Part shown: positions 1 to 46,100 of the stretch, in pieces
Numbering within the stretch: position 1 is the stretch's first letter
Layout of the letters: each line of letters opens with the position of its first letter
Origin: Microcaldota archaeon
GTDB lineage: Archaea > Micrarchaeota > Micrarchaeia > Micrarchaeales > CABMGC01
NCBI GenBank assembly: GCA_028866835.1
Contig: JAGWHJ010000010.1
Span: forward strand, 1 to 46,100
Direction of reading: 5' to 3'
DNA: 46,100 nt
The notes under the pieces: model-generated
Database searches by the model: none
Told to the model about the DNA's origin: nothing
The model's input: the letters and a program-made list of their open reading frames with translations, nothing else
Position numbers and translations under genes: made by a program

Positions 1-1
1 A

Positions 2-661
2 AACGACACCGTAAACTTGCTTGAAAGGTACTTTAACAAAAAGCCAATTGTGCAAAAAGAATACAAGAATGGCATTTCAATTATACTCTGTTCCACTATT
101 GCAGTTAAATTCTTTGAACAGAACTTTGGAAGGGGTGCGGCTAACAAATACATAGCAAAATGGGCGATGGAAGAGGCCATTTCAAAGCAAAGGGAGTTAG
201 TTAAGGCCTTCTGGAGGGGAGATGGAAGCTTTATGTATAAGCAATACTCTTGGGGTACCAAGAGAATGTTTAGGATGAATACCATATCAAAATCACTGGC
301 AAAACAGTTGAGAAACCTTCTATTAAGATCCAACATATTCGCCTCTATTAACATTGCTAAAAGGTCAGGAAACAGACATAATATGTATGTAGTTTATGTT
401 GGTGGACAGTACTTACGCGATTTCGCTAATCTAATAGAATTTAGGACGATAATTAGAAGTGGCGCCAATCATTATCAGGAATTACAGTTATTAGACATGA
501 TAGGCCAAACAAAAGTTACTGCATATTCTAGAATAGTGGGCAATTATGCGTTTGTGCCGATAAAAGAGATTATGACAGAACCAGTGGAGAAGGTTGATGT
601 TTATAATTTCAGTGTAAAAGAAGACGAAAGCTATGTTGCAGAGGGAGTAACGGTGCATAAT
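2..661 (+). other. Intein in SufB, C-terminal portion with LAGLIDADG-type endonuclease
   Basis: About 220 residues unrelated to SufB precede its conserved core. LVKAFWRGDGSF (codons near 197-232) is a LAGLIDADG-family endonuclease block. The segment ends with a typical intein C-terminal block (VYNFSVKEDESYVAEGVTVHN) directly before Cys at 662-664, the +1 nucleophile. Asn at 659-661 is the residue expected to cyclise. Base composition is clearly more AT-rich than the following SufB sequence. The insertion is immediately before the Cys of the conserved CTAP motif, a position that I recall being used by mycobacterial SufB inteins. The N-terminal splicing half is outside the window, so completeness cannot be judged. 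Confidence 0.93.
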
Positions 662-1369
662 TGCACAGCCCCAGTATATGCGAGTAATGCGCTCCATGCT
701 GCAGTGGTAGAGCTCGTCGCGCTCGAAGGAGCCCACATACGCTACGTCACAATACAGAACTGGTCAAAGAACGTTTACAACCTCGTCACGCAGCGCGCGC
801 ATGTAGCAAAGAATGGAAGGGTGGAATGGATCGACGCAAATATAGGTAGTTCCATAAATATGAAATATCCGAGTATCTTCCTGCAGGGGGAAGGAGCACA
901 AGGAGAAGTTCTTTCGATTGCAATAGCAGGGGACGGGCAGACGCAGGATTCCGGCGGAAAGATCTACCATCTTGCTCCGAAAACTACTTCAAAGATAATA
1001 TCAAAGAGCGTTTCGAAGGGCAGCGGTGTAACGACATTCAGAGGGCTTATGCACATAGCGAAGAATGCTGCTGATGTCAAGGCCCACGTTTCGTGCGATG
1101 CGCTTCTGCTCGATGAGAACGCAAAGACCAACACGTTCCCTTACAATCAGATAAACAGGAACGACGCAATCATAAGCCATGAGGCAAAGGTCGGAAAGAT
1201 AAGCGACGATGAGATATTCTACCTTATGTCAAGGGGCATCTCGGAGGATGATGCCATAGCGATGATCGTGCTGGGATTCATTGATGACCTTACAAAGGTG
1301 CTGCCTGTTGAGTACTCGCTGGAACTCAAGAGGCTCATAAAGCTCGACACAAGCAAGGGAGTAGGCTGA
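2..1369 (+). CDS. sufB: SufB, Fe-S cluster scaffold, with C-terminal part of an intein (5' end outside window)
   Basis: SufB forms the SufBCD scaffold on which Fe-S clusters are assembled in the cytoplasm. The frame is open to the left edge, so the N-extein and the start of the intein are missing. Codons up to 661 encode intein sequence ending in His-Asn. From the Cys codon at 662 the protein is the SufB core, starting with CTAPVYASNALHAAVVE, the conserved block following the glycine of the family EGC motif. The Cys of HVSCDALLLDENA probably matches the catalytic Cys405 of E. coli SufB (recalled, not aligned), and HEAKVGKISDDEIFYL is the conserved C-terminal block shared with SufD. The gene ends with TGA at 1367-1369, 13 nt before sufD. 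Family assignment is secure; the gene is incomplete here. Confidence 0.95.
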   Translation, partial: NDTVNLLERYFNKKPIVQKEYKNGISIILCSTIAVKFFEQNFGRGAANKYIAKWAMEEAISKQRELVKAFWRGDGSFMYKQYSWGTKRMFRMNTISKSLAKQLRNLLLRSNIFASINIAKRSGNRHNMYVVYVGGQYLRDFANLIEFRTIIRSGANHYQELQLLDMIGQTKVTAYSRIVGNYAFVPIKEIMTEPVEKVDVYNFSVKEDESYVAEGVTVHNCTAPVYASNALHAAVVELVALEGAHIRYVTIQNWSKNVYNLVTQRAHVAKNGRVEWIDANIGSSINMKYPSIFLQGEGAQGEVLSIAIAGDGQTQDSGGKIYHLAPKTTSKIISKSVSKGSGVTTFRGLMHIAKNAADVKAHVSCDALLLDENAKTNTFPYNQINRNDAIISHEAKVGKISDDEIFYLMSRGISEDDAIAMIVLGFIDDLTKVLPVEYSLELKRLIKLDTSKGVG

Positions 1370-1382
1370 GCAAAGTGGTTTT

Positions 1383-2612
1383 TTGCCCGGAAACAAGGAG
1401 TTTATAGAAGAGGCTATGCGCTATTACAGGGAGCTTCCGCTAGAGAGCGGGCTATACAAGAAGTACTCCATAGAGATGCCGCTTGACACCCCTGACCCGA
1501 AGGGCGCTGATGCTGACATAAACGCGATAGCCGAAGAAATAAGCAGCAGGATGAGGATCAGGTTCGATGCCGTCGTATCATCAAGATCTGCGGTCAGCAC
1601 GAACCAGGACATCGTGGTAAAGAAGGTAGAGGAACTGGATTCGGCTGCGATAAATGGCAAGCTTTTCAAGAGCAGCGAGGACAAGCTCGCCGCTTTCATA
1701 AACTCCAAGGCCAGGCATTTCGTCATAGTGAATGCAAAGTCCGGGGTTGACAAGAAGCTGAACATACTCTTCATCAATGATGGCAACCTGCCCGTGCAGA
1801 TACTCGTAGACGCTGCCGACAACTCGAGGCTCGAGATCCTCGAATTCTACACATCGGCTTCGAAGGAGAGGAGCGTAGTCGCACCGCTGCATGAGATAAA
1901 AACCGGGAAGGGCGCGCATGTCGAAGTCGATATGGTTCACAACGAGAATGACAAGACCTATCTAGTGGGCCTTTGCAAGGCAATAGCGGGAGACCGCTCA
2001 CGCGTTAAGCTGAACTTCGTTTACAGCGGTGCGGTCGCTACGAAGAGCAGGAACATCCTCGACTCGAACGGGGAGAAGAACGGCGTTGAAGTTAATGAAA
2101 TTGTGTTCGGTATCAACGACCAGAAGTTCGATGTCAGCACATTCATAGCTAACAAGAAGCCTTTCAGCAGCGCTATGATCAATTCCGGCGCGGTGCTTGA
2201 CGGCGAAGCCTATTGCGTTATGAAGGGCTTCGCGAAGGTCGAGAACGGCTCGAAGGGCGCCTTCTCGAAGATAACCGAACGTGGCATACTGCTTAGCATG
2301 GATTCGCACATCGATGCGCTTCCGGACATGTCTATCGACTACAGCAACGAGGTAAAGGCGACGCACTCGGCAGCGACATCGCCGATAGACCAGGAGGCAT
2401 TGTTCTACCTGACATCAAGGGGCATACCCGACGAGGCAGCGAGGAAGCTGTTCGTGACCTCATTCCTTGCAAGATACCTGCTTAACATGGACAGCGGCAT
2501 AGCCAAAGAGCTTGCCATGTCAATCATGCTTGACAAACTGGAGAGGAAGGTGTACGGAGGCAAGACCGAAATGACTACGAAAGGCATATGGATGGTGGCA
2601 AACGAGAAGTGA
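1383..2612 (+). CDS. sufD: SufD, Fe-S cluster assembly protein
   Basis: SufD is the paralogue of SufB that completes the SufBC2D complex. The 409-aa product has the family beta-helix core and the C-terminal block THSAATSPIDQEALFYLTSRGI, whose His matches the position of the functionally important His360 of E. coli SufD (from memory). The N-terminal part (EEAMRYYRELPLESGLYKKY) is helical, as in other SufD proteins. The first in-frame start after the sufB stop is TTG at 1383, giving a normal N-terminus; no ATG lies nearby. The gene follows sufB by 13 nt and ends 5 nt before the sufC ATG, so the three are almost certainly one transcript. No intein is present. Confidence 0.93.
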   Translation: MPGNKEFIEEAMRYYRELPLESGLYKKYSIEMPLDTPDPKGADADINAIAEEISSRMRIRFDAVVSSRSAVSTNQDIVVKKVEELDSAAINGKLFKSSEDKLAAFINSKARHFVIVNAKSGVDKKLNILFINDGNLPVQILVDAADNSRLEILEFYTSASKERSVVAPLHEIKTGKGAHVEVDMVHNENDKTYLVGLCKAIAGDRSRVKLNFVYSGAVATKSRNILDSNGEKNGVEVNEIVFGINDQKFDVSTFIANKKPFSSAMINSGAVLDGEAYCVMKGFAKVENGSKGAFSKITERGILLSMDSHIDALPDMSIDYSNEVKATHSAATSPIDQEALFYLTSRGIPDEAARKLFVTSFLARYLLNMDSGIAKELAMSIMLDKLERKVYGGKTEMTTKGIWMVANEK

Positions 2613-2617
2613 TTCCA

Positions 2618-3355
2618 ATGGAACTAGAGATAAAAGACCTGCATGTTGAAACGGAAGGAAAGGAAGTCCTTAAGGGAGTAAGCCTGAAGATAAAGTCGGG
2701 GGAACTGCACGTGCTCATGGGCCCGAATGGATCAGGTAAGACAACGCTTGCAAAGACGATAATGGGCCACCCGCAGACCAAGGTCACTGTGGGGGACATG
2801 CTTGTCGATGGCAAGAGCATAAAGGAGCTTCCTCCGAACGAGCGTGCCAAGCTCGGCATCTTCCTGCAGTTCCAGAACCCTGTTGAGATAGAGGGCCTCG
2901 GCGTGGTGAACTTCCTAAACACCGCGAAGGGCTCGCTTTCTAAGGAAAGGATAGGCTACAAGGACTTCATGAAGGAGATAAAGCAGGGGAGCGAGAGGCT
3001 CAAGATACACGAGGAACTGGTTGGGAGATCGCTCAATTACGGCTTCTCCGGAGGAGAGAAGAAGAAGATGGAGATACTGCAGATGGCGATACTGAAGCCG
3101 AAGTTCGTGATACTCGACGAGCCTGATTCAGGGCTCGATATTGACGCTGTCAAGGTAGTTGCTGAGAACGTGGACGACTTCAGGAAGAAGAATGACGCAG
3201 GCGTCCTCCTCATAACGCACTACAGCCGCATACTCCAGTATATGGAGCCCCAGTTCATACATGTTATCTCTGAGGGCAAGATCATCAGAGAAGGAGGAAA
3301 GCAGCTCATAGAGGAGATAGAGCGCGAGGGATACAGGCTCGGCCAAAAAGGGTGA
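2618..3355 (+). CDS. sufC: SufC, ABC-type ATPase of the SUF system
   Basis: SufC is the soluble ABC ATPase that drives conformational change of SufB-SufD. The 245-aa product has Walker A GPNGSGKT at residues 35-42, the variant signature FSGGEKKK, Walker B FVILDEPDSGLDID and the switch His in LLITHYSR. FLQFQNPVEIEGL is the family Q-loop region. An upstream in-frame ATG at 2588 lies inside sufD and would add ten residues; the ATG at 2618 gives MELEIKDL, the usual SufC N-terminus, and is preferred. The stop codon overlaps the GGTGA site that appears to serve sufS. Confidence 0.95.
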   Translation: MELEIKDLHVETEGKEVLKGVSLKIKSGELHVLMGPNGSGKTTLAKTIMGHPQTKVTVGDMLVDGKSIKELPPNERAKLGIFLQFQNPVEIEGLGVVNFLNTAKGSLSKERIGYKDFMKEIKQGSERLKIHEELVGRSLNYGFSGGEKKKMEILQMAILKPKFVILDEPDSGLDIDAVKVVAENVDDFRKKNDAGVLLITHYSRILQYMEPQFIHVISEGKIIREGGKQLIEEIEREGYRLGQKG

Positions 3356-3362
3356 AACAATC
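3351..3362 (+). promoter_or_regulatory. Shine-Dalgarno GGTGA and ATC start of sufS
   Basis: GGTGA at 3351-3355 overlaps the sufC TGA stop and matches the archaeal anti-SD core. Four bases later comes ATC (3360-3362), followed directly by the codons for FDTDRIR, the conserved SufS start. The spacing and the lack of any standard start in this frame are what point to ATC. Confidence 0.6.
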
Positions 3363-4607
3363 TTCGATACCGACAGGATAAGGAACGACTTCCCGATACT
3401 CGGCATAAAGGTAAATGGAAAGCCGTTTGTCTATCTTGACAGCGCTGCAACCTCGCAGAAGCCCCTCAGCGTCATAAAGGCGGTTGACAGCTATTACAGG
3501 ACATACAACTCGAACATCCACCGAGGCCTTTACAGCACGTCAGTGAAGGCCACGGATGAGTATGTGCGTTCGAAGGAGCTTGCGGCAAAGCTCGTGAATG
3601 CTGGCTCCTACAGGAACGTCATATACTGCAGGAACACCACCGATGCGATAAACATCGTCGCTCTCTCCTGGGGGGAAGCGAACATAAGGAAAGGCGACCA
3701 CATACTCATAACGGACATGGAGCACCATAGCAACATCGTTCCGTGGCTCATGCTCGCTAAGAGGAAGGGCGCTGTGCTCGATCACGTTCAGCTCAAGGGC
3801 AAGGAGAGCATAGACATGGAGGACCTCAGGAAGAAGCTTGAGCTGAAGCCGAAGATCTTCGCGTTCTGCCACGTCTCGAACGTCCTCGGCTCGATAAACG
3901 ATGCCAAAGGCTTGACAAAGCTCGCCCATGAGGCCGGTGCAAAGGTGCTTGTGGATGCGGCGCAGTCAGTGCCGCACATGCCTGTCGATTTCAAGGACAT
4001 CGGCTGCGATTTCTTGGCCTTCTCGCCGCACAAGATGCTCGGGCCTGCAGGGCTGGGGGTTTTGTGCGCGGGCGAGGAGCTGCTCGACGGGATAACCCCT
4101 GCCATAGTGGGCAGCGACATGATAAGGACCGTCACGTTCGATTCCGCCGACTGGAACGAGCTTCCATGGAAATTCGAATCAGGCACGCCGAACATGGAGG
4201 GAGGCATAGGCTTCGGAGCCGCAATAGAGTACCTCAATGGAATAGGCATGGAGAAGGTAAGGCAGCACGAGATGGAACTGACATCCTATGCGCTGAAAAG
4301 ACTGCAGGAACAGGAAGACATTACGATTTACGGCTATGGCGCTAAAAACGTAGCAAAAAGAGGCGGCGTCATATCATTCAATATAAAGGGTGCTCATCCT
4401 CACGACGTTGCAAGCATCTTTAACAGCGACGGCATTGCAATAAGGGCCGGGCACCACTGCGCCATGCCCCTGGTCAACCAGGTGCTGTGCGAGACCGCAG
4501 TGTCGAGGATGAGCTTCTACATATACAACAAGCCAGAGGAAATCGACAAGGCGATAGAGGCCGTAGGGAAGGTAAGGAAGGTGCTGCGGCTGGCAACATC
4601 GCAGTGA
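3360..4607 (+). CDS. sufS: SufS, cysteine desulfurase (apparent ATC start)
   Basis: SufS is a PLP enzyme that takes sulfur from cysteine and passes it to the SUF scaffold. Counting from 3360 the product is 415 aa, normal for SufS. The PLP lysine is K225 in FSPHKMLGP and the persulfide cysteine is C367 in RAGHHCAMPL. The conserved N-terminal region (FDTDRIRNDFPIL, then VYLDSAATSQKP) is encoded from 3363 on, but this frame has no ATG, GTG or TTG between the in-frame stop at 3318-3320 and GTG 3543; starting at GTG 3543 would remove about 60 conserved residues. A GGTGA site at 3351-3355 sits 4 nt before ATC at 3360, exactly where an ATG would be expected. Either AUC is the start or ATG has become ATC by mutation or sequencing error. 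Confidence 0.9.
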   Translation: MFDTDRIRNDFPILGIKVNGKPFVYLDSAATSQKPLSVIKAVDSYYRTYNSNIHRGLYSTSVKATDEYVRSKELAAKLVNAGSYRNVIYCRNTTDAINIVALSWGEANIRKGDHILITDMEHHSNIVPWLMLAKRKGAVLDHVQLKGKESIDMEDLRKKLELKPKIFAFCHVSNVLGSINDAKGLTKLAHEAGAKVLVDAAQSVPHMPVDFKDIGCDFLAFSPHKMLGPAGLGVLCAGEELLDGITPAIVGSDMIRTVTFDSADWNELPWKFESGTPNMEGGIGFGAAIEYLNGIGMEKVRQHEMELTSYALKRLQEQEDITIYGYGAKNVAKRGGVISFNIKGAHPHDVASIFNSDGIAIRAGHHCAMPLVNQVLCETAVSRMSFYIYNKPEEIDKAIEAVGKVRKVLRLATSQ

Positions 4608-4625
4608 GCGGCTGAGGAGTACGAT

Positions 4626-5234
4626 TTACCTTCCGAGCATCATTGCGATTATATCCTCGAAGAAAAAGTGCGCCTTTCTTGATCCGTACACCCTGAGGCC
4701 GCTGGACTTCACGTGGGCCAGCAGCGCATTGGTGTCGCTGAGCGAACTGCAGACAAGCAGGAGCCTTGAACCATCTTTCATATGGCCCTCTGCATGGGCC
4801 ATGAGCCGGATGGAGAGCTCGACCCCCTTCTTCCCGCCGATGAGGTCCACAGGGTTGCTCTTTCCTTCCTCAGCAGGGAGATAAGGCGCGTTGAACATGA
4901 TGAGGTCGAAATCACCCTTTACCCCGGCGAAGAGGTCGCTTACAACGAAACGGCAGGAAGCTTTGAGCAGTTTCCTGTTGGCCTCCGCATTGGCCTTTGC
5001 TAGCTCTATCGCGCCTGGATTGATGTCGGCAAATGTTACAGACGATACTTTTGGGCTCGTGGCAGCGGAAAGCCCGAGTATGCCGCTGCCTGTGCCGATA
5101 TCGGCAACTTCCATTTTGCTTGATTTTGAGCGCCCTATATGATCCATTGCCATCTCTGCGGCAAGGAAGGAATCCTCTGCAGGCTCGTACACCCCGTCCT
5201 TGGTGGTTATGGAGAGGTCCTTGAAGCCGGGCAC
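4626..5234 (-). CDS. HemK2/Mtq2-like class I SAM methyltransferase
   Basis: A Rossmann-fold methyltransferase that resembles the archaeal/eukaryal HemK2 (Mtq2) family, which methylates the Gln of the GGQ motif in release factor aRF1. VYEPAEDSFL near the N-terminus is the family signature, VADIGTGSGILGL is SAM motif I, FADINPGAIELA is motif II and FNAPYLP stands where NPPY is usual. No ATG start exists: TTG 5276, GTG 5255 and GTG 5234 are possible. GTG 5234 puts the family N-terminus closest to the start and avoids overlap with the upstream BofA-like gene, whose stop is 5245-5247. It probably shares that gene's transcript. It converges with sufS, 18 nt apart. The aRF1 substrate is inferred from family only. 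Confidence 0.75.
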   Translation of the reverse strand: MPGFKDLSITTKDGVYEPAEDSFLAAEMAMDHIGRSKSSKMEVADIGTGSGILGLSAATSPKVSSVTFADINPGAIELAKANAEANRKLLKASCRFVVSDLFAGVKGDFDLIMFNAPYLPAEEGKSNPVDLIGGKKGVELSIRLMAHAEGHMKDGSRLLLVCSSLSDTNALLAHVKSSGLRVYGSRKAHFFFEDIIAMMLGR

Positions 5235-5244
5235 ATCAGTCCCT

Positions 5245-5541
5245 TCACATGCCACCGAGTATGTGGACCAACACAAGCGTGCCTACGGCGGGCAGGCCGA
5301 AAAGAGCGGTTGCAACCAGTGTCGCCGTGTTTATTGCTATGCCTACATTGAAGAAGTAGTTAAGCGCGAATATCGCGAGAAGGCCCATCAGGCTGTTCGC
5401 GATTATGCCGAATATGAACTTCATGAAAACGCTTCCTATCTTGAACAGGATCGCAAGGATAAGGAAGATAGCCGCGATTACGATCAGGATCGATACTATG
5501 GAACCTATAGGCACCGCAGTCAGTAACACGTATGGTATCAT
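5245..5541 (-). CDS. BofA-family-like small membrane protein
   Basis: A 98-aa, almost wholly hydrophobic protein with about three membrane segments. The C-terminal half, with NVGIAINTATLVATALFGLPAVG and a hydrophobic end, resembles the pattern of BofA (sigma-K processing inhibitor family) domains, which also occur in archaea without a known role; that assignment is by eye. ATG at 5541 is preceded by a TATA-like GGTTTAAATAG at 5564-5574, about 28 nt upstream, so the mRNA is probably leaderless. It is the first gene of a probable two-gene unit with the methyltransferase, and divergent from the RNase P RNA. Confidence 0.65.
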   Translation of the reverse strand: MIPYVLLTAVPIGSIVSILIVIAAIFLILAILFKIGSVFMKFIFGIIANSLMGLLAIFALNYFFNVGIAINTATLVATALFGLPAVGTLVLVHILGGM

Positions 5542-5563
5542 AAGATGTGATATGAAGACGCAG

Positions 5564-5574
5564 CTATTTAAACC
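5564..5574 (-). promoter_or_regulatory. TATA box for the BofA-like gene
   Basis: Minus-strand GGTTTAAATAG, centred about 28 nt upstream of the ATG at 5541. The spacing predicts transcription starting at or next to the start codon. Confidence 0.55.
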
Positions 5575-5596
5575 GATTTGCTTTCCAGGTTAGCCT

Positions 5597-5605
5597 TTTA
5601 TATAA
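5597..5605 (+). promoter_or_regulatory. TATA box for RNase P RNA
   Basis: TTTATATAA lies about 25 nt before the first base of the P1 helix at 5626, the distance expected for an archaeal TATA box. This independently supports the 5' end chosen for the RNA. Confidence 0.75.
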
Positions 5606-5625
5606 GCTCAGCCAAATGCATTACC

Positions 5626-5866
5626 GTGTGGTGTGCGGGTGGCTCACGGTCTATATGACTGAGGAAGCTCTCCCCACGCAGAGTGTGTACGGCCTAAGGC
5701 CGGATTCGGAGCAGAAACGATACCGCTGTGGCATAAAAAGCTGTGACATTACGAGCTTGCCAGTGCGGATGAAACGTGCCGATGCGCACACTGTGAGCGT
5801 GCAAGGCTTAAAAGCCGCTTAGTCGAATGCCACTTAAAACAGAAGGGAGGCTACGGCACACCACAC
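5626..5866 (+). ncRNA. rnpB: RNase P RNA (compact archaeal form)
   Basis: This is the catalytic RNA that matures tRNA 5' ends. The ends form a perfect 11-bp P1 helix: GTGTGGTGTGC (5626-5636) with GCACACCACAC (5856-5866). Conserved regions follow in the right order: GAGGAAGCTC (CR-I, near 5660), AGCAGAAACGATACCGC (CR-II/III, near 5710), GAAACGTGCCG (near 5770), GAATGCC (near 5825) and ACAGAAGGGAGGCTACGG (CR-V, 5840-5856), the counterpart of bacterial ACAGAACCCGGCTTA. At about 241 nt it is shorter than typical archaeal RNase P RNAs. It fills the only gene-free stretch over 300 nt in the window. Small ORFs within it are chance. Confidence 0.93.
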
Positions 5867-5879
5867 AATCGGCTTACCT

Positions 5880-6683
5880 TCAGATACCGAGAATCCTTCT
5901 TATCCAGCCTATCAGGCCGCCTCCGCCGCCCCTGCCAGGGCCTCCGCCAAGCTGCTGCCCTATCGTCCTGCCGCCCTTCGAGGCATATATCCTTGCGACC
6001 TCCTTTATCGCGAGTGAGAATGGCGACTTCCTCTGGAGCATGTATGTGGGTATGTGATCCGCTATTCCCAGGGGCACATCCTCAGATTCGGGCACCGTTG
6101 CGAGTATCCTGTTCCCGTAGAGCTCCTCTATCTCCCTTATGCTCACCTCGTAGCGCTTGTTCTTGTACCTGTTGACGACCATGTTGTGGTGTATCCCGTA
6201 CTTGTCGCATAGCTTCGAGAGCCTTATGCTGCTGGTGAAGGAGGATATGTCAGGGGTCGAGACTATCAGCGCCTCGTCGAGGTACTGCGCGGGCTCCATG
6301 GCGGAAAGGCCTGGCGCCGTGTCTATTATTATGAACTCGTAGCTCTCCGAAGACGCCCCGTCGATTATGTTGTTTATGGCCGGTACGGATCTCCTGTAAT
6401 TAGCCGGATGCAGGGTTCCGGGAAGCACGTAGAGCCCCGAAGGGCTGTGAAGCGCAACGGCGTCCTTGAGCTTGACATCGCCGTAAATGACGTCCTGATA
6501 GCCCTTGTTGACCTGTTCGAGGCCGAGCGCAAAGCCCACGCTGGGATTTGTGGTATCGGCATCGACAAGCAGGGTCTTGTACGAATATATTGACAGCGCA
6601 ACGGAGAGGTTCACGGCTATTGTAGTCTTGCCGACACCTCCTTTCTGGGATGAAATCCTAATAACATATGGTTTATCAGCCAT
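5880..6683 (-). CDS. MinD/ParA-family ATPase with C-terminal amphipathic helix
   Basis: A 267-aa deviant-Walker ATPase. KGGVGKTT is at residues 14-21, LLVDADTTNPSV is the switch region and FIIIDTAPG is Walker B. The body ends near residue 240 and is followed by a glycine-rich linker (GGGPGRGGGGG) and a terminal LIGWIRRILGI, which looks like the membrane-targeting amphipathic helix of MinD. Such proteins cycle between membrane and cytosol and position other complexes; the cargo here is unknown. ATG 6683 lies 15 nt after the stop of the surface-protein gene upstream, so the two are likely co-transcribed. Confidence 0.9.
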   Translation of the reverse strand: MADKPYVIRISSQKGGVGKTTIAVNLSVALSIYSYKTLLVDADTTNPSVGFALGLEQVNKGYQDVIYGDVKLKDAVALHSPSGLYVLPGTLHPANYRRSVPAINNIIDGASSESYEFIIIDTAPGLSAMEPAQYLDEALIVSTPDISSFTSSIRLSKLCDKYGIHHNMVVNRYKNKRYEVSIREIEELYGNRILATVPESEDVPLGIADHIPTYMLQRKSPFSLAIKEVARIYASKGGRTIGQQLGGGPGRGGGGGLIGWIRRILGI

Positions 6684-6698
6684 TGTAATCTCGCATAT

Positions 6699-8444
6699 CT
6701 ATAGGCTCTTCTTTATCCTCATCATCCGTTCGACCCTGTCTTCATCATAGGTAGCCGCCTCCTTTTTCTTCCTAAGATATGCTAATACTACAATCGTTAA
6801 TATTATAAGCATGATGATTGGGAAGTACCACGGGTAAAAGACGGGCGTGGTACTGCCGTTATGGCCATTCACGCCGTTCGGAGGGCCCGTCAAGCCCGGC
6901 ACTACAACAAGGGGCAGGTCGTAGGTGTAGTTCGCGCCGTTCGTGCTGACGTAAAGGGTCAACCCGAAGGTGCCGCTCTGCGTGCCTGTCCTTATCACGA
7001 AGCCCTGCTTCATCTGCTGGTTTGGCAGCACGCTGACGTTCTGCTGCGGATTGACTATCGTTATGCCCTTGGGACCCGAGAGCGTGAACGAGACCTGCTG
7101 CGGTGTCTGCGAAGGCCCGGTGTATATTGCAGAGATGTTTATAACCCCCGACGAGTTGGTGCTGAGGGTCGGGGCGGAGGGATTCTCGATCGTCAGTATC
7201 TGCGTCCTCGAGAGCGGCGACAGCATCATAAGAAGCCTTGTGGTGTTGGCCAGGGGCAGGTAAGCGCTGGAGTTGCTTATGAAGTACTGTGCGGCGGCTA
7301 TCTGCTGCGGGAACAACTGCCCTGCCGGCCACAACAGTTGATAGAACCTGCCAATTGAGGTGACATTCTGCGCTATGCCGGTGTACTTCAGCGTTGACGA
7401 GTTTACGCCCCTTGGCTTTGGTATTAGAAGCCCGTAAGCTGCATTGTTGATGGTAAGGTTGGTCGGATTGTTTATCTCAAGGGTTGCCTGGACGGTAGAA
7501 TCGTTTACGAGTATTGCCCTCAGATCGGTCGTGGGAACGGCCGGCGGATTTCCTATGGATACAACAAACTGCTCGGTAAATGACGATGGGCTCCCTCCGA
7601 TCGGCGTCACGATGATGTTCAGCGGCACGACGTAATCGTTGGCAGGCATGTTCCCGTACTGGTTGAATAGCAGCGTGGAGTAGATTGTAGAGCCCTGCTG
7701 CAGGTAGATGGTGTTTGCAGAAAGCTTTACAACCTCGGAAAACTTTTCTGGCACGCTCAGGTTTGCTATCTCCGGCGATGTGCCGGTGTTCTTGAGCGCG
7801 ATGGAGTATGTCCTGCTCGAACCGGAATAGACAGGCTCAAGTATCGGTATGTCGGATACCTGAAGGTTTGGTATGCCGACCGGCTGGTCTATAAGCTGCG
7901 GCAGGTCGTAGAGAGGCATCCTTGCCTGGCTCACATTGTACCTGCCCGTCGCAGCGTTCGTAGAGAAGTTTGTTGGTAGGCTCTGGGCCACGCTGTTGTA
8001 GTTGACCTTTGCCACCACATTGAAGGTCCCGTTGGTTACCGTCACGTTCCTTATCGTGACGGTCACATTCTCTGTCTGGCCTGGGGCCAGCGGCTCGATG
8101 GGATAGCTCTCGTTCAGGCCAGTAGGCCCGCTTATGAGCAGGTTTATGCTCGCGTTCTCTGCAGCCAGCTGGCCAGTATTGACTATGGTGAACGAGGCGC
8201 TCAGCTGGGAGTTTATGTCAAGAGGCTGCTGGGGCAACGACATGCTGGTTATAACAAGGCCGTGCAGCGGGGAGGCCTCCGTGATCAGGCCGTGGAACGG
8301 AGTGACTGTCGCGGAGGCGTAGCCCGCAAAAAGGGCTATTGCGACAAGGTATCGCAGCCAGATAGCCGCATGGACTGTGCTAGAGGAGACACCTTCCAAT
8401 AATGCAAGGCCATCTTCAGCTACTAGCATGCCATCCTTTTCCAT
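6699..8444 (-). CDS. Surface glycoprotein with N- and C-terminal membrane segments
   Basis: A 581-aa exported protein, rich in Asn, Ser and Thr, with many N-X-S/T sequons. A hydrophobic segment at about residues 27-47 is a signal peptide or anchor. Residues about 70-130 look like a CARDB/NEW3-type sandwich (ASFTIVNTGQLAAENASI). Residues about 180-520 are homologous by eye to the C-terminal 400 aa of the giant protein downstream of 8504. A transmembrane helix (about 536-556) is followed by a short basic tail (DRVERMMRIKKSL). ATG 8444 is about 25 nt from a TATA-like element, so the message is probably leaderless. It lies between the giant gene (59 nt away) and the MinD-like gene (15 nt). Specific function unknown. 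Confidence 0.8.
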   Translation of the reverse strand: MEKDGMLVAEDGLALLEGVSSSTVHAAIWLRYLVAIALFAGYASATVTPFHGLITEASPLHGLVITSMSLPQQPLDINSQLSASFTIVNTGQLAAENASINLLISGPTGLNESYPIEPLAPGQTENVTVTIRNVTVTNGTFNVVAKVNYNSVAQSLPTNFSTNAATGRYNVSQARMPLYDLPQLIDQPVGIPNLQVSDIPILEPVYSGSSRTYSIALKNTGTSPEIANLSVPEKFSEVVKLSANTIYLQQGSTIYSTLLFNQYGNMPANDYVVPLNIIVTPIGGSPSSFTEQFVVSIGNPPAVPTTDLRAILVNDSTVQATLEINNPTNLTINNAAYGLLIPKPRGVNSSTLKYTGIAQNVTSIGRFYQLLWPAGQLFPQQIAAAQYFISNSSAYLPLANTTRLLMMLSPLSRTQILTIENPSAPTLSTNSSGVINISAIYTGPSQTPQQVSFTLSGPKGITIVNPQQNVSVLPNQQMKQGFVIRTGTQSGTFGLTLYVSTNGANYTYDLPLVVVPGLTGPPNGVNGHNGSTTPVFYPWYFPIIMLIILTIVVLAYLRKKKEAATYDEDRVERMMRIKKSL

Positions 8445-8464
8445 AGATTCAATACATTGTGAAA

Positions 8465-8473
8465 GCTTTTATG
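8465..8473 (-). promoter_or_regulatory. TATA box for the 581-aa surface protein
   Basis: Minus-strand CATAAAAGC, about 25 nt from the ATG at 8444. It suggests that this gene and the MinD-like gene have a promoter of their own besides any read-through from the giant gene. Confidence 0.5.
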
Positions 8474-8503
8474 TTTTGAGAAAGTCCCATAACAAGGTTA
8501 TAG

Positions 8504-11500
8504 CTAGTCTGGCGGCTTCTCGAGCTTCTCCTTTATGCCTTTCAGGCTCTCCAGCCTGTCCTTGCTGAACTTTGCGCGCCTCATCCTCCACCTTACCAGG
8601 TATGCGGCTGCCGCTGCAACGATCACTGCGGCGGCCGGGAGCTCGTACTTCGTGTAGTCGGCAGGGTTGAACGAGACCGGCTGCGGCACGGTCGTTGCGT
8701 TGTAAGCAGGAGGACTGGTCTGCGATACCACCACGGGCAGGTAGTAGGTAAGGTTCGCGTTATTTGAATTGACGTAGAGTATCAGCGTTGCGGTTCCCGA
8801 TGACTGACCCGTCTGTATGCCGAACTTGAGGTTCACGAACTGCTCCGGCAGTATGGTTATGTTCTGGGTTGCGTTTGTCAGCTTTATGCTTGGCGGCGCG
8901 GTGAGAACGAACGAGACGTTCTGAGGCGACGTGCCCGTGTAAACCGCGGAGACGTTTATGACGCCAGTCGAGTTTACGTATAGCGTAGGGGTGACGGGAT
9001 TCGCGATTCGCAGCGACTGCGCGAAGTTCGCCGAGGCGGCTGATTCAACCGCAAGCAGGTTCTCCATGCTGTTGAGCAGGTTTATGTTCTGCGCCTTCTG
9101 CAGCACGTAATAGGCATAGGTGGAGTGCGAAGGCTGTATGCTGCCGGCATCCCACTGCACGATGTTGTAGCCCTTCTGCGCGGTGACGTTGTAGTTTGCG
9201 CCAGGCGTCTTTATCGAGTTGGCGCTGCTCACCACACCGCTGGGCAGATATGTCTGGACTATGAGGTTGTTTATCGGTATGCGCGTTGGGTTGCTGACCT
9301 GCACGGTAACGCCTACCTGCGTGGCATTTATCAGGCTCACCTGGCTGTCCATGGTAGGCCTGCCGGCCTGGTTGTACACGGTAACCGTAAGGAACTCCGT
9401 CTGGTAGGCGGAAGCGCCGTTAGGCAGCGTGGTCTTGACCTGCAGCGGCACATCGTACGTGCCTGGTGTCTGATTCTCGCCAGCCATGAAATCCAGCGGC
9501 ACCCCAACATAGGAGCCCGGGGTTATGTAAAGCGCGTTTGTAGGTATTGAAAGGATGTTCGAAGGCGTGCCGCCCGCGACGCTGATGTTTATGCCCTCTG
9601 TGACGTTGGCTATGTTCTGCAGGTTTATTATAGACGAGAGCCGCGATGAAAGACCGACCCAGGTGTAGATCGGCACGGAGCTTATGAGTATCTGCGGCGT
9701 CGAGCCGATCTTTGGTATGGTGGTCGTTGAGGTCGTCTTTATGGAGGTGCTAGGATGTACCCCCGAAGGTATTGTGGTGGTGGGCGTGACCGTGGACGGG
9801 CCGACGTTTATGGTTGATGAGCCAGACCCGAGCTTCTCCTTGGTAGAGGCCGAATCTGTGATGAACACATTATAAGTGAAGGAGTTTGAAGTTGGGGCGA
9901 CTATGGTGAATGCGAATGCGTTGGTCGTCCCGCTGACCCCCGAATACTGGCCCAGTATCGTGTTCCCGGTTATATTGAAGTATGTCACCGTGTAAGTGCC
10001 CGTTCCGCCGCTCCATGATGCGGTGAACGTCTCAGTCTGACCGTTCGTCAGCGAGGAGCTGGATGGCGTGAGCGTGACACCGGAGATGGCTGAATTCGCG
10101 CCGTACACAACCGATGCGTTGAGCACATTTGCAGGGGACGAAGAGTCTGTCACAACCAGGTTGACTGTGAACGCCCCTGTGCCCCAGCTTGGCTGCTGGG
10201 TGAATGCAAAGGCATTCTGGGAGGATGCAACACTCGCGTAGAGCGCGTTTGCGACCAGTGTGTTGGAGCTGTTGTACACCATGAAGTTGTAGGTGAACGG
10301 CGAGGTATGGCCAACCACCGCGCCTGTCAGTACCTGGAACTGGCCGCTGTCTATGAGCGTATTGGACACCAGTATTCCAACGGTCGTTCCGCTGCCCAGA
10401 ACGATCATCGTTCCGGACTGGACAGTAAGTGCCTCGGCTGTGGATGCACTGTCAGTCACGGTGAGGTTTGCCTGGAGCCTGTCGCCCACCGCATTGCTCG
10501 GGACCTGCCACAGGAAGGTGTTGCTCGTCGAGCTCACTCCTGTGTAGAGCGCGTTCGCGACAACCGTGCCGGTAAGTACATTCACCACTACGTAATTGTA
10601 GGTGTAAGGCGATGTGCCGCCACCCGAAGCGCCGTTGAATGCTATGTACTGCGTGGGCTGCACAACCGTGTTTGAGGCGCCTACGGATGGATTGAGAGCA
10701 GGGCTTACCTCTATCGTGTTCGTTATAGAATTGGTTGTCTGAGGGGAGCCCTGGCTGTCTGTTATTATGACGTTGTACTGGAAGGCGTTGTTCGCGGTAG
10801 GGCTGTGCACCACGAACGAGAAGGCGTTGCTTGTTGAAGAGACGCCTGTGTAGAGCTGCAGGGCCTTGGATCCGGTGACGTTGAAGTAGTTCACGGTGTA
10901 AGGACCTGTCGTTGCGGCCCAGGAAGACGTGAAGGTCTCGGTCTGGCCATCGTCGAGCAGGGTGTTGGATGGCGTCAGAGTAGGCGTCGTTGGGCTTGTC
11001 TGTATAGTTATTGTAGCAGAATACACAGAGTTAGCCGTCACAGGTGTGGATGCAGAATCTGTCACTATGACGTTTGCCTCAAGCGTGTTGCCGACAAGGC
11101 CGCTCGGGACCTGCCACAGGAAGGTGTTGCTCGTTCCAGAGACGCCGGTGTAGAGTGCATTGGCGATGAGCGTGCCGGTGATGGTGTTGACTACCATATA
11201 GTTGTATGTGAATAACGATGTGCCTCCGCCAGTGTTAGCGGTGAAGGCAACGTACTGGCCGGCATAGACTGCAGTGTTTGATGCTGCAATGGTCGGCGCA
11301 AGGGCGGGGCTTACCTGGATGGTGTTCGTTATAGAGTTGGCAGTCTGCGGAACTCCCTGGCTGTCTGTTATTATGACGTTGTACTGGAAGGCGTTGTTCG
11401 CGGTAGGGCTGTGCACCACGAACGAGAAGGCGTTGGATGTGCCTGAAACTCCGGTGAACTGCTGCAGGGTCTTTGATCCTGTGACGTTGAAGTAGTTCAC

Positions 11501-14500
11501 TGTGTAAGGACCTGTTGTTGCAGCCCATGTAGAAGTGAACACCTCCGTCTGGCCGTCGTCGAGAAGGACGTTGGATGGTATCAGCGTGACCGAGCTGACC
11601 GAAACAACAGTGATTGTTGATGATTCTACCGAGTTGGCGGTTGCTGCAGTCGATGCAGAGTCGGTTATTATGACGTTTGCTTGCAGGGTGTTGCCCACCA
11701 GCCCGACAGGCACCTGCCACGAGAATGTGTTAGTTGTTGAACTCACTCCGGTGTAGAGTGCATTGGCGATGAGCGTGCCGGTTATCGTGTTGACCACCTG
11801 GTAGTTGTAGGTGTACGATGAGGTTCCGCCGCCTGTGGTTGCCGTGAACACAACGTACTGGCCCGCATGGACAACGGTGTTTGAGGCAGAGATTGTAGGT
11901 GCAAGCGCAGGGCTTACCTGGATGGTGTTCGTTACAGAGTTGCTTACAGCTGGGGTCGATTCGCTGTCGGTTATTATGACATTGTACTGGAAGGCGTTGT
12001 TCGCGGTAGGGCTGTGCACCACGAATGCAAAGGCGTTTGACGTGCCTGAAACTCCGGTGAACTGCTGCAGGGTCTTGGATCCTGTGACGTTGAAGTAGTT
12101 GACCGTGTATGGGCCAACAGTAGAAGGCCATGACGATGTGAAGATCTCGTACTGGCCATCGTCGAGCAGGGTGTTGGATGGCGTAAGTGTAACTGCTCCC
12201 GTGGCTACCACTGTGATCGTGGACGATTCCACCGAGTTAGAGGTTGCTGCGCTTGATGCAGAGTCGGTTATTATGACGTTCCCTTCCAGGGTATTGCCCA
12301 CCAGGCCGCTTGGTACCTGCCAGGAGAATGTGTTGCTGGTCCCTGAGACGCCGGTGTAGAGTGCATTGGCGATGAGCGTGCCGGTGATTGTGTTGACCAC
12401 CTGGTAGTTGTAGGTGTAAGGCGAGGTCCCTCCTCCGGTGGTTGCCGTGAACACAACGTACTGGCCCGCATGGACAACGGTGTTGGACGCGGAGATGGTA
12501 GGCGCAAGGGCGGGGTTCACGACTATCGTGTTTGCTATGGAGTTGACAGTCGCTCCGGTTGTGGCGCCATCGGTTATTATCGCATTGTACTGGAAGTTGT
12601 TGTTCGAGGTAGGCGAAGAGACCTTGAATGCGTACGAGTTGGAGGTTGACTGGACAGAAGTGTACTGATTCAGGGTGGAGCTGCCAGTGATGTTGTATAT
12701 CTTGACGGTGAACGGATATGTGCCGCCTGTCCAAGACGATGTGAAGATCTCGTACTGGCCGGAATCGAGCACAGAGTTGGATGGGGTCAGCGAAGGCGTC
12801 GTAGGGAATGCGTTAACAGCTATTGTGGAGCTCTTTACCGAATTGGCTGACTGGGACAGGCTGTCTGTGACAATGACGTTCGCGTTGAGGGTATTGCCGG
12901 CATCGGCGGCAGGGATCTGCCATGCGAACGTGTTGGATGAAAGCGAGTTCGTGGTGAGCAGGTTTGCAAGCAGCGCGCCGGTGATAGTGTTCACAACCAG
13001 GAAGTTGTAGGTGTAAGGTGCCGTGCCGCCGCTTACAGTTCCAGTGAAGATTATGTACTGGGAGGCATCGGCAAGCGTGTTGGTTACTGATATTGTAGGG
13101 GTGGTCAGGCCGGACTGTATGGTCTGCACCCCGGAGAGTATCGAGTTCTGCGTGAATGGTACGGTTATGCCTGTGTCAGTGACGAACACGTTCGCGACGA
13201 GGGTGTTGCCCGCCTGCGACGAAGGCACCGAGTACGCGAACGAGTTGGACGTAGTGAGCAGGTTTCCTACCTGTATGTTGGTGACCGAGTTGTAGACAAG
13301 GAAGTTGTAGCTGTATGAGCCTGAGCCTCCGGTTACGTATGCATTGAATGGTATTGTCTGGCCCACATCGTATGTCCCTGCGGATGATGGCGCTATTGTG
13401 GGTACGCCAAGCTTGCTGTAGACCGTTATAACACCGGAGAGTATAGAGTTTGTGGTAGGAACGTTGGCTGAGCTATCCTGCACGAAGACGTTTGCTACAA
13501 GCGTGTTGCCAGTTGCAGGTATAGTGTAGGCGTAGGAGGCTGAGGATCCGTATCCTGAGCTTGCTATGAGCGCGTTGGTTATGGAGTTGTAGATCACGAA
13601 GTTGTACGTGTATGGAGTTGTGCCGCCGGAGACGCCGCTGGCAGTGAAGGTAACGGTCTGGCCAACCTCGTATGATTGTGCAGACGATGGCGAGATCGCA
13701 GGCGTGCCAAGAGCAGCTTCTACAGTGAATATGCCAGAAGGTACTGAATTCACAGTTACGGCGTTTGCCCCGGCATCAGTGACGAAGACGTTCGCGACGA
13801 GGGTGTTGCCCGCGTTCGCGGAGTTGACCGGGAATGCGTACGTCAGCGAACCGCCCTGGCCCGAGGCGGTGAGGTAGTTGCCCACTACGGTGTGGGTGAC
13901 GCTGTTGTAAACAAGGAAGTTGTACGTGTACGATCCCGTGCCTCCGGATGCGGTTCCCGTGAATATTATGTCAGTGCCCTGGTCGTAGACCGCGTTCGAT
14001 GAAGGCGCGATGGTCGGTGTGCCGAGTGCCGTGTCGACCGTGAACACTCCCGAAGGCAGCGAGTTTGCGGATACGGCGTTTGCGCTGCTGTCAGTGACGA
14101 AGACGTTCGCGACGAGTGTGTTGCCCGCGTTCGCGGAGTTGACCGGGAACGCGTATGTGACGCTGCCGCCCTGGCCCGATGTGGACAGGAAGTTTCCTAC
14201 CTGCGTATGGGTTACCGAGTTGTACACCAGGAAGTTGTACGTGTACGATCCCGTTCCGCCGGACGCGGTTCCCGTGAATATGATGTCAGTGCCCTGGTCG
14301 TAGACCGCGTTCGATGAAGGCGCGATGGTCGGTGTGCCGAGTGCCGTGTCGACCGTGAACACTCCCGAAGGCAGCGAGTTGACTGTTACCGTGTTCCCGG
14401 AACTGTCCGTCACGAAGACGTTGGCTACAAGCGTGTTTCCTGCATTAGCGCTATTGACAGGGAATGCATATGTAAGCGAGCTTCCCTGACCGGATGTGGA

Positions 14501-17500
14501 GAGATAGTTAGCGACAACGGTGTGGGTTACAGAGTTGTAGACAAGGAAGTTGTAGGTATATGAGCCAGTGCCGCCTGAGGCTGTGCCGCTGAAGATTATG
14601 TCCGTTCCTTGATCATATACAGCGTTGGCTGAAGGTGTAATGGTAGGCGTGTTAAGCGAGGTGTCTACGGTGAATACGCCTGAAGGCACCGAATTGACAG
14701 TATTAGGGAAGGTTGCGCTGTCTGTTATGAAGACATTGGCCACCAGAGTATTCCCTGCGTTGGCGCTATTTACAGGGAATGCATATGTAAGCGAACTGCC
14801 CTGGCCTGCTGCGCTAAGATAATTTCCTACCAGAGTGTGAGTGACGGAGTTGTAGACGAGGAAGTTGTAGGTGAATGTGCTTGTACCTCCGGATGCGGTT
14901 CCGGTGAATATGATGTCGGTGCCCTGGTCGTACAGAGTGTTCGATGAAGGCGTGACTGAAGCAATAAGTGCAGGGTTTACGGTAACCTTGCTATTGATGC
15001 TGTTGGTGGTCTGCGCAACAGGTGCCGAATCCGTTACAAATATGCAGTAATATGTTGTGGAGGTGGGGGAGACTGGGCTGAACAGCACGTTTGTAGTGCC
15101 GATGTTTGTGATCTGCTGGACCTGCGTGCTTCCGGAGTTGCAGGTTGATGTTGCTGAGGAATACAGCGTTGCAGTGTACTTAGGGGTTCCGCTCTGCACT
15201 CCAGCACGCATTGCATCGCCAATACCTATCCAGTTCTCTGCATACGTGTTACGGCTCTCTGCCCTCTGCAATGTAAGCTCGGCAGACGATTGCAGCGAAC
15301 CGGCTAGCTGGTAACCTACTCCGCTGCCCCAGAATATGGTACCGTTTGTCTTTACAGTGTTGGTATTGGCTATGCCGACCCATCCGTCTCTGCTGCCTGA
15401 CTGGAGAGGTATGCTAGACCCGCCGTCATTGCCAACATAACCAAGAAGGATGTCATTAGCGTTTGATGTTGATATGTATATCTCAGCCGGACCAGCGGAA
15501 TTTGATGTGGTCACAGGCAGCAGAGCATTTGTATCCCAAGGGCTAGTCGTGTTAGCGCCGGAGACCCCGAAAGCTATGATCGTGCCTTCGTTTATCGTTC
15601 CGCTAAGGTGGGCAGTTATGGCATCGTTTGAGAGCGGATTAGACGCTATAGCATACCAAACCTCAAGGTCGTTGTAGTATCCGTTTATGTCAGATGCCTG
15701 CGTGACCGCAGACCTCTTCTGCCAAGTCAGGCCTGCCGTATCTGATATTGAGCTAACTGACTGGGCAGTCGATGATCCTGTCTCAAAGCCCACAAGGACG
15801 ACTACAACATCCGAGGAGTTGTATGTTGTAAGCTTTACGGAATTACTGCTTGCGCTCGAGAATGAGTCGTTGCTTGCGCCATCTATGCCCAACATGGCGT
15901 TGCTTGGCCACACAGAGTTGAACGTGAATGACTGGCCGCTGTCTATTGTAGGGTTGGAGGGCGCTATTGTTGGGGTGGCAAGCACGGTATTTACTGTAAG
16001 GGTGTTTGATGCGCTGCAAGCGCCGCTCGGCGCTCCGGAGCTGTCAACAACGTTGAAGCTGTAGGTCGTGCTGTGCGCAGGGTTGACCAATACCGAGGTT
16101 CCTGAGCCTATCGAGGTTCCACTGCAGTTTGGTTGCGGGAAATAATTGATTGTATACGGCGGGCTTCCTCCCGAAGGATGGCCTGCAAGCCGTGCATATT
16201 GGCCGTTGTCTATCGCGGTGTTGGTTTCGGTGAGCACGCCAGTCAACAATATGGAATTGACCGTGAAGACCCCACTTGGTATCGAATTGACCGCAACAGC
16301 ATTCGCAGAAGTGTCTGTTATGAAGATATTCGCAACGAGGGTGTTGCCCGCGTTCGCGGAGTTGACCGGGAAGAGATAGCTCTGTGTCGACGCTCCAACC
16401 GAGACGTTGAGGAAATTGCCGACAAGGGTGTGGGTGACGCTGTTGTACACGAGGAAGTTGTACGTGTATACCTTAGTACCGCCTGAGACAGTAGCCGTGA
16501 GATTTATGGAGGTGCCCTGGTCGTAGACCGCGTTCGATGAAGGCGTTAGTGACACTGTTATAGAAGAATTGATTGTGAATACCCCTGAAGGTATTGAGTT
16601 GACTGATGCTGAGTTTGCGCTGCTGTCAGTCACGAAGACGTTTGCGACAAGTGTGTTGCCCGCGTTCGCGGAGTTGACCGGGAATGCGTACGTCAGCGAA
16701 CCGCCCTGGCCCGAGGCGGTGAGGTAGTTGCCCACCTTTGTGTGCGTAACTGAATTGTACACCAGGAAGTTGTACGTGTAGCTGCCTGTGCCGCCCGATG
16801 CCGTTCCCGTGAATATGATGTCGGTGCCCTGGTCGTAGATTGCATTGGACGATGGGGTGATCGTCGGGGTGCCCAGCGAGGTGTCGACCGTGAACACTCC
16901 CGAAGGCAGCGAGTTTGCGGATACGGCGTTTGCGCTGCTGTCAGTGACGAACACGTTCGCGACTAGTGTGTTTCCTGCATTTGCGCTGTTCACAGGGAAC
17001 GCGTATGTGAGTGTGCCCGACTGCCCTGATGTTGATAGGTAGTTGCCCACCTTTGTGTGCGTTACGCTGTTGTAGACCAGGAAGTTGTACGTGTACGATC
17101 CCGTGCCTCCGGATGCAGTTCCTGTGAAGATTATGTCTGTACCCTGATCGTACATAGCGTTGGACGAAGGCGTGATTGTAGGGGTATTGAGTGCTGCATC
17201 AACAGTAAATACTCCTGATGGAATCGAGTTAGCTGATACTGAATTCGCAGAGTTATCATTTACAAATACATTTGCCACGAGGGTGTTTCCTGCGTTTGCG
17301 CTGTTGACAGGGAATGCGTACGTGAGTGTGCCGCCCTGTCCAGAAGCGCTGAGATAGTTGCCCACAACAGTGTGCGTAACAGAGTTGTACACAAGGAAGT
17401 TGTACGTGTACGATCCCGTTCCGCCGGATGCGGTTCCGGTGAATACTATGTCAGTGCCCTGGTCGTAGATGGCATTTGATGACGGTGCGATGGTTGGGGT

Positions 17501-20500
17501 GTTGAGTGCCGAATCAATGGTTATGACTCCGGAATGCACGGAATTCACCGGGACTTCGTTGGCTGATTGATCCGTAACGAATACGTTCGCGACGAGGGTG
17601 TTTCCTGCTGCAGGTATGGTGTATGCAAATGTCTGCGATGTCGAGAGTTGATTTGCAATAAGGACATTCGTTATGGAGTTGTAGACGAGGAAGTTGTATG
17701 TGAATGTCCCCACACCGCCCCCTGGAAATGGAGTATTGAATATCACCGTAGACCCTACGTCATAGGTCTGCGCAGATGAAGGTGTGATTGATGGCTGCCC
17801 TATTGGTGACACAACCTGGATTGTTACAGAATGGATGGAATTGACTGCTACTGCGTTTCCAGAGCCATCTGTAATGAAGACGTTCGCGACGAGGGTGTTC
17901 CCTGCGTTCGCAGAGTTTATCGGGAAGGCGTATGTTTGGGTTGTGGAGGTTGTTGCGGTGCTGAGGAAATTGCCGACCTGGATGTTGGTCACCGAGTTGT
18001 ACACAAGGAAGTTGTATGTATACGACGTAGTGCCCCCGCCTGCCGTCGCGGTGAAGATTACATCTGTGCCCTGGTCGTATTGCCCATTAGAAGACGGGGC
18101 AATAGACGCGGTAAGCGCTGCATTGACTGTGAATATCCCTGATGGTATTGAGTTGACGGTTACAGGCGTGGATGCCGTGTCAGTAACAGACACGTTAGCA
18201 AATAGGGTGTTTCCTGCATTGGCGGAGTTGACCGGGAATGCGTAGGTGAGCGTGCCGCCCTGTCCCGAAGCACTGAGATAGTTGCCGACGAGTGCACCGC
18301 TTGTTGCATCGCTAAGCAGGCACGATGGATTAGATACGCTGCTTGACTGGACCCAGGCGAGTCTGACGCTGCCGCCGGAGCCTCCTGCCCCCTCTGTACC
18401 CGAGTTCGCTCCGCCAGCGCCAGTAGTACCGCCAGGGACACCATTGCTGCTTGAACCACCATTGCTGCCACCAGAACCAGCGCCGGTGTTTGAGCCTGAG
18501 CCGCTGCCGCCGCCACCGCCGTAGCCGCCGCCACCGGCGCCTGCGGAGCCGCCGGCGCCGCCGGAGCCGCCGTTACCGCCGGCTCCTCCACCACTTCCTG
18601 AGGCGCCTGCGCCTCCTGATTGGCTGCCGCCGTTAGAGCCGGAGCCGCCGCCAGAGCCTCCGCTGCTACTGCCGCCGCCTGCAGTCGACCCGCCGCTGCC
18701 TGCGCCGCCGGAACCTCCGGATGCGTAATTAATCAATACGCTATTAGAGAGGATTGCTGAACTGCCACCGCCGCCTCCGCCGCCCACATAATCGTTATTG
18801 CCACCGCCGCCTCCGTAATACCCGCTGCCTCCTCCGCCTCCGCCGAAGTATCCGCCGCCTCCGCCGGCGCCGCCCGCATATACGGTAAGGGAATTGCCTG
18901 CCGATATGGTAAAGCTGCCCGTGACCTGTGCGCCATTCCCGCCGTTGCCGCTGCCGCCTCCTCCTCCGCCTCCGTAGAGCGTATAATTGAAGAGTGTTTT
19001 GCCAGGGATGGTGCCGGAATAACTGCTTGTTATTGTGTTTGAGCATGGAATGCCGGCGTAGACAAGGAAGTTGTATGTGTAGCTGCCCGTTCCTCCGGAT
19101 GCGGTTCCGGTGAAGATTATGTCAGTGCCCTGGTCGTAGATAGCATTGGAAGACGGGGTTATGGAGGCGGCCAGGCTCGGATATACGGAGAAGCTGTTCG
19201 TTGACTGAATGGCAGGAATCGCGTTGTAGCCTGCAGCAAGGGTGTTTGTATAGGCTATGTTTACTGCAACCCCATTATTAGCATTTCCGCTGAGGTCATT
19301 CGCATTGCCGTTGAGGGGCCACCAGCCGACTATGCTGTTGGGAACCGATGGAGCTCCGGCTATGCCCTCCTGGTAGAGGCTATTCACCTGCGCCGCGGAT
19401 AGCGAGGTGTTGTAGAGCTGGATGTTTGACAACAGCCCATCCCAGCCGAAGGAGTTTGAAGAAGAACATTCCTTTCCTCCTATCGCGTACTCGCATGTTC
19501 CAGAACTGAATGGCTCTAAAGACCCGGTAAAACTTGCCGTCCCGACCTGTGATCCGTTTATGTAATATGTGATTACGTTTTGATTGAGCACAACAGCAAA
19601 CTGGTACCATTGGTTGGTATTAAGCGCACTGGTGCCGGTAAATGAATATGCAGTTCCTCCGGAGTTATGCATCTCTACATAAGGCTTGCCGCTGGATGTG
19701 CCTATGTCGAATATCCAAGAATCGTCAACACCCGACCATGAGGAGAACGCGAAATCGAATCCAAAACCTCCCGGATAGGCATTGGCGTTCATCCAGCCGG
19801 CCACGGTCATCGTGTTGCCGTTCAAGGACAGGCTACCTGAATTGGGGACATTGGCATCGGCATTATTTGCGAACTGCGCCGCCTGGCTCGGCAGTCCGGA
19901 GCTGTCAAACACATTGCCATTCGCATTCTGCGTACCAAGATCGTTGTTCGAGACAGGAAGCTTGTAGCTAAGGGTATTTGAAGTCGATATTGAGTTGTAC
20001 TGGAGGCTGCTAGCAATGACGTTGCCATTCACTGAGTTCGTAACAATGACATTGTACGTGTATGGCGTTGTTCCTCCGGATATGCTATCTACTATGGTTT
20101 CGTACTGCCCCTGTTCGGCTACGCTGTTTGATACGGTCAGGCTGGTGGCGGCCAATGCCCTGCTGATGGGGATGGCTATGGTCTTGATGCTGTTCGCCCT
20201 GATGCTGGATGAATCGGTTATTATGACATTTGCCTGGAAGGTATTGCCAGCCGTAGCCGCAGGTATCGACCATGCGAACACGTTGCCGTTCGGTGCGACA
20301 TTAGTGTACAGGGCGTTTGCTATCTGGACGCCGGTTACGGAGTTCGTCACTATGTAGTTGTAGGTGAACGGGGATGTGCCGTTGCCTACCTTCGCAGCAA
20401 AATAGACGGACTGGCCGGTCTCGTAGCCTAGGACGTTGCCTGTTAGCAGCACGGCGCTTAGGCTCCGCACCGTTATGGTTCCCGTAAGGATCGAGTTGGC

Positions 20501-23500
20501 AATCGAATTAGTGCTTGCACTGTCAGTGACGAAGACGTTCGCGACGAGGGTGTTGCCGGCGTTTCCGGTGACCTGCCACAGGAAGGTGTTTGAGGTTGTT
20601 ATCATGTTTGCTACGACGATATTCGTCACGCTGTTGTACACGAGGAAGTTGTACGTGTATGGCGTTGTGCCTCCGGATTCGTACGCGCTGAAGAGCTCGT
20701 ATTGATTGCTACCTACAACGGGGGTATTCGATGCTGCAATGGTAGGTGTTGCAAGTGCGGGCTCCACAGTCCATGCGGATGTGAGTATGGAGTTCACTAT
20801 CTCGTTGGTCGTAGCAGAATCGGTAATTATTACGTTCGCATCCAGCGTATTGCCAGAATTGCCCGTTACCTGCCAGAGGAAGGTGTTCGAGGCGGTGAGC
20901 ATGTTCGCCACCTGGATGCCGGTCACGCTGTTGTAGACGAGGAAGTTGTACGTCAGTGGCGTTGCGCCGCCGCTCTCGTACGCCGAGAAGAGGATGTACT
21001 GGTTTGTGTCAACTGTTGGCGAATTCGTTCCCGCGAGTGTGGGCGTTGTCGGGGCGGTGTATACGTAATAATTCCCGGAGTATATGGAATTGGCAAGATT
21101 CGGGGTTGACGCGTCGTCGGTGACGAAGACGTTCGCCTTCTCCGGCGAGTTTGAAGTGTCGACCGAGCCGATGTAGTACGACCATCCCTGCGTTGTCGAG
21201 GCCGACCCTTTGTCAGTGACCGTATTCGTTACGGTTGCCGTGGTTACGGAGTTAACGGCATTGAAACCGTACGTGTAGCCCGAAGACGCGGATGAGCTGC
21301 CCCAGGATCCGCCGATGAACCTTACGTCGGACACCGCCAGGCCTGTGGACGATAGGCCCAGAGACGGGAAATTAACAGTGTAAGAGTTGCCCTCGGTCTG
21401 GTTGCATAGAGCAAGCGCTATCCCAGATGCATAGCCGGTGGGGGTGATGAACTGTTGCGTGCAGCCTGCTGGCCATGTGATGCTGCTGCCGCACGACCCA
21501 TCGCCGCATGCGGCAATTATTGCGACGGACTCGGGCTGCGTGCCCGAATCGGTGTTGTAGGTAAACGATGCCGAGTTCACGCCATTGTAAGTAGACCCGG
21601 ACTGGCCGCCGTAGGTCATGGTCCCTGAAGTGCTTACGGAGAGCCCTCCGGCCTCTATGTACTGCGAAGCGGATATGGAAGTGGTGCATGTCGACCCGCT
21701 AGTCCAAGGCTGGCTGATCTCTGCGACATTGGCCGTGCCTGTGCCTCCCGCGTTATTAAACAGTGGGTATGATGGCGTTGAAAGAGGGTTCGACCCGTAT
21801 CCCGCGCCCCAGCAGAACACGCCTGGAGATGTCGATGCGGTGACAGAGCACGATGTAGAGGTACCAGAAACCGGCCCGCTGTTGCAGTACACTGCGTTGT
21901 ATACGCCGACGAGCGTTCCGCCGGATGTGGTGGCGGTAAAGGATTGGTACTGGCCCACGTCCAGTATCGAGTTTGAAGGCGAGCCTATTACCACGCTGAG
22001 CTGGGGATTTATTGTTACAGCTTTGGATGCGATGCTATTTACAACGCCATTCACAGAATCGGTGATGTACACCTTTGCAGTTATTGTATTGCCTGCGTCT
22101 GCAGCCGGGACCTGCCAGAGGAATGTGTTTGTCGTGCCGGAAAGGCCGGAGTAAAGTGCGTTTGCTACAAGCGTACCGGTAACGCTGTTTACCACCTGGT
22201 AGTTTGCGGTGTACGAGGACGTGCCTCCGGACCATGAAGCCGCGAAAGACTCGTACTGGCCGGCATCGACGTACGGGGTGTTTGAAACGGTCAGTGTTGG
22301 TGTGGATAATGCTGGATTTACCGTCCAGGTTGAGGTGAGTATGGAATTTGCAGTCTGTGCGGTGCCATATGAGCTGTCGGTCACGAAGACGTTGGCATTT
22401 ACCGTGTTACCCGCATCTGCAGCAGGAACCTGCCAGAGGAAGGTGTTTGACGATGTAGTCGTGCTTGCAAGCTGCGTTCCGGTCACGCTGTTGTAGACAT
22501 AGAATTTGTAGGTGAACGGCGATGTGCCCGCCGATTCGTACGCGCTGAAGCTGATGTACTGGTTGGCATCGACCGTAGGGGAGTTTGTGCCTGCAATGGT
22601 AGGAGTGGCCAATGCTGGGTTTACAGTCACTTCGCTGTTTATGCTGTTCGTAGTCACTGGTGTCGAAGCAGAATCGGTTATGAAGACGCAGTACCACGTG
22701 TTTGATGTCGGCGATACAGCGCTGAATATCGCATTTGCCGCTGCAAGGCCGGATATCGTCTGGACAAGGGTGCTTCCGGAATTGCACGTCGAGGTGGATG
22801 AAGAGTACAGTTTGGCGGTGTATGGCGGTGTGCCAGAGTTCAGCGTTGCGCTCTGGTGCAATGCGTCGCCCATCATCATCCAGTACCAGTCGGCTGCCAG
22901 AGGCTCGTTGGTGATGTTCATCTGTATCATGCTGCTGGTCTGCGCGGTGGAGAACGAGTTGAAGGCTATGCCGCTGTTCCATGCGTTAGTACCCCCGTAA
23001 TTTCCCTTGCTTGACAGGGTCATATAAGCGCCGTTGTCGGAGATGTAGCCGTTGGCACTGCCATGGCCGCTCCCGATGCTGTCGCTGCCTGCGAAGCCGA
23101 AGATGAAATCCGGGTATTGCGATGTTGATACCGTGATATTTGGCGGCGCACTTGCGGTGCCTTTGTGTATTGCGTTTGCCGGAAGCGTGATGCTGCTGTC
23201 CCACGGGGTGACCGTATTCGTTCCGGATACTGCAAAGGCCTGGATCACAGCGTCGTCTATCCCAGCCGAGAGTTTTACTGTTATCGTGTCTGACGAGAGC
23301 TTATTCGGTGATACCGCATACCATACCTCTTGATCATCATAATAGGCAGCTGCGTCCGATGTTATCACGTTGGCGTTCCTTTTTGTCCAGGTCAGCCCTG
23401 CCGTGTCGGACACTGAGTTTACGCTGAAGCTGCTTGCGCCCTCCGCACCTGCATAGACCACTAATACATCGTTGGTGTTTGAGGTGGTGATCGACATCGT

Positions 23501-25120
23501 GCCGCTGCTGCCGCCTGTGAAGATGCTGTTGGTAACGCCGTCTATGGCTAGGGTGCCGGCGGAGCTGCCCCAGGAAGAGCTAAACGTGACAGACTGGCCG
23601 CTGTCGATGCCTGGGTTCGAAGGCGATATGGAAGGTGCATTCAATGCGCTATCTATGGTAAGGGTGTTTGCAAGCAGCAGCGCGTTGCTGCCGTAGTAAT
23701 ACGGATTCGTCCCGTTGTCCTGGGCCACTGCATAAAGGTTCAATGCGCCGTAGATGCTCGACGCAGCGGCCTCGCTGTATTTCACGCCGTTGAACGTGAA
23801 CGACAGTGAGTTGCTGCTTATGGCATTTATGGTGAGCCTCATCAGCCCGTTGGAGGTCTGTATGCCGCTGAGCTCCTGAACCGATGTCCCAGACAGGTTG
23901 CCTATTGCGGTTGCCTGGTTCGTGTTCTGTTCAGTGACGTATGCAAGGGTGCCTGTGGGGCTGATTGCTATGTCCCAGGGATTTGAATTCACCACTATCG
24001 TGTTTATTACGCTGTTAGCGGCAACGTTTATCACATTCACGGTGCTCCCGGCTCCGGTATTCACCACGTATGCCAGGCTGCCGGAGGGGTTGAACGAGAC
24101 ATAAGTTGGATGTGTCCCCTCCGTAATGGTATTGATCACCGTGTTTGAAGCCACGTTGATCACGTTCACTGTGCCGGACCCATAATTGACAATGTAGGCC
24201 ATGGAGCCCGTCGGATTGAAGGCGACGCTTATCGGATTGGTGCCCACGGTAATGGTATTTATCACGGTGTTGGTAGCTACCTTTATCACGCTGACGGTGC
24301 CTGAGCCCGAGTTTGTCACATAGGCTATGGAACCGTTAGGGTTGAATACCGCATCGGTCGGGCTGCTGCCCACGGAGATCGTGCTTGCTATGCTGTTTGT
24401 TGCTACATTTATCACATTGACAGCGCCAGTGCCGCCATAGTCAGTAACGTATGCCAGGCCGCCGAAGGGGTTGAAAGAGATGCCGTACGGCGTAGGGCCC
24501 ACCAATATTGTCTTTATTACGGCATTGGTTGACAGCGATATCACATTGACTGCTCCGCTGTTCTGGTTTACAACATACGCCAGCGTATTCTTCGGATTGA
24601 CCGATATCGACCATGGCGCTGGGCCTACCGCTATCGTATTGACCACGGAATTTGATGCGACATTTATTGTGCTGACGGTGTTGGAGTTGTAATTTGTCAC
24701 GAATGCAAGCGCACCGGAGGGATTGAAGGCAACATACTGCGGGTATGAACCGACGTTTATGGAGTTTACCACCTGATTGTCCAGCTTGTTTGTCGAGAGA
24801 TTTTGGTTTATCCACGTCCATGCTCCGGAATACGGGCCTCCCGAGCCCCCGCTTATCACGGTGTTTGCGATAGCTATCTGCCCTACGTCTATCGTAGTGT
24901 TGGTGAGCGTAAACTTGCTTGGGGTCGCAGTAAGGGAAGCGGCTGAGGCGGTGCACATGAGTGAGATAAACGAGATAATAGCTGCCATCCTCAGCGCAGC
25001 TGCTACGGTACGGCCGTTTGTCGAGGCCAAAAACAAATTTGTGGGAGGCAGAGACCCTCTTGAAGCCCCTTTTCCCTCGTTTTCATGGTGGGTATGGATG
25101 TGTTCGGTGCGCCTTTTCAT
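8504..25120 (-). CDS. Giant repetitive cell-surface protein, about 5,538 aa
   Basis: One uninterrupted frame of 16.6 kb. ATG 25120 is chosen because a TATA box lies 35 nt upstream and because extension to 25471 would run through the neighbouring methyltransferase gene. Order: His-rich N-region, signal peptide (about residues 44-61, cleavage after ASA), seven-bladed YVTN propeller (119-412), then many roughly 100-aa beta-sandwich repeats typified by YDQGTDIIFTGTASGG and YTYNFLVYNSVT. Inserted modules are described separately. A Thr/Pro-rich linker near residue 5110 leads to an approximately 400-aa module shared with the 581-aa neighbour, one membrane helix, and a basic tail (DRLESLKGIKEKLEK). 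N-glycosylation sequons are abundant. Likely an adhesin or cell-coat fibre; that role is inference. Confidence 0.88.
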   Translation of the reverse strand: MKRRTEHIHTHHENEGKGASRGSLPPTNLFLASTNGRTVAAALRMAAIISFISLMCTASAASLTATPSKFTLTNTTIDVGQIAIANTVISGGSGGPYSGAWTWINQNLSTNKLDNQVVNSINVGSYPQYVAFNPSGALAFVTNYNSNTVSTINVASNSVVNTIAVGPAPWSISVNPKNTLAYVVNQNSGAVNVISLSTNAVIKTILVGPTPYGISFNPFGGLAYVTDYGGTGAVNVINVATNSIASTISVGSSPTDAVFNPNGSIAYVTNSGSGTVSVIKVATNTVINTITVGTNPISVAFNPTGSMAYIVNYGSGTVNVINVASNTVINTITEGTHPTYVSFNPSGSLAYVVNTGAGSTVNVINVAANSVINTIVVNSNPWDIAISPTGTLAYVTEQNTNQATAIGNLSGTSVQELSGIQTSNGLMRLTINAISSNSLSFTFNGVKYSEAAASSIYGALNLYAVAQDNGTNPYYYGSNALLLANTLTIDSALNAPSISPSNPGIDSGQSVTFSSSWGSSAGTLAIDGVTNSIFTGGSSGTMSITTSNTNDVLVVYAGAEGASSFSVNSVSDTAGLTWTKRNANVITSDAAAYYDDQEVWYAVSPNKLSSDTITVKLSAGIDDAVIQAFAVSGTNTVTPWDSSITLPANAIHKGTASAPPNITVSTSQYPDFIFGFAGSDSIGSGHGSANGYISDNGAYMTLSSKGNYGGTNAWNSGIAFNSFSTAQTSSMIQMNITNEPLAADWYWMMMGDALHQSATLNSGTPPYTAKLYSSSTSTCNSGSTLVQTISGLAAANAIFSAVSPTSNTWYCVFITDSASTPVTTNSINSEVTVNPALATPTIAGTNSPTVDANQYISFSAYESAGTSPFTYKFYVYNSVTGTQLASTTTSSNTFLWQVPAADAGNTVNANVFVTDSSYGTAQTANSILTSTWTVNPALSTPTLTVSNTPYVDAGQYESFAASWSGGTSSYTANYQVVNSVTGTLVANALYSGLSGTTNTFLWQVPAADAGNTITAKVYITDSVNGVVNSIASKAVTINPQLSVVIGSPSNSILDVGQYQSFTATTSGGTLVGVYNAVYCNSGPVSGTSTSCSVTASTSPGVFCWGAGYGSNPLSTPSYPLFNNAGGTGTANVAEISQPWTSGSTCTTSISASQYIEAGGLSVSTSGTMTYGGQSGSTYNGVNSASFTYNTDSGTQPESVAIIAACGDGSCGSSITWPAGCTQQFITPTGYASGIALALCNQTEGNSYTVNFPSLGLSSTGLAVSDVRFIGGSWGSSSASSGYTYGFNAVNSVTTATVTNTVTDKGSASTTQGWSYYIGSVDTSNSPEKANVFVTDDASTPNLANSIYSGNYYVYTAPTTPTLAGTNSPTVDTNQYILFSAYESGGATPLTYNFLVYNSVTGIQVANMLTASNTFLWQVTGNSGNTLDANVIITDSATTNEIVNSILTSAWTVEPALATPTIAASNTPVVGSNQYELFSAYESGGTTPYTYNFLVYNSVTNIVVANMITTSNTFLWQVTGNAGNTLVANVFVTDSASTNSIANSILTGTITVRSLSAVLLTGNVLGYETGQSVYFAAKVGNGTSPFTYNYIVTNSVTGVQIANALYTNVAPNGNVFAWSIPAATAGNTFQANVIITDSSSIRANSIKTIAIPISRALAATSLTVSNSVAEQGQYETIVDSISGGTTPYTYNVIVTNSVNGNVIASSLQYNSISTSNTLSYKLPVSNNDLGTQNANGNVFDSSGLPSQAAQFANNADANVPNSGSLSLNGNTMTVAGWMNANAYPGGFGFDFAFSSWSGVDDSWIFDIGTSSGKPYVEMHNSGGTAYSFTGTSALNTNQWYQFAVVLNQNVITYYINGSQVGTASFTGSLEPFSSGTCEYAIGGKECSSSNSFGWDGLLSNIQLYNTSLSAAQVNSLYQEGIAGAPSVPNSIVGWWPLNGNANDLSGNANNGVAVNIAYTNTLAAGYNAIPAIQSTNSFSVYPSLAASITPSSNAIYDQGTDIIFTGTASGGTGSYTYNFLVYAGIPCSNTITSSYSGTIPGKTLFNYTLYGGGGGGGSGNGGNGAQVTGSFTISAGNSLTVYAGGAGGGGGYFGGGGGGSGYYGGGGGNNDYVGGGGGGGSSAILSNSVLINYASGGSGGAGSGGSTAGGGSSSGGSGGGSGSNGGSQSGGAGASGSGGGAGGNGGSGGAGGSAGAGGGGYGGGGGSGSGSNTGAGSGGSNGGSSSNGVPGGTTGAGGANSGTEGAGGSGGSVRLAWVQSSSVSNPSCLLSDATSGALVGNYLSASGQGGTLTYAFPVNSANAGNTLFANVSVTDTASTPVTVNSIPSGIFTVNAALTASIAPSSNGQYDQGTDVIFTATAGGGTTSYTYNFLVYNSVTNIQVGNFLSTATTSTTQTYAFPINSANAGNTLVANVFITDGSGNAVAVNSIHSVTIQVVSPIGQPSITPSSAQTYDVGSTVIFNTPFPGGGVGTFTYNFLVYNSITNVLIANQLSTSQTFAYTIPAAGNTLVANVFVTDQSANEVPVNSVHSGVITIDSALNTPTIAPSSNAIYDQGTDIVFTGTASGGTGSYTYNFLVYNSVTHTVVGNYLSASGQGGTLTYAFPVNSANAGNTLVANVFVNDNSANSVSANSIPSGVFTVDAALNTPTITPSSNAMYDQGTDIIFTGTASGGTGSYTYNFLVYNSVTHTKVGNYLSTSGQSGTLTYAFPVNSANAGNTLVANVFVTDSSANAVSANSLPSGVFTVDTSLGTPTITPSSNAIYDQGTDIIFTGTASGGTGSYTYNFLVYNSVTHTKVGNYLTASGQGGSLTYAFPVNSANAGNTLVANVFVTDSSANSASVNSIPSGVFTINSSITVSLTPSSNAVYDQGTSINLTATVSGGTKVYTYNFLVYNSVTHTLVGNFLNVSVGASTQSYLFPVNSANAGNTLVANIFITDTSANAVAVNSIPSGVFTVNSILLTGVLTETNTAIDNGQYARLAGHPSGGSPPYTINYFPQPNCSGTSIGSGTSVLVNPAHSTTYSFNVVDSSGAPSGACSASNTLTVNTVLATPTIAPSNPTIDSGQSFTFNSVWPSNAMLGIDGASNDSFSSASSNSVKLTTYNSSDVVVVLVGFETGSSTAQSVSSISDTAGLTWQKRSAVTQASDINGYYNDLEVWYAIASNPLSNDAITAHLSGTINEGTIIAFGVSGANTTSPWDTNALLPVTTSNSAGPAEIYISTSNANDILLGYVGNDGGSSIPLQSGSRDGWVGIANTNTVKTNGTIFWGSGVGYQLAGSLQSSAELTLQRAESRNTYAENWIGIGDAMRAGVQSGTPKYTATLYSSATSTCNSGSTQVQQITNIGTTNVLFSPVSPTSTTYYCIFVTDSAPVAQTTNSINSKVTVNPALIASVTPSSNTLYDQGTDIIFTGTASGGTSTFTYNFLVYNSVTHTLVGNYLSAAGQGSSLTYAFPVNSANAGNTLVANVFITDSATFPNTVNSVPSGVFTVDTSLNTPTITPSANAVYDQGTDIIFSGTASGGTGSYTYNFLVYNSVTHTVVANYLSTSGQGSSLTYAFPVNSANAGNTLVANVFVTDSSGNTVTVNSLPSGVFTVDTALGTPTIAPSSNAVYDQGTDIIFTGTASGGTGSYTYNFLVYNSVTHTQVGNFLSTSGQGGSVTYAFPVNSANAGNTLVANVFVTDSSANAVSANSLPSGVFTVDTALGTPTIAPSSNAVYDQGTDIIFTGTASGGTGSYTYNFLVYNSVTHTVVGNYLTASGQGGSLTYAFPVNSANAGNTLVANVFVTDAGANAVTVNSVPSGIFTVEAALGTPAISPSSAQSYEVGQTVTFTASGVSGGTTPYTYNFVIYNSITNALIASSGYGSSASYAYTIPATGNTLVANVFVQDSSANVPTTNSILSGVITVYSKLGVPTIAPSSAGTYDVGQTIPFNAYVTGGSGSYSYNFLVYNSVTNIQVGNLLTTSNSFAYSVPSSQAGNTLVANVFVTDTGITVPFTQNSILSGVQTIQSGLTTPTISVTNTLADASQYIIFTGTVSGGTAPYTYNFLVVNTITGALLANLLTTNSLSSNTFAWQIPAADAGNTLNANVIVTDSLSQSANSVKSSTIAVNAFPTTPSLTPSNSVLDSGQYEIFTSSWTGGTYPFTVKIYNITGSSTLNQYTSVQSTSNSYAFKVSSPTSNNNFQYNAIITDGATTGATVNSIANTIVVNPALAPTISASNTVVHAGQYVVFTATTGGGTSPYTYNYQVVNTITGTLIANALYTGVSGTSNTFSWQVPSGLVGNTLEGNVIITDSASSAATSNSVESSTITVVATGAVTLTPSNTLLDDGQYEIFTSSWPSTVGPYTVNYFNVTGSKTLQQFTGVSGTSNAFAFVVHSPTANNAFQYNVIITDSESTPAVSNSVTNTIQVSPALAPTISASNTVVHAGQYVVFTATTGGGTSSYTYNYQVVNTITGTLIANALYTGVSSTTNTFSWQVPVGLVGNTLQANVIITDSASTAATANSVESSTITVVSVSSVTLIPSNVLLDDGQTEVFTSTWAATTGPYTVNYFNVTGSKTLQQFTGVSGTSNAFSFVVHSPTANNAFQYNVIITDSQGVPQTANSITNTIQVSPALAPTIAASNTAVYAGQYVAFTANTGGGTSLFTYNYMVVNTITGTLIANALYTGVSGTSNTFLWQVPSGLVGNTLEANVIVTDSASTPVTANSVYSATITIQTSPTTPTLTPSNTLLDDGQTETFTSSWAATTGPYTVNYFNVTGSKALQLYTGVSSTSNAFSFVVHSPTANNAFQYNVIITDSQGSPQTTNSITNTIEVSPALNPSVGASNTVVQPTQYIAFNGASGGGTSPYTYNYVVVNVLTGTVVANALYTGVSSTSNTFLWQVPSNAVGDRLQANLTVTDSASTAEALTVQSGTMIVLGSGTTVGILVSNTLIDSGQFQVLTGAVVGHTSPFTYNFMVYNSSNTLVANALYASVASSQNAFAFTQQPSWGTGAFTVNLVVTDSSSPANVLNASVVYGANSAISGVTLTPSSSSLTNGQTETFTASWSGGTGTYTVTYFNITGNTILGQYSGVSGTTNAFAFTIVAPTSNSFTYNVFITDSASTKEKLGSGSSTINVGPSTVTPTTTIPSGVHPSTSIKTTSTTTIPKIGSTPQILISSVPIYTWVGLSSRLSSIINLQNIANVTEGINISVAGGTPSNILSIPTNALYITPGSYVGVPLDFMAGENQTPGTYDVPLQVKTTLPNGASAYQTEFLTVTVYNQAGRPTMDSQVSLINATQVGVTVQVSNPTRIPINNLIVQTYLPSGVVSSANSIKTPGANYNVTAQKGYNIVQWDAGSIQPSHSTYAYYVLQKAQNINLLNSMENLLAVESAASANFAQSLRIANPVTPTLYVNSTGVINVSAVYTGTSPQNVSFVLTAPPSIKLTNATQNITILPEQFVNLKFGIQTGQSSGTATLILYVNSNNANLTYYLPVVVSQTSPPAYNATTVPQPVSFNPADYTKYELPAAAVIVAAAAAYLVRWRMRRAKFSKDRLESLKGIKEKLEKPPD
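10300..12780 (-). repeat. Higher-order repeat of about 603 nt in the giant gene
   Basis: A marker (TAGAGTGCAT or TAGAGCGCGT) recurs at 10545, 11151, 11754 and 12357, giving spacings of 606, 603 and 603 nt. Each period encodes two different sandwich domains of about 100 aa: one with AGQYVVFTATTGGGTSPYTY, the other with LDDGQ and TVNYFNVTGSKTLQ. The two-domain unit was therefore duplicated as a whole. Outer limits are approximate. Confidence 0.85.
13700..14960 (-). repeat. Tandem array of four 315-nt units (105 aa each)
   Basis: The sequence GGTCG/GATCA in the YDQG codons recurs at 13981, 14296, 14611 and 14926, exactly 315 nt apart each time. Parts of neighbouring units are identical over long stretches, for example around 13981-14067 and 14296-14381, while others differ at many silent sites. 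Confidence 0.9.
15190..15930 (-). other. SDTAGLTW module, second copy, inserted in a sandwich repeat
   Basis: Roughly residues 3060-3310 of the giant protein. SDTAGLTWQKR, NDLEVWYAI and SGANTTSPWDTN match the first copy near 22.9-23.6 kb. Sandwich-repeat sequence stands on both sides (IDSGQSFTFNSVW before, SGTPKYTATLYSS after), so the module seems to sit within one repeat. Limits are approximate. Confidence 0.7.
16240..17490 (-). repeat. Second array of four 312-315-nt units
   Basis: The YDQG codons recur at 16519, 16831, 17146 and 17461 (spacings 312, 315, 315). The units are the same type as at 13.7-15.0 kb; a tract of about 70 nt around 16881-16950 is repeated at 14031-14100. The unit near 17160-17300 is visibly more AT-rich, so units differ in age or in conversion history. 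Confidence 0.88.
18297..19057 (-). other. Glycine-rich domain inserted in a loop of a sandwich repeat
   Basis: Codes for about 250 residues of the giant protein. The core begins YTLYGGGGGGGSG, includes ISAGNSLTVYAGG and runs to about 18370 as nearly pure Gly/Ser. It resembles the glycine-rich beta domains of bacterial and phage surface proteins. It replaces the short NSVTHT loop of an ordinary repeat: the sequence before it ends YTYNFLVY and that after it resumes GALVGNYLSASGQGG. Cysteines just inside each edge (codons at 19043-19045 and 18320-18322) could form a disulfide closing the insertion. Confidence 0.78.
19205..19905 (-). other. LamG/concanavalin-like domain inserted in a repeat
   Basis: About 230 residues with the LamG pattern: AAQFANNADANVPNSGSLSL, MTVAGWMNA, NQWYQFAVVLNQ, ITYYINGSQVG, GLLSNIQLYNTSLSAAQV and GWWPLNGNANDLSGNANN. 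It follows NVFDSSG, which corresponds to the NVFVTDSSG strand and loop of an ordinary repeat. LamG domains often bind glycans or proteins; the ligand here is unknown. Confidence 0.82.
21255..21890 (-). other. Cys-containing module inserted in a repeat
   Basis: About 210 residues with several cysteines (NAVYCNSG, TSCSV, VFCWGAGYGSN, CGDGSC, WPAGCTQQF). Repeat-like sequence flanks it: LDVGQYQSFTATTSGGT before, YTYGFNAVNSVT after. The module is otherwise unrecognised. Disulfides are plausible outside the cell. Confidence 0.6.
22870..23570 (-). other. SDTAGLTW module, first copy, inserted in a repeat
   Basis: Roughly residues 517-750. SDTAGLTWTKR, DDQEVWYAVSPN and VSGTNTVTPWDS correspond closely to the copy at 15.2-15.9 kb. 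The following repeat half (YTAKLYSSSTSTCNSGST) is also shared, so module and host repeat were duplicated together. Confidence 0.7.
23885..24766 (-). other. Seven-bladed YVTN/YncE-type beta-propeller
   Basis: Seven consecutive units of about 42 aa, each with a VGxxPxxxxFNPxGxLAYVTN-like core followed by VNVINVATNxVIN. Seven blades make a closed propeller. The preceding sequence (TTIDVGQIAIANTVISGGSGG) resembles the first half of a sandwich repeat and the later NLYAVAQDNG resembles the second half, so the propeller may also be an insertion. Confidence 0.88.
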
Positions 25121-25150
25121 TACATGCCCTGAATCTGTCTGTTTATTAAT

Positions 25151-25159
25151 ATTTATAAA
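25151..25159 (-). promoter_or_regulatory. TATA box for the giant surface protein
   Basis: Minus-strand TTTATAAAT, centred 35 nt from ATG 25120, predicting a leader of about 9 nt. It lies just beyond the stop of the upstream methyltransferase gene and supports ATG 25120 over longer starts. Confidence 0.7.
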
Positions 25160-25203
25160 GGTGCATACGCAGCCCGGTAGGAGGGGTACATATATAGAGT
25201 AAT

Positions 25204-26313
25204 TTATGTAACTGTGATTTGGCGGCGTGGAGCCTTGGATTTGCCAATCTTGCTTGTGCCGGCTTTCGGATACGCAAAGACTGTGACCTCCTGCCTGTTG
25301 CTCGGGAGGACCTTTGCGCGCGTCGAGAACCTGCCCCTGAAGGACATGTTTATGTCGTCGAGGTATTTGTCGACGTTCCTCGTCACGCACTTCACGGTGA
25401 GTATCACCATGCATCGTGGTCCCATGAACCTCGAGTACATGATGATTGCATTGGCAGAATCCTTGTGCCACAGGTTCATGTCATCCGTGAGAAGCGACGC
25501 CTTGGCTGTCTTGAGCTTCCTCGCGGCCTCGTCGAACGTTGACTTTATGTGTATAAGGTCAGTTGACCTCAGCTCCTTCTCGGCGTCTATCTTCCCTTCC
25601 GACGGGCTTATGACCTTGACCCTCATGCCCGCCTTCCTTATCGCATCGTAGTTCAGCGCCGCGTTGTCTATGGCTATGACCTTGAAGCCCATCGATGCGA
25701 GGAAGAGGCTCCATCCGCCCGGTGCCGCTCCGAGGTCTATCGCGATCCCGCCGTTCGCCGCTATCTTGAATTCGTCGAACGCCTGCCTGAGCTTCAGCTC
25801 CGACCTGCTGACCTTCTTCTCCGTGTGGTAATGCCTGAGCGGATTGATGAACTTCCTTCCTATTGCCTCGCATTCAGCGATTCCCGAATAGCACTTTCCG
25901 TTCATCAGGACGACGTATCCAATGAGCTCGGGATCGTTGAGGTTGATGTTGTAGCCCTTGTCCTCCAGCGGCTGGCCCGCCTTCACCTCGATGTCCTTCG
26001 CAGAGTACACCGACTTCGAGTTTATGTCGACGCACTCGAGCTTCAGCCTCCTCGTCTTGGGCAGGCGGAGGGACCAGAATGCCGACGTGATTGTCCTGAG
26101 GTACCTGGACTTCAGGATGGGCTTCGGCCTTGACAGCCTGAATGCGCCGTTCGAGAATATGGAATTGCGCATCTTCAGCTGGAGGCCCTTCTCCTTCGTG
26201 TCTATGATGAGGAAATTCGTCAGCTCGTCAACTATCCGGAACTTCGCCTTCCTTGCGAGCTCGTTGAGGGCGCTCTTCCTGAACGTAGGCGATATGATGA
26301 CTAGGTAGAGCAT
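25204..26313 (-). CDS. FtsJ/RrmJ-fold 2'-O-methyltransferase, RlmM-like
   Basis: A 369-aa protein with an N-terminal ferredoxin-like/THUMP-type region (about 1-165; note DPELIGYVVLMNGKCYSGI) and a C-terminal FtsJ domain starting near 190. IDLGAAPGGWSLF is the SAM motif typical of RrmJ/RlmM. The K-D-K-E catalytic tetrad seems complete: K in SRSELKLRQAF, D in LLTDDMN, K in ILTVKCV, E in RQEVTVF. Bacterial RlmM methylates C2498 of 23S rRNA in this arrangement; the target here is inferred. GGTGA at 26323-26327 (minus strand), overlapping the stop of the upstream membrane protein, is a good ribosome site for ATG 26313. Confidence 0.85.
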   Translation of the reverse strand: MLYLVIISPTFRKSALNELARKAKFRIVDELTNFLIIDTKEKGLQLKMRNSIFSNGAFRLSRPKPILKSRYLRTITSAFWSLRLPKTRRLKLECVDINSKSVYSAKDIEVKAGQPLEDKGYNINLNDPELIGYVVLMNGKCYSGIAECEAIGRKFINPLRHYHTEKKVSRSELKLRQAFDEFKIAANGGIAIDLGAAPGGWSLFLASMGFKVIAIDNAALNYDAIRKAGMRVKVISPSEGKIDAEKELRSTDLIHIKSTFDEAARKLKTAKASLLTDDMNLWHKDSANAIIMYSRFMGPRCMVILTVKCVTRNVDKYLDDINMSFRGRFSTRAKVLPSNRQEVTVFAYPKAGTSKIGKSKAPRRQITVT

Positions 26314-26322
26314 CGCCGCAGT

Positions 26323-26799
26323 TCACCTCTTCCTTTCAAGGGACAGGGAACCGATAGTTGTCCCGACTATGGCCATTATCAGCGGCACGAATGTGAAGCT
26401 GACCTGGGAGTTGTTGCAAGAGCTCACCGCCACTGCGGAGAGCCTTGGCCCGGATATGAACTGCGGCGGGCTGCAGAAGATGGTGAGCATCCCGAGGAGG
26501 AGTATCGCAATCAATACGGAATCTATGGCCATCAGGAGGTTGCCCTCCCTGCTCCCGTAAGCCTTCGAGTAGAATGCGTGCATTCCTGAAACGAGCATTA
26601 TGACGCACCCGAAGGCGGTTAGTATCGCAAATGCGGCCTCTATGTACACAAGGTTGTAGAAGCTGTCCGAGCCGAAGCCGAGCTGCGCCTGGATGCTGAA
26701 GGAGCCTGAGATGAACAGGTAGATGTAGACTATCAGGACGAGGAGGAAAATTACGCTTGAGACCATTAGCAGCAGGCCTGCCGTCTTCTTCAATTGCAT
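26323..26799 (-). CDS. Four-helix membrane protein of unknown function
   Basis: 158 aa with four hydrophobic segments at about 6-30, 50-73, 88-108 and 135-154, and a basic C-terminus (SLERKR). A loop between helices 3 and 4 has two cysteines (FCSPPQF, SSCNNS), possibly outside the membrane. I do not recognise a family. It starts at ATG 26799, about 32 nt from a minus-strand TATA-like sequence, and is followed after 9 nt by the RlmM-like gene. It is divergent from the ATP synthase operon. Confidence 0.7.
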   Translation of the reverse strand: MQLKKTAGLLLMVSSVIFLLVLIVYIYLFISGSFSIQAQLGFGSDSFYNLVYIEAAFAILTAFGCVIMLVSGMHAFYSKAYGSREGNLLMAIDSVLIAILLLGMLTIFCSPPQFISGPRLSAVAVSSCNNSQVSFTFVPLIMAIVGTTIGSLSLERKR

Positions 26800-26828
26800 T
26801 GTATCCTATCTATTTCATCAACAGAAAC

Positions 26829-26856
26829 CTTTTAAGCTTAACCGGCAATAATTTAT
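26829..26856. promoter_or_regulatory. Divergent promoter region: ATP synthase operon and membrane protein gene
   Basis: CCTTTTAAGCTTAACC near 26828-26843 contains a minus-strand TATA candidate (CTTAAAAGG) about 32 nt from ATG 26799. AATAATTTATG around 26847-26857 is a plus-strand TATA candidate that would start the ATP synthase message near 26880, a leader of about 30 nt before ATG 26914. Assignments are by spacing only. Confidence 0.45.
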
Positions 26857-26913
26857 GTGACATACGACCTTTTCACTCGGAATTCTTATGTTGTTGATCT
26901 TTGGTGGTTAGTC

Positions 26914-27234
26914 ATGGCTAAAGCGGGCACAATCGAACATGTCCAGGATGCGGAAAGCGAGGCCAAATCCATCGTAGATGCTGCGGAGAGGAAGAGCGCA
27001 GAGCACATTTCAAAGGCAAGGGAGAGGGCGAAGGGGATAATAGCAGAAGCGGAAAGCAAGACCCGCAGCATACGCGATGAAGCGGTAAGGAGGGCGCTGG
27101 CAGACGCGGAGAAGCAGCGCGCCAAGAGGCTTGCGGAGGCTAAGGCCGAGGCGAAGAGGCTTGGGGAGAAGAAGCTCAGCAGGGACGCCGTCAGGCGCGT
27201 CGTTGACAGGATAGTCAAGGAAGTCTTTGGTTGA
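26914..27234 (+). CDS. atpH: A-type ATP synthase subunit H
   Basis: Subunit H (V-ATPase G-like) pairs with E to form the peripheral stalk. The 106-aa product is almost entirely a charged coiled coil (AESEAKSIVDAAERKSAEHI and onwards), ending in a short conserved C-terminus (DRIVKEVFG). ATG 26914 is preceded by GGTGG at 26903-26907 with good spacing; longer in-frame starts (26857) lie at or before the predicted promoter. First gene of the H-I-K-E-C-F-A-B-D operon. Confidence 0.88.
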   Translation: MAKAGTIEHVQDAESEAKSIVDAAERKSAEHISKARERAKGIIAEAESKTRSIRDEAVRRALADAEKQRAKRLAEAKAEAKRLGEKKLSRDAVRRVVDRIVKEVFG

Positions 27235-27238
27235 TATC

Positions 27239-29095
27239 GTGTTGCATACAGAACCGATGCAAAAGATAAGGATAATCTCGCTTGAGAAGGACAAGGTCAA
27301 CGTAATTGCTGCGCTCCATGCGATCGGCGCGATAGACCTCAGGAAGAGCAAGCTCGAGCTGGGCGACGACAGGCCCGGGCAGCACGCTGTCGAGCTCTCC
27401 GACGCCTTGATAAAGGTGAACGGGGCACTCCAGTTGCTCGTTCAACACCGCATAGGAAGGGAGAAGAGCCTGACCCCGGAGGCGCTCCTTGCCGAAGTTA
27501 ACGGCATGTCCGTACTTGCAAAGATATACGACCTGGGGAACGAGCGGAAGTCCATCTCCGATGACAACAGGGCGCTCGACTACGCGGGCAGCGTCGCAGG
27601 CGCGTTCCAGGGGATAGGAATAGATTTTGGAAGGCTGAAGAGCAATTATCTTTCGTACAAGGCGTTCGAGGCTGACAGGAAGGCGATACATGCGCTCAAG
27701 CGGAGCAGCAGGAATGCCAACGAGACGGGCCTCGAGACCTACATAAGCGACATGGGCAAGGGAAGGTTCCTTGTCCTAATGGCGTACTCAAAGCAGAAGA
27801 ACATAGACGCGATGCTAAAGGGGATACAGCTCAACGAGCTTGACCTTGGCGCGAAGTACCTCGACGCAACACCCGAAGCGGTACTGCAGAACGTCGGGAA
27901 GAGGAAGGCGGAGAACCTGAAGAGGCTGCATCAGATTGGAATGGAACTTGCCGAGATAAGCAAGAGGCACTATTCAAGGCTCGCTAATCTCAGGGAGATG
28001 CTCGAGATAGAGCTGGCAAGGGCCGATGTCAGTTCCACGTTCAAGAGGACGGAGAGCACGTTTATAATAGAGGGATGGATACAGAAGAGGCAGCTCGATG
28101 AGGTACGGCAGAGGATGTCAAAGGTTACCAGTGGAAGGGTCGAGATAGAGGAGATACAGGGAGACGAGCTCGCGCCCACGTATACGAGAAGGCCCGGCTT
28201 CCTCAAGCCGTTCGATTATCTCGTCAGCTTCTATTCCGTGCAGAGGAGCGATGAGATAGACCCTACATGGATCTTCATACTCTCGTTCCCCATATTCTAC
28301 GGGCTCATGGTAACGGACGTCGGCTACGGGATAGCATCATTCATAATCGCAACGCTGATAACGCTTAAGTACAAAGACCCCGACGGCCTGCTCTTCAACG
28401 CCGCGAGGATCTGGCAGCTCAATGCGATAGCAGCGATCTTCTTCGGCGTTCTCTCAAACCAGTTCTTCGGCTTCCAGCTGCCGTACTCGGCGCCGTTCCA
28501 CTTCGACTGGCTCAAGAACACCCCCGAGCTGATAGCGATAACGGTGCTCTTCGGCGTGGCGCAGGTGATACTGGGCCTCTTCTTCGGGATGATAAACGCC
28601 TATCACCATGGGCACAGGAAGCTCGCAGTCGCCAAGTTCACCTCGGTGCTTGTGGTTGCATGCGGCACGGTTGCCGTGGCGGGCGCATTCTTCGGAGCCT
28701 TCGACGCGATGACGACCGAGATCACGGGGGTGGTATCGATAATATCGTTGCTTCTCACCGGCGTCCTGAGCGGAAGCGAGGCTACGGAGATAACGAACCT
28801 GATAACGCACCCGCTTAGCTACGCGAGGATAATGGGCTTCGGGCTTGCCAGCGTGATAATAGCATTCCTGATAGACATGTCTTTCACGCCCAACCTTAAC
28901 GACGGCATACTCCTCTTCGTTCTTTACGCGGCAATATTCGTTGTCCTCCATCTGCTGAACATGCTCCTCTCGATGTTCGAGGGGATAGTGCAGGGAGTGC
29001 GACTCAACTTCGTGGAGTTCTTCTCGAAGTTCTACATCGGCAACGGGATACCTTACAGGCCTTTCAGTTACAAACGTGTTTACACTAATGATTAG
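27239..29095 (+). CDS. atpI: A-type ATP synthase subunit I (a subunit)
   Basis: The membrane stator through which ions pass to the c ring. About 618 aa: a soluble N-terminal half with two helical hairpins (LKRLHQIGMELAEISKRHYS) and a C-terminal half with seven or eight membrane helices starting near WIFILSFPIFYGLMV. NPF-type and RIMGFG-like conserved segments (LSYARIMGFGLASVIIAF) contain the arginine expected to face the proteolipid. Starts TTG 27227, GTG 27239, TTG 27242 and ATG 27257 are possible; GTG 27239 follows a GGTTGAT site and keeps the usual EPM..K N-terminus. It follows atpH by 4 nt. Confidence 0.92.
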   Translation: MLHTEPMQKIRIISLEKDKVNVIAALHAIGAIDLRKSKLELGDDRPGQHAVELSDALIKVNGALQLLVQHRIGREKSLTPEALLAEVNGMSVLAKIYDLGNERKSISDDNRALDYAGSVAGAFQGIGIDFGRLKSNYLSYKAFEADRKAIHALKRSSRNANETGLETYISDMGKGRFLVLMAYSKQKNIDAMLKGIQLNELDLGAKYLDATPEAVLQNVGKRKAENLKRLHQIGMELAEISKRHYSRLANLREMLEIELARADVSSTFKRTESTFIIEGWIQKRQLDEVRQRMSKVTSGRVEIEEIQGDELAPTYTRRPGFLKPFDYLVSFYSVQRSDEIDPTWIFILSFPIFYGLMVTDVGYGIASFIIATLITLKYKDPDGLLFNAARIWQLNAIAAIFFGVLSNQFFGFQLPYSAPFHFDWLKNTPELIAITVLFGVAQVILGLFFGMINAYHHGHRKLAVAKFTSVLVVACGTVAVAGAFFGAFDAMTTEITGVVSIISLLLTGVLSGSEATEITNLITHPLSYARIMGFGLASVIIAFLIDMSFTPNLNDGILLFVLYAAIFVVLHLLNMLLSMFEGIVQGVRLNFVEFFSKFYIGNGIPYRPFSYKRVYTND

Positions 29096-29104
29096 TTGGT
29101 TTAT

Positions 29105-29341
29105 ATGACAATAGACATGAATGCCGCAATAGCGGCAATAGGAGCGGGAGTTGCAATCGCAGGCGGAGCCATAGGAACAGGAGTGGCGCAGTCTGGAATA
29201 GGAAGCGCAGGACTCGGGCTTATAGCAGAGAAGAGGGAGAACCTGGGAATAGTGCTTCTCTTCTTCGTCATCCCTGAGACGCTGCTGATCTTCGGATTCG
29301 TGATTGCAATACTCGTAATGCTCCAGGCCGGCATAATATAA
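29105..29341 (+). CDS. atpK: A-type ATP synthase subunit K (proteolipid, c ring)
   Basis: 78 aa, a single hairpin of two membrane helices, so a ring of simple c subunits rather than fused duplicates. The essential carboxylate is E58 in FVIPETLLIF; Q29 in GVAQSG is in helix 1. The polar loop AEKRENLG contacts the central stalk. ATG 29105 is preferred over the TTG at 29096, which follows the atpI stop without a gap. Spacing to atpE is 10 nt. Confidence 0.93.
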   Translation: MTIDMNAAIAAIGAGVAIAGGAIGTGVAQSGIGSAGLGLIAEKRENLGIVLLFFVIPETLLIFGFVIAILVMLQAGII

Positions 29342-29351
29342 GGGGCTCTTC

Positions 29352-29993
29352 ATGACCCTAGACGCAATACGGAAGAGCATCATAGACGATGCGCACGCCA
29401 AGGCGGCAAAGGCGGAGAGCGAAGCGTCGAAGGAGGCCGACAGGATCATAGCCGAGGCCGAGCAGAAGGCCAAGGCGATCCTGAAGAAGGCGAACGAGGA
29501 CGCGGACAGCGACGCGGAGCGCGTCGGCATGGAGATGAAGGCAAGCTCCGAGACCGAATCGAATTCGATGCTGCTCGAGGCCAAGGCGCAGGCGGTCGAG
29601 CACTCCCTTGACGACGTCATGAAGCTCGCGGACAGCGAACTCACGAAGAGCGGCATGGAGAGGATACTGAAGGCGGGAATGAAGCAGTTCGCCGAGATAT
29701 CAGGAAGCAGCGACATGATAGTCAAGACGAGCAAGAAGAACGCCGGGCTGCTTAAGAACGCCAAGAACGTGGAGTACGAGGACATCGACGGCTTCCTCTT
29801 CTCGACGGGCGATGGGAAGGTCGTGCTGAATGCAACTGTCGGAAGCATCTCGCAGCGGGAGGCCGATGCCGCAAGGAAGCTGGTCGCGGAGGAGCTCTTC
29901 GGGGCGAGGCAGCGCGAGAGGGCGAGGGTGGCACCGGTGAAGGTCGCCGCAAGGAAGAGGAAAACGGCAAGGAAGGGAAAGAAGAGAGGTTGA
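29352..29993 (+). CDS. atpE: A-type ATP synthase subunit E
   Basis: Peripheral-stalk partner of subunit H. The 213-aa protein has an N-terminal coiled coil (about 1-90, rich in Ala, Glu and Lys) and a globular C-terminal domain with NATVGSISQREADAARKLVAEELF, typical of the family. Beyond the normal end there is an extra basic tail of about 30 residues (from RQRERARV, ending RKRKTARKGKKRG). It starts at ATG 29352 and ends 4 nt before atpC, whose GAGGTTGAT ribosome site overlaps the stop. Confidence 0.9.
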   Translation: MTLDAIRKSIIDDAHAKAAKAESEASKEADRIIAEAEQKAKAILKKANEDADSDAERVGMEMKASSETESNSMLLEAKAQAVEHSLDDVMKLADSELTKSGMERILKAGMKQFAEISGSSDMIVKTSKKNAGLLKNAKNVEYEDIDGFLFSTGDGKVVLNATVGSISQREADAARKLVAEELFGARQRERARVAPVKVAARKRKTARKGKKRG

Positions 29994-29997
29994 TTTT

Positions 29998-31068
29998 TTG
30001 TTATCTGGATCTGCTGCTGCAAGGCACTACGGTTACTCAAGTGCTAGGGTGAAGGCCATGCAGAGCAGGCTCATAAGCAGGAAGACGATGCAGGACATAG
30101 CCAACGCGAAGGACATAGGCACAATAATATCGATATTGTTCCAGGGGGATTACAAGCACGACCTCGAGGAGTTCGGCGGCCTTGAGATAAAGAGCGAGCT
30201 CATAGACTTCGCGCTCAGCAAGAACCTCGCAAAGAACGTGGCCAAGCTCGTGCAGATCTCTCCCACAACGGAGAGGAAGCCGATAAGGGCGATAGCAGGG
30301 AAGTGGAGCTTATACAACATCAAGACAGCGATAGAGGCGAAGGCAAGGAAGCAGGGCTACGAGCACATATCCAGGTACATAATAGACTACGGCAGGTACG
30401 ACGCTGCTGCTATAAATGAGGCGATGCGAGAGGATTCTGTAGAAGGAATGATTAACAAGTTCATGATAAATTCCGAGTACAAGGACATACTAAGGGAGGC
30501 GCTCGAGACCTACAGGAAGACAAAGAGCACGGCCGAGGCGGTGGCCATCATAGACAGGGACTATTACAAGATGCTGGGCGATGTCATAATAGGCATGCGC
30601 GTTATCGACAATCCATCAGCGAGGATAATCAAGATGGACATCGACATGAAGAACATAATATATCTGATCAAGGCGAAGAGGACTGGCGTGAAGTTCGCCG
30701 CACTCTCCGGCAGCCTCATCGAGAACGGAAACATATCTGTGCAGGAGCTTGAGCAGATATACAACACTTCCAAGGACATAGAATCGATGGTCCTGCAGGC
30801 GAAGGGCTACGATCTCAAATCCGCTGTAGAGCAGTACAGGCAGAACAAGAGCAAGCAGCTGCTCGTCTTCGAGATAGGCATAAGGAATTCGATATTCAAC
30901 AGCAGCATGAGGCTGCTTAGCCACAGCATACTCTCCTTCGGGACGATACTTGCATACGCGTACATGAAGGAGATCGAGATCTTCACGCTTAGGATACTTA
31001 TAAACAGCAGGCTCTACGGCCTGAGCAAGGACGAGGCATCGAAGCTGATAGTATGGAGGAGCGAATAG
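29998..31068 (+). CDS. atpC: A-type ATP synthase subunit C
   Basis: Subunit C (V-ATPase d-like) is the funnel that couples the c ring to the central stalk. The 356-aa product shows the family N-terminus (AARHYGYSSARVKAMQSRLIS) and three helical repeats; FGTILAYAYMKEIEIFTLRIL is the conserved C-terminal element. The start is TTG 29998, shortly after GAGGTTGAT, a near-perfect Shine-Dalgarno; there is no competing ATG. It overlaps atpF by 16 nt. Confidence 0.9.
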   Translation: MLSGSAAARHYGYSSARVKAMQSRLISRKTMQDIANAKDIGTIISILFQGDYKHDLEEFGGLEIKSELIDFALSKNLAKNVAKLVQISPTTERKPIRAIAGKWSLYNIKTAIEAKARKQGYEHISRYIIDYGRYDAAAINEAMREDSVEGMINKFMINSEYKDILREALETYRKTKSTAEAVAIIDRDYYKMLGDVIIGMRVIDNPSARIIKMDIDMKNIIYLIKAKRTGVKFAALSGSLIENGNISVQELEQIYNTSKDIESMVLQAKGYDLKSAVEQYRQNKSKQLLVFEIGIRNSIFNSSMRLLSHSILSFGTILAYAYMKEIEIFTLRILINSRLYGLSKDEASKLIVWRSE

Positions 31069-31400
31069 AAGGGCTTAAGATAGCGTACGTGGGCAACAAC
31101 CTGCTCAATCTCGGGTTCAAGATAGCGGGCGTGACGGAATCGCACACGGTCACTGAGGTTTCGCAGACGGAATCGATAATGAAGGAGCTGATGTCCCGCG
31201 CCGACGTAGGCGTCATAATCATGACCTCTGCCGCGAGGAGGATGGTCAAGGACAGGAGGCTCAGCGACAGCATCTCCACGAGCCTTATGCCCCTGATAGT
31301 GGAGGTGCCGGAGCTCAACGAGCCGCTCGCGGAGGAGGAGACGCTGAGGAACCTTATATTAAGGGCAATTGGAATTGATATTACGAAAACTATTAGGTGA
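31053..31400 (+). CDS. atpF: A-type ATP synthase subunit F
   Basis: Subunit F binds the central rotor subunit D. 115 aa with the CheY-like alternating fold: [33 protein letters not shown] and [18 protein letters not shown] 31053 lies inside the end of atpC. Its TGA stop is part of AGGTGAT, which serves as the ribosome site for atpA. Confidence 0.9.
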
Positions 31401-31405
31401 TCATT

Positions 31406-34400
31406 TTGGGAACCATTGAGAGAATTTCTGGACCTCTTGTAATTGCGAAGGAGATGCTTGGAAGCAACATGTACGATGTAGTGAAGGTAGGCGACGCAGG
31501 GCTCATAGGAGAGATAATCCAGCTGAGAGGCAGCAGGGCCGTCATACAGGTATACGAGGACACGACGGGATTGACGCCGGGGGAGCCGGTGAAGTCTACT
31601 GGGGTTCCGCTCTCCGTGGAGCTTGCTCCGGGGCTGCTGGGCAACATCTACGATGGGATACAGAGGCCGCTCGAGGTGCTCAGGAGCAAGAGCGGTGCAT
31701 TCATAGGTAAGGGGCTGACTGCCAACGCTATTGACAGGAGCAAGAAGTGGAAGTTCCATGCCGAAAAGGACGTAAAGAACGGATCTGCGGTGAGGCAGGG
31801 CCAGATAATAGGGTTCGTCCAGGAGACGGAATTCATCAAGCACTACATAATGATACCGCTCGGCGTGGAGGGCAAGATAACCGGCCTCAAGGACGGCACG
31901 TTCAAGGTCGATGACAAACTAGCGACGGTGGAAAAGGGCGGCAAGAAGATTGAGATCCTGATGTTACAGAAGAGATCCGTAAGGAAACCCGCACAGTTTA
32001 GGAAGAAGTTCAGGTCTGAGGAGCCTCTAGTAACAGGGCAACGAGTGATCGACATGCTCTTCCCTGTAGCTAAGGGCGGCACAGCGGCTGCTCCTGGGCC
32101 ATTTGGGAGTGGTAAATGCGTAGATAAAGATACATTACTGATGATGGGAAATGGCAAAATAGTTACATTAGGTGACATATATAAGGAGGGTGTAGAAAAG
32201 GGCAGACTTATTGAGAAGAGCACCTCTGAGGAAATTTATGACATAAGTGGACTAGGAAACCCATCTACCATATCACTAACAGGGAATGGGCTATCTGTTA
32301 CAGAACCTTCTATAGTCTATAAAGGTCTTAGCAAAGGCATGGTTAAGATTAAAACACGGGCAGGCAGAACAGCCGAAGTGACGCCAATACATAGGCTTTT
32401 TGTGCTGTCTAGTGATGGCAGATTACTGCAAAAAGAAGCAGGCAAACTTAAGACAGGCGATTATATTGCAGCGCCCAGAAAGGTTAAATTGGGATTAAGC
32501 AACCAGCAAATAGACGCACTCTCCTTATTAAAGGATTGTAATTTATTCAGTTCTGATTGCGAAGCTAACAAAAAGATTAAGAAATACCTAAGAACTGATA
32601 TAAAAAGCAGGCATCTGCCAGAGGCAAAAATAAATCTATTGAGAAAGAATGCGAGAATCCCATTGCATCTGGTATATGATACAGCAAAAAGGCATGGATT
32701 TAAGATAAAAATAAGGGAGATATGCTCTTATCATGGCACGGGTATAAAAATTCCGGATAGAGTCACCCCAGACCTTGCCGAATTTATGGCTTATATAATT
32801 GCAGATGGGCTTTTGAAATGCACAAGCTATTCGGTAATGTTTTATAATTCTGATCAAGCCATTTTAGAAAGATACTCCGCTCTATCAGAGTCAATATTTG
32901 GTATAAAACCACGTATTTATCCTCATCCTCAAACACCCATATCATCCAAACAGAATTCATCCGTTGCACAGATAGACTGCAAAGTATTATTCGACTTCTT
33001 AGTGTCATCGGGCATACCATTCAGGCAAAAGGCAAGAACAGCAAAGATACCAGAATGCATACTAAAATCAAGCAACAAAGCACTTGCTTTATTTATAGGT
33101 GCATATATAGCATGTGATGGCAGCATATACAAAGCAGGCTCTCGTCTAGAAATAACTTCGAAGAGCAGAAGGATAATAGAGGAGTTCAGTTTTGCCTTCT
33201 TGCGCTTTGGAATAGTATCTTATATAAGCAGCATTAGGAAAGATGGGACTTCTAGAATCTTTGTAAATTCATCGGGCCAATTGGCAAAGCTCAATAAGAT
33301 AATAAATATTCGTGGCCGAAAAGGCAAGTTGTTAGAAGCAGCCATAAATCGTAGAGGTTACTCTTATGCTGATTCGATTCCTATGCCGATTATATTAAAG
33401 AGAGCATTAAGCGGATATGGAATCAAAAACAGGTTGAAAGAGAGGGGCATACCGCTCTGGGATTACGTAAATGGCAGGGAGAATATCAGAATTGAGCTTA
33501 TAAGTAAAACAATCAGAGAGCTTAGCAAGCTTATGACAATATCAAGAGAGCTTAAATCGTTTGGTTTACTCTTAGGAGATATATTCTTTGATAAGATCAT
33601 CTCTTTGGATAGTGTAGATTCTACTAAAGAGGTTTTTGACGTAGAAGTACCGGCGAGTCGCAATTTCGTTGGAGGCAATGGTCCATTACTGTTACATAAT
33701 ACAGTAATTCAACACCAACTTGCGAAATGGTCTGACGCGGAGATAATAATCTATTGCGGAGCAGGTGAGAGAGGCAATGAAATGACTGAGGTACTTACAG
33801 AATTTCCAGAACTCAGGGATCCGAAGACAAATAGACCCCTTATGGAAAGAACAGTTCTGGTAGCAAATACAAGCAATATGCCAGTAGCCGCGAGAGAAGC
33901 CAGTATATATACAAGCATATCTATAGCAGAGTACTTCAGGGATATGGGATACAGTGTTGCACTTATGGTAGACTCTACCTCAAGATGGGCAGAGGCCATG
34001 AGAGAGATTTCAGCAAGACTTGAGGAAATGCCTGGCGAGGAGGGATACCCTGCATATCTTCCAAAAAGGCTTGCAGAGTTTTATGAAAGGAGTGGAAAGA
34101 TTGAATCGCCTGCAGGAAAGATTGGGTCAGTTACAACCATAGGTGCAGTGTCACCTCCTGGCGGAGACCTTTCGGAGCCTGTCTCGCAGGGTACGCTCAG
34201 GGTAGTCAAGACATTCTGGTCTTTGGACGCTTCGCTTGCAAACTCCAGGCACTTCCCTTCAATAAACTGGCTCACGAGCTATTCGCTCTACCTGCCGGAC
34301 CTTGAGCAGTGGTACATCAAGAACTGCGGAGAGGAGTTCGTCGAGAACAGGAAGGAACTCATGAGGATACTGCAGAAGGAGGCGGAGCTAAAGGACATAG

Positions 34401-34795
34401 TGCAGCTGGTTGGCGCTGAGGCGCTGCCGGACGAGGAGCGGCTCGTGCTCGAGATAGGGAGGATGATCAGGGAGGACTTCCTCAGGCAGAGCGCATTCGA
34501 CGAGATCGATGCTTATACAAGCCTAAAGAAGCAGCAGGGCATGGTCTCCATGATACTGCACTTCAGGAAGCTGGCCCAGGATGCGATTGAGGCCGGCATT
34601 GGCATAGACAAGATAGTTGCACTAAAAGTCAGGGAAGAGATCTCGAGGATGAAGGAGATAAAGGAGCAGGATTTCGAGAAGGGCGAGCACAGGATCAAGG
34701 CCGAGATAGATTCGCAGTTCAGCGCACTGATCAAGGAGTACGGAGAGAAGGGGGCCGAGGAGAAGGATGAGGCGGAGAGCAAGGTGAGCAAATGA
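31406..34795 (+). CDS. atpA: A-type ATP synthase catalytic subunit A, with P-loop intein
   Basis: Catalytic A subunit, 1,129 codons including a 528-aa intein; the spliced protein is about 601 aa, normal for the family. [14 protein letters not shown] is the N-terminus. The P-loop GPFGSGK is broken by the intein and resumes [10 protein letters not shown]. Downstream come the conserved [32 protein letters not shown] and [20 protein letters not shown] 31406 is chosen because AGGTGAT at 31395-31401 is correctly spaced and the N-terminus then fits the family; GTG 31397 would overlap atpF. The exon DNA next to the intein, roughly 31935-32116 and 33701-34170, has unusual codon use. Confidence 0.95.
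32117..33700 (+). other. Intein with LAGLIDADG homing endonuclease in the AtpA P-loop
   Basis: 528 codons. It begins with Cys (32117-32119), directly after GPFGSGK, with block [21 protein letters not shown]; ends with [20 protein letters not shown] then LHN; and is followed by Thr as the +1 residue. [21 protein letters not shown] is block B, with the usual TxxH. Two endonuclease motifs are present, [14 protein letters not shown] and [15 protein letters not shown], so it probably encodes an intact homing enzyme. DNA is much more AT-rich than the gene around it. The site corresponds to that of inteins known in other archaeal catalytic subunits (VMA-b, from memory), not to the yeast VMA1 site. 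Confidence 0.96.
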
Positions 34796-36174
34796 AATTC
34801 GAAGTAGAATACAATACGATCGAGAACGTTGCCGGGCCTCTGGTAGTGGTCGGCAAGGTGAAGAATGCGCAGTACAACGAGATAGTCAAGATAAAGCTCA
34901 ACAACGGTGAAGAGAGGCTTGGCCAGGTACTCGACACCAGCGACACCAACGCAGTGGTGCAGGTATTCGGCCCCACTGACGGAATAAACATCAACGCGAC
35001 ATCCGTAAGCTTCCTCGGGGAGACCTTCCAGACGGGAGTTAGCGAGGACATGCTCGGCAGGGTGCTTGACGGGCAGGGAAGGCCCAGGGACATGAACGCA
35101 GGGGTTGCCTACGAGGAGAAGAGGGACATAAACGGATTCCCGATAAACCCGGTAGCGAGGCAGTACCCGAGCGACTTCATAGAGACAGGAATCTCTGCAA
35201 TAGACGGGCTTGACACGCTGCTCAGGGGGCAGAAGCTTCCCATCTTCTCATCCTCAGGGCTTCCGCACAACCAGCTGGTCGCGCAGGTTACAAGGCAGGC
35301 CAACGTCAAGAACTCCAGCGAGAGCTTCGCAGTGGTCTTCGCGGGAATAGGGATAACTTACGATGACTACACGTACTTCTTCAACGAGTTCAAGAAGACA
35401 GGCGCACTCAAGAGGGCGGTCGCATTCATCAACCTTGCGGACGACCCGAGCATAGAGAGGATAATCACGCCGAGGCTCGCGCTCACGACCGCGGAGTTCC
35501 TCGCGTACGAGAAAGGCATGCACGTCCTGGTCATACTGACGGACATGACGAATTACGCTGAAGCGTTGAGGGAGCTTTCAAGCGCAAGGGAGGAGGTTCC
35601 CGGAAGGAGGGGATACCCCGGATACATGTACACCGACCTTGCAAGCCTGTACGAGCGTGCAGGGCTGATAAAGGGCAAGAAGGGGAGCATCACCCACCTC
35701 GACGTGGTGACGATGCCGAGCGACGACGTCACGCATCCCATACCGGACCTCACCGGCTACATAACTGAGGGGCAGATTTTCATGAGCAGGGAGCTGTCGA
35801 ACAAGGGACTGTACCCTGCCATACAGCCGCTGGGATCCCTGTCAAGGCTCATGAACAACGGGATAGGAAATGGAAAGACCAGGGAGGACCACAGGGGAGT
35901 TGCGGACCAATTGTACGGGCTTTATGCAAAGGCGCAGGAGGCGAAGAGCCTGAGCGCGATAGTCGGCGCGGAGGCGCTGAGCGACAGCGACAAGCGCTAC
36001 CTCAAGTTCGGCGAGGACTTCGAGAACAGGTTCCTGAAGCAGAACTTCAACGAGAGGAGAACCATAGAGGAGACGCTCGACATCGGATGGGACCTGCTTT
36101 CAGAGATACCAGAAGGCGAACTCACGAGGGTGAAGAAGGAGTACGTGCAGAAGTACTACAAGAAGGCAAAGTGA
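34792..36174 (+). CDS. atpB: A-type ATP synthase subunit B
   Basis: Non-catalytic, nucleotide-binding subunit of the A3B3 head. 460 aa, full length, with family blocks [57 protein letters not shown] (the degenerate P-loop) and [20 protein letters not shown] 34792 overlaps the atpA stop by 4 nt (ATGA), so translation is likely coupled. Arg is almost always AGG here, in contrast to the exon just after the atpA intein. Confidence 0.96.
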
Positions 36175-36180
36175 TGGCCG

Positions 36181-36822
36181 ATGGCTAACATAAACCCTAC
36201 AAGGATGAATCTCATAACACTCAAGAGGAGGATAGTCGTTGCGAAGAAGGGGCACGACATCCTCAAGAGGAAGAGGGAGATACTGGTCATAGAGTTCCTG
36301 AAGCTCCTGAAGCAGTCGAAGGAGAGCAGGGCGCTGCTGAACGAACTCGTCCAGCAAGCATACAAGGCGGTGACCATAGCCTCGACATACGTGGGGAACT
36401 ACGAGCTCGAGGACATCTCCTTCAACATGCAGGAGGCGGAGCCAGTGAAGATCAACATAAAGAACATCATGGGCGTGCGCATACCTGAGATAAGCAGGAT
36501 AGACACGAAGCCTGCCATCCAGTCGACGATGCTTCCCGCCGGGCTGGCCGTCGACGACATAGACGATTCATTCACAAGGGCCACCAACGCCATAATAGAC
36601 GTTGCGCAGAGGGAGCAGGGGCTGCGCAGGCTCGTGGTGGAGATAGACAAGACAAAGAGGAGGGTAAACGCGCTCGACTACAAGGTCATACCTGGGATGG
36701 TAAGCCAGTCGGCATACATAAGGATGAGGCTCTCCGAGATGGACAGGGACATGTTCTCCGCGCTGAAGCACGTGAAGAAGAAGCTCTCCAAGTCGCAGAA
36801 GAGGTACGCTTCCGAAGACTAG
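36181..36822 (+). CDS. atpD: A-type ATP synthase subunit D
   Basis: Central rotor shaft. The 213-aa protein has two long helices: NPTRMNLITLKRRIVVAKKG at the N-terminus and KTKRRVNALDYKVIPGM near residue 170, both family signatures. ATG 36181 is 6 nt after the atpB stop. Last gene of the operon; it converges with the paralogue pair on the minus strand with only 2 nt between stops. Confidence 0.93.
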   Translation: MANINPTRMNLITLKRRIVVAKKGHDILKRKREILVIEFLKLLKQSKESRALLNELVQQAYKAVTIASTYVGNYELEDISFNMQEAEPVKINIKNIMGVRIPEISRIDTKPAIQSTMLPAGLAVDDIDDSFTRATNAIIDVAQREQGLRRLVVEIDKTKRRVNALDYKVIPGMVSQSAYIRMRLSEMDRDMFSALKHVKKKLSKSQKRYASED

Positions 36823-36824
36823 TC

Positions 36825-37652
36825 TTATTCCTCGCTTCTGAGGAAGTTCACGAGCTTTCTTATTCCGCTGGTGTCATCCCTGGCCCTGTAATCCTGCACT
36901 GCTTCGGCGATAACACTCTCGGGCACATCCTCTATAGGACTGTAGGACCTGCTCTCCTCTTCCCTTCTCTTCCTCGTGACCTCCTCCTTCGCCGTGAATC
37001 CGACGCCTGTTGGCCGGTCGGGGCTGTAGCTTGCGACAAGCCCACGCCTGTGAGCCACGTAGAAGTCACCGCGGACAAGAGGCCTCACACCGGGACCATG
37101 TATTCTCCAGAATATCCTGAGACTATCGTCCATATGGCCGTTGGGAAGATGGGGCCCTACGGCGAGGGGTACCTTGGTCCTTTTGTCGACCTTGCCCATC
37201 TGACCGTAAACCTGTATGAATGGGGTGAGCATGCGCACGGAATCGGGGTCGGCAAGCACGAAAACATTGTTGCGGTCCCTTTCTACCACGGCCGGATTGA
37301 CGAACAGCCCAACCTTTGGAATCCCTATGGCCGCATCAGGTATGCACTCGGCAGGGAAGACCCAGCGCCTTCCTTCAGAATCCCGGTATGCATCGACAAC
37401 GTCCCTGCCTTCAACGAACATGCCGCCTGTTTCAGGATGAACGACAAGTTCCCTTGTCCATGCGGGATAGTAGCCCTGCCTTTGCAGGCCTTTCCAGTCT
37501 CTTGTGCCCAGAAGTGAGGTGTCGTGAAGCTTGAGGGAAGGAAGTCCGCCCCTGTCTCTGACTGCTTCCATCGCATCAAGAAATCCTAAATTCTGCCTTG
37601 TGGGAACAATAACCGGCCTCATTTCAGGTTTGATTTTTTGTCTTGGAGACAT
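36825..37652 (-). CDS. Unrecognised protein, paralogue of the gene at 37679-38362
   Basis: About 275 aa, no family recognised, soluble and without a signal peptide. It shares with its neighbour VIVPT near the start, AVRDRGGLP, a W..EL.V.PE..G.F segment, GRRWVFPA, LFVNPA, ADPDSV, WRI.G.GVRPLVRG, in the same order over about 200 residues. It has its own charged C-terminal extension (about 65 aa, from KEEVTRKRREEESR). ATG 37673 is possible, but a TATA-like ATATAAAAT at 37677-37685 and GTGAT before ATG 37652 favour the later start. The extension and the pairing suggest divergence after tandem duplication. Function unknown. Confidence 0.7.
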   Translation of the reverse strand: MSPRQKIKPEMRPVIVPTRQNLGFLDAMEAVRDRGGLPSLKLHDTSLLGTRDWKGLQRQGYYPAWTRELVVHPETGGMFVEGRDVVDAYRDSEGRRWVFPAECIPDAAIGIPKVGLFVNPAVVERDRNNVFVLADPDSVRMLTPFIQVYGQMGKVDKRTKVPLAVGPHLPNGHMDDSLRIFWRIHGPGVRPLVRGDFYVAHRRGLVASYSPDRPTGVGFTAKEEVTRKRREEESRSYSPIEDVPESVIAEAVQDYRARDDTSGIRKLVNFLRSEE

Positions 37653-37678
37653 TGGATCACAGTTGTTAATCATGCATT

Positions 37679-38362
37679 TTATATGGTGGAAACGAACGAG
37701 ACGCCAAGACGGACGTTGTCCCTTAATAGCGCAAAGACATCACGCCTTGAACCCTCTGGGTCCTGGCTCTCTTCGATCCCGCCGCGCGCCAGCGGCCTTA
37801 CTCCGATGCCATTAATCCTCCATATCCACCTGGCCTGCTCGTAAGGAATTTCTGCAATTGTGGGTCCCTGAGGCACCCTCGTTGCAGGATCGATCCTGCC
37901 CTTTTGGTGGTTTCCCTGCAAGAATCGCTCCAATATGACAACAGAAGCAGGATCTGCCTGTATTACCACATTGGTGCCTCCCCTCCCTCCTCTCCTGATT
38001 ATTGCAGGGTCGACAAATAGGGCTACGCCACGCCTGCCCAATGCTTCTTCCGGAACAAAAGAAGCAGGGAAGACCCAGCGCCTTCCCTTGTAATCAGGCT
38101 CTGAATCAACAACATCTACGCCCTTCCTGAAAACGCCGGATATCTCCGGATAGACCAATATCTCCCTCGACCATGCCAAAAAATGGTACAAGTTGCCAAG
38201 CTCCCTCCAACGCTCCGAGAATACCAGCGTGTCGTCATGCAATGCGTGCGGCGGCAGTCCGCCGCTGTCCCTGACCGCGGCCCTTGCGGCGAGATAATCG
38301 AGCTCGAACTTCGTTGGGACTATCACATGCGTCCTGGAACCCCTGACCGTTCTCCCTTCCAT
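37679..38362 (-). CDS. Unrecognised protein, paralogue of the gene at 36825-37652
   Basis: About 227 aa, soluble, no recognised family. Core motifs: VIVPTKFELDYL, AVRDSGGLPPHALHDD, WSREILVYPEISGVF, GRRWVFPASFVP, LFVDPAIIRR, QADPASVVILERF and IWRINGIGVRPLARG. It lacks the C-terminal extension of its partner. ATG 38362 fits a TATA box at 38393-38405; TTG 38392 would lie upstream of the predicted transcript start. First gene of the minus-strand pair and divergent from dph6. Confidence 0.7.
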   Translation of the reverse strand: MEGRTVRGSRTHVIVPTKFELDYLAARAAVRDSGGLPPHALHDDTLVFSERWRELGNLYHFLAWSREILVYPEISGVFRKGVDVVDSEPDYKGRRWVFPASFVPEEALGRRGVALFVDPAIIRRGGRGGTNVVIQADPASVVILERFLQGNHQKGRIDPATRVPQGPTIAEIPYEQARWIWRINGIGVRPLARGGIEESQDPEGSRRDVFALLRDNVRLGVSFVSTI

Positions 38363-38392
38363 TTCAGCACACAATTCCTTCTCTATTTCCAA

Positions 38393-38405
38393 TCATATTT
38401 AAAGG
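38393..38405 (-). promoter_or_regulatory. TATA box for the paralogue pair
   Basis: Minus-strand CCTTTAAATATGA, predicting a start near 38374 and a leader of about 12 nt before ATG 38362. Confidence 0.6.
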
Positions 38406-38449
38406 TAACTGCGGCTTTGGCAGATGTGGCGTTCGTTTTAAAAACCAGT

Positions 38450-38458
38450 ATTATAAAC
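38450..38458 (+). promoter_or_regulatory. TATA box for dph6
   Basis: ATTATAAAC, about 34 nt before ATG 38488, which predicts a very short leader. It shares a 95-125-nt divergent region with the promoter of the minus-strand pair. Confidence 0.55.
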
Positions 38459-38487
38459 ATGCGGAGAGCGTATAATAGCGTGCGAAC

Positions 38488-39153
38488 ATGAAGGCGTGCC
38501 TGTACAGCGGCGGCAAGGATTCGACGCTTGCGCTGCATAAGGTAACCGGTCTCGGGATAAAGGTGGACCTGCTCATCACGATGATATCGAAGAGCAGCGA
38601 GAGCTACATGTTCCATTACCCCAACGTGAGGTACACAGCGCTTCAGGCGAGGGCGTTGGGCATAAAGCAGGTATTCGCCGAAACTGAAGGCAGGAAGGAG
38701 GAGGAACTCAAGGATCTGGAACGAGTCATATCCGAGAACGGCGTTGAGCTGCTCGTTACAGGGGCGACTTACAGCAAGTACCAGGCGGACAGGATAGACA
38801 GGCTTGCTAAGAAGCTCGGGGTTGAGCACGTGGCGCCGCTTTGGCACATAGAGCCAAAGCTTGAGCTGGAGGAGATCGCAAGGGACTTCAACGCCATAAT
38901 AACATCCGTGTCAGCGGAAGGGCTTGACGAAAGCCTTCTCGGAAGGAGGATAGACAAGGATGTGATAAGGATACTTGAAGAGGCGAACAGGAAGTACGGC
39001 ATAAACATGCTCTTCGAAGGGGGGGAGGCGGAGAGCTTCGTGCTCGATGCGCCCCTTTTCAAGAAGAGGATAGAGATAACCAGGGCGAGGAAGGACTGGC
39101 ACGGCAACAGGGGCATGTACATGATAGACGAGGCAAAGCTCGTAGGGAAATAG
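38488..39153 (+). CDS. dph6: Diphthine-ammonia ligase (Dph6), PP-loop ATPase
   Basis: Catalyses the ATP-dependent amidation that completes diphthamide on elongation factor 2. The 221-aa protein begins MKACLYSGGKDSTLAL, with PP-loop SGGKDS at residues 7-12; VTGATYSKYQADR and GINMLFEGGEAESFVLDAPLF are conserved blocks of the family. Length is as expected. The gene is 2 nt from the first aminotransferase, so they share a transcript, though no pathway link is evident. Confidence 0.88.
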   Translation: MKACLYSGGKDSTLALHKVTGLGIKVDLLITMISKSSESYMFHYPNVRYTALQARALGIKQVFAETEGRKEEELKDLERVISENGVELLVTGATYSKYQADRIDRLAKKLGVEHVAPLWHIEPKLELEEIARDFNAIITSVSAEGLDESLLGRRIDKDVIRILEEANRKYGINMLFEGGEAESFVLDAPLFKKRIEITRARKDWHGNRGMYMIDEAKLVGK

Positions 39154-39155
39154 GG

Positions 39156-40376
39156 ATGGTTTCTATGGGAACTTTTTCGAGGGCAAGCGCGTTTGCAGGA
39201 GATTCGAACCTAAAGGAAGACCATGTTGCTGACATGCTGACCGAGGAGGGCAAGCGCGTCATAAGGCTCAACAGGGGCGATCCCACTGTCTACTTCCCCA
39301 CTGACAGGTACATGATAGAAGCTTACGTGAAGGCGCTAAAGGCAGGGAGGACGGGATACTCTAACGTCAAAGGGGTGCTCGGGCTCCGTGAAGCGATAGC
39401 CAGGAGGTACTTCAGGAGATATAATGTAAGCTACGATGCAGATGACATAATCATCACCAATGGCGTAAGCGAGGGGCTTGCCATGCTCAACGCGGCGCTG
39501 ATAGACGCGAATGACAGGGCCGTCATATTCAGGCCCTACTATACGCTGTATTACCCTGGCATAAAGACGCGCGGAGGCGTGCCCGTAATCGAGCGCTACA
39601 TGGAGAAGGATGGCTGGAGCGTTGACCTTGATGGACTAAGAAAGTCACTGAAGGGCAGCAGGAAGAGATCAAAGTACCTGCTCATAACAAACCCGAACAA
39701 CCCTACGGGCACGGTGCTTGGCGAGAAAGTCCTGAAGGAGATAGTCGAGATCGCAAAGGACCACGATCTGATACTGATAAGCGACGAGATATACGATGAG
39801 ATAGTATTCAACGGCGCGAAATTCACCAGCATGTCAAGACTTGCAAAGGGCGTGCCCCACGTGATACTCAACGGAGCATCCAAGTGCCTTGATGCAACGG
39901 GATTCAGGATAGGGTTCATGATAATACCTGGCAACGACAGGATTTCAAGGGAATTGAGGGACATCGTTACCGGATTCGCGAGGCTCAGGATATGCGCGAA
40001 CACAACTGCCCAATACGCCGTCGCGGAGGGCCTTAACCGCAATGCCGAGCATGAGAGGGCGTCGCGCGCGATGGCCAATGAGATCGGCAGGCGCGCAGAC
40101 TACATGGCAAGGAAGGTAAACGGGAGCGGCTACATGGACGTGGTCAGGCCGCAGGGAGCTTACTATATCTTCCCGAGAGTGGATACGAATGCTTTCGGGA
40201 TGAAGGATGACCTCGAATTTGTCGATAGGCTCCTTAAGGAGGAAGGCGTGGAACTTACGGGAGGGTCCTCCTTCGGCGAGAAAGAGCACCTTAGAATCGT
40301 GACGCTTGCCCCAAAAGATATATTAGAGTTGGCTATCAATAGGATAACCGCCTTCTGCAAGAGGCATTCTAAATAG
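39156..40376 (+). CDS. Class I/II aminotransferase, tandem copy 1
   Basis: A 406-aa PLP aminotransferase of fold type I, closest in pattern to archaeal alanine/aspartate aminotransferases. GDPTVYFPT, FRPYYTLYYPG, LITNPNNPTGTVL, LISDEIYDEIVF, and the Schiff-base lysine K243 in NGASKCLDATGFRIGF are all present. The C-terminus GSSFGEKEHLRIVTL holds the arginine that binds the substrate carboxylate. ATG 39156 or ATG 39165 may be the start. The substrate cannot be read from sequence. It is followed after 29 nt by a close paralogue. Confidence 0.88.
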   Translation: MVSMGTFSRASAFAGDSNLKEDHVADMLTEEGKRVIRLNRGDPTVYFPTDRYMIEAYVKALKAGRTGYSNVKGVLGLREAIARRYFRRYNVSYDADDIIITNGVSEGLAMLNAALIDANDRAVIFRPYYTLYYPGIKTRGGVPVIERYMEKDGWSVDLDGLRKSLKGSRKRSKYLLITNPNNPTGTVLGEKVLKEIVEIAKDHDLILISDEIYDEIVFNGAKFTSMSRLAKGVPHVILNGASKCLDATGFRIGFMIIPGNDRISRELRDIVTGFARLRICANTTAQYAVAEGLNRNAEHERASRAMANEIGRRADYMARKVNGSGYMDVVRPQGAYYIFPRVDTNAFGMKDDLEFVDRLLKEEGVELTGGSSFGEKEHLRIVTLAPKDILELAINRITAFCKRHSK

Positions 40377-40405
40377 GCAGACTATACGGATTAGAGTGAT
40401 GGCCA

Positions 40406-41629
40406 GTGGACGTGATTTCTAATTTCAGCAAAAACGCCGAGAATGCAATAGAGGAGGAGACGGCAACGGCGGAAAGGCTTGAGCGAGAGGGCAGGAAGCT
40501 CACGAGGCTCAACATAGGCGATCCGGCAGTATTCTTTCCAACCCCGAAGTACCTTACAGAAGCTTATGCAAAGGCGCTCGCGCAGGGAAAGACGCATTAC
40601 GTCAATCCAAGGGGCATACTGCAGCTTAGGGAGGCGGTCTCTGCCAGATACAAGCGCCATTACAAAGTTGACATAAGCGCATCCGATGGCATATTCATAA
40701 CAAACGGCGTCAGCGAGGCCATAATGTCGCTCAACATAATGCTGGTGAACCCCGGCGAGATGGGCATACTATTCACCCCTTATTATGCGATATGCAAAAG
40801 CTCCCTTGGCCTTGCCGGAGGAGATCCGCTCCTGATGCCGTACAACGAGGAGAAGGGCTGGGAGCTTGATACAGAGGAGTTGGAGGCAAAGATAAGTGCG
40901 GGGAGGAAGGAGGGCAAGCGCATAAAGTACATGATGGTCACAAATCCCAGCAACCCTACCGGGATGGTGCTTGACAGGAAGACGCTCGAGAGGCTTGTCG
41001 AGGTAGCGAAGAACAACGACATAATCATAATAAGCGATGAGATATACGATGAAATAATTTATGCAGGGGTAAAGTTCACTAGCATGTGCCAGGTCGCCAA
41101 GGGCGTTCCGCACATAATCCTAAATGGCGCTTCGAAGGACCTTGATGCAACTGGATTCAGGATAGGATTCACGCTGATCCCTGAAAACGACAGGGCATCG
41201 GAAGCAATGAGGTTGAAGTTTGAGGAGCTTCTTGGCATGAGGCTGTGCGCGAACACCCCTGCGCAGTATGCGATAGCCGATGGCATAAACAACGTCGATG
41301 AGAACAAGAAGGAGGTGAAGGAGCTTGTCGCTGCCATCGAGGAGAGGTCAAGGTTCGCCACTAAACTGATAAACGAGAGCAGGTACATGCACGTTGTGCC
41401 GCCCAGGGGTGCATACTATATCTTCCCGAAGCTTGACATGAAGATGCTGAACCTGAAGAACGACAGGGAGTTCGTGCATACGTTGCTACTCGAGGAAGGC
41501 GTCCTCCTCACAAGGGGGTCTGGTTTCGGTTGCCACGACCATGTAAGGCTGGTTGCGCTCCCGCCAAAAGAGATATTAGAATTAGCTATAGAAAAGATTA
41601 ATGCATTCTGCAAGAGGCATTCAAGGTAA
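40406..41629 (+). CDS. Class I/II aminotransferase, tandem copy 2
   Basis: 407 aa, clearly a tandem duplicate of the preceding gene; motifs correspond one to one (GDPAVFFPT, FTPYYAICKSS, MVTNPSNPTGMVL, IISDEIYDEIIY, K244 in NGASKDLDATGFRIGF, GSGFGCHDHVRLVAL). Residues around the substrate differ (for example YYAICKSS against YYTLYYPG), which suggests different amino-group donors or acceptors. Start GTG 40406 has GAGTGAT five bases upstream; the nearby ATG 40399 opens only a seven-codon frame. The tRNA-Val gene follows 12 nt after the stop. Confidence 0.88.
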   Translation: MDVISNFSKNAENAIEEETATAERLEREGRKLTRLNIGDPAVFFPTPKYLTEAYAKALAQGKTHYVNPRGILQLREAVSARYKRHYKVDISASDGIFITNGVSEAIMSLNIMLVNPGEMGILFTPYYAICKSSLGLAGGDPLLMPYNEEKGWELDTEELEAKISAGRKEGKRIKYMMVTNPSNPTGMVLDRKTLERLVEVAKNNDIIIISDEIYDEIIYAGVKFTSMCQVAKGVPHIILNGASKDLDATGFRIGFTLIPENDRASEAMRLKFEELLGMRLCANTPAQYAIADGINNVDENKKEVKELVAAIEERSRFATKLINESRYMHVVPPRGAYYIFPKLDMKMLNLKNDREFVHTLLLEEGVLLTRGSGFGCHDHVRLVALPPKEILELAIEKINAFCKRHSR

Positions 41630-41641
41630 GAATAAGAGGAC

Positions 41642-41712
41642 GGAGGCATAGTCTAATGGTAGGACGACACCCTTACACGGTGTAGGTCTGGGTTCGATTC
41701 CCTGTGCCTCCA
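41642..41712 (+). tRNA. tRNA-Val (anticodon UAC)
   Basis: 71 nt, no intron, CCA not encoded. Acceptor GGAGGCA pairs with TGCCTCC, discriminator A. D arm GTC/GAC, anticodon stem ACACC/GGTGT with loop CTTACAC (anticodon TAC at 41674-41676), T arm CTGGG-TTCGATT-CCCTG. The T stem has one T-T mismatch (41689 with 41703). Short variable loop AGGT. Confidence 0.93.
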
Positions 41713-41783
41713 TACTTATAAAATAATTGAATTGGCCTTGAATTATAATACTTATTAAGGTCTAATGCAATCCAATTGATGAC

Positions 41784-42599
41784 ATGGACAATTTAAAAAC
41801 AATGTTGGCGCTTGGGATTGTGGTGATAATAGTTATAGCAGCTATTATATTCAGTGGTAGTGTATTATCAAAACAGCATATAAATATTACTACATCCATA
41901 AATGTAGTCGCAGATCCTTATTCAAGTGTGCTTAATGTATCTAATTTCAACCTTACAAATCTGATAAATTTGCAGAATAATGAGTTTTATGCTTTGAACA
42001 AGCTTAATCTGACTTTTAGCTTGCTTTTAATCCCTACGCCACAACATGTCTTCAATTATAGAATTTATGATGGTAATTCAGTTATAAGACTGCCATATAC
42101 CGAATCGCTCATAGAGATTGTAAGGTCAAAAAACGGCACATATATATCAGGTAATTACGTGTATATAAATTATACATCGGTCTTTAAGACAGGGGACAAT
42201 TTTTACGGGTGCACTGACACATCATGTTTTAATGCAACATCCACATCAGCTCCTGAGGTATATCAAGATTTGGCGATATTGAACTTCTCTTCTCTTGATG
42301 GATTCGGTAATAAGAATTACACCATACATCTAGCAAATCTGCATCAAACAAGCTATAATGGATATCCTTGCAGTTATTTTTCTATTATAAGGACAAATTC
42401 AAGTCCGCAGTATCAAGGAAACGTTTCTATATGTATATCCACAGACAACCATATTCCCGTACAAGTTTCGTATATTATTACGTCTAATTCCTCAAAGACA
42501 TTGTTACTCAATTTTACGGTTATCAACATTAATAAAAATGTAAATCAGAGTCAAGTTAGTCTTCCAGCACCTGTCAATAACTCAGAATTGAATAAATAA
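41784..42599 (+). CDS. Membrane-anchored secreted protein, AT-rich, unknown function
   Basis: 271 aa with an N-terminal hydrophobic segment (about 8-30) and an extracellular body with many N-X-S/T sequons. Two cysteine pairs are visible: GCTDTSCFN near the middle and GYPCSY with VSICIS nearer the end. The second half has the same outline as the protein at 43703-44467 (G.PC......, then C.S....IPV.V), so the two may be distant relatives. Codon use is markedly AT-rich (ATA, TTA, AAT) compared with the neighbouring aminotransferases. It lies 71 nt after tRNA-Val. ATG 41784 is used. Confidence 0.75.
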   Translation: MDNLKTMLALGIVVIIVIAAIIFSGSVLSKQHINITTSINVVADPYSSVLNVSNFNLTNLINLQNNEFYALNKLNLTFSLLLIPTPQHVFNYRIYDGNSVIRLPYTESLIEIVRSKNGTYISGNYVYINYTSVFKTGDNFYGCTDTSCFNATSTSAPEVYQDLAILNFSSLDGFGNKNYTIHLANLHQTSYNGYPCSYFSIIRTNSSPQYQGNVSICISTDNHIPVQVSYIITSNSSKTLLLNFTVININKNVNQSQVSLPAPVNNSELNK

Positions 42600-42774
42600 C
42601 CATAAAGATAAACCAATAAAATTGATTTTTGATATTAGATTCAAACAAACTTTAATGCGTTTGTATATAAAGGGAGTCTGAACTGCTAATTAAATATCAT
42701 ATGCCTCCACATACGCTTCCACATACTATGATTATTATAAACCATTCCCCCCAATATAATCCCATAGTGATATA
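42600..42774 (+). promoter_or_regulatory. Upstream region of the cold-shock gene: two TATA boxes and a short tandem repeat
   Basis: TATATAAAG at 42664-42672 would give a start near 42690 and a leader of about 85 nt. TTATTATAAA at 42732-42741 would give a start near 42763 and a leader of about 12 nt. Between them TCCACATAC occurs twice, 12 nt apart (42706 and 42718). GTGAT at 42767-42771 may be the ribosome site. The rest is AT-rich with no ORF. Confidence 0.5.
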
Positions 42775-42966
42775 ATGAAAGGAAAAGTGAAGATGTTCAA
42801 TCCTGAAAGAGGATTCGGATTCATAACCGGCGATGACGGAAAGGACACATACTTCCACAAGACCGCTGTAGAAGGTGGTGCAACCCTAGCTGTAGGCGAC
42901 TCGGTAGAGTACGAGATAGAGCAGGGAGACCGCGGAGCACGTGCAAAGAACGTAAAGAAGGTATAG
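42775..42966 (+). CDS. Cold-shock domain protein (CspA family)
   Basis: 63 aa, a single OB-fold cold-shock domain. GKVKMFNPERGFGFITGDDG holds RNP1 (GFGFI), and DTYFHKTAV holds the RNP2-like motif. It binds single-stranded RNA or DNA and probably acts as an RNA chaperone. CSD proteins are common in bacteria and patchy in archaea, so transfer is possible. Codon use is closer to that of the host genes than to the AT-rich neighbour upstream. Confidence 0.92.
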   Translation: MKGKVKMFNPERGFGFITGDDGKDTYFHKTAVEGGATLAVGDSVEYEIEQGDRGARAKNVKKV

Positions 42967-43090
42967 TGCCTTAGGTTATGATAAAAAGCAGCCGAAGAGA
43001 GTTAGTTTTGTGGGCCGCCTAATAGATATCTTTAGAGATCCAAGGAGATTTAACCAGACTTCAAGTTTCTTGTACCTCGATATTATAGAA

Positions 43091-43118
43091 AATTATATAT
43101 ATCTATAGTCATATATAG
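43091..43118 (+). promoter_or_regulatory. Promoter and possible operator of the toxin-antitoxin pair
   Basis: TATATATAT at 43094-43102 lies about 26 nt before ATG 43125, so the message should be nearly leaderless. The inverted repeat CTATA (43103-43107) and TATAG (43114-43118) lies between TATA box and start, where a ribbon-helix-helix antitoxin would repress. The stretch from 42967 to 43090 contains no gene that I can see. Confidence 0.5.
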
Positions 43119-43124
43119 TAAACT

Positions 43125-43358
43125 ATGGAAACAACAACTATACAAATAAGGAAGGCGCTAAAGAAGAAGCTTGAAGAGCTTAAGGCTTACCCTAATGAGA
43201 CGATGGACCAACTCATCGAAAGACTCGCTGACAGTAAGATAGACTACGAACCTCTTTCTGAAGAAGAGATAAAGGGGATAGAGAAAGGATTGGCTGACAT
43301 AAAGGCGGGAAGGGTTTATACACTAGAAGAAGTTAGGAAGAAACTTGGGATTAAATGA
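43125..43358 (+). CDS. RelB-like antitoxin
   Basis: 77 aa. The N-terminus TTTIQIRKALKKKLEELK with NETMDQLIERL has the pattern of a ribbon-helix-helix DNA-binding domain. The C-terminus GLADIKAGRVYTLEEVRKKLGIK is the usual toxin-binding tail of archaeal RelB-type antitoxins. The stop overlaps the start of the toxin gene by 4 nt (ATGA). Together with the toxin it forms a complete type II module. Confidence 0.85.
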   Translation: METTTIQIRKALKKKLEELKAYPNETMDQLIERLADSKIDYEPLSEEEIKGIEKGLADIKAGRVYTLEEVRKKLGIK

Positions 43359-43612
43359 CGTATAACGTCGTCTTATCACAAGAAGCTGAAAAGGACCTTG
43401 AATCATTAGATAAGCATGCTATAAACAGAATAGTAATAAAACTAGATAGCATACGGGAACAGCCCCAGAATTATGTGAAACGACTAGTAGGCGTTCCTCT
43501 TTACAGTTTGCTGGTAGGTGACTACAGAGTAATTATGGATATTAAAAATAAAGAGATCATAATATTTGTGATTAAGATAGGTCATAGAAGCAGAGTTTAT
43601 AATGACGTTTAG
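43355..43612 (+). CDS. RelE/ParE-superfamily toxin
   Basis: 85 aa with the RelE fold pattern: YNVVLSQEAEKDLESLDK, then a helical hairpin, then VPLYSLLVGDYRVIMDI and IIFVIKIGHRSRVYND. The conserved positive and aromatic residues of mRNA-cleaving RelE toxins (R in GDYRV, H and R in GHRSRVY) are present, so it is probably an active ribosome-dependent mRNA interferase. Coupled to the antitoxin by overlap. Confidence 0.88.
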   Translation: MTYNVVLSQEAEKDLESLDKHAINRIVIKLDSIREQPQNYVKRLVGVPLYSLLVGDYRVIMDIKNKEIIIFVIKIGHRSRVYNDV

Positions 43613-43641
43613 AGATGCGCGAAATCTGAACTTATATGGGA

Positions 43642-43659
43642 ACCCCGCGCCTCCGAACT
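43642..43659 (+). repeat. Degenerate copy of the tRNA-Val 3' end (possible attachment site)
   Basis: ACCCCGCGCCTCCGAACT matches the tRNA 3' end and following bases (41699-41716) at 13 of 18 positions by eye. It lies just after the toxin-antitoxin pair, in the place where the outer boundary of an island integrated at tRNA-Val would be. Match is weak; no integrase gene is present. Confidence 0.25.
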
Positions 43660-43663
43660 CATA

Positions 43664-43673
43664 GTTATATAAC
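43664..43673 (+). promoter_or_regulatory. TATA box for the 254-aa secreted protein
   Basis: GTTATATAAC, centred about 35 nt before GTG 43703; it is a perfect palindrome. Confidence 0.5.
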
Positions 43674-43702
43674 TTATTGTCGATAGCTTATCGGGTATAA
43701 TT

Positions 43703-44467
43703 GTGGCTAAATCTTCAAAGAAAGAGGTTCCTGCTAAGAAGAAATCAGGCTATGGCAAGTACATAGCCCTTGCCATCCTGCTGATAATCGCCATAGCTGT
43801 CTATTATCTCTACAGCACATACGGATCCCTGCCAATGGCGATACTGAGCGCAAAGCAACTCAATGCCAGCACGCTGCGGTCCATCATGCTTGCAAAGGTT
43901 AGTTCCGCTTCGATGGTCAACATGACGTACAGCGGCTCGGTGACCGTGAACATGTCCGATCCGCAGATAGCACTTTACTACAATAAGTCTGGCGGCAGCA
44001 CCCTTGTGGACTTCCGCATAACGCAGGAGAACGGCACATTCTCAAGGGTACGCGTGACGTTCCAGAACGCCAGCCTGTCAGGCCCGGGATACGTATGTAC
44101 AAGCTCTACAGCAAATGAGAGTTTCTCATGCTCAAACAACAGCACGCCGCTTGTTCCCCTCCTGAACCTTGGCAGCCAGATCGCAAAGCTCCAGACGCTC
44201 GACCACATCTCTATGGGATCATACAGCTTGAGCAGCTTCGATGGTCAGCCGTGCTACATGGTGCAGGGCACAGCCACAGTCATGGCGAACGGCAGGCTGT
44301 TCAACACCACAGGATTCGTGCCCGCTGCTTTGAATTTCACCGGATGCCTCTCCGCGCAGTACAACCTGCCCGTGGAGATATACGGCAAGGCAACGAGGTC
44401 GAACGGGCAGACCATTCGCTTCTTCATAGAGCAGAGCAATTTCCAGTACGTGGGCAGAGTAGGATAA
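43703..44467 (+). CDS. Membrane-anchored secreted protein, unknown function
   Basis: 254 aa. A lysine-rich cytoplasmic N-terminus (MAKSSKKEVPAKKKSGYGK) precedes one membrane helix (about 21-41); the rest is outside, with many glycosylation sequons. Cysteines fall in two pairs: YVCTSS with FSCSNN, and GQPCYMV with TGCLSAQ. The second pair and its surroundings (IPV/LPVEIYG following) resemble the protein at 41784-42599. Base composition is like the rest of the genome. Starts at GTG 43703. Its stop touches the stop of the convergent PEP-synthase-like gene. Confidence 0.78.
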   Translation: MAKSSKKEVPAKKKSGYGKYIALAILLIIAIAVYYLYSTYGSLPMAILSAKQLNASTLRSIMLAKVSSASMVNMTYSGSVTVNMSDPQIALYYNKSGGSTLVDFRITQENGTFSRVRVTFQNASLSGPGYVCTSSTANESFSCSNNSTPLVPLLNLGSQIAKLQTLDHISMGSYSLSSFDGQPCYMVQGTATVMANGRLFNTTGFVPAALNFTGCLSAQYNLPVEIYGKATRSNGQTIRFFIEQSNFQYVGRVG

Positions 44468-45499
44468 TCACATCATGTGCTTCAGTATCCTTACAGTCCC
44501 TTTGTCCGCGTCCACTTCCACCATGTCGCCGTTCTTGAGCATGTGCGTCGCAAAAGAAGTGCCTATTATGCAGGGCTTCTTCAGTTCCCTTGCAAGTATC
44601 GCAGCGTGGCACGTTATGCCACCCTCATCCGTGACAAATGCGGCAGCTTTCCTCATTCCAACAACGTAATCGGGCGTCGTCATCGTGGCGACAAGCACCT
44701 CCCCTTTCCTTATGTCCTTCACCTGCGCCTTCTTCAGCACCACCCTTGCCCTGCCTACAACAATGCCTTTCATCGCGGTCTGGCCGCGAACTATGTCGCT
44801 GTGCCTGGCTTTTTCCTTCCTGACGATCAGTTTTTGCTTCTTCAGGAATTGGTCGAACTTTATTCCAGTAAAGATCCTGTCCCCGAAGTAGATGTAGTGC
44901 CTTGACCTCTCCCTAAGAACTGACATTTTAGGCGTCTTATTTGACTTCACCTCATCTATGCTTACATATCTGGCGTATTCGCCGAGTTCCGGATACAGCT
45001 TCTTCAGCGTCTTTACTATGACATGGTCTATGTCATCGAGGAAATCCGCTCCTCTTTCGCGCAGCCGCATTGCGAGTTGCTTGTCTTCCTTGCTCAGGTT
45101 GCGCATTGTAGGCACATGGTATGAGACGCTAAGGCCGCACCACGCCTTTGCTGCGATATAATAGTACCTGATAAGCTCCTCCCTGCCCCCCAATGCCTTT
45201 TTATTCTTCCATGATTTTTCCAGGATGTCCAGCAGATCCCCATACCACCTCATTGTAGTGCGGACAAAATCCTTGTTCCTGCGCATGTTTCTTGTGATGT
45301 AGCCCTTCGAGCGGGCGAATATGCCATCCCTATAGTAGACCTCGCCAACCCCTGCATTGACATCGTATATTATGTCGGTGCTCAGGTTATACCAATCGAA
45401 GACAGACTTTGGGGCGTTTGTCTCCTGCTCCGCCCATACCTGGAATGCAAGCAGGGAGTTCTCCCTGGTGTATATCTTCTTGTACCTCTTCCCAGCCAT
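44468..45499 (-). CDS. PEP-synthase-like protein: helical region plus phosphohistidine domain
   Basis: 343 aa. Residues about 1-235 are helical and unrecognised (QVWAEQETNAPKSVFDWYN, ARHYIYFGDR-like segments). Residues about 245-340 are a PEP-utilising mobile domain with the phosphorylatable His at 298 in EGGITCHAAILAREL, then KPCIIGTSF. No C-terminal PEP/pyruvate TIM barrel follows: the protein ends with the mobile domain. This order, with an ATP-grasp protein encoded just upstream, is that of rifampin phosphotransferase-like enzymes rather than true PEP synthase. ATG 45499 is 9 nt after the ATP-grasp gene, with GTGG just before it. Substrate unknown. Confidence 0.82.
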   Translation of the reverse strand: MAGKRYKKIYTRENSLLAFQVWAEQETNAPKSVFDWYNLSTDIIYDVNAGVGEVYYRDGIFARSKGYITRNMRRNKDFVRTTMRWYGDLLDILEKSWKNKKALGGREELIRYYYIAAKAWCGLSVSYHVPTMRNLSKEDKQLAMRLRERGADFLDDIDHVIVKTLKKLYPELGEYARYVSIDEVKSNKTPKMSVLRERSRHYIYFGDRIFTGIKFDQFLKKQKLIVRKEKARHSDIVRGQTAMKGIVVGRARVVLKKAQVKDIRKGEVLVATMTTPDYVVGMRKAAAFVTDEGGITCHAAILARELKKPCIIGTSFATHMLKNGDMVEVDADKGTVRILKHMM

Positions 45500-45508
45500 C
45501 TTGCCACT

Positions 45509-46100
45509 TTATTTTATCGTAGTAATTGGACGTGTCTGAAGTATATAAATCGTTTTGCCCGAGACGGCCCATTCGATGTCCTGAGGTGAACCGAAGTCGC
45601 GTTCTATCCTGCGTACGATGCCAGCAAGCGACTTTGCAATATTTTTAGGGATAGCCAATGATTCACGTTCCGATTTGGTGGCTTTCATCGTGACAACCCC
45701 ATTATTCCTGAAAAGGGACTTTATTTTCTTAGTTCCGATCTTTATCTCATTGATATCGCCGTTCTTTGCGAGCTCTATGTAGTCAGGCGTGACTGAACCG
45801 TCAACAAGCGTATTGCACAGGCCATACGTAGACTCTATGACGACCACCTCTTCATCGGTCACGGGGTGACGGCTGAAGGCGACGCCAGAATATTTCGGGT
45901 TTATCAATCTCTGGACTATTATTCCCATCCCAATCCTGCCCAATTTAATGCCCTGTTGCCTGGCATAATGCACTGCTTTCGTTGATCTCTTGCTATCTGC
46001 GACTTTTCTTATCGCTTTCAGGGCCCCTGCCTCTGAATTCAATCCAAGTATCGACGTGAACAATCCTGCAAACGCAAGATTGCTTGCGTCCTCGGCAGTC
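45509..46100 (-). CDS. PEP-synthase-type ATP-grasp domain protein (5' end outside window)
   Basis: The frame is open to the right edge; visible residues begin TAEDASNLAFAGLFTSILGL, the counterpart of the conserved SATAEDLPDASFAGQ-type motif of PEP synthase. GMGIIVQRLINPKYSGVAFSRHP is the typical GVmFT/S-type block, and DIEWAVSGKTIYILQTRPIT is the C-terminal end of the ATP-binding domain. The gene stops here instead of continuing into the linker and mobile domain, which are in the next gene. It supplies the nucleotide-binding half of a split enzyme. The TTG at 46063 is not the true start. Confidence 0.88.
   Translation of the reverse strand, partial: TAEDASNLAFAGLFTSILGLNSEAGALKAIRKVADSKRSTKAVHYARQQGIKLGRIGMGIIVQRLINPKYSGVAFSRHPVTDEEVVVIESTYGLCNTLVDGSVTPDYIELAKNGDINEIKIGTKKIKSLFRNNGVVTMKATKSERESLAIPKNIAKSLAGIVRRIERDFGSPQDIEWAVSGKTIYILQTRPITTIK

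Follow-up and report, generated by a model that had tools for sequence, protein, structure and literature searches.

The locus described here raises the question of whether the domains of unrelated families in a long, repetitive surface protein stand between the repeats or inside them. The window analysed, a stretch of 46,100 nucleotides, is the complete contig C5 of the assembly. A preliminary description of it named six modules in a giant protein of about 5,538 residues (a YVTN propeller, two SDTAGLTW modules, a Cys-rich module, a LamG domain and a glycine-rich domain) and proposed that at least four of them, perhaps all six, interrupt single repeats; the span that it gave, 15190-24766, runs from the propeller to the second SDTAGLTW module, both included. 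All six modules are indeed present.

The giant gene occupies most of a minus-strand ORF of 5,655 codons (25471-8504), in which a methionine at codon 118 gives a product of 5,538 residues. This start is plausible, and about 80 bases are left between the giant gene and the preceding one. Residues are numbered from this methionine, residues a to b corresponding to window positions 25120-3(a-1) down to 25120-3b+1. The source is a Micrarchaeota-type archaeon, and relatives of the protein were found on Micrarchaeota contigs. Its main landmarks, and its neighbour, are these:

8504-25120 (-): gene of the giant surface protein, 5,538 aa when read from ORF codon 118
24938-25003 (-): signal peptide core AAALRMAAIISFISLMCTASAA, hydrophobic (from the sequence)
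9809-14959 (-): membrane-proximal array of 17 uninterrupted repeats, a putative spacer (repeat mapping)
8507-9403 (-): C-terminal part with stalk, transmembrane helix and short basic tail; the 581-aa neighbour has a paralogous region
6699-8444 (-): 581-aa membrane protein with a CARDB domain and with the C-terminal stalk and anchor common to the giant protein (Pfam scan and comparison)

The Ig-like array comprises about 35 repeats of approximately 98-105 residues (roughly 100), about 29 of which are intact, and extends up to residue ~5104. It is followed by a threonine-rich linker, the C-terminal stalk, a transmembrane helix and a short basic tail; this C-terminal part aligns with the 581-aa neighbour at 35% identity over 340 columns (2e-45). 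Directly downstream of both surface-protein genes lies a gene for a MinD/ParA-type ATPase (5880-6683, minus strand), which could belong to their operon. The giant protein itself gave no match to an ATPase domain, and only a tail of a few dozen residues follows its transmembrane helix. All six modules fall within residues 112-3307, the distal 60% of the protein, and none within the 17 repeats spanning residues 3388-5104. No repeat of the giant protein scored above the curated cut-off of the Pfam Ig-like or PKD models, the sole Pfam match over its cut-off in the plain-repeat part being CUT_C, without a significant stretch, and a PDB sequence search with the repeat profile returned nothing significant.

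The remainder of the window holds several observations of separate interest. In an ORF for SufB (2-1369, plus strand), whose start lies outside the contig, an intein-like LAGLIDADG stretch is fused in frame ahead of the SufBD core (Pfam 2e-9 and 7e-73), and the gene for subunit A of an A-type ATP synthase (31397-34795, plus strand) contains a large intein that comprises splicing and LAGLIDADG domains. Two adjoining, apparently paralogous proteins without a Pfam match are encoded on the minus strand (36825-37673 and 37679-38392), and tandem duplicate aminotransferase-like genes on the plus strand (39156-40376 and 40406-41629), with a tRNA-Val just after them.

To locate the repeat sequence around each module, a profile of about 100 columns was built from intact repeats only, and local HMM matches to it were sought on both sides. 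A second profile of 93 columns, drawn from repeats of the giant protein and of related proteins, was used in an alignment that allows one long jump. The interrupted repeats and their modules are listed below, k denoting profile columns:

24800-24937 (-): N-terminal Ig-like domain, first half, to strand C (jump alignment k2-38; uninterrupted homologue L010)
23900-24787 (-): YVTN seven-bladed propeller, CC' loop, 28 predicted strands (TIGR02276 3e-44; model pLDDT mostly >85)
23651-23845 (-): N-terminal Ig-like domain, second half (aligned to uninterrupted L010 and others)
23570-23632 (-): repeat strands A-B before SDTAGLTW module 1 (k1-21, 33 bits)
22850-23569 (-): SDTAGLTW module 1, BC loop (no Pfam/NCBIfam match)
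22625-22849 (-): rest of the SDTAGLTW-1 repeat, strands C-G (k19-93, 50 bits)
21914-21982 (-): repeat strands A-B before the Cys-rich module (k3-25, 40 bits)
21284-21913 (-): Cys-rich module, BC loop (no Pfam/NCBIfam match)
21074-21283 (-): rest of the Cys-rich-bearing repeat, strands C-G (k26-91, 42 bits)
19880-20143 (-): repeat strands A-F before LamG (k1-85, 72 bits)
19226-19879 (-): LamG module, probably FG loop; circular permutation places WWPLNGNANDLSGNANNG C-terminally (Laminin_G_3 5e-20)
19172-19225 (-): putative strand G of the LamG-bearing repeat, STNSFSVYPSL (from spacing; no HMM gain)
19049-19165 (-): repeat strands A-C before the glycine-rich module (k1-38, 50 bits)
18302-19048 (-): glycine-rich module, Cys at each edge, CC' loop, replaces NSVTHT (DNA alignment and jump alignment)
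18131-18301 (-): rest of the glycine-rich-bearing repeat, strands C'-G (k39-93, 45 bits)
15908-15970 (-): repeat strands A-B before SDTAGLTW module 2 (k1-21, 33 bits)
15200-15907 (-): SDTAGLTW module 2, BC loop (local HMM matches and jump alignment)
14981-15199 (-): rest of the SDTAGLTW-2 repeat, strands C-G (k21-93, 45 bits)

With the first profile, the flanks of the glycine-rich module matched columns 2-37 and then 40-100, those of the Cys-rich module columns 4-27 and then 20-97, and those of the two SDTAGLTW modules columns 1-25 followed by 18-97 (module 1) and by 22-97 (module 2). For the glycine-rich, Cys-rich and first SDTAGLTW modules, the first local match extends weakly into the module and its end was taken from the alignment. 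The jump alignment scored 87 bits for the glycine-rich module (cut 38/39), 74 bits for the Cys-rich module (25/26), and 75 and 70 bits for SDTAGLTW modules 1 and 2 (21/19 and 21/21), against at most 24 bits in sixty shuffles of the same regions and at most 31 bits in the reversed sequences of 43 proteins. The propeller reached 31 bits (cut 38/39; shuffle maximum 21.5), a low score because the first Ig-like domain is divergent; at the sequence level, its nesting is secured by empty sites in relatives, described below. Taken together, the sequence comparisons confirm nesting for five of the six modules, whose flanks are halves of one repeat that resumes at about the same column, and to this extent the proposal that the modules interrupt single repeats stands.

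For the sixth, the LamG domain, it is only probable. Allowing a jump gains nothing there (72.8 vs 72.2 bits), and the part of the repeat ahead of the module already extends to column 80-85, leaving therefore only strand G for the far side, so that the profile cannot tell nesting from a repeat without strand G. The segment STNSFSVYPSL and the next repeat are spaced as are a normal strand G and the linker in intact repeats, and insertion into the FG loop is the probable arrangement.

Two of the modules belong to known families. The YVTN propeller (TIGR02276, 3e-44) has seven blades of four strands, 28 strands being predicted, and the LamG domain matches Pfam Laminin_G_3 at 5e-20, with 72.6 bits vs a cut-off of 27.6. 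In the LamG domains of these archaea the motif WWPLNGNANDYSGNGNNG, which is usually N-terminal, closes the domain at its C-terminal end; besides window 19226-19879, this circularly permuted form occurs at protein C-termini (L116, L100, L134, L132), short pilin-like proteins included. The SDTAGLTW, Cys-rich and glycine-rich modules were matched by no Pfam or NCBIfam model, and profiles of the glycine-rich and SDTAGLTW modules found nothing significant among PDB sequences. A paralogue of 2,129 residues on contig C16 of the same genome (L035, G000:C16, 3755-10144, minus strand) has Cys-rich and SDTAGLTW modules in tandem, joined by short linkers and without Ig-like repeats, which indicates that these modules are autonomous. 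Further Cys-rich modules occur on another contig (G000:C27), one of the matches having an in-frame TGA.

The glycine-rich module had been singled out as the clearest case, replacing the NSVTHT loop with a cysteine at each edge, and the DNA alignment bears this out: its site is the NSVTHT position of intact repeats, and its flanks resemble the closest intact repeats of the giant protein. In relatives the module stands alone at protein C-termini after a Ser/Thr-rich linker (L056-L060); there, a first cysteine lies close to its start and a second in the terminal motif CPI. Since the edge cysteines recur in these stand-alone copies, they belong to the module, whose ends they may tie together.

If nesting is real, the host domain should also exist without its guest, and the same repeat free of insertion had been suggested as something to look for in related genomes. 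The N-terminal domain of L010 (G017) is the domain of the giant protein without the propeller: TLTNTTIDVGQISVANTVISGGTGGYTGNWVIVPPSSANIATSNTVMGLLSGNTLTLKINATAANSLQLTFNGANYF. A search with this domain in 79 genomes of the family gave matches in 34, several ORFs yielding two matches split near query residue 56, and 33 loci were kept after removal of false anchors. The site is empty in 14 of the 33 loci (no more than 29 residues between the halves), filled by YVTN in 18 (inserts of roughly 160-340 residues, one of 619) and filled by Kelch in one (343 residues). The 619-residue insert (L196, G079:C6:5800-9300) is twice the usual length and possibly consists of two propellers. In a tree of the N-terminal domain from which the insert was left out, the YVTN rows group together in one clade (92/84), for which a single change suffices; the Kelch case is separate. 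The N-terminal YVTN insertion is therefore old, occurred once and was inherited across two families, and uninterrupted N-terminal domains persist beside the filled ones.

Independent cases of nested modules were found in other Micrarchaeota proteins that contain the repeat. The C'E loop holds an SDTAGLTW module in G064 (89 bits), Kelch domains twice in G039 (80 and 96 bits) and twice in G010 (67 and 40 bits), a YVTN domain in L104 (66 bits) and LamG in L076 (55 bits), and the BC loop holds YVTN in G035 (43 bits), LamG in G095 (48 bits) and a DUF2341/LamG-like insert in G036 (75 bits); shuffle controls for these cases gave 18-26 bits. The same module type thus occupies different loops, and the same loop takes different module types. 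Complementary halves were seen in about ten cases in relatives besides the five here. All nested cases in relatives are cited only after a one-by-one recheck with shuffles: the first jump-alignment surveys contained many rows with inserts of 60-110 residues, artefacts in which halves of divergent neighbouring repeats had been joined, and these were dropped. A double YVTN in G035, weak by profile (30-36 bits), was left out of the count. That genome also has an SDTAGLTW module as an ordinary bead between near-complete repeats.

Structure prediction around the modules had been proposed as a check, and two units were modelled. The first (residues 56-496) was built from an alignment of 11 rows, every one of them with the insert, in order not to prejudge the outcome. 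Its mean pLDDT is 81.7; the propeller is mostly above 90, its 28 strands forming seven four-stranded blades, and the flanks, at pLDDT of about 50-76, place two strands (B, C) before the propeller and five after it. The best structural match was 1l0q, an archaeal YVTN-plus-PKD protein (E 5e-28, rmsd 15.6 over the whole alignment). The second model, of SDTAGLTW module 2 with its neighbours (residues 2955-3487), is weak (mean pLDDT 69, pTM 0.49) and puts strands A, A' and B before the module, C, C', F and G after it, and a full strand set in the next intact repeat. Fold searches returned propellers and, with low TM-scores, generic Ig-like chains, and say nothing on sandwich closure. The predicted strand orders of both models are consistent with nesting, at the modest flank and overall confidence just given. 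Mixed alignments that combined intact repeats with the glycine-rich, LamG and SDTAGLTW modules were misaligned and were not taken to modelling.

We consider it probable that the giant protein is a membrane-anchored fibre of about 35 Ig-like repeats, five and probably six of which carry an autonomous domain in a surface loop. The BC loop would serve the two SDTAGLTW modules and the Cys-rich module, the CC' loop the YVTN propeller and the glycine-rich module, and the FG loop probably LamG. Each pair of halves would fold into one sandwich from which the module projects sideways. As the peptide would leave and re-enter the same sandwich, tension on the fibre should be borne by the sandwiches and not by the displayed domains. 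The plain proximal repeats would act as a spacer, and the decorated distal part may attach to partners, a host archaeon's surface being the probable one. In other systems, glycans or proteins are the ligands of LamG, Kelch and YVTN folds. Host binding is the leading functional guess, one towards which we lean, because Micrarchaeota associate with Thermoplasmatales and because the PKD/propeller surface proteins of Mia14, an ARMAN-2-related member of the Micrarchaeota, have been proposed to take part in cell-cell interactions (PMC5498576).

A somewhat unlikely alternative is that nesting is real but neutral, insertions having piled up, with no role in display, wherever loops of the redundant array tolerate them. 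Proteins are known to evolve by taking up domains in their loops, the array offers many spare repeats, and the repeats flanking the glycine-rich module are still close to their neighbours. Against such a neutral history, the N-terminal propeller insertion has been kept in 18 loci of two families, the modules include folds that bind ligands elsewhere, and they cluster distally, leaving the proximal repeats free. We also think it unlikely that the modules serve the architecture of the envelope, as contacts in an S-layer-like coat, instead of binding other cells. Archaeal surface-layer proteins do combine YVTN propellers with PKD domains, among them the top structural match 1l0q, and the Mia14 study discusses PKD, Kelch and YVTN surface proteins as surface-layer components (PMC5498576); yet the length of the giant protein, its single C-terminal anchor and the differing module sets from protein to protein would fit a fibre better than a lattice subunit. 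Beads on a string, with the modules between repeats and the flanks being repeats truncated by recombination, are very improbable even though tandem arrays recombine, SDTAGLTW and Cys-rich modules do stand in this way in the C16 paralogue and the former in G035, and the LamG domain here might come after a repeat whose strand G is gone: random truncation would not give complementary ends at five modules and again, about ten times, in other proteins, the N-terminal domain is whole where the propeller is absent, and the complete sandwiches expected on both sides of a bead are contradicted by the sequence for five of the six modules, LamG being probable only.

Beyond the fibre itself, one Ig-like repeat family may be a general socket in Micrarchaeota, its BC, CC', C'E and FG loops accepting about seven unrelated domain families, with plugs swapped while the rod stays undisturbed. 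This would amount to a natural loop display for partner recognition that keeps the displayed domains off the force path, a tentative reading to which we give somewhat less than an even chance. For the question of how host-dependent DPANN archaea recognise and hold their partners, the nested modules provide a concrete list of candidate binding domains, and the repeat loops show where these can be cut out cleanly. For engineers who display domains on an Ig-like rod, the same loops are naturally tested positions, and for annotators, half-repeats adjoining a propeller or LamG domain are to be read as one interrupted domain and not as damage.

No description of this nesting was found in the open-access literature searched, and several known systems share parts of it. 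An archaeal surface protein with a YVTN propeller and an Ig-like domain is known from 1l0q, in which the propeller presumably comes first and the PKD domain second; that entry is titled in the PDB as a tandem arrangement, whereas in the giant protein Ig-like strands lie on both sides of the propeller. The SPEARE-type giant proteins of nanohaloarchaea, likewise from DPANN, also combine a signal peptide, a single N-terminal Ig-like domain, propellers and an extended Ig-like array, but end in a C-terminal transmembrane domain with a VirB4/TraG-like ATPase domain, in place of the transmembrane helix and short tail seen here, and the account of them does not describe nesting (PMC10266531). Mia14 has PKD-type domains with Kelch and YVTN propellers, CARDB-like modules and a LamG-like expansion, which the available part of that account presents as a domain inventory, without nesting or empty sites (PMC5498576). 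The TNF-like and glycine-rich domains of phage Pam3 gp24 and of ALK may indicate the fold of the glycine-rich module, with strands that alternate with GGGGxGG-type stretches (PMC9608196); the module differs in the Cys pair that closes it and has no sequence match to any solved structure, and that it may be related to these tips of phage fibres and to ALK is a lead only. The closest precedents for nesting itself are the streptococcal pilus-tip adhesins RrgA and GBS104, in which a ligand-binding vWA domain is inserted and its flanks fold back into Ig-like domains, the vWA domain of RrgA lying between two chain regions that fold together (PMC7893114). Each of these adhesins bears one module, whereas the giant protein bears at least five, of different families and in different loops of a tandem repeat, and in its relatives such sites may be empty or hold another domain. 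RrgA already provides a single nested adhesin domain; what appears to be new is that one repeat family repeatedly lends its loops as sockets to many domain families, at sites that are empty, filled or differently filled from one protein to the next.
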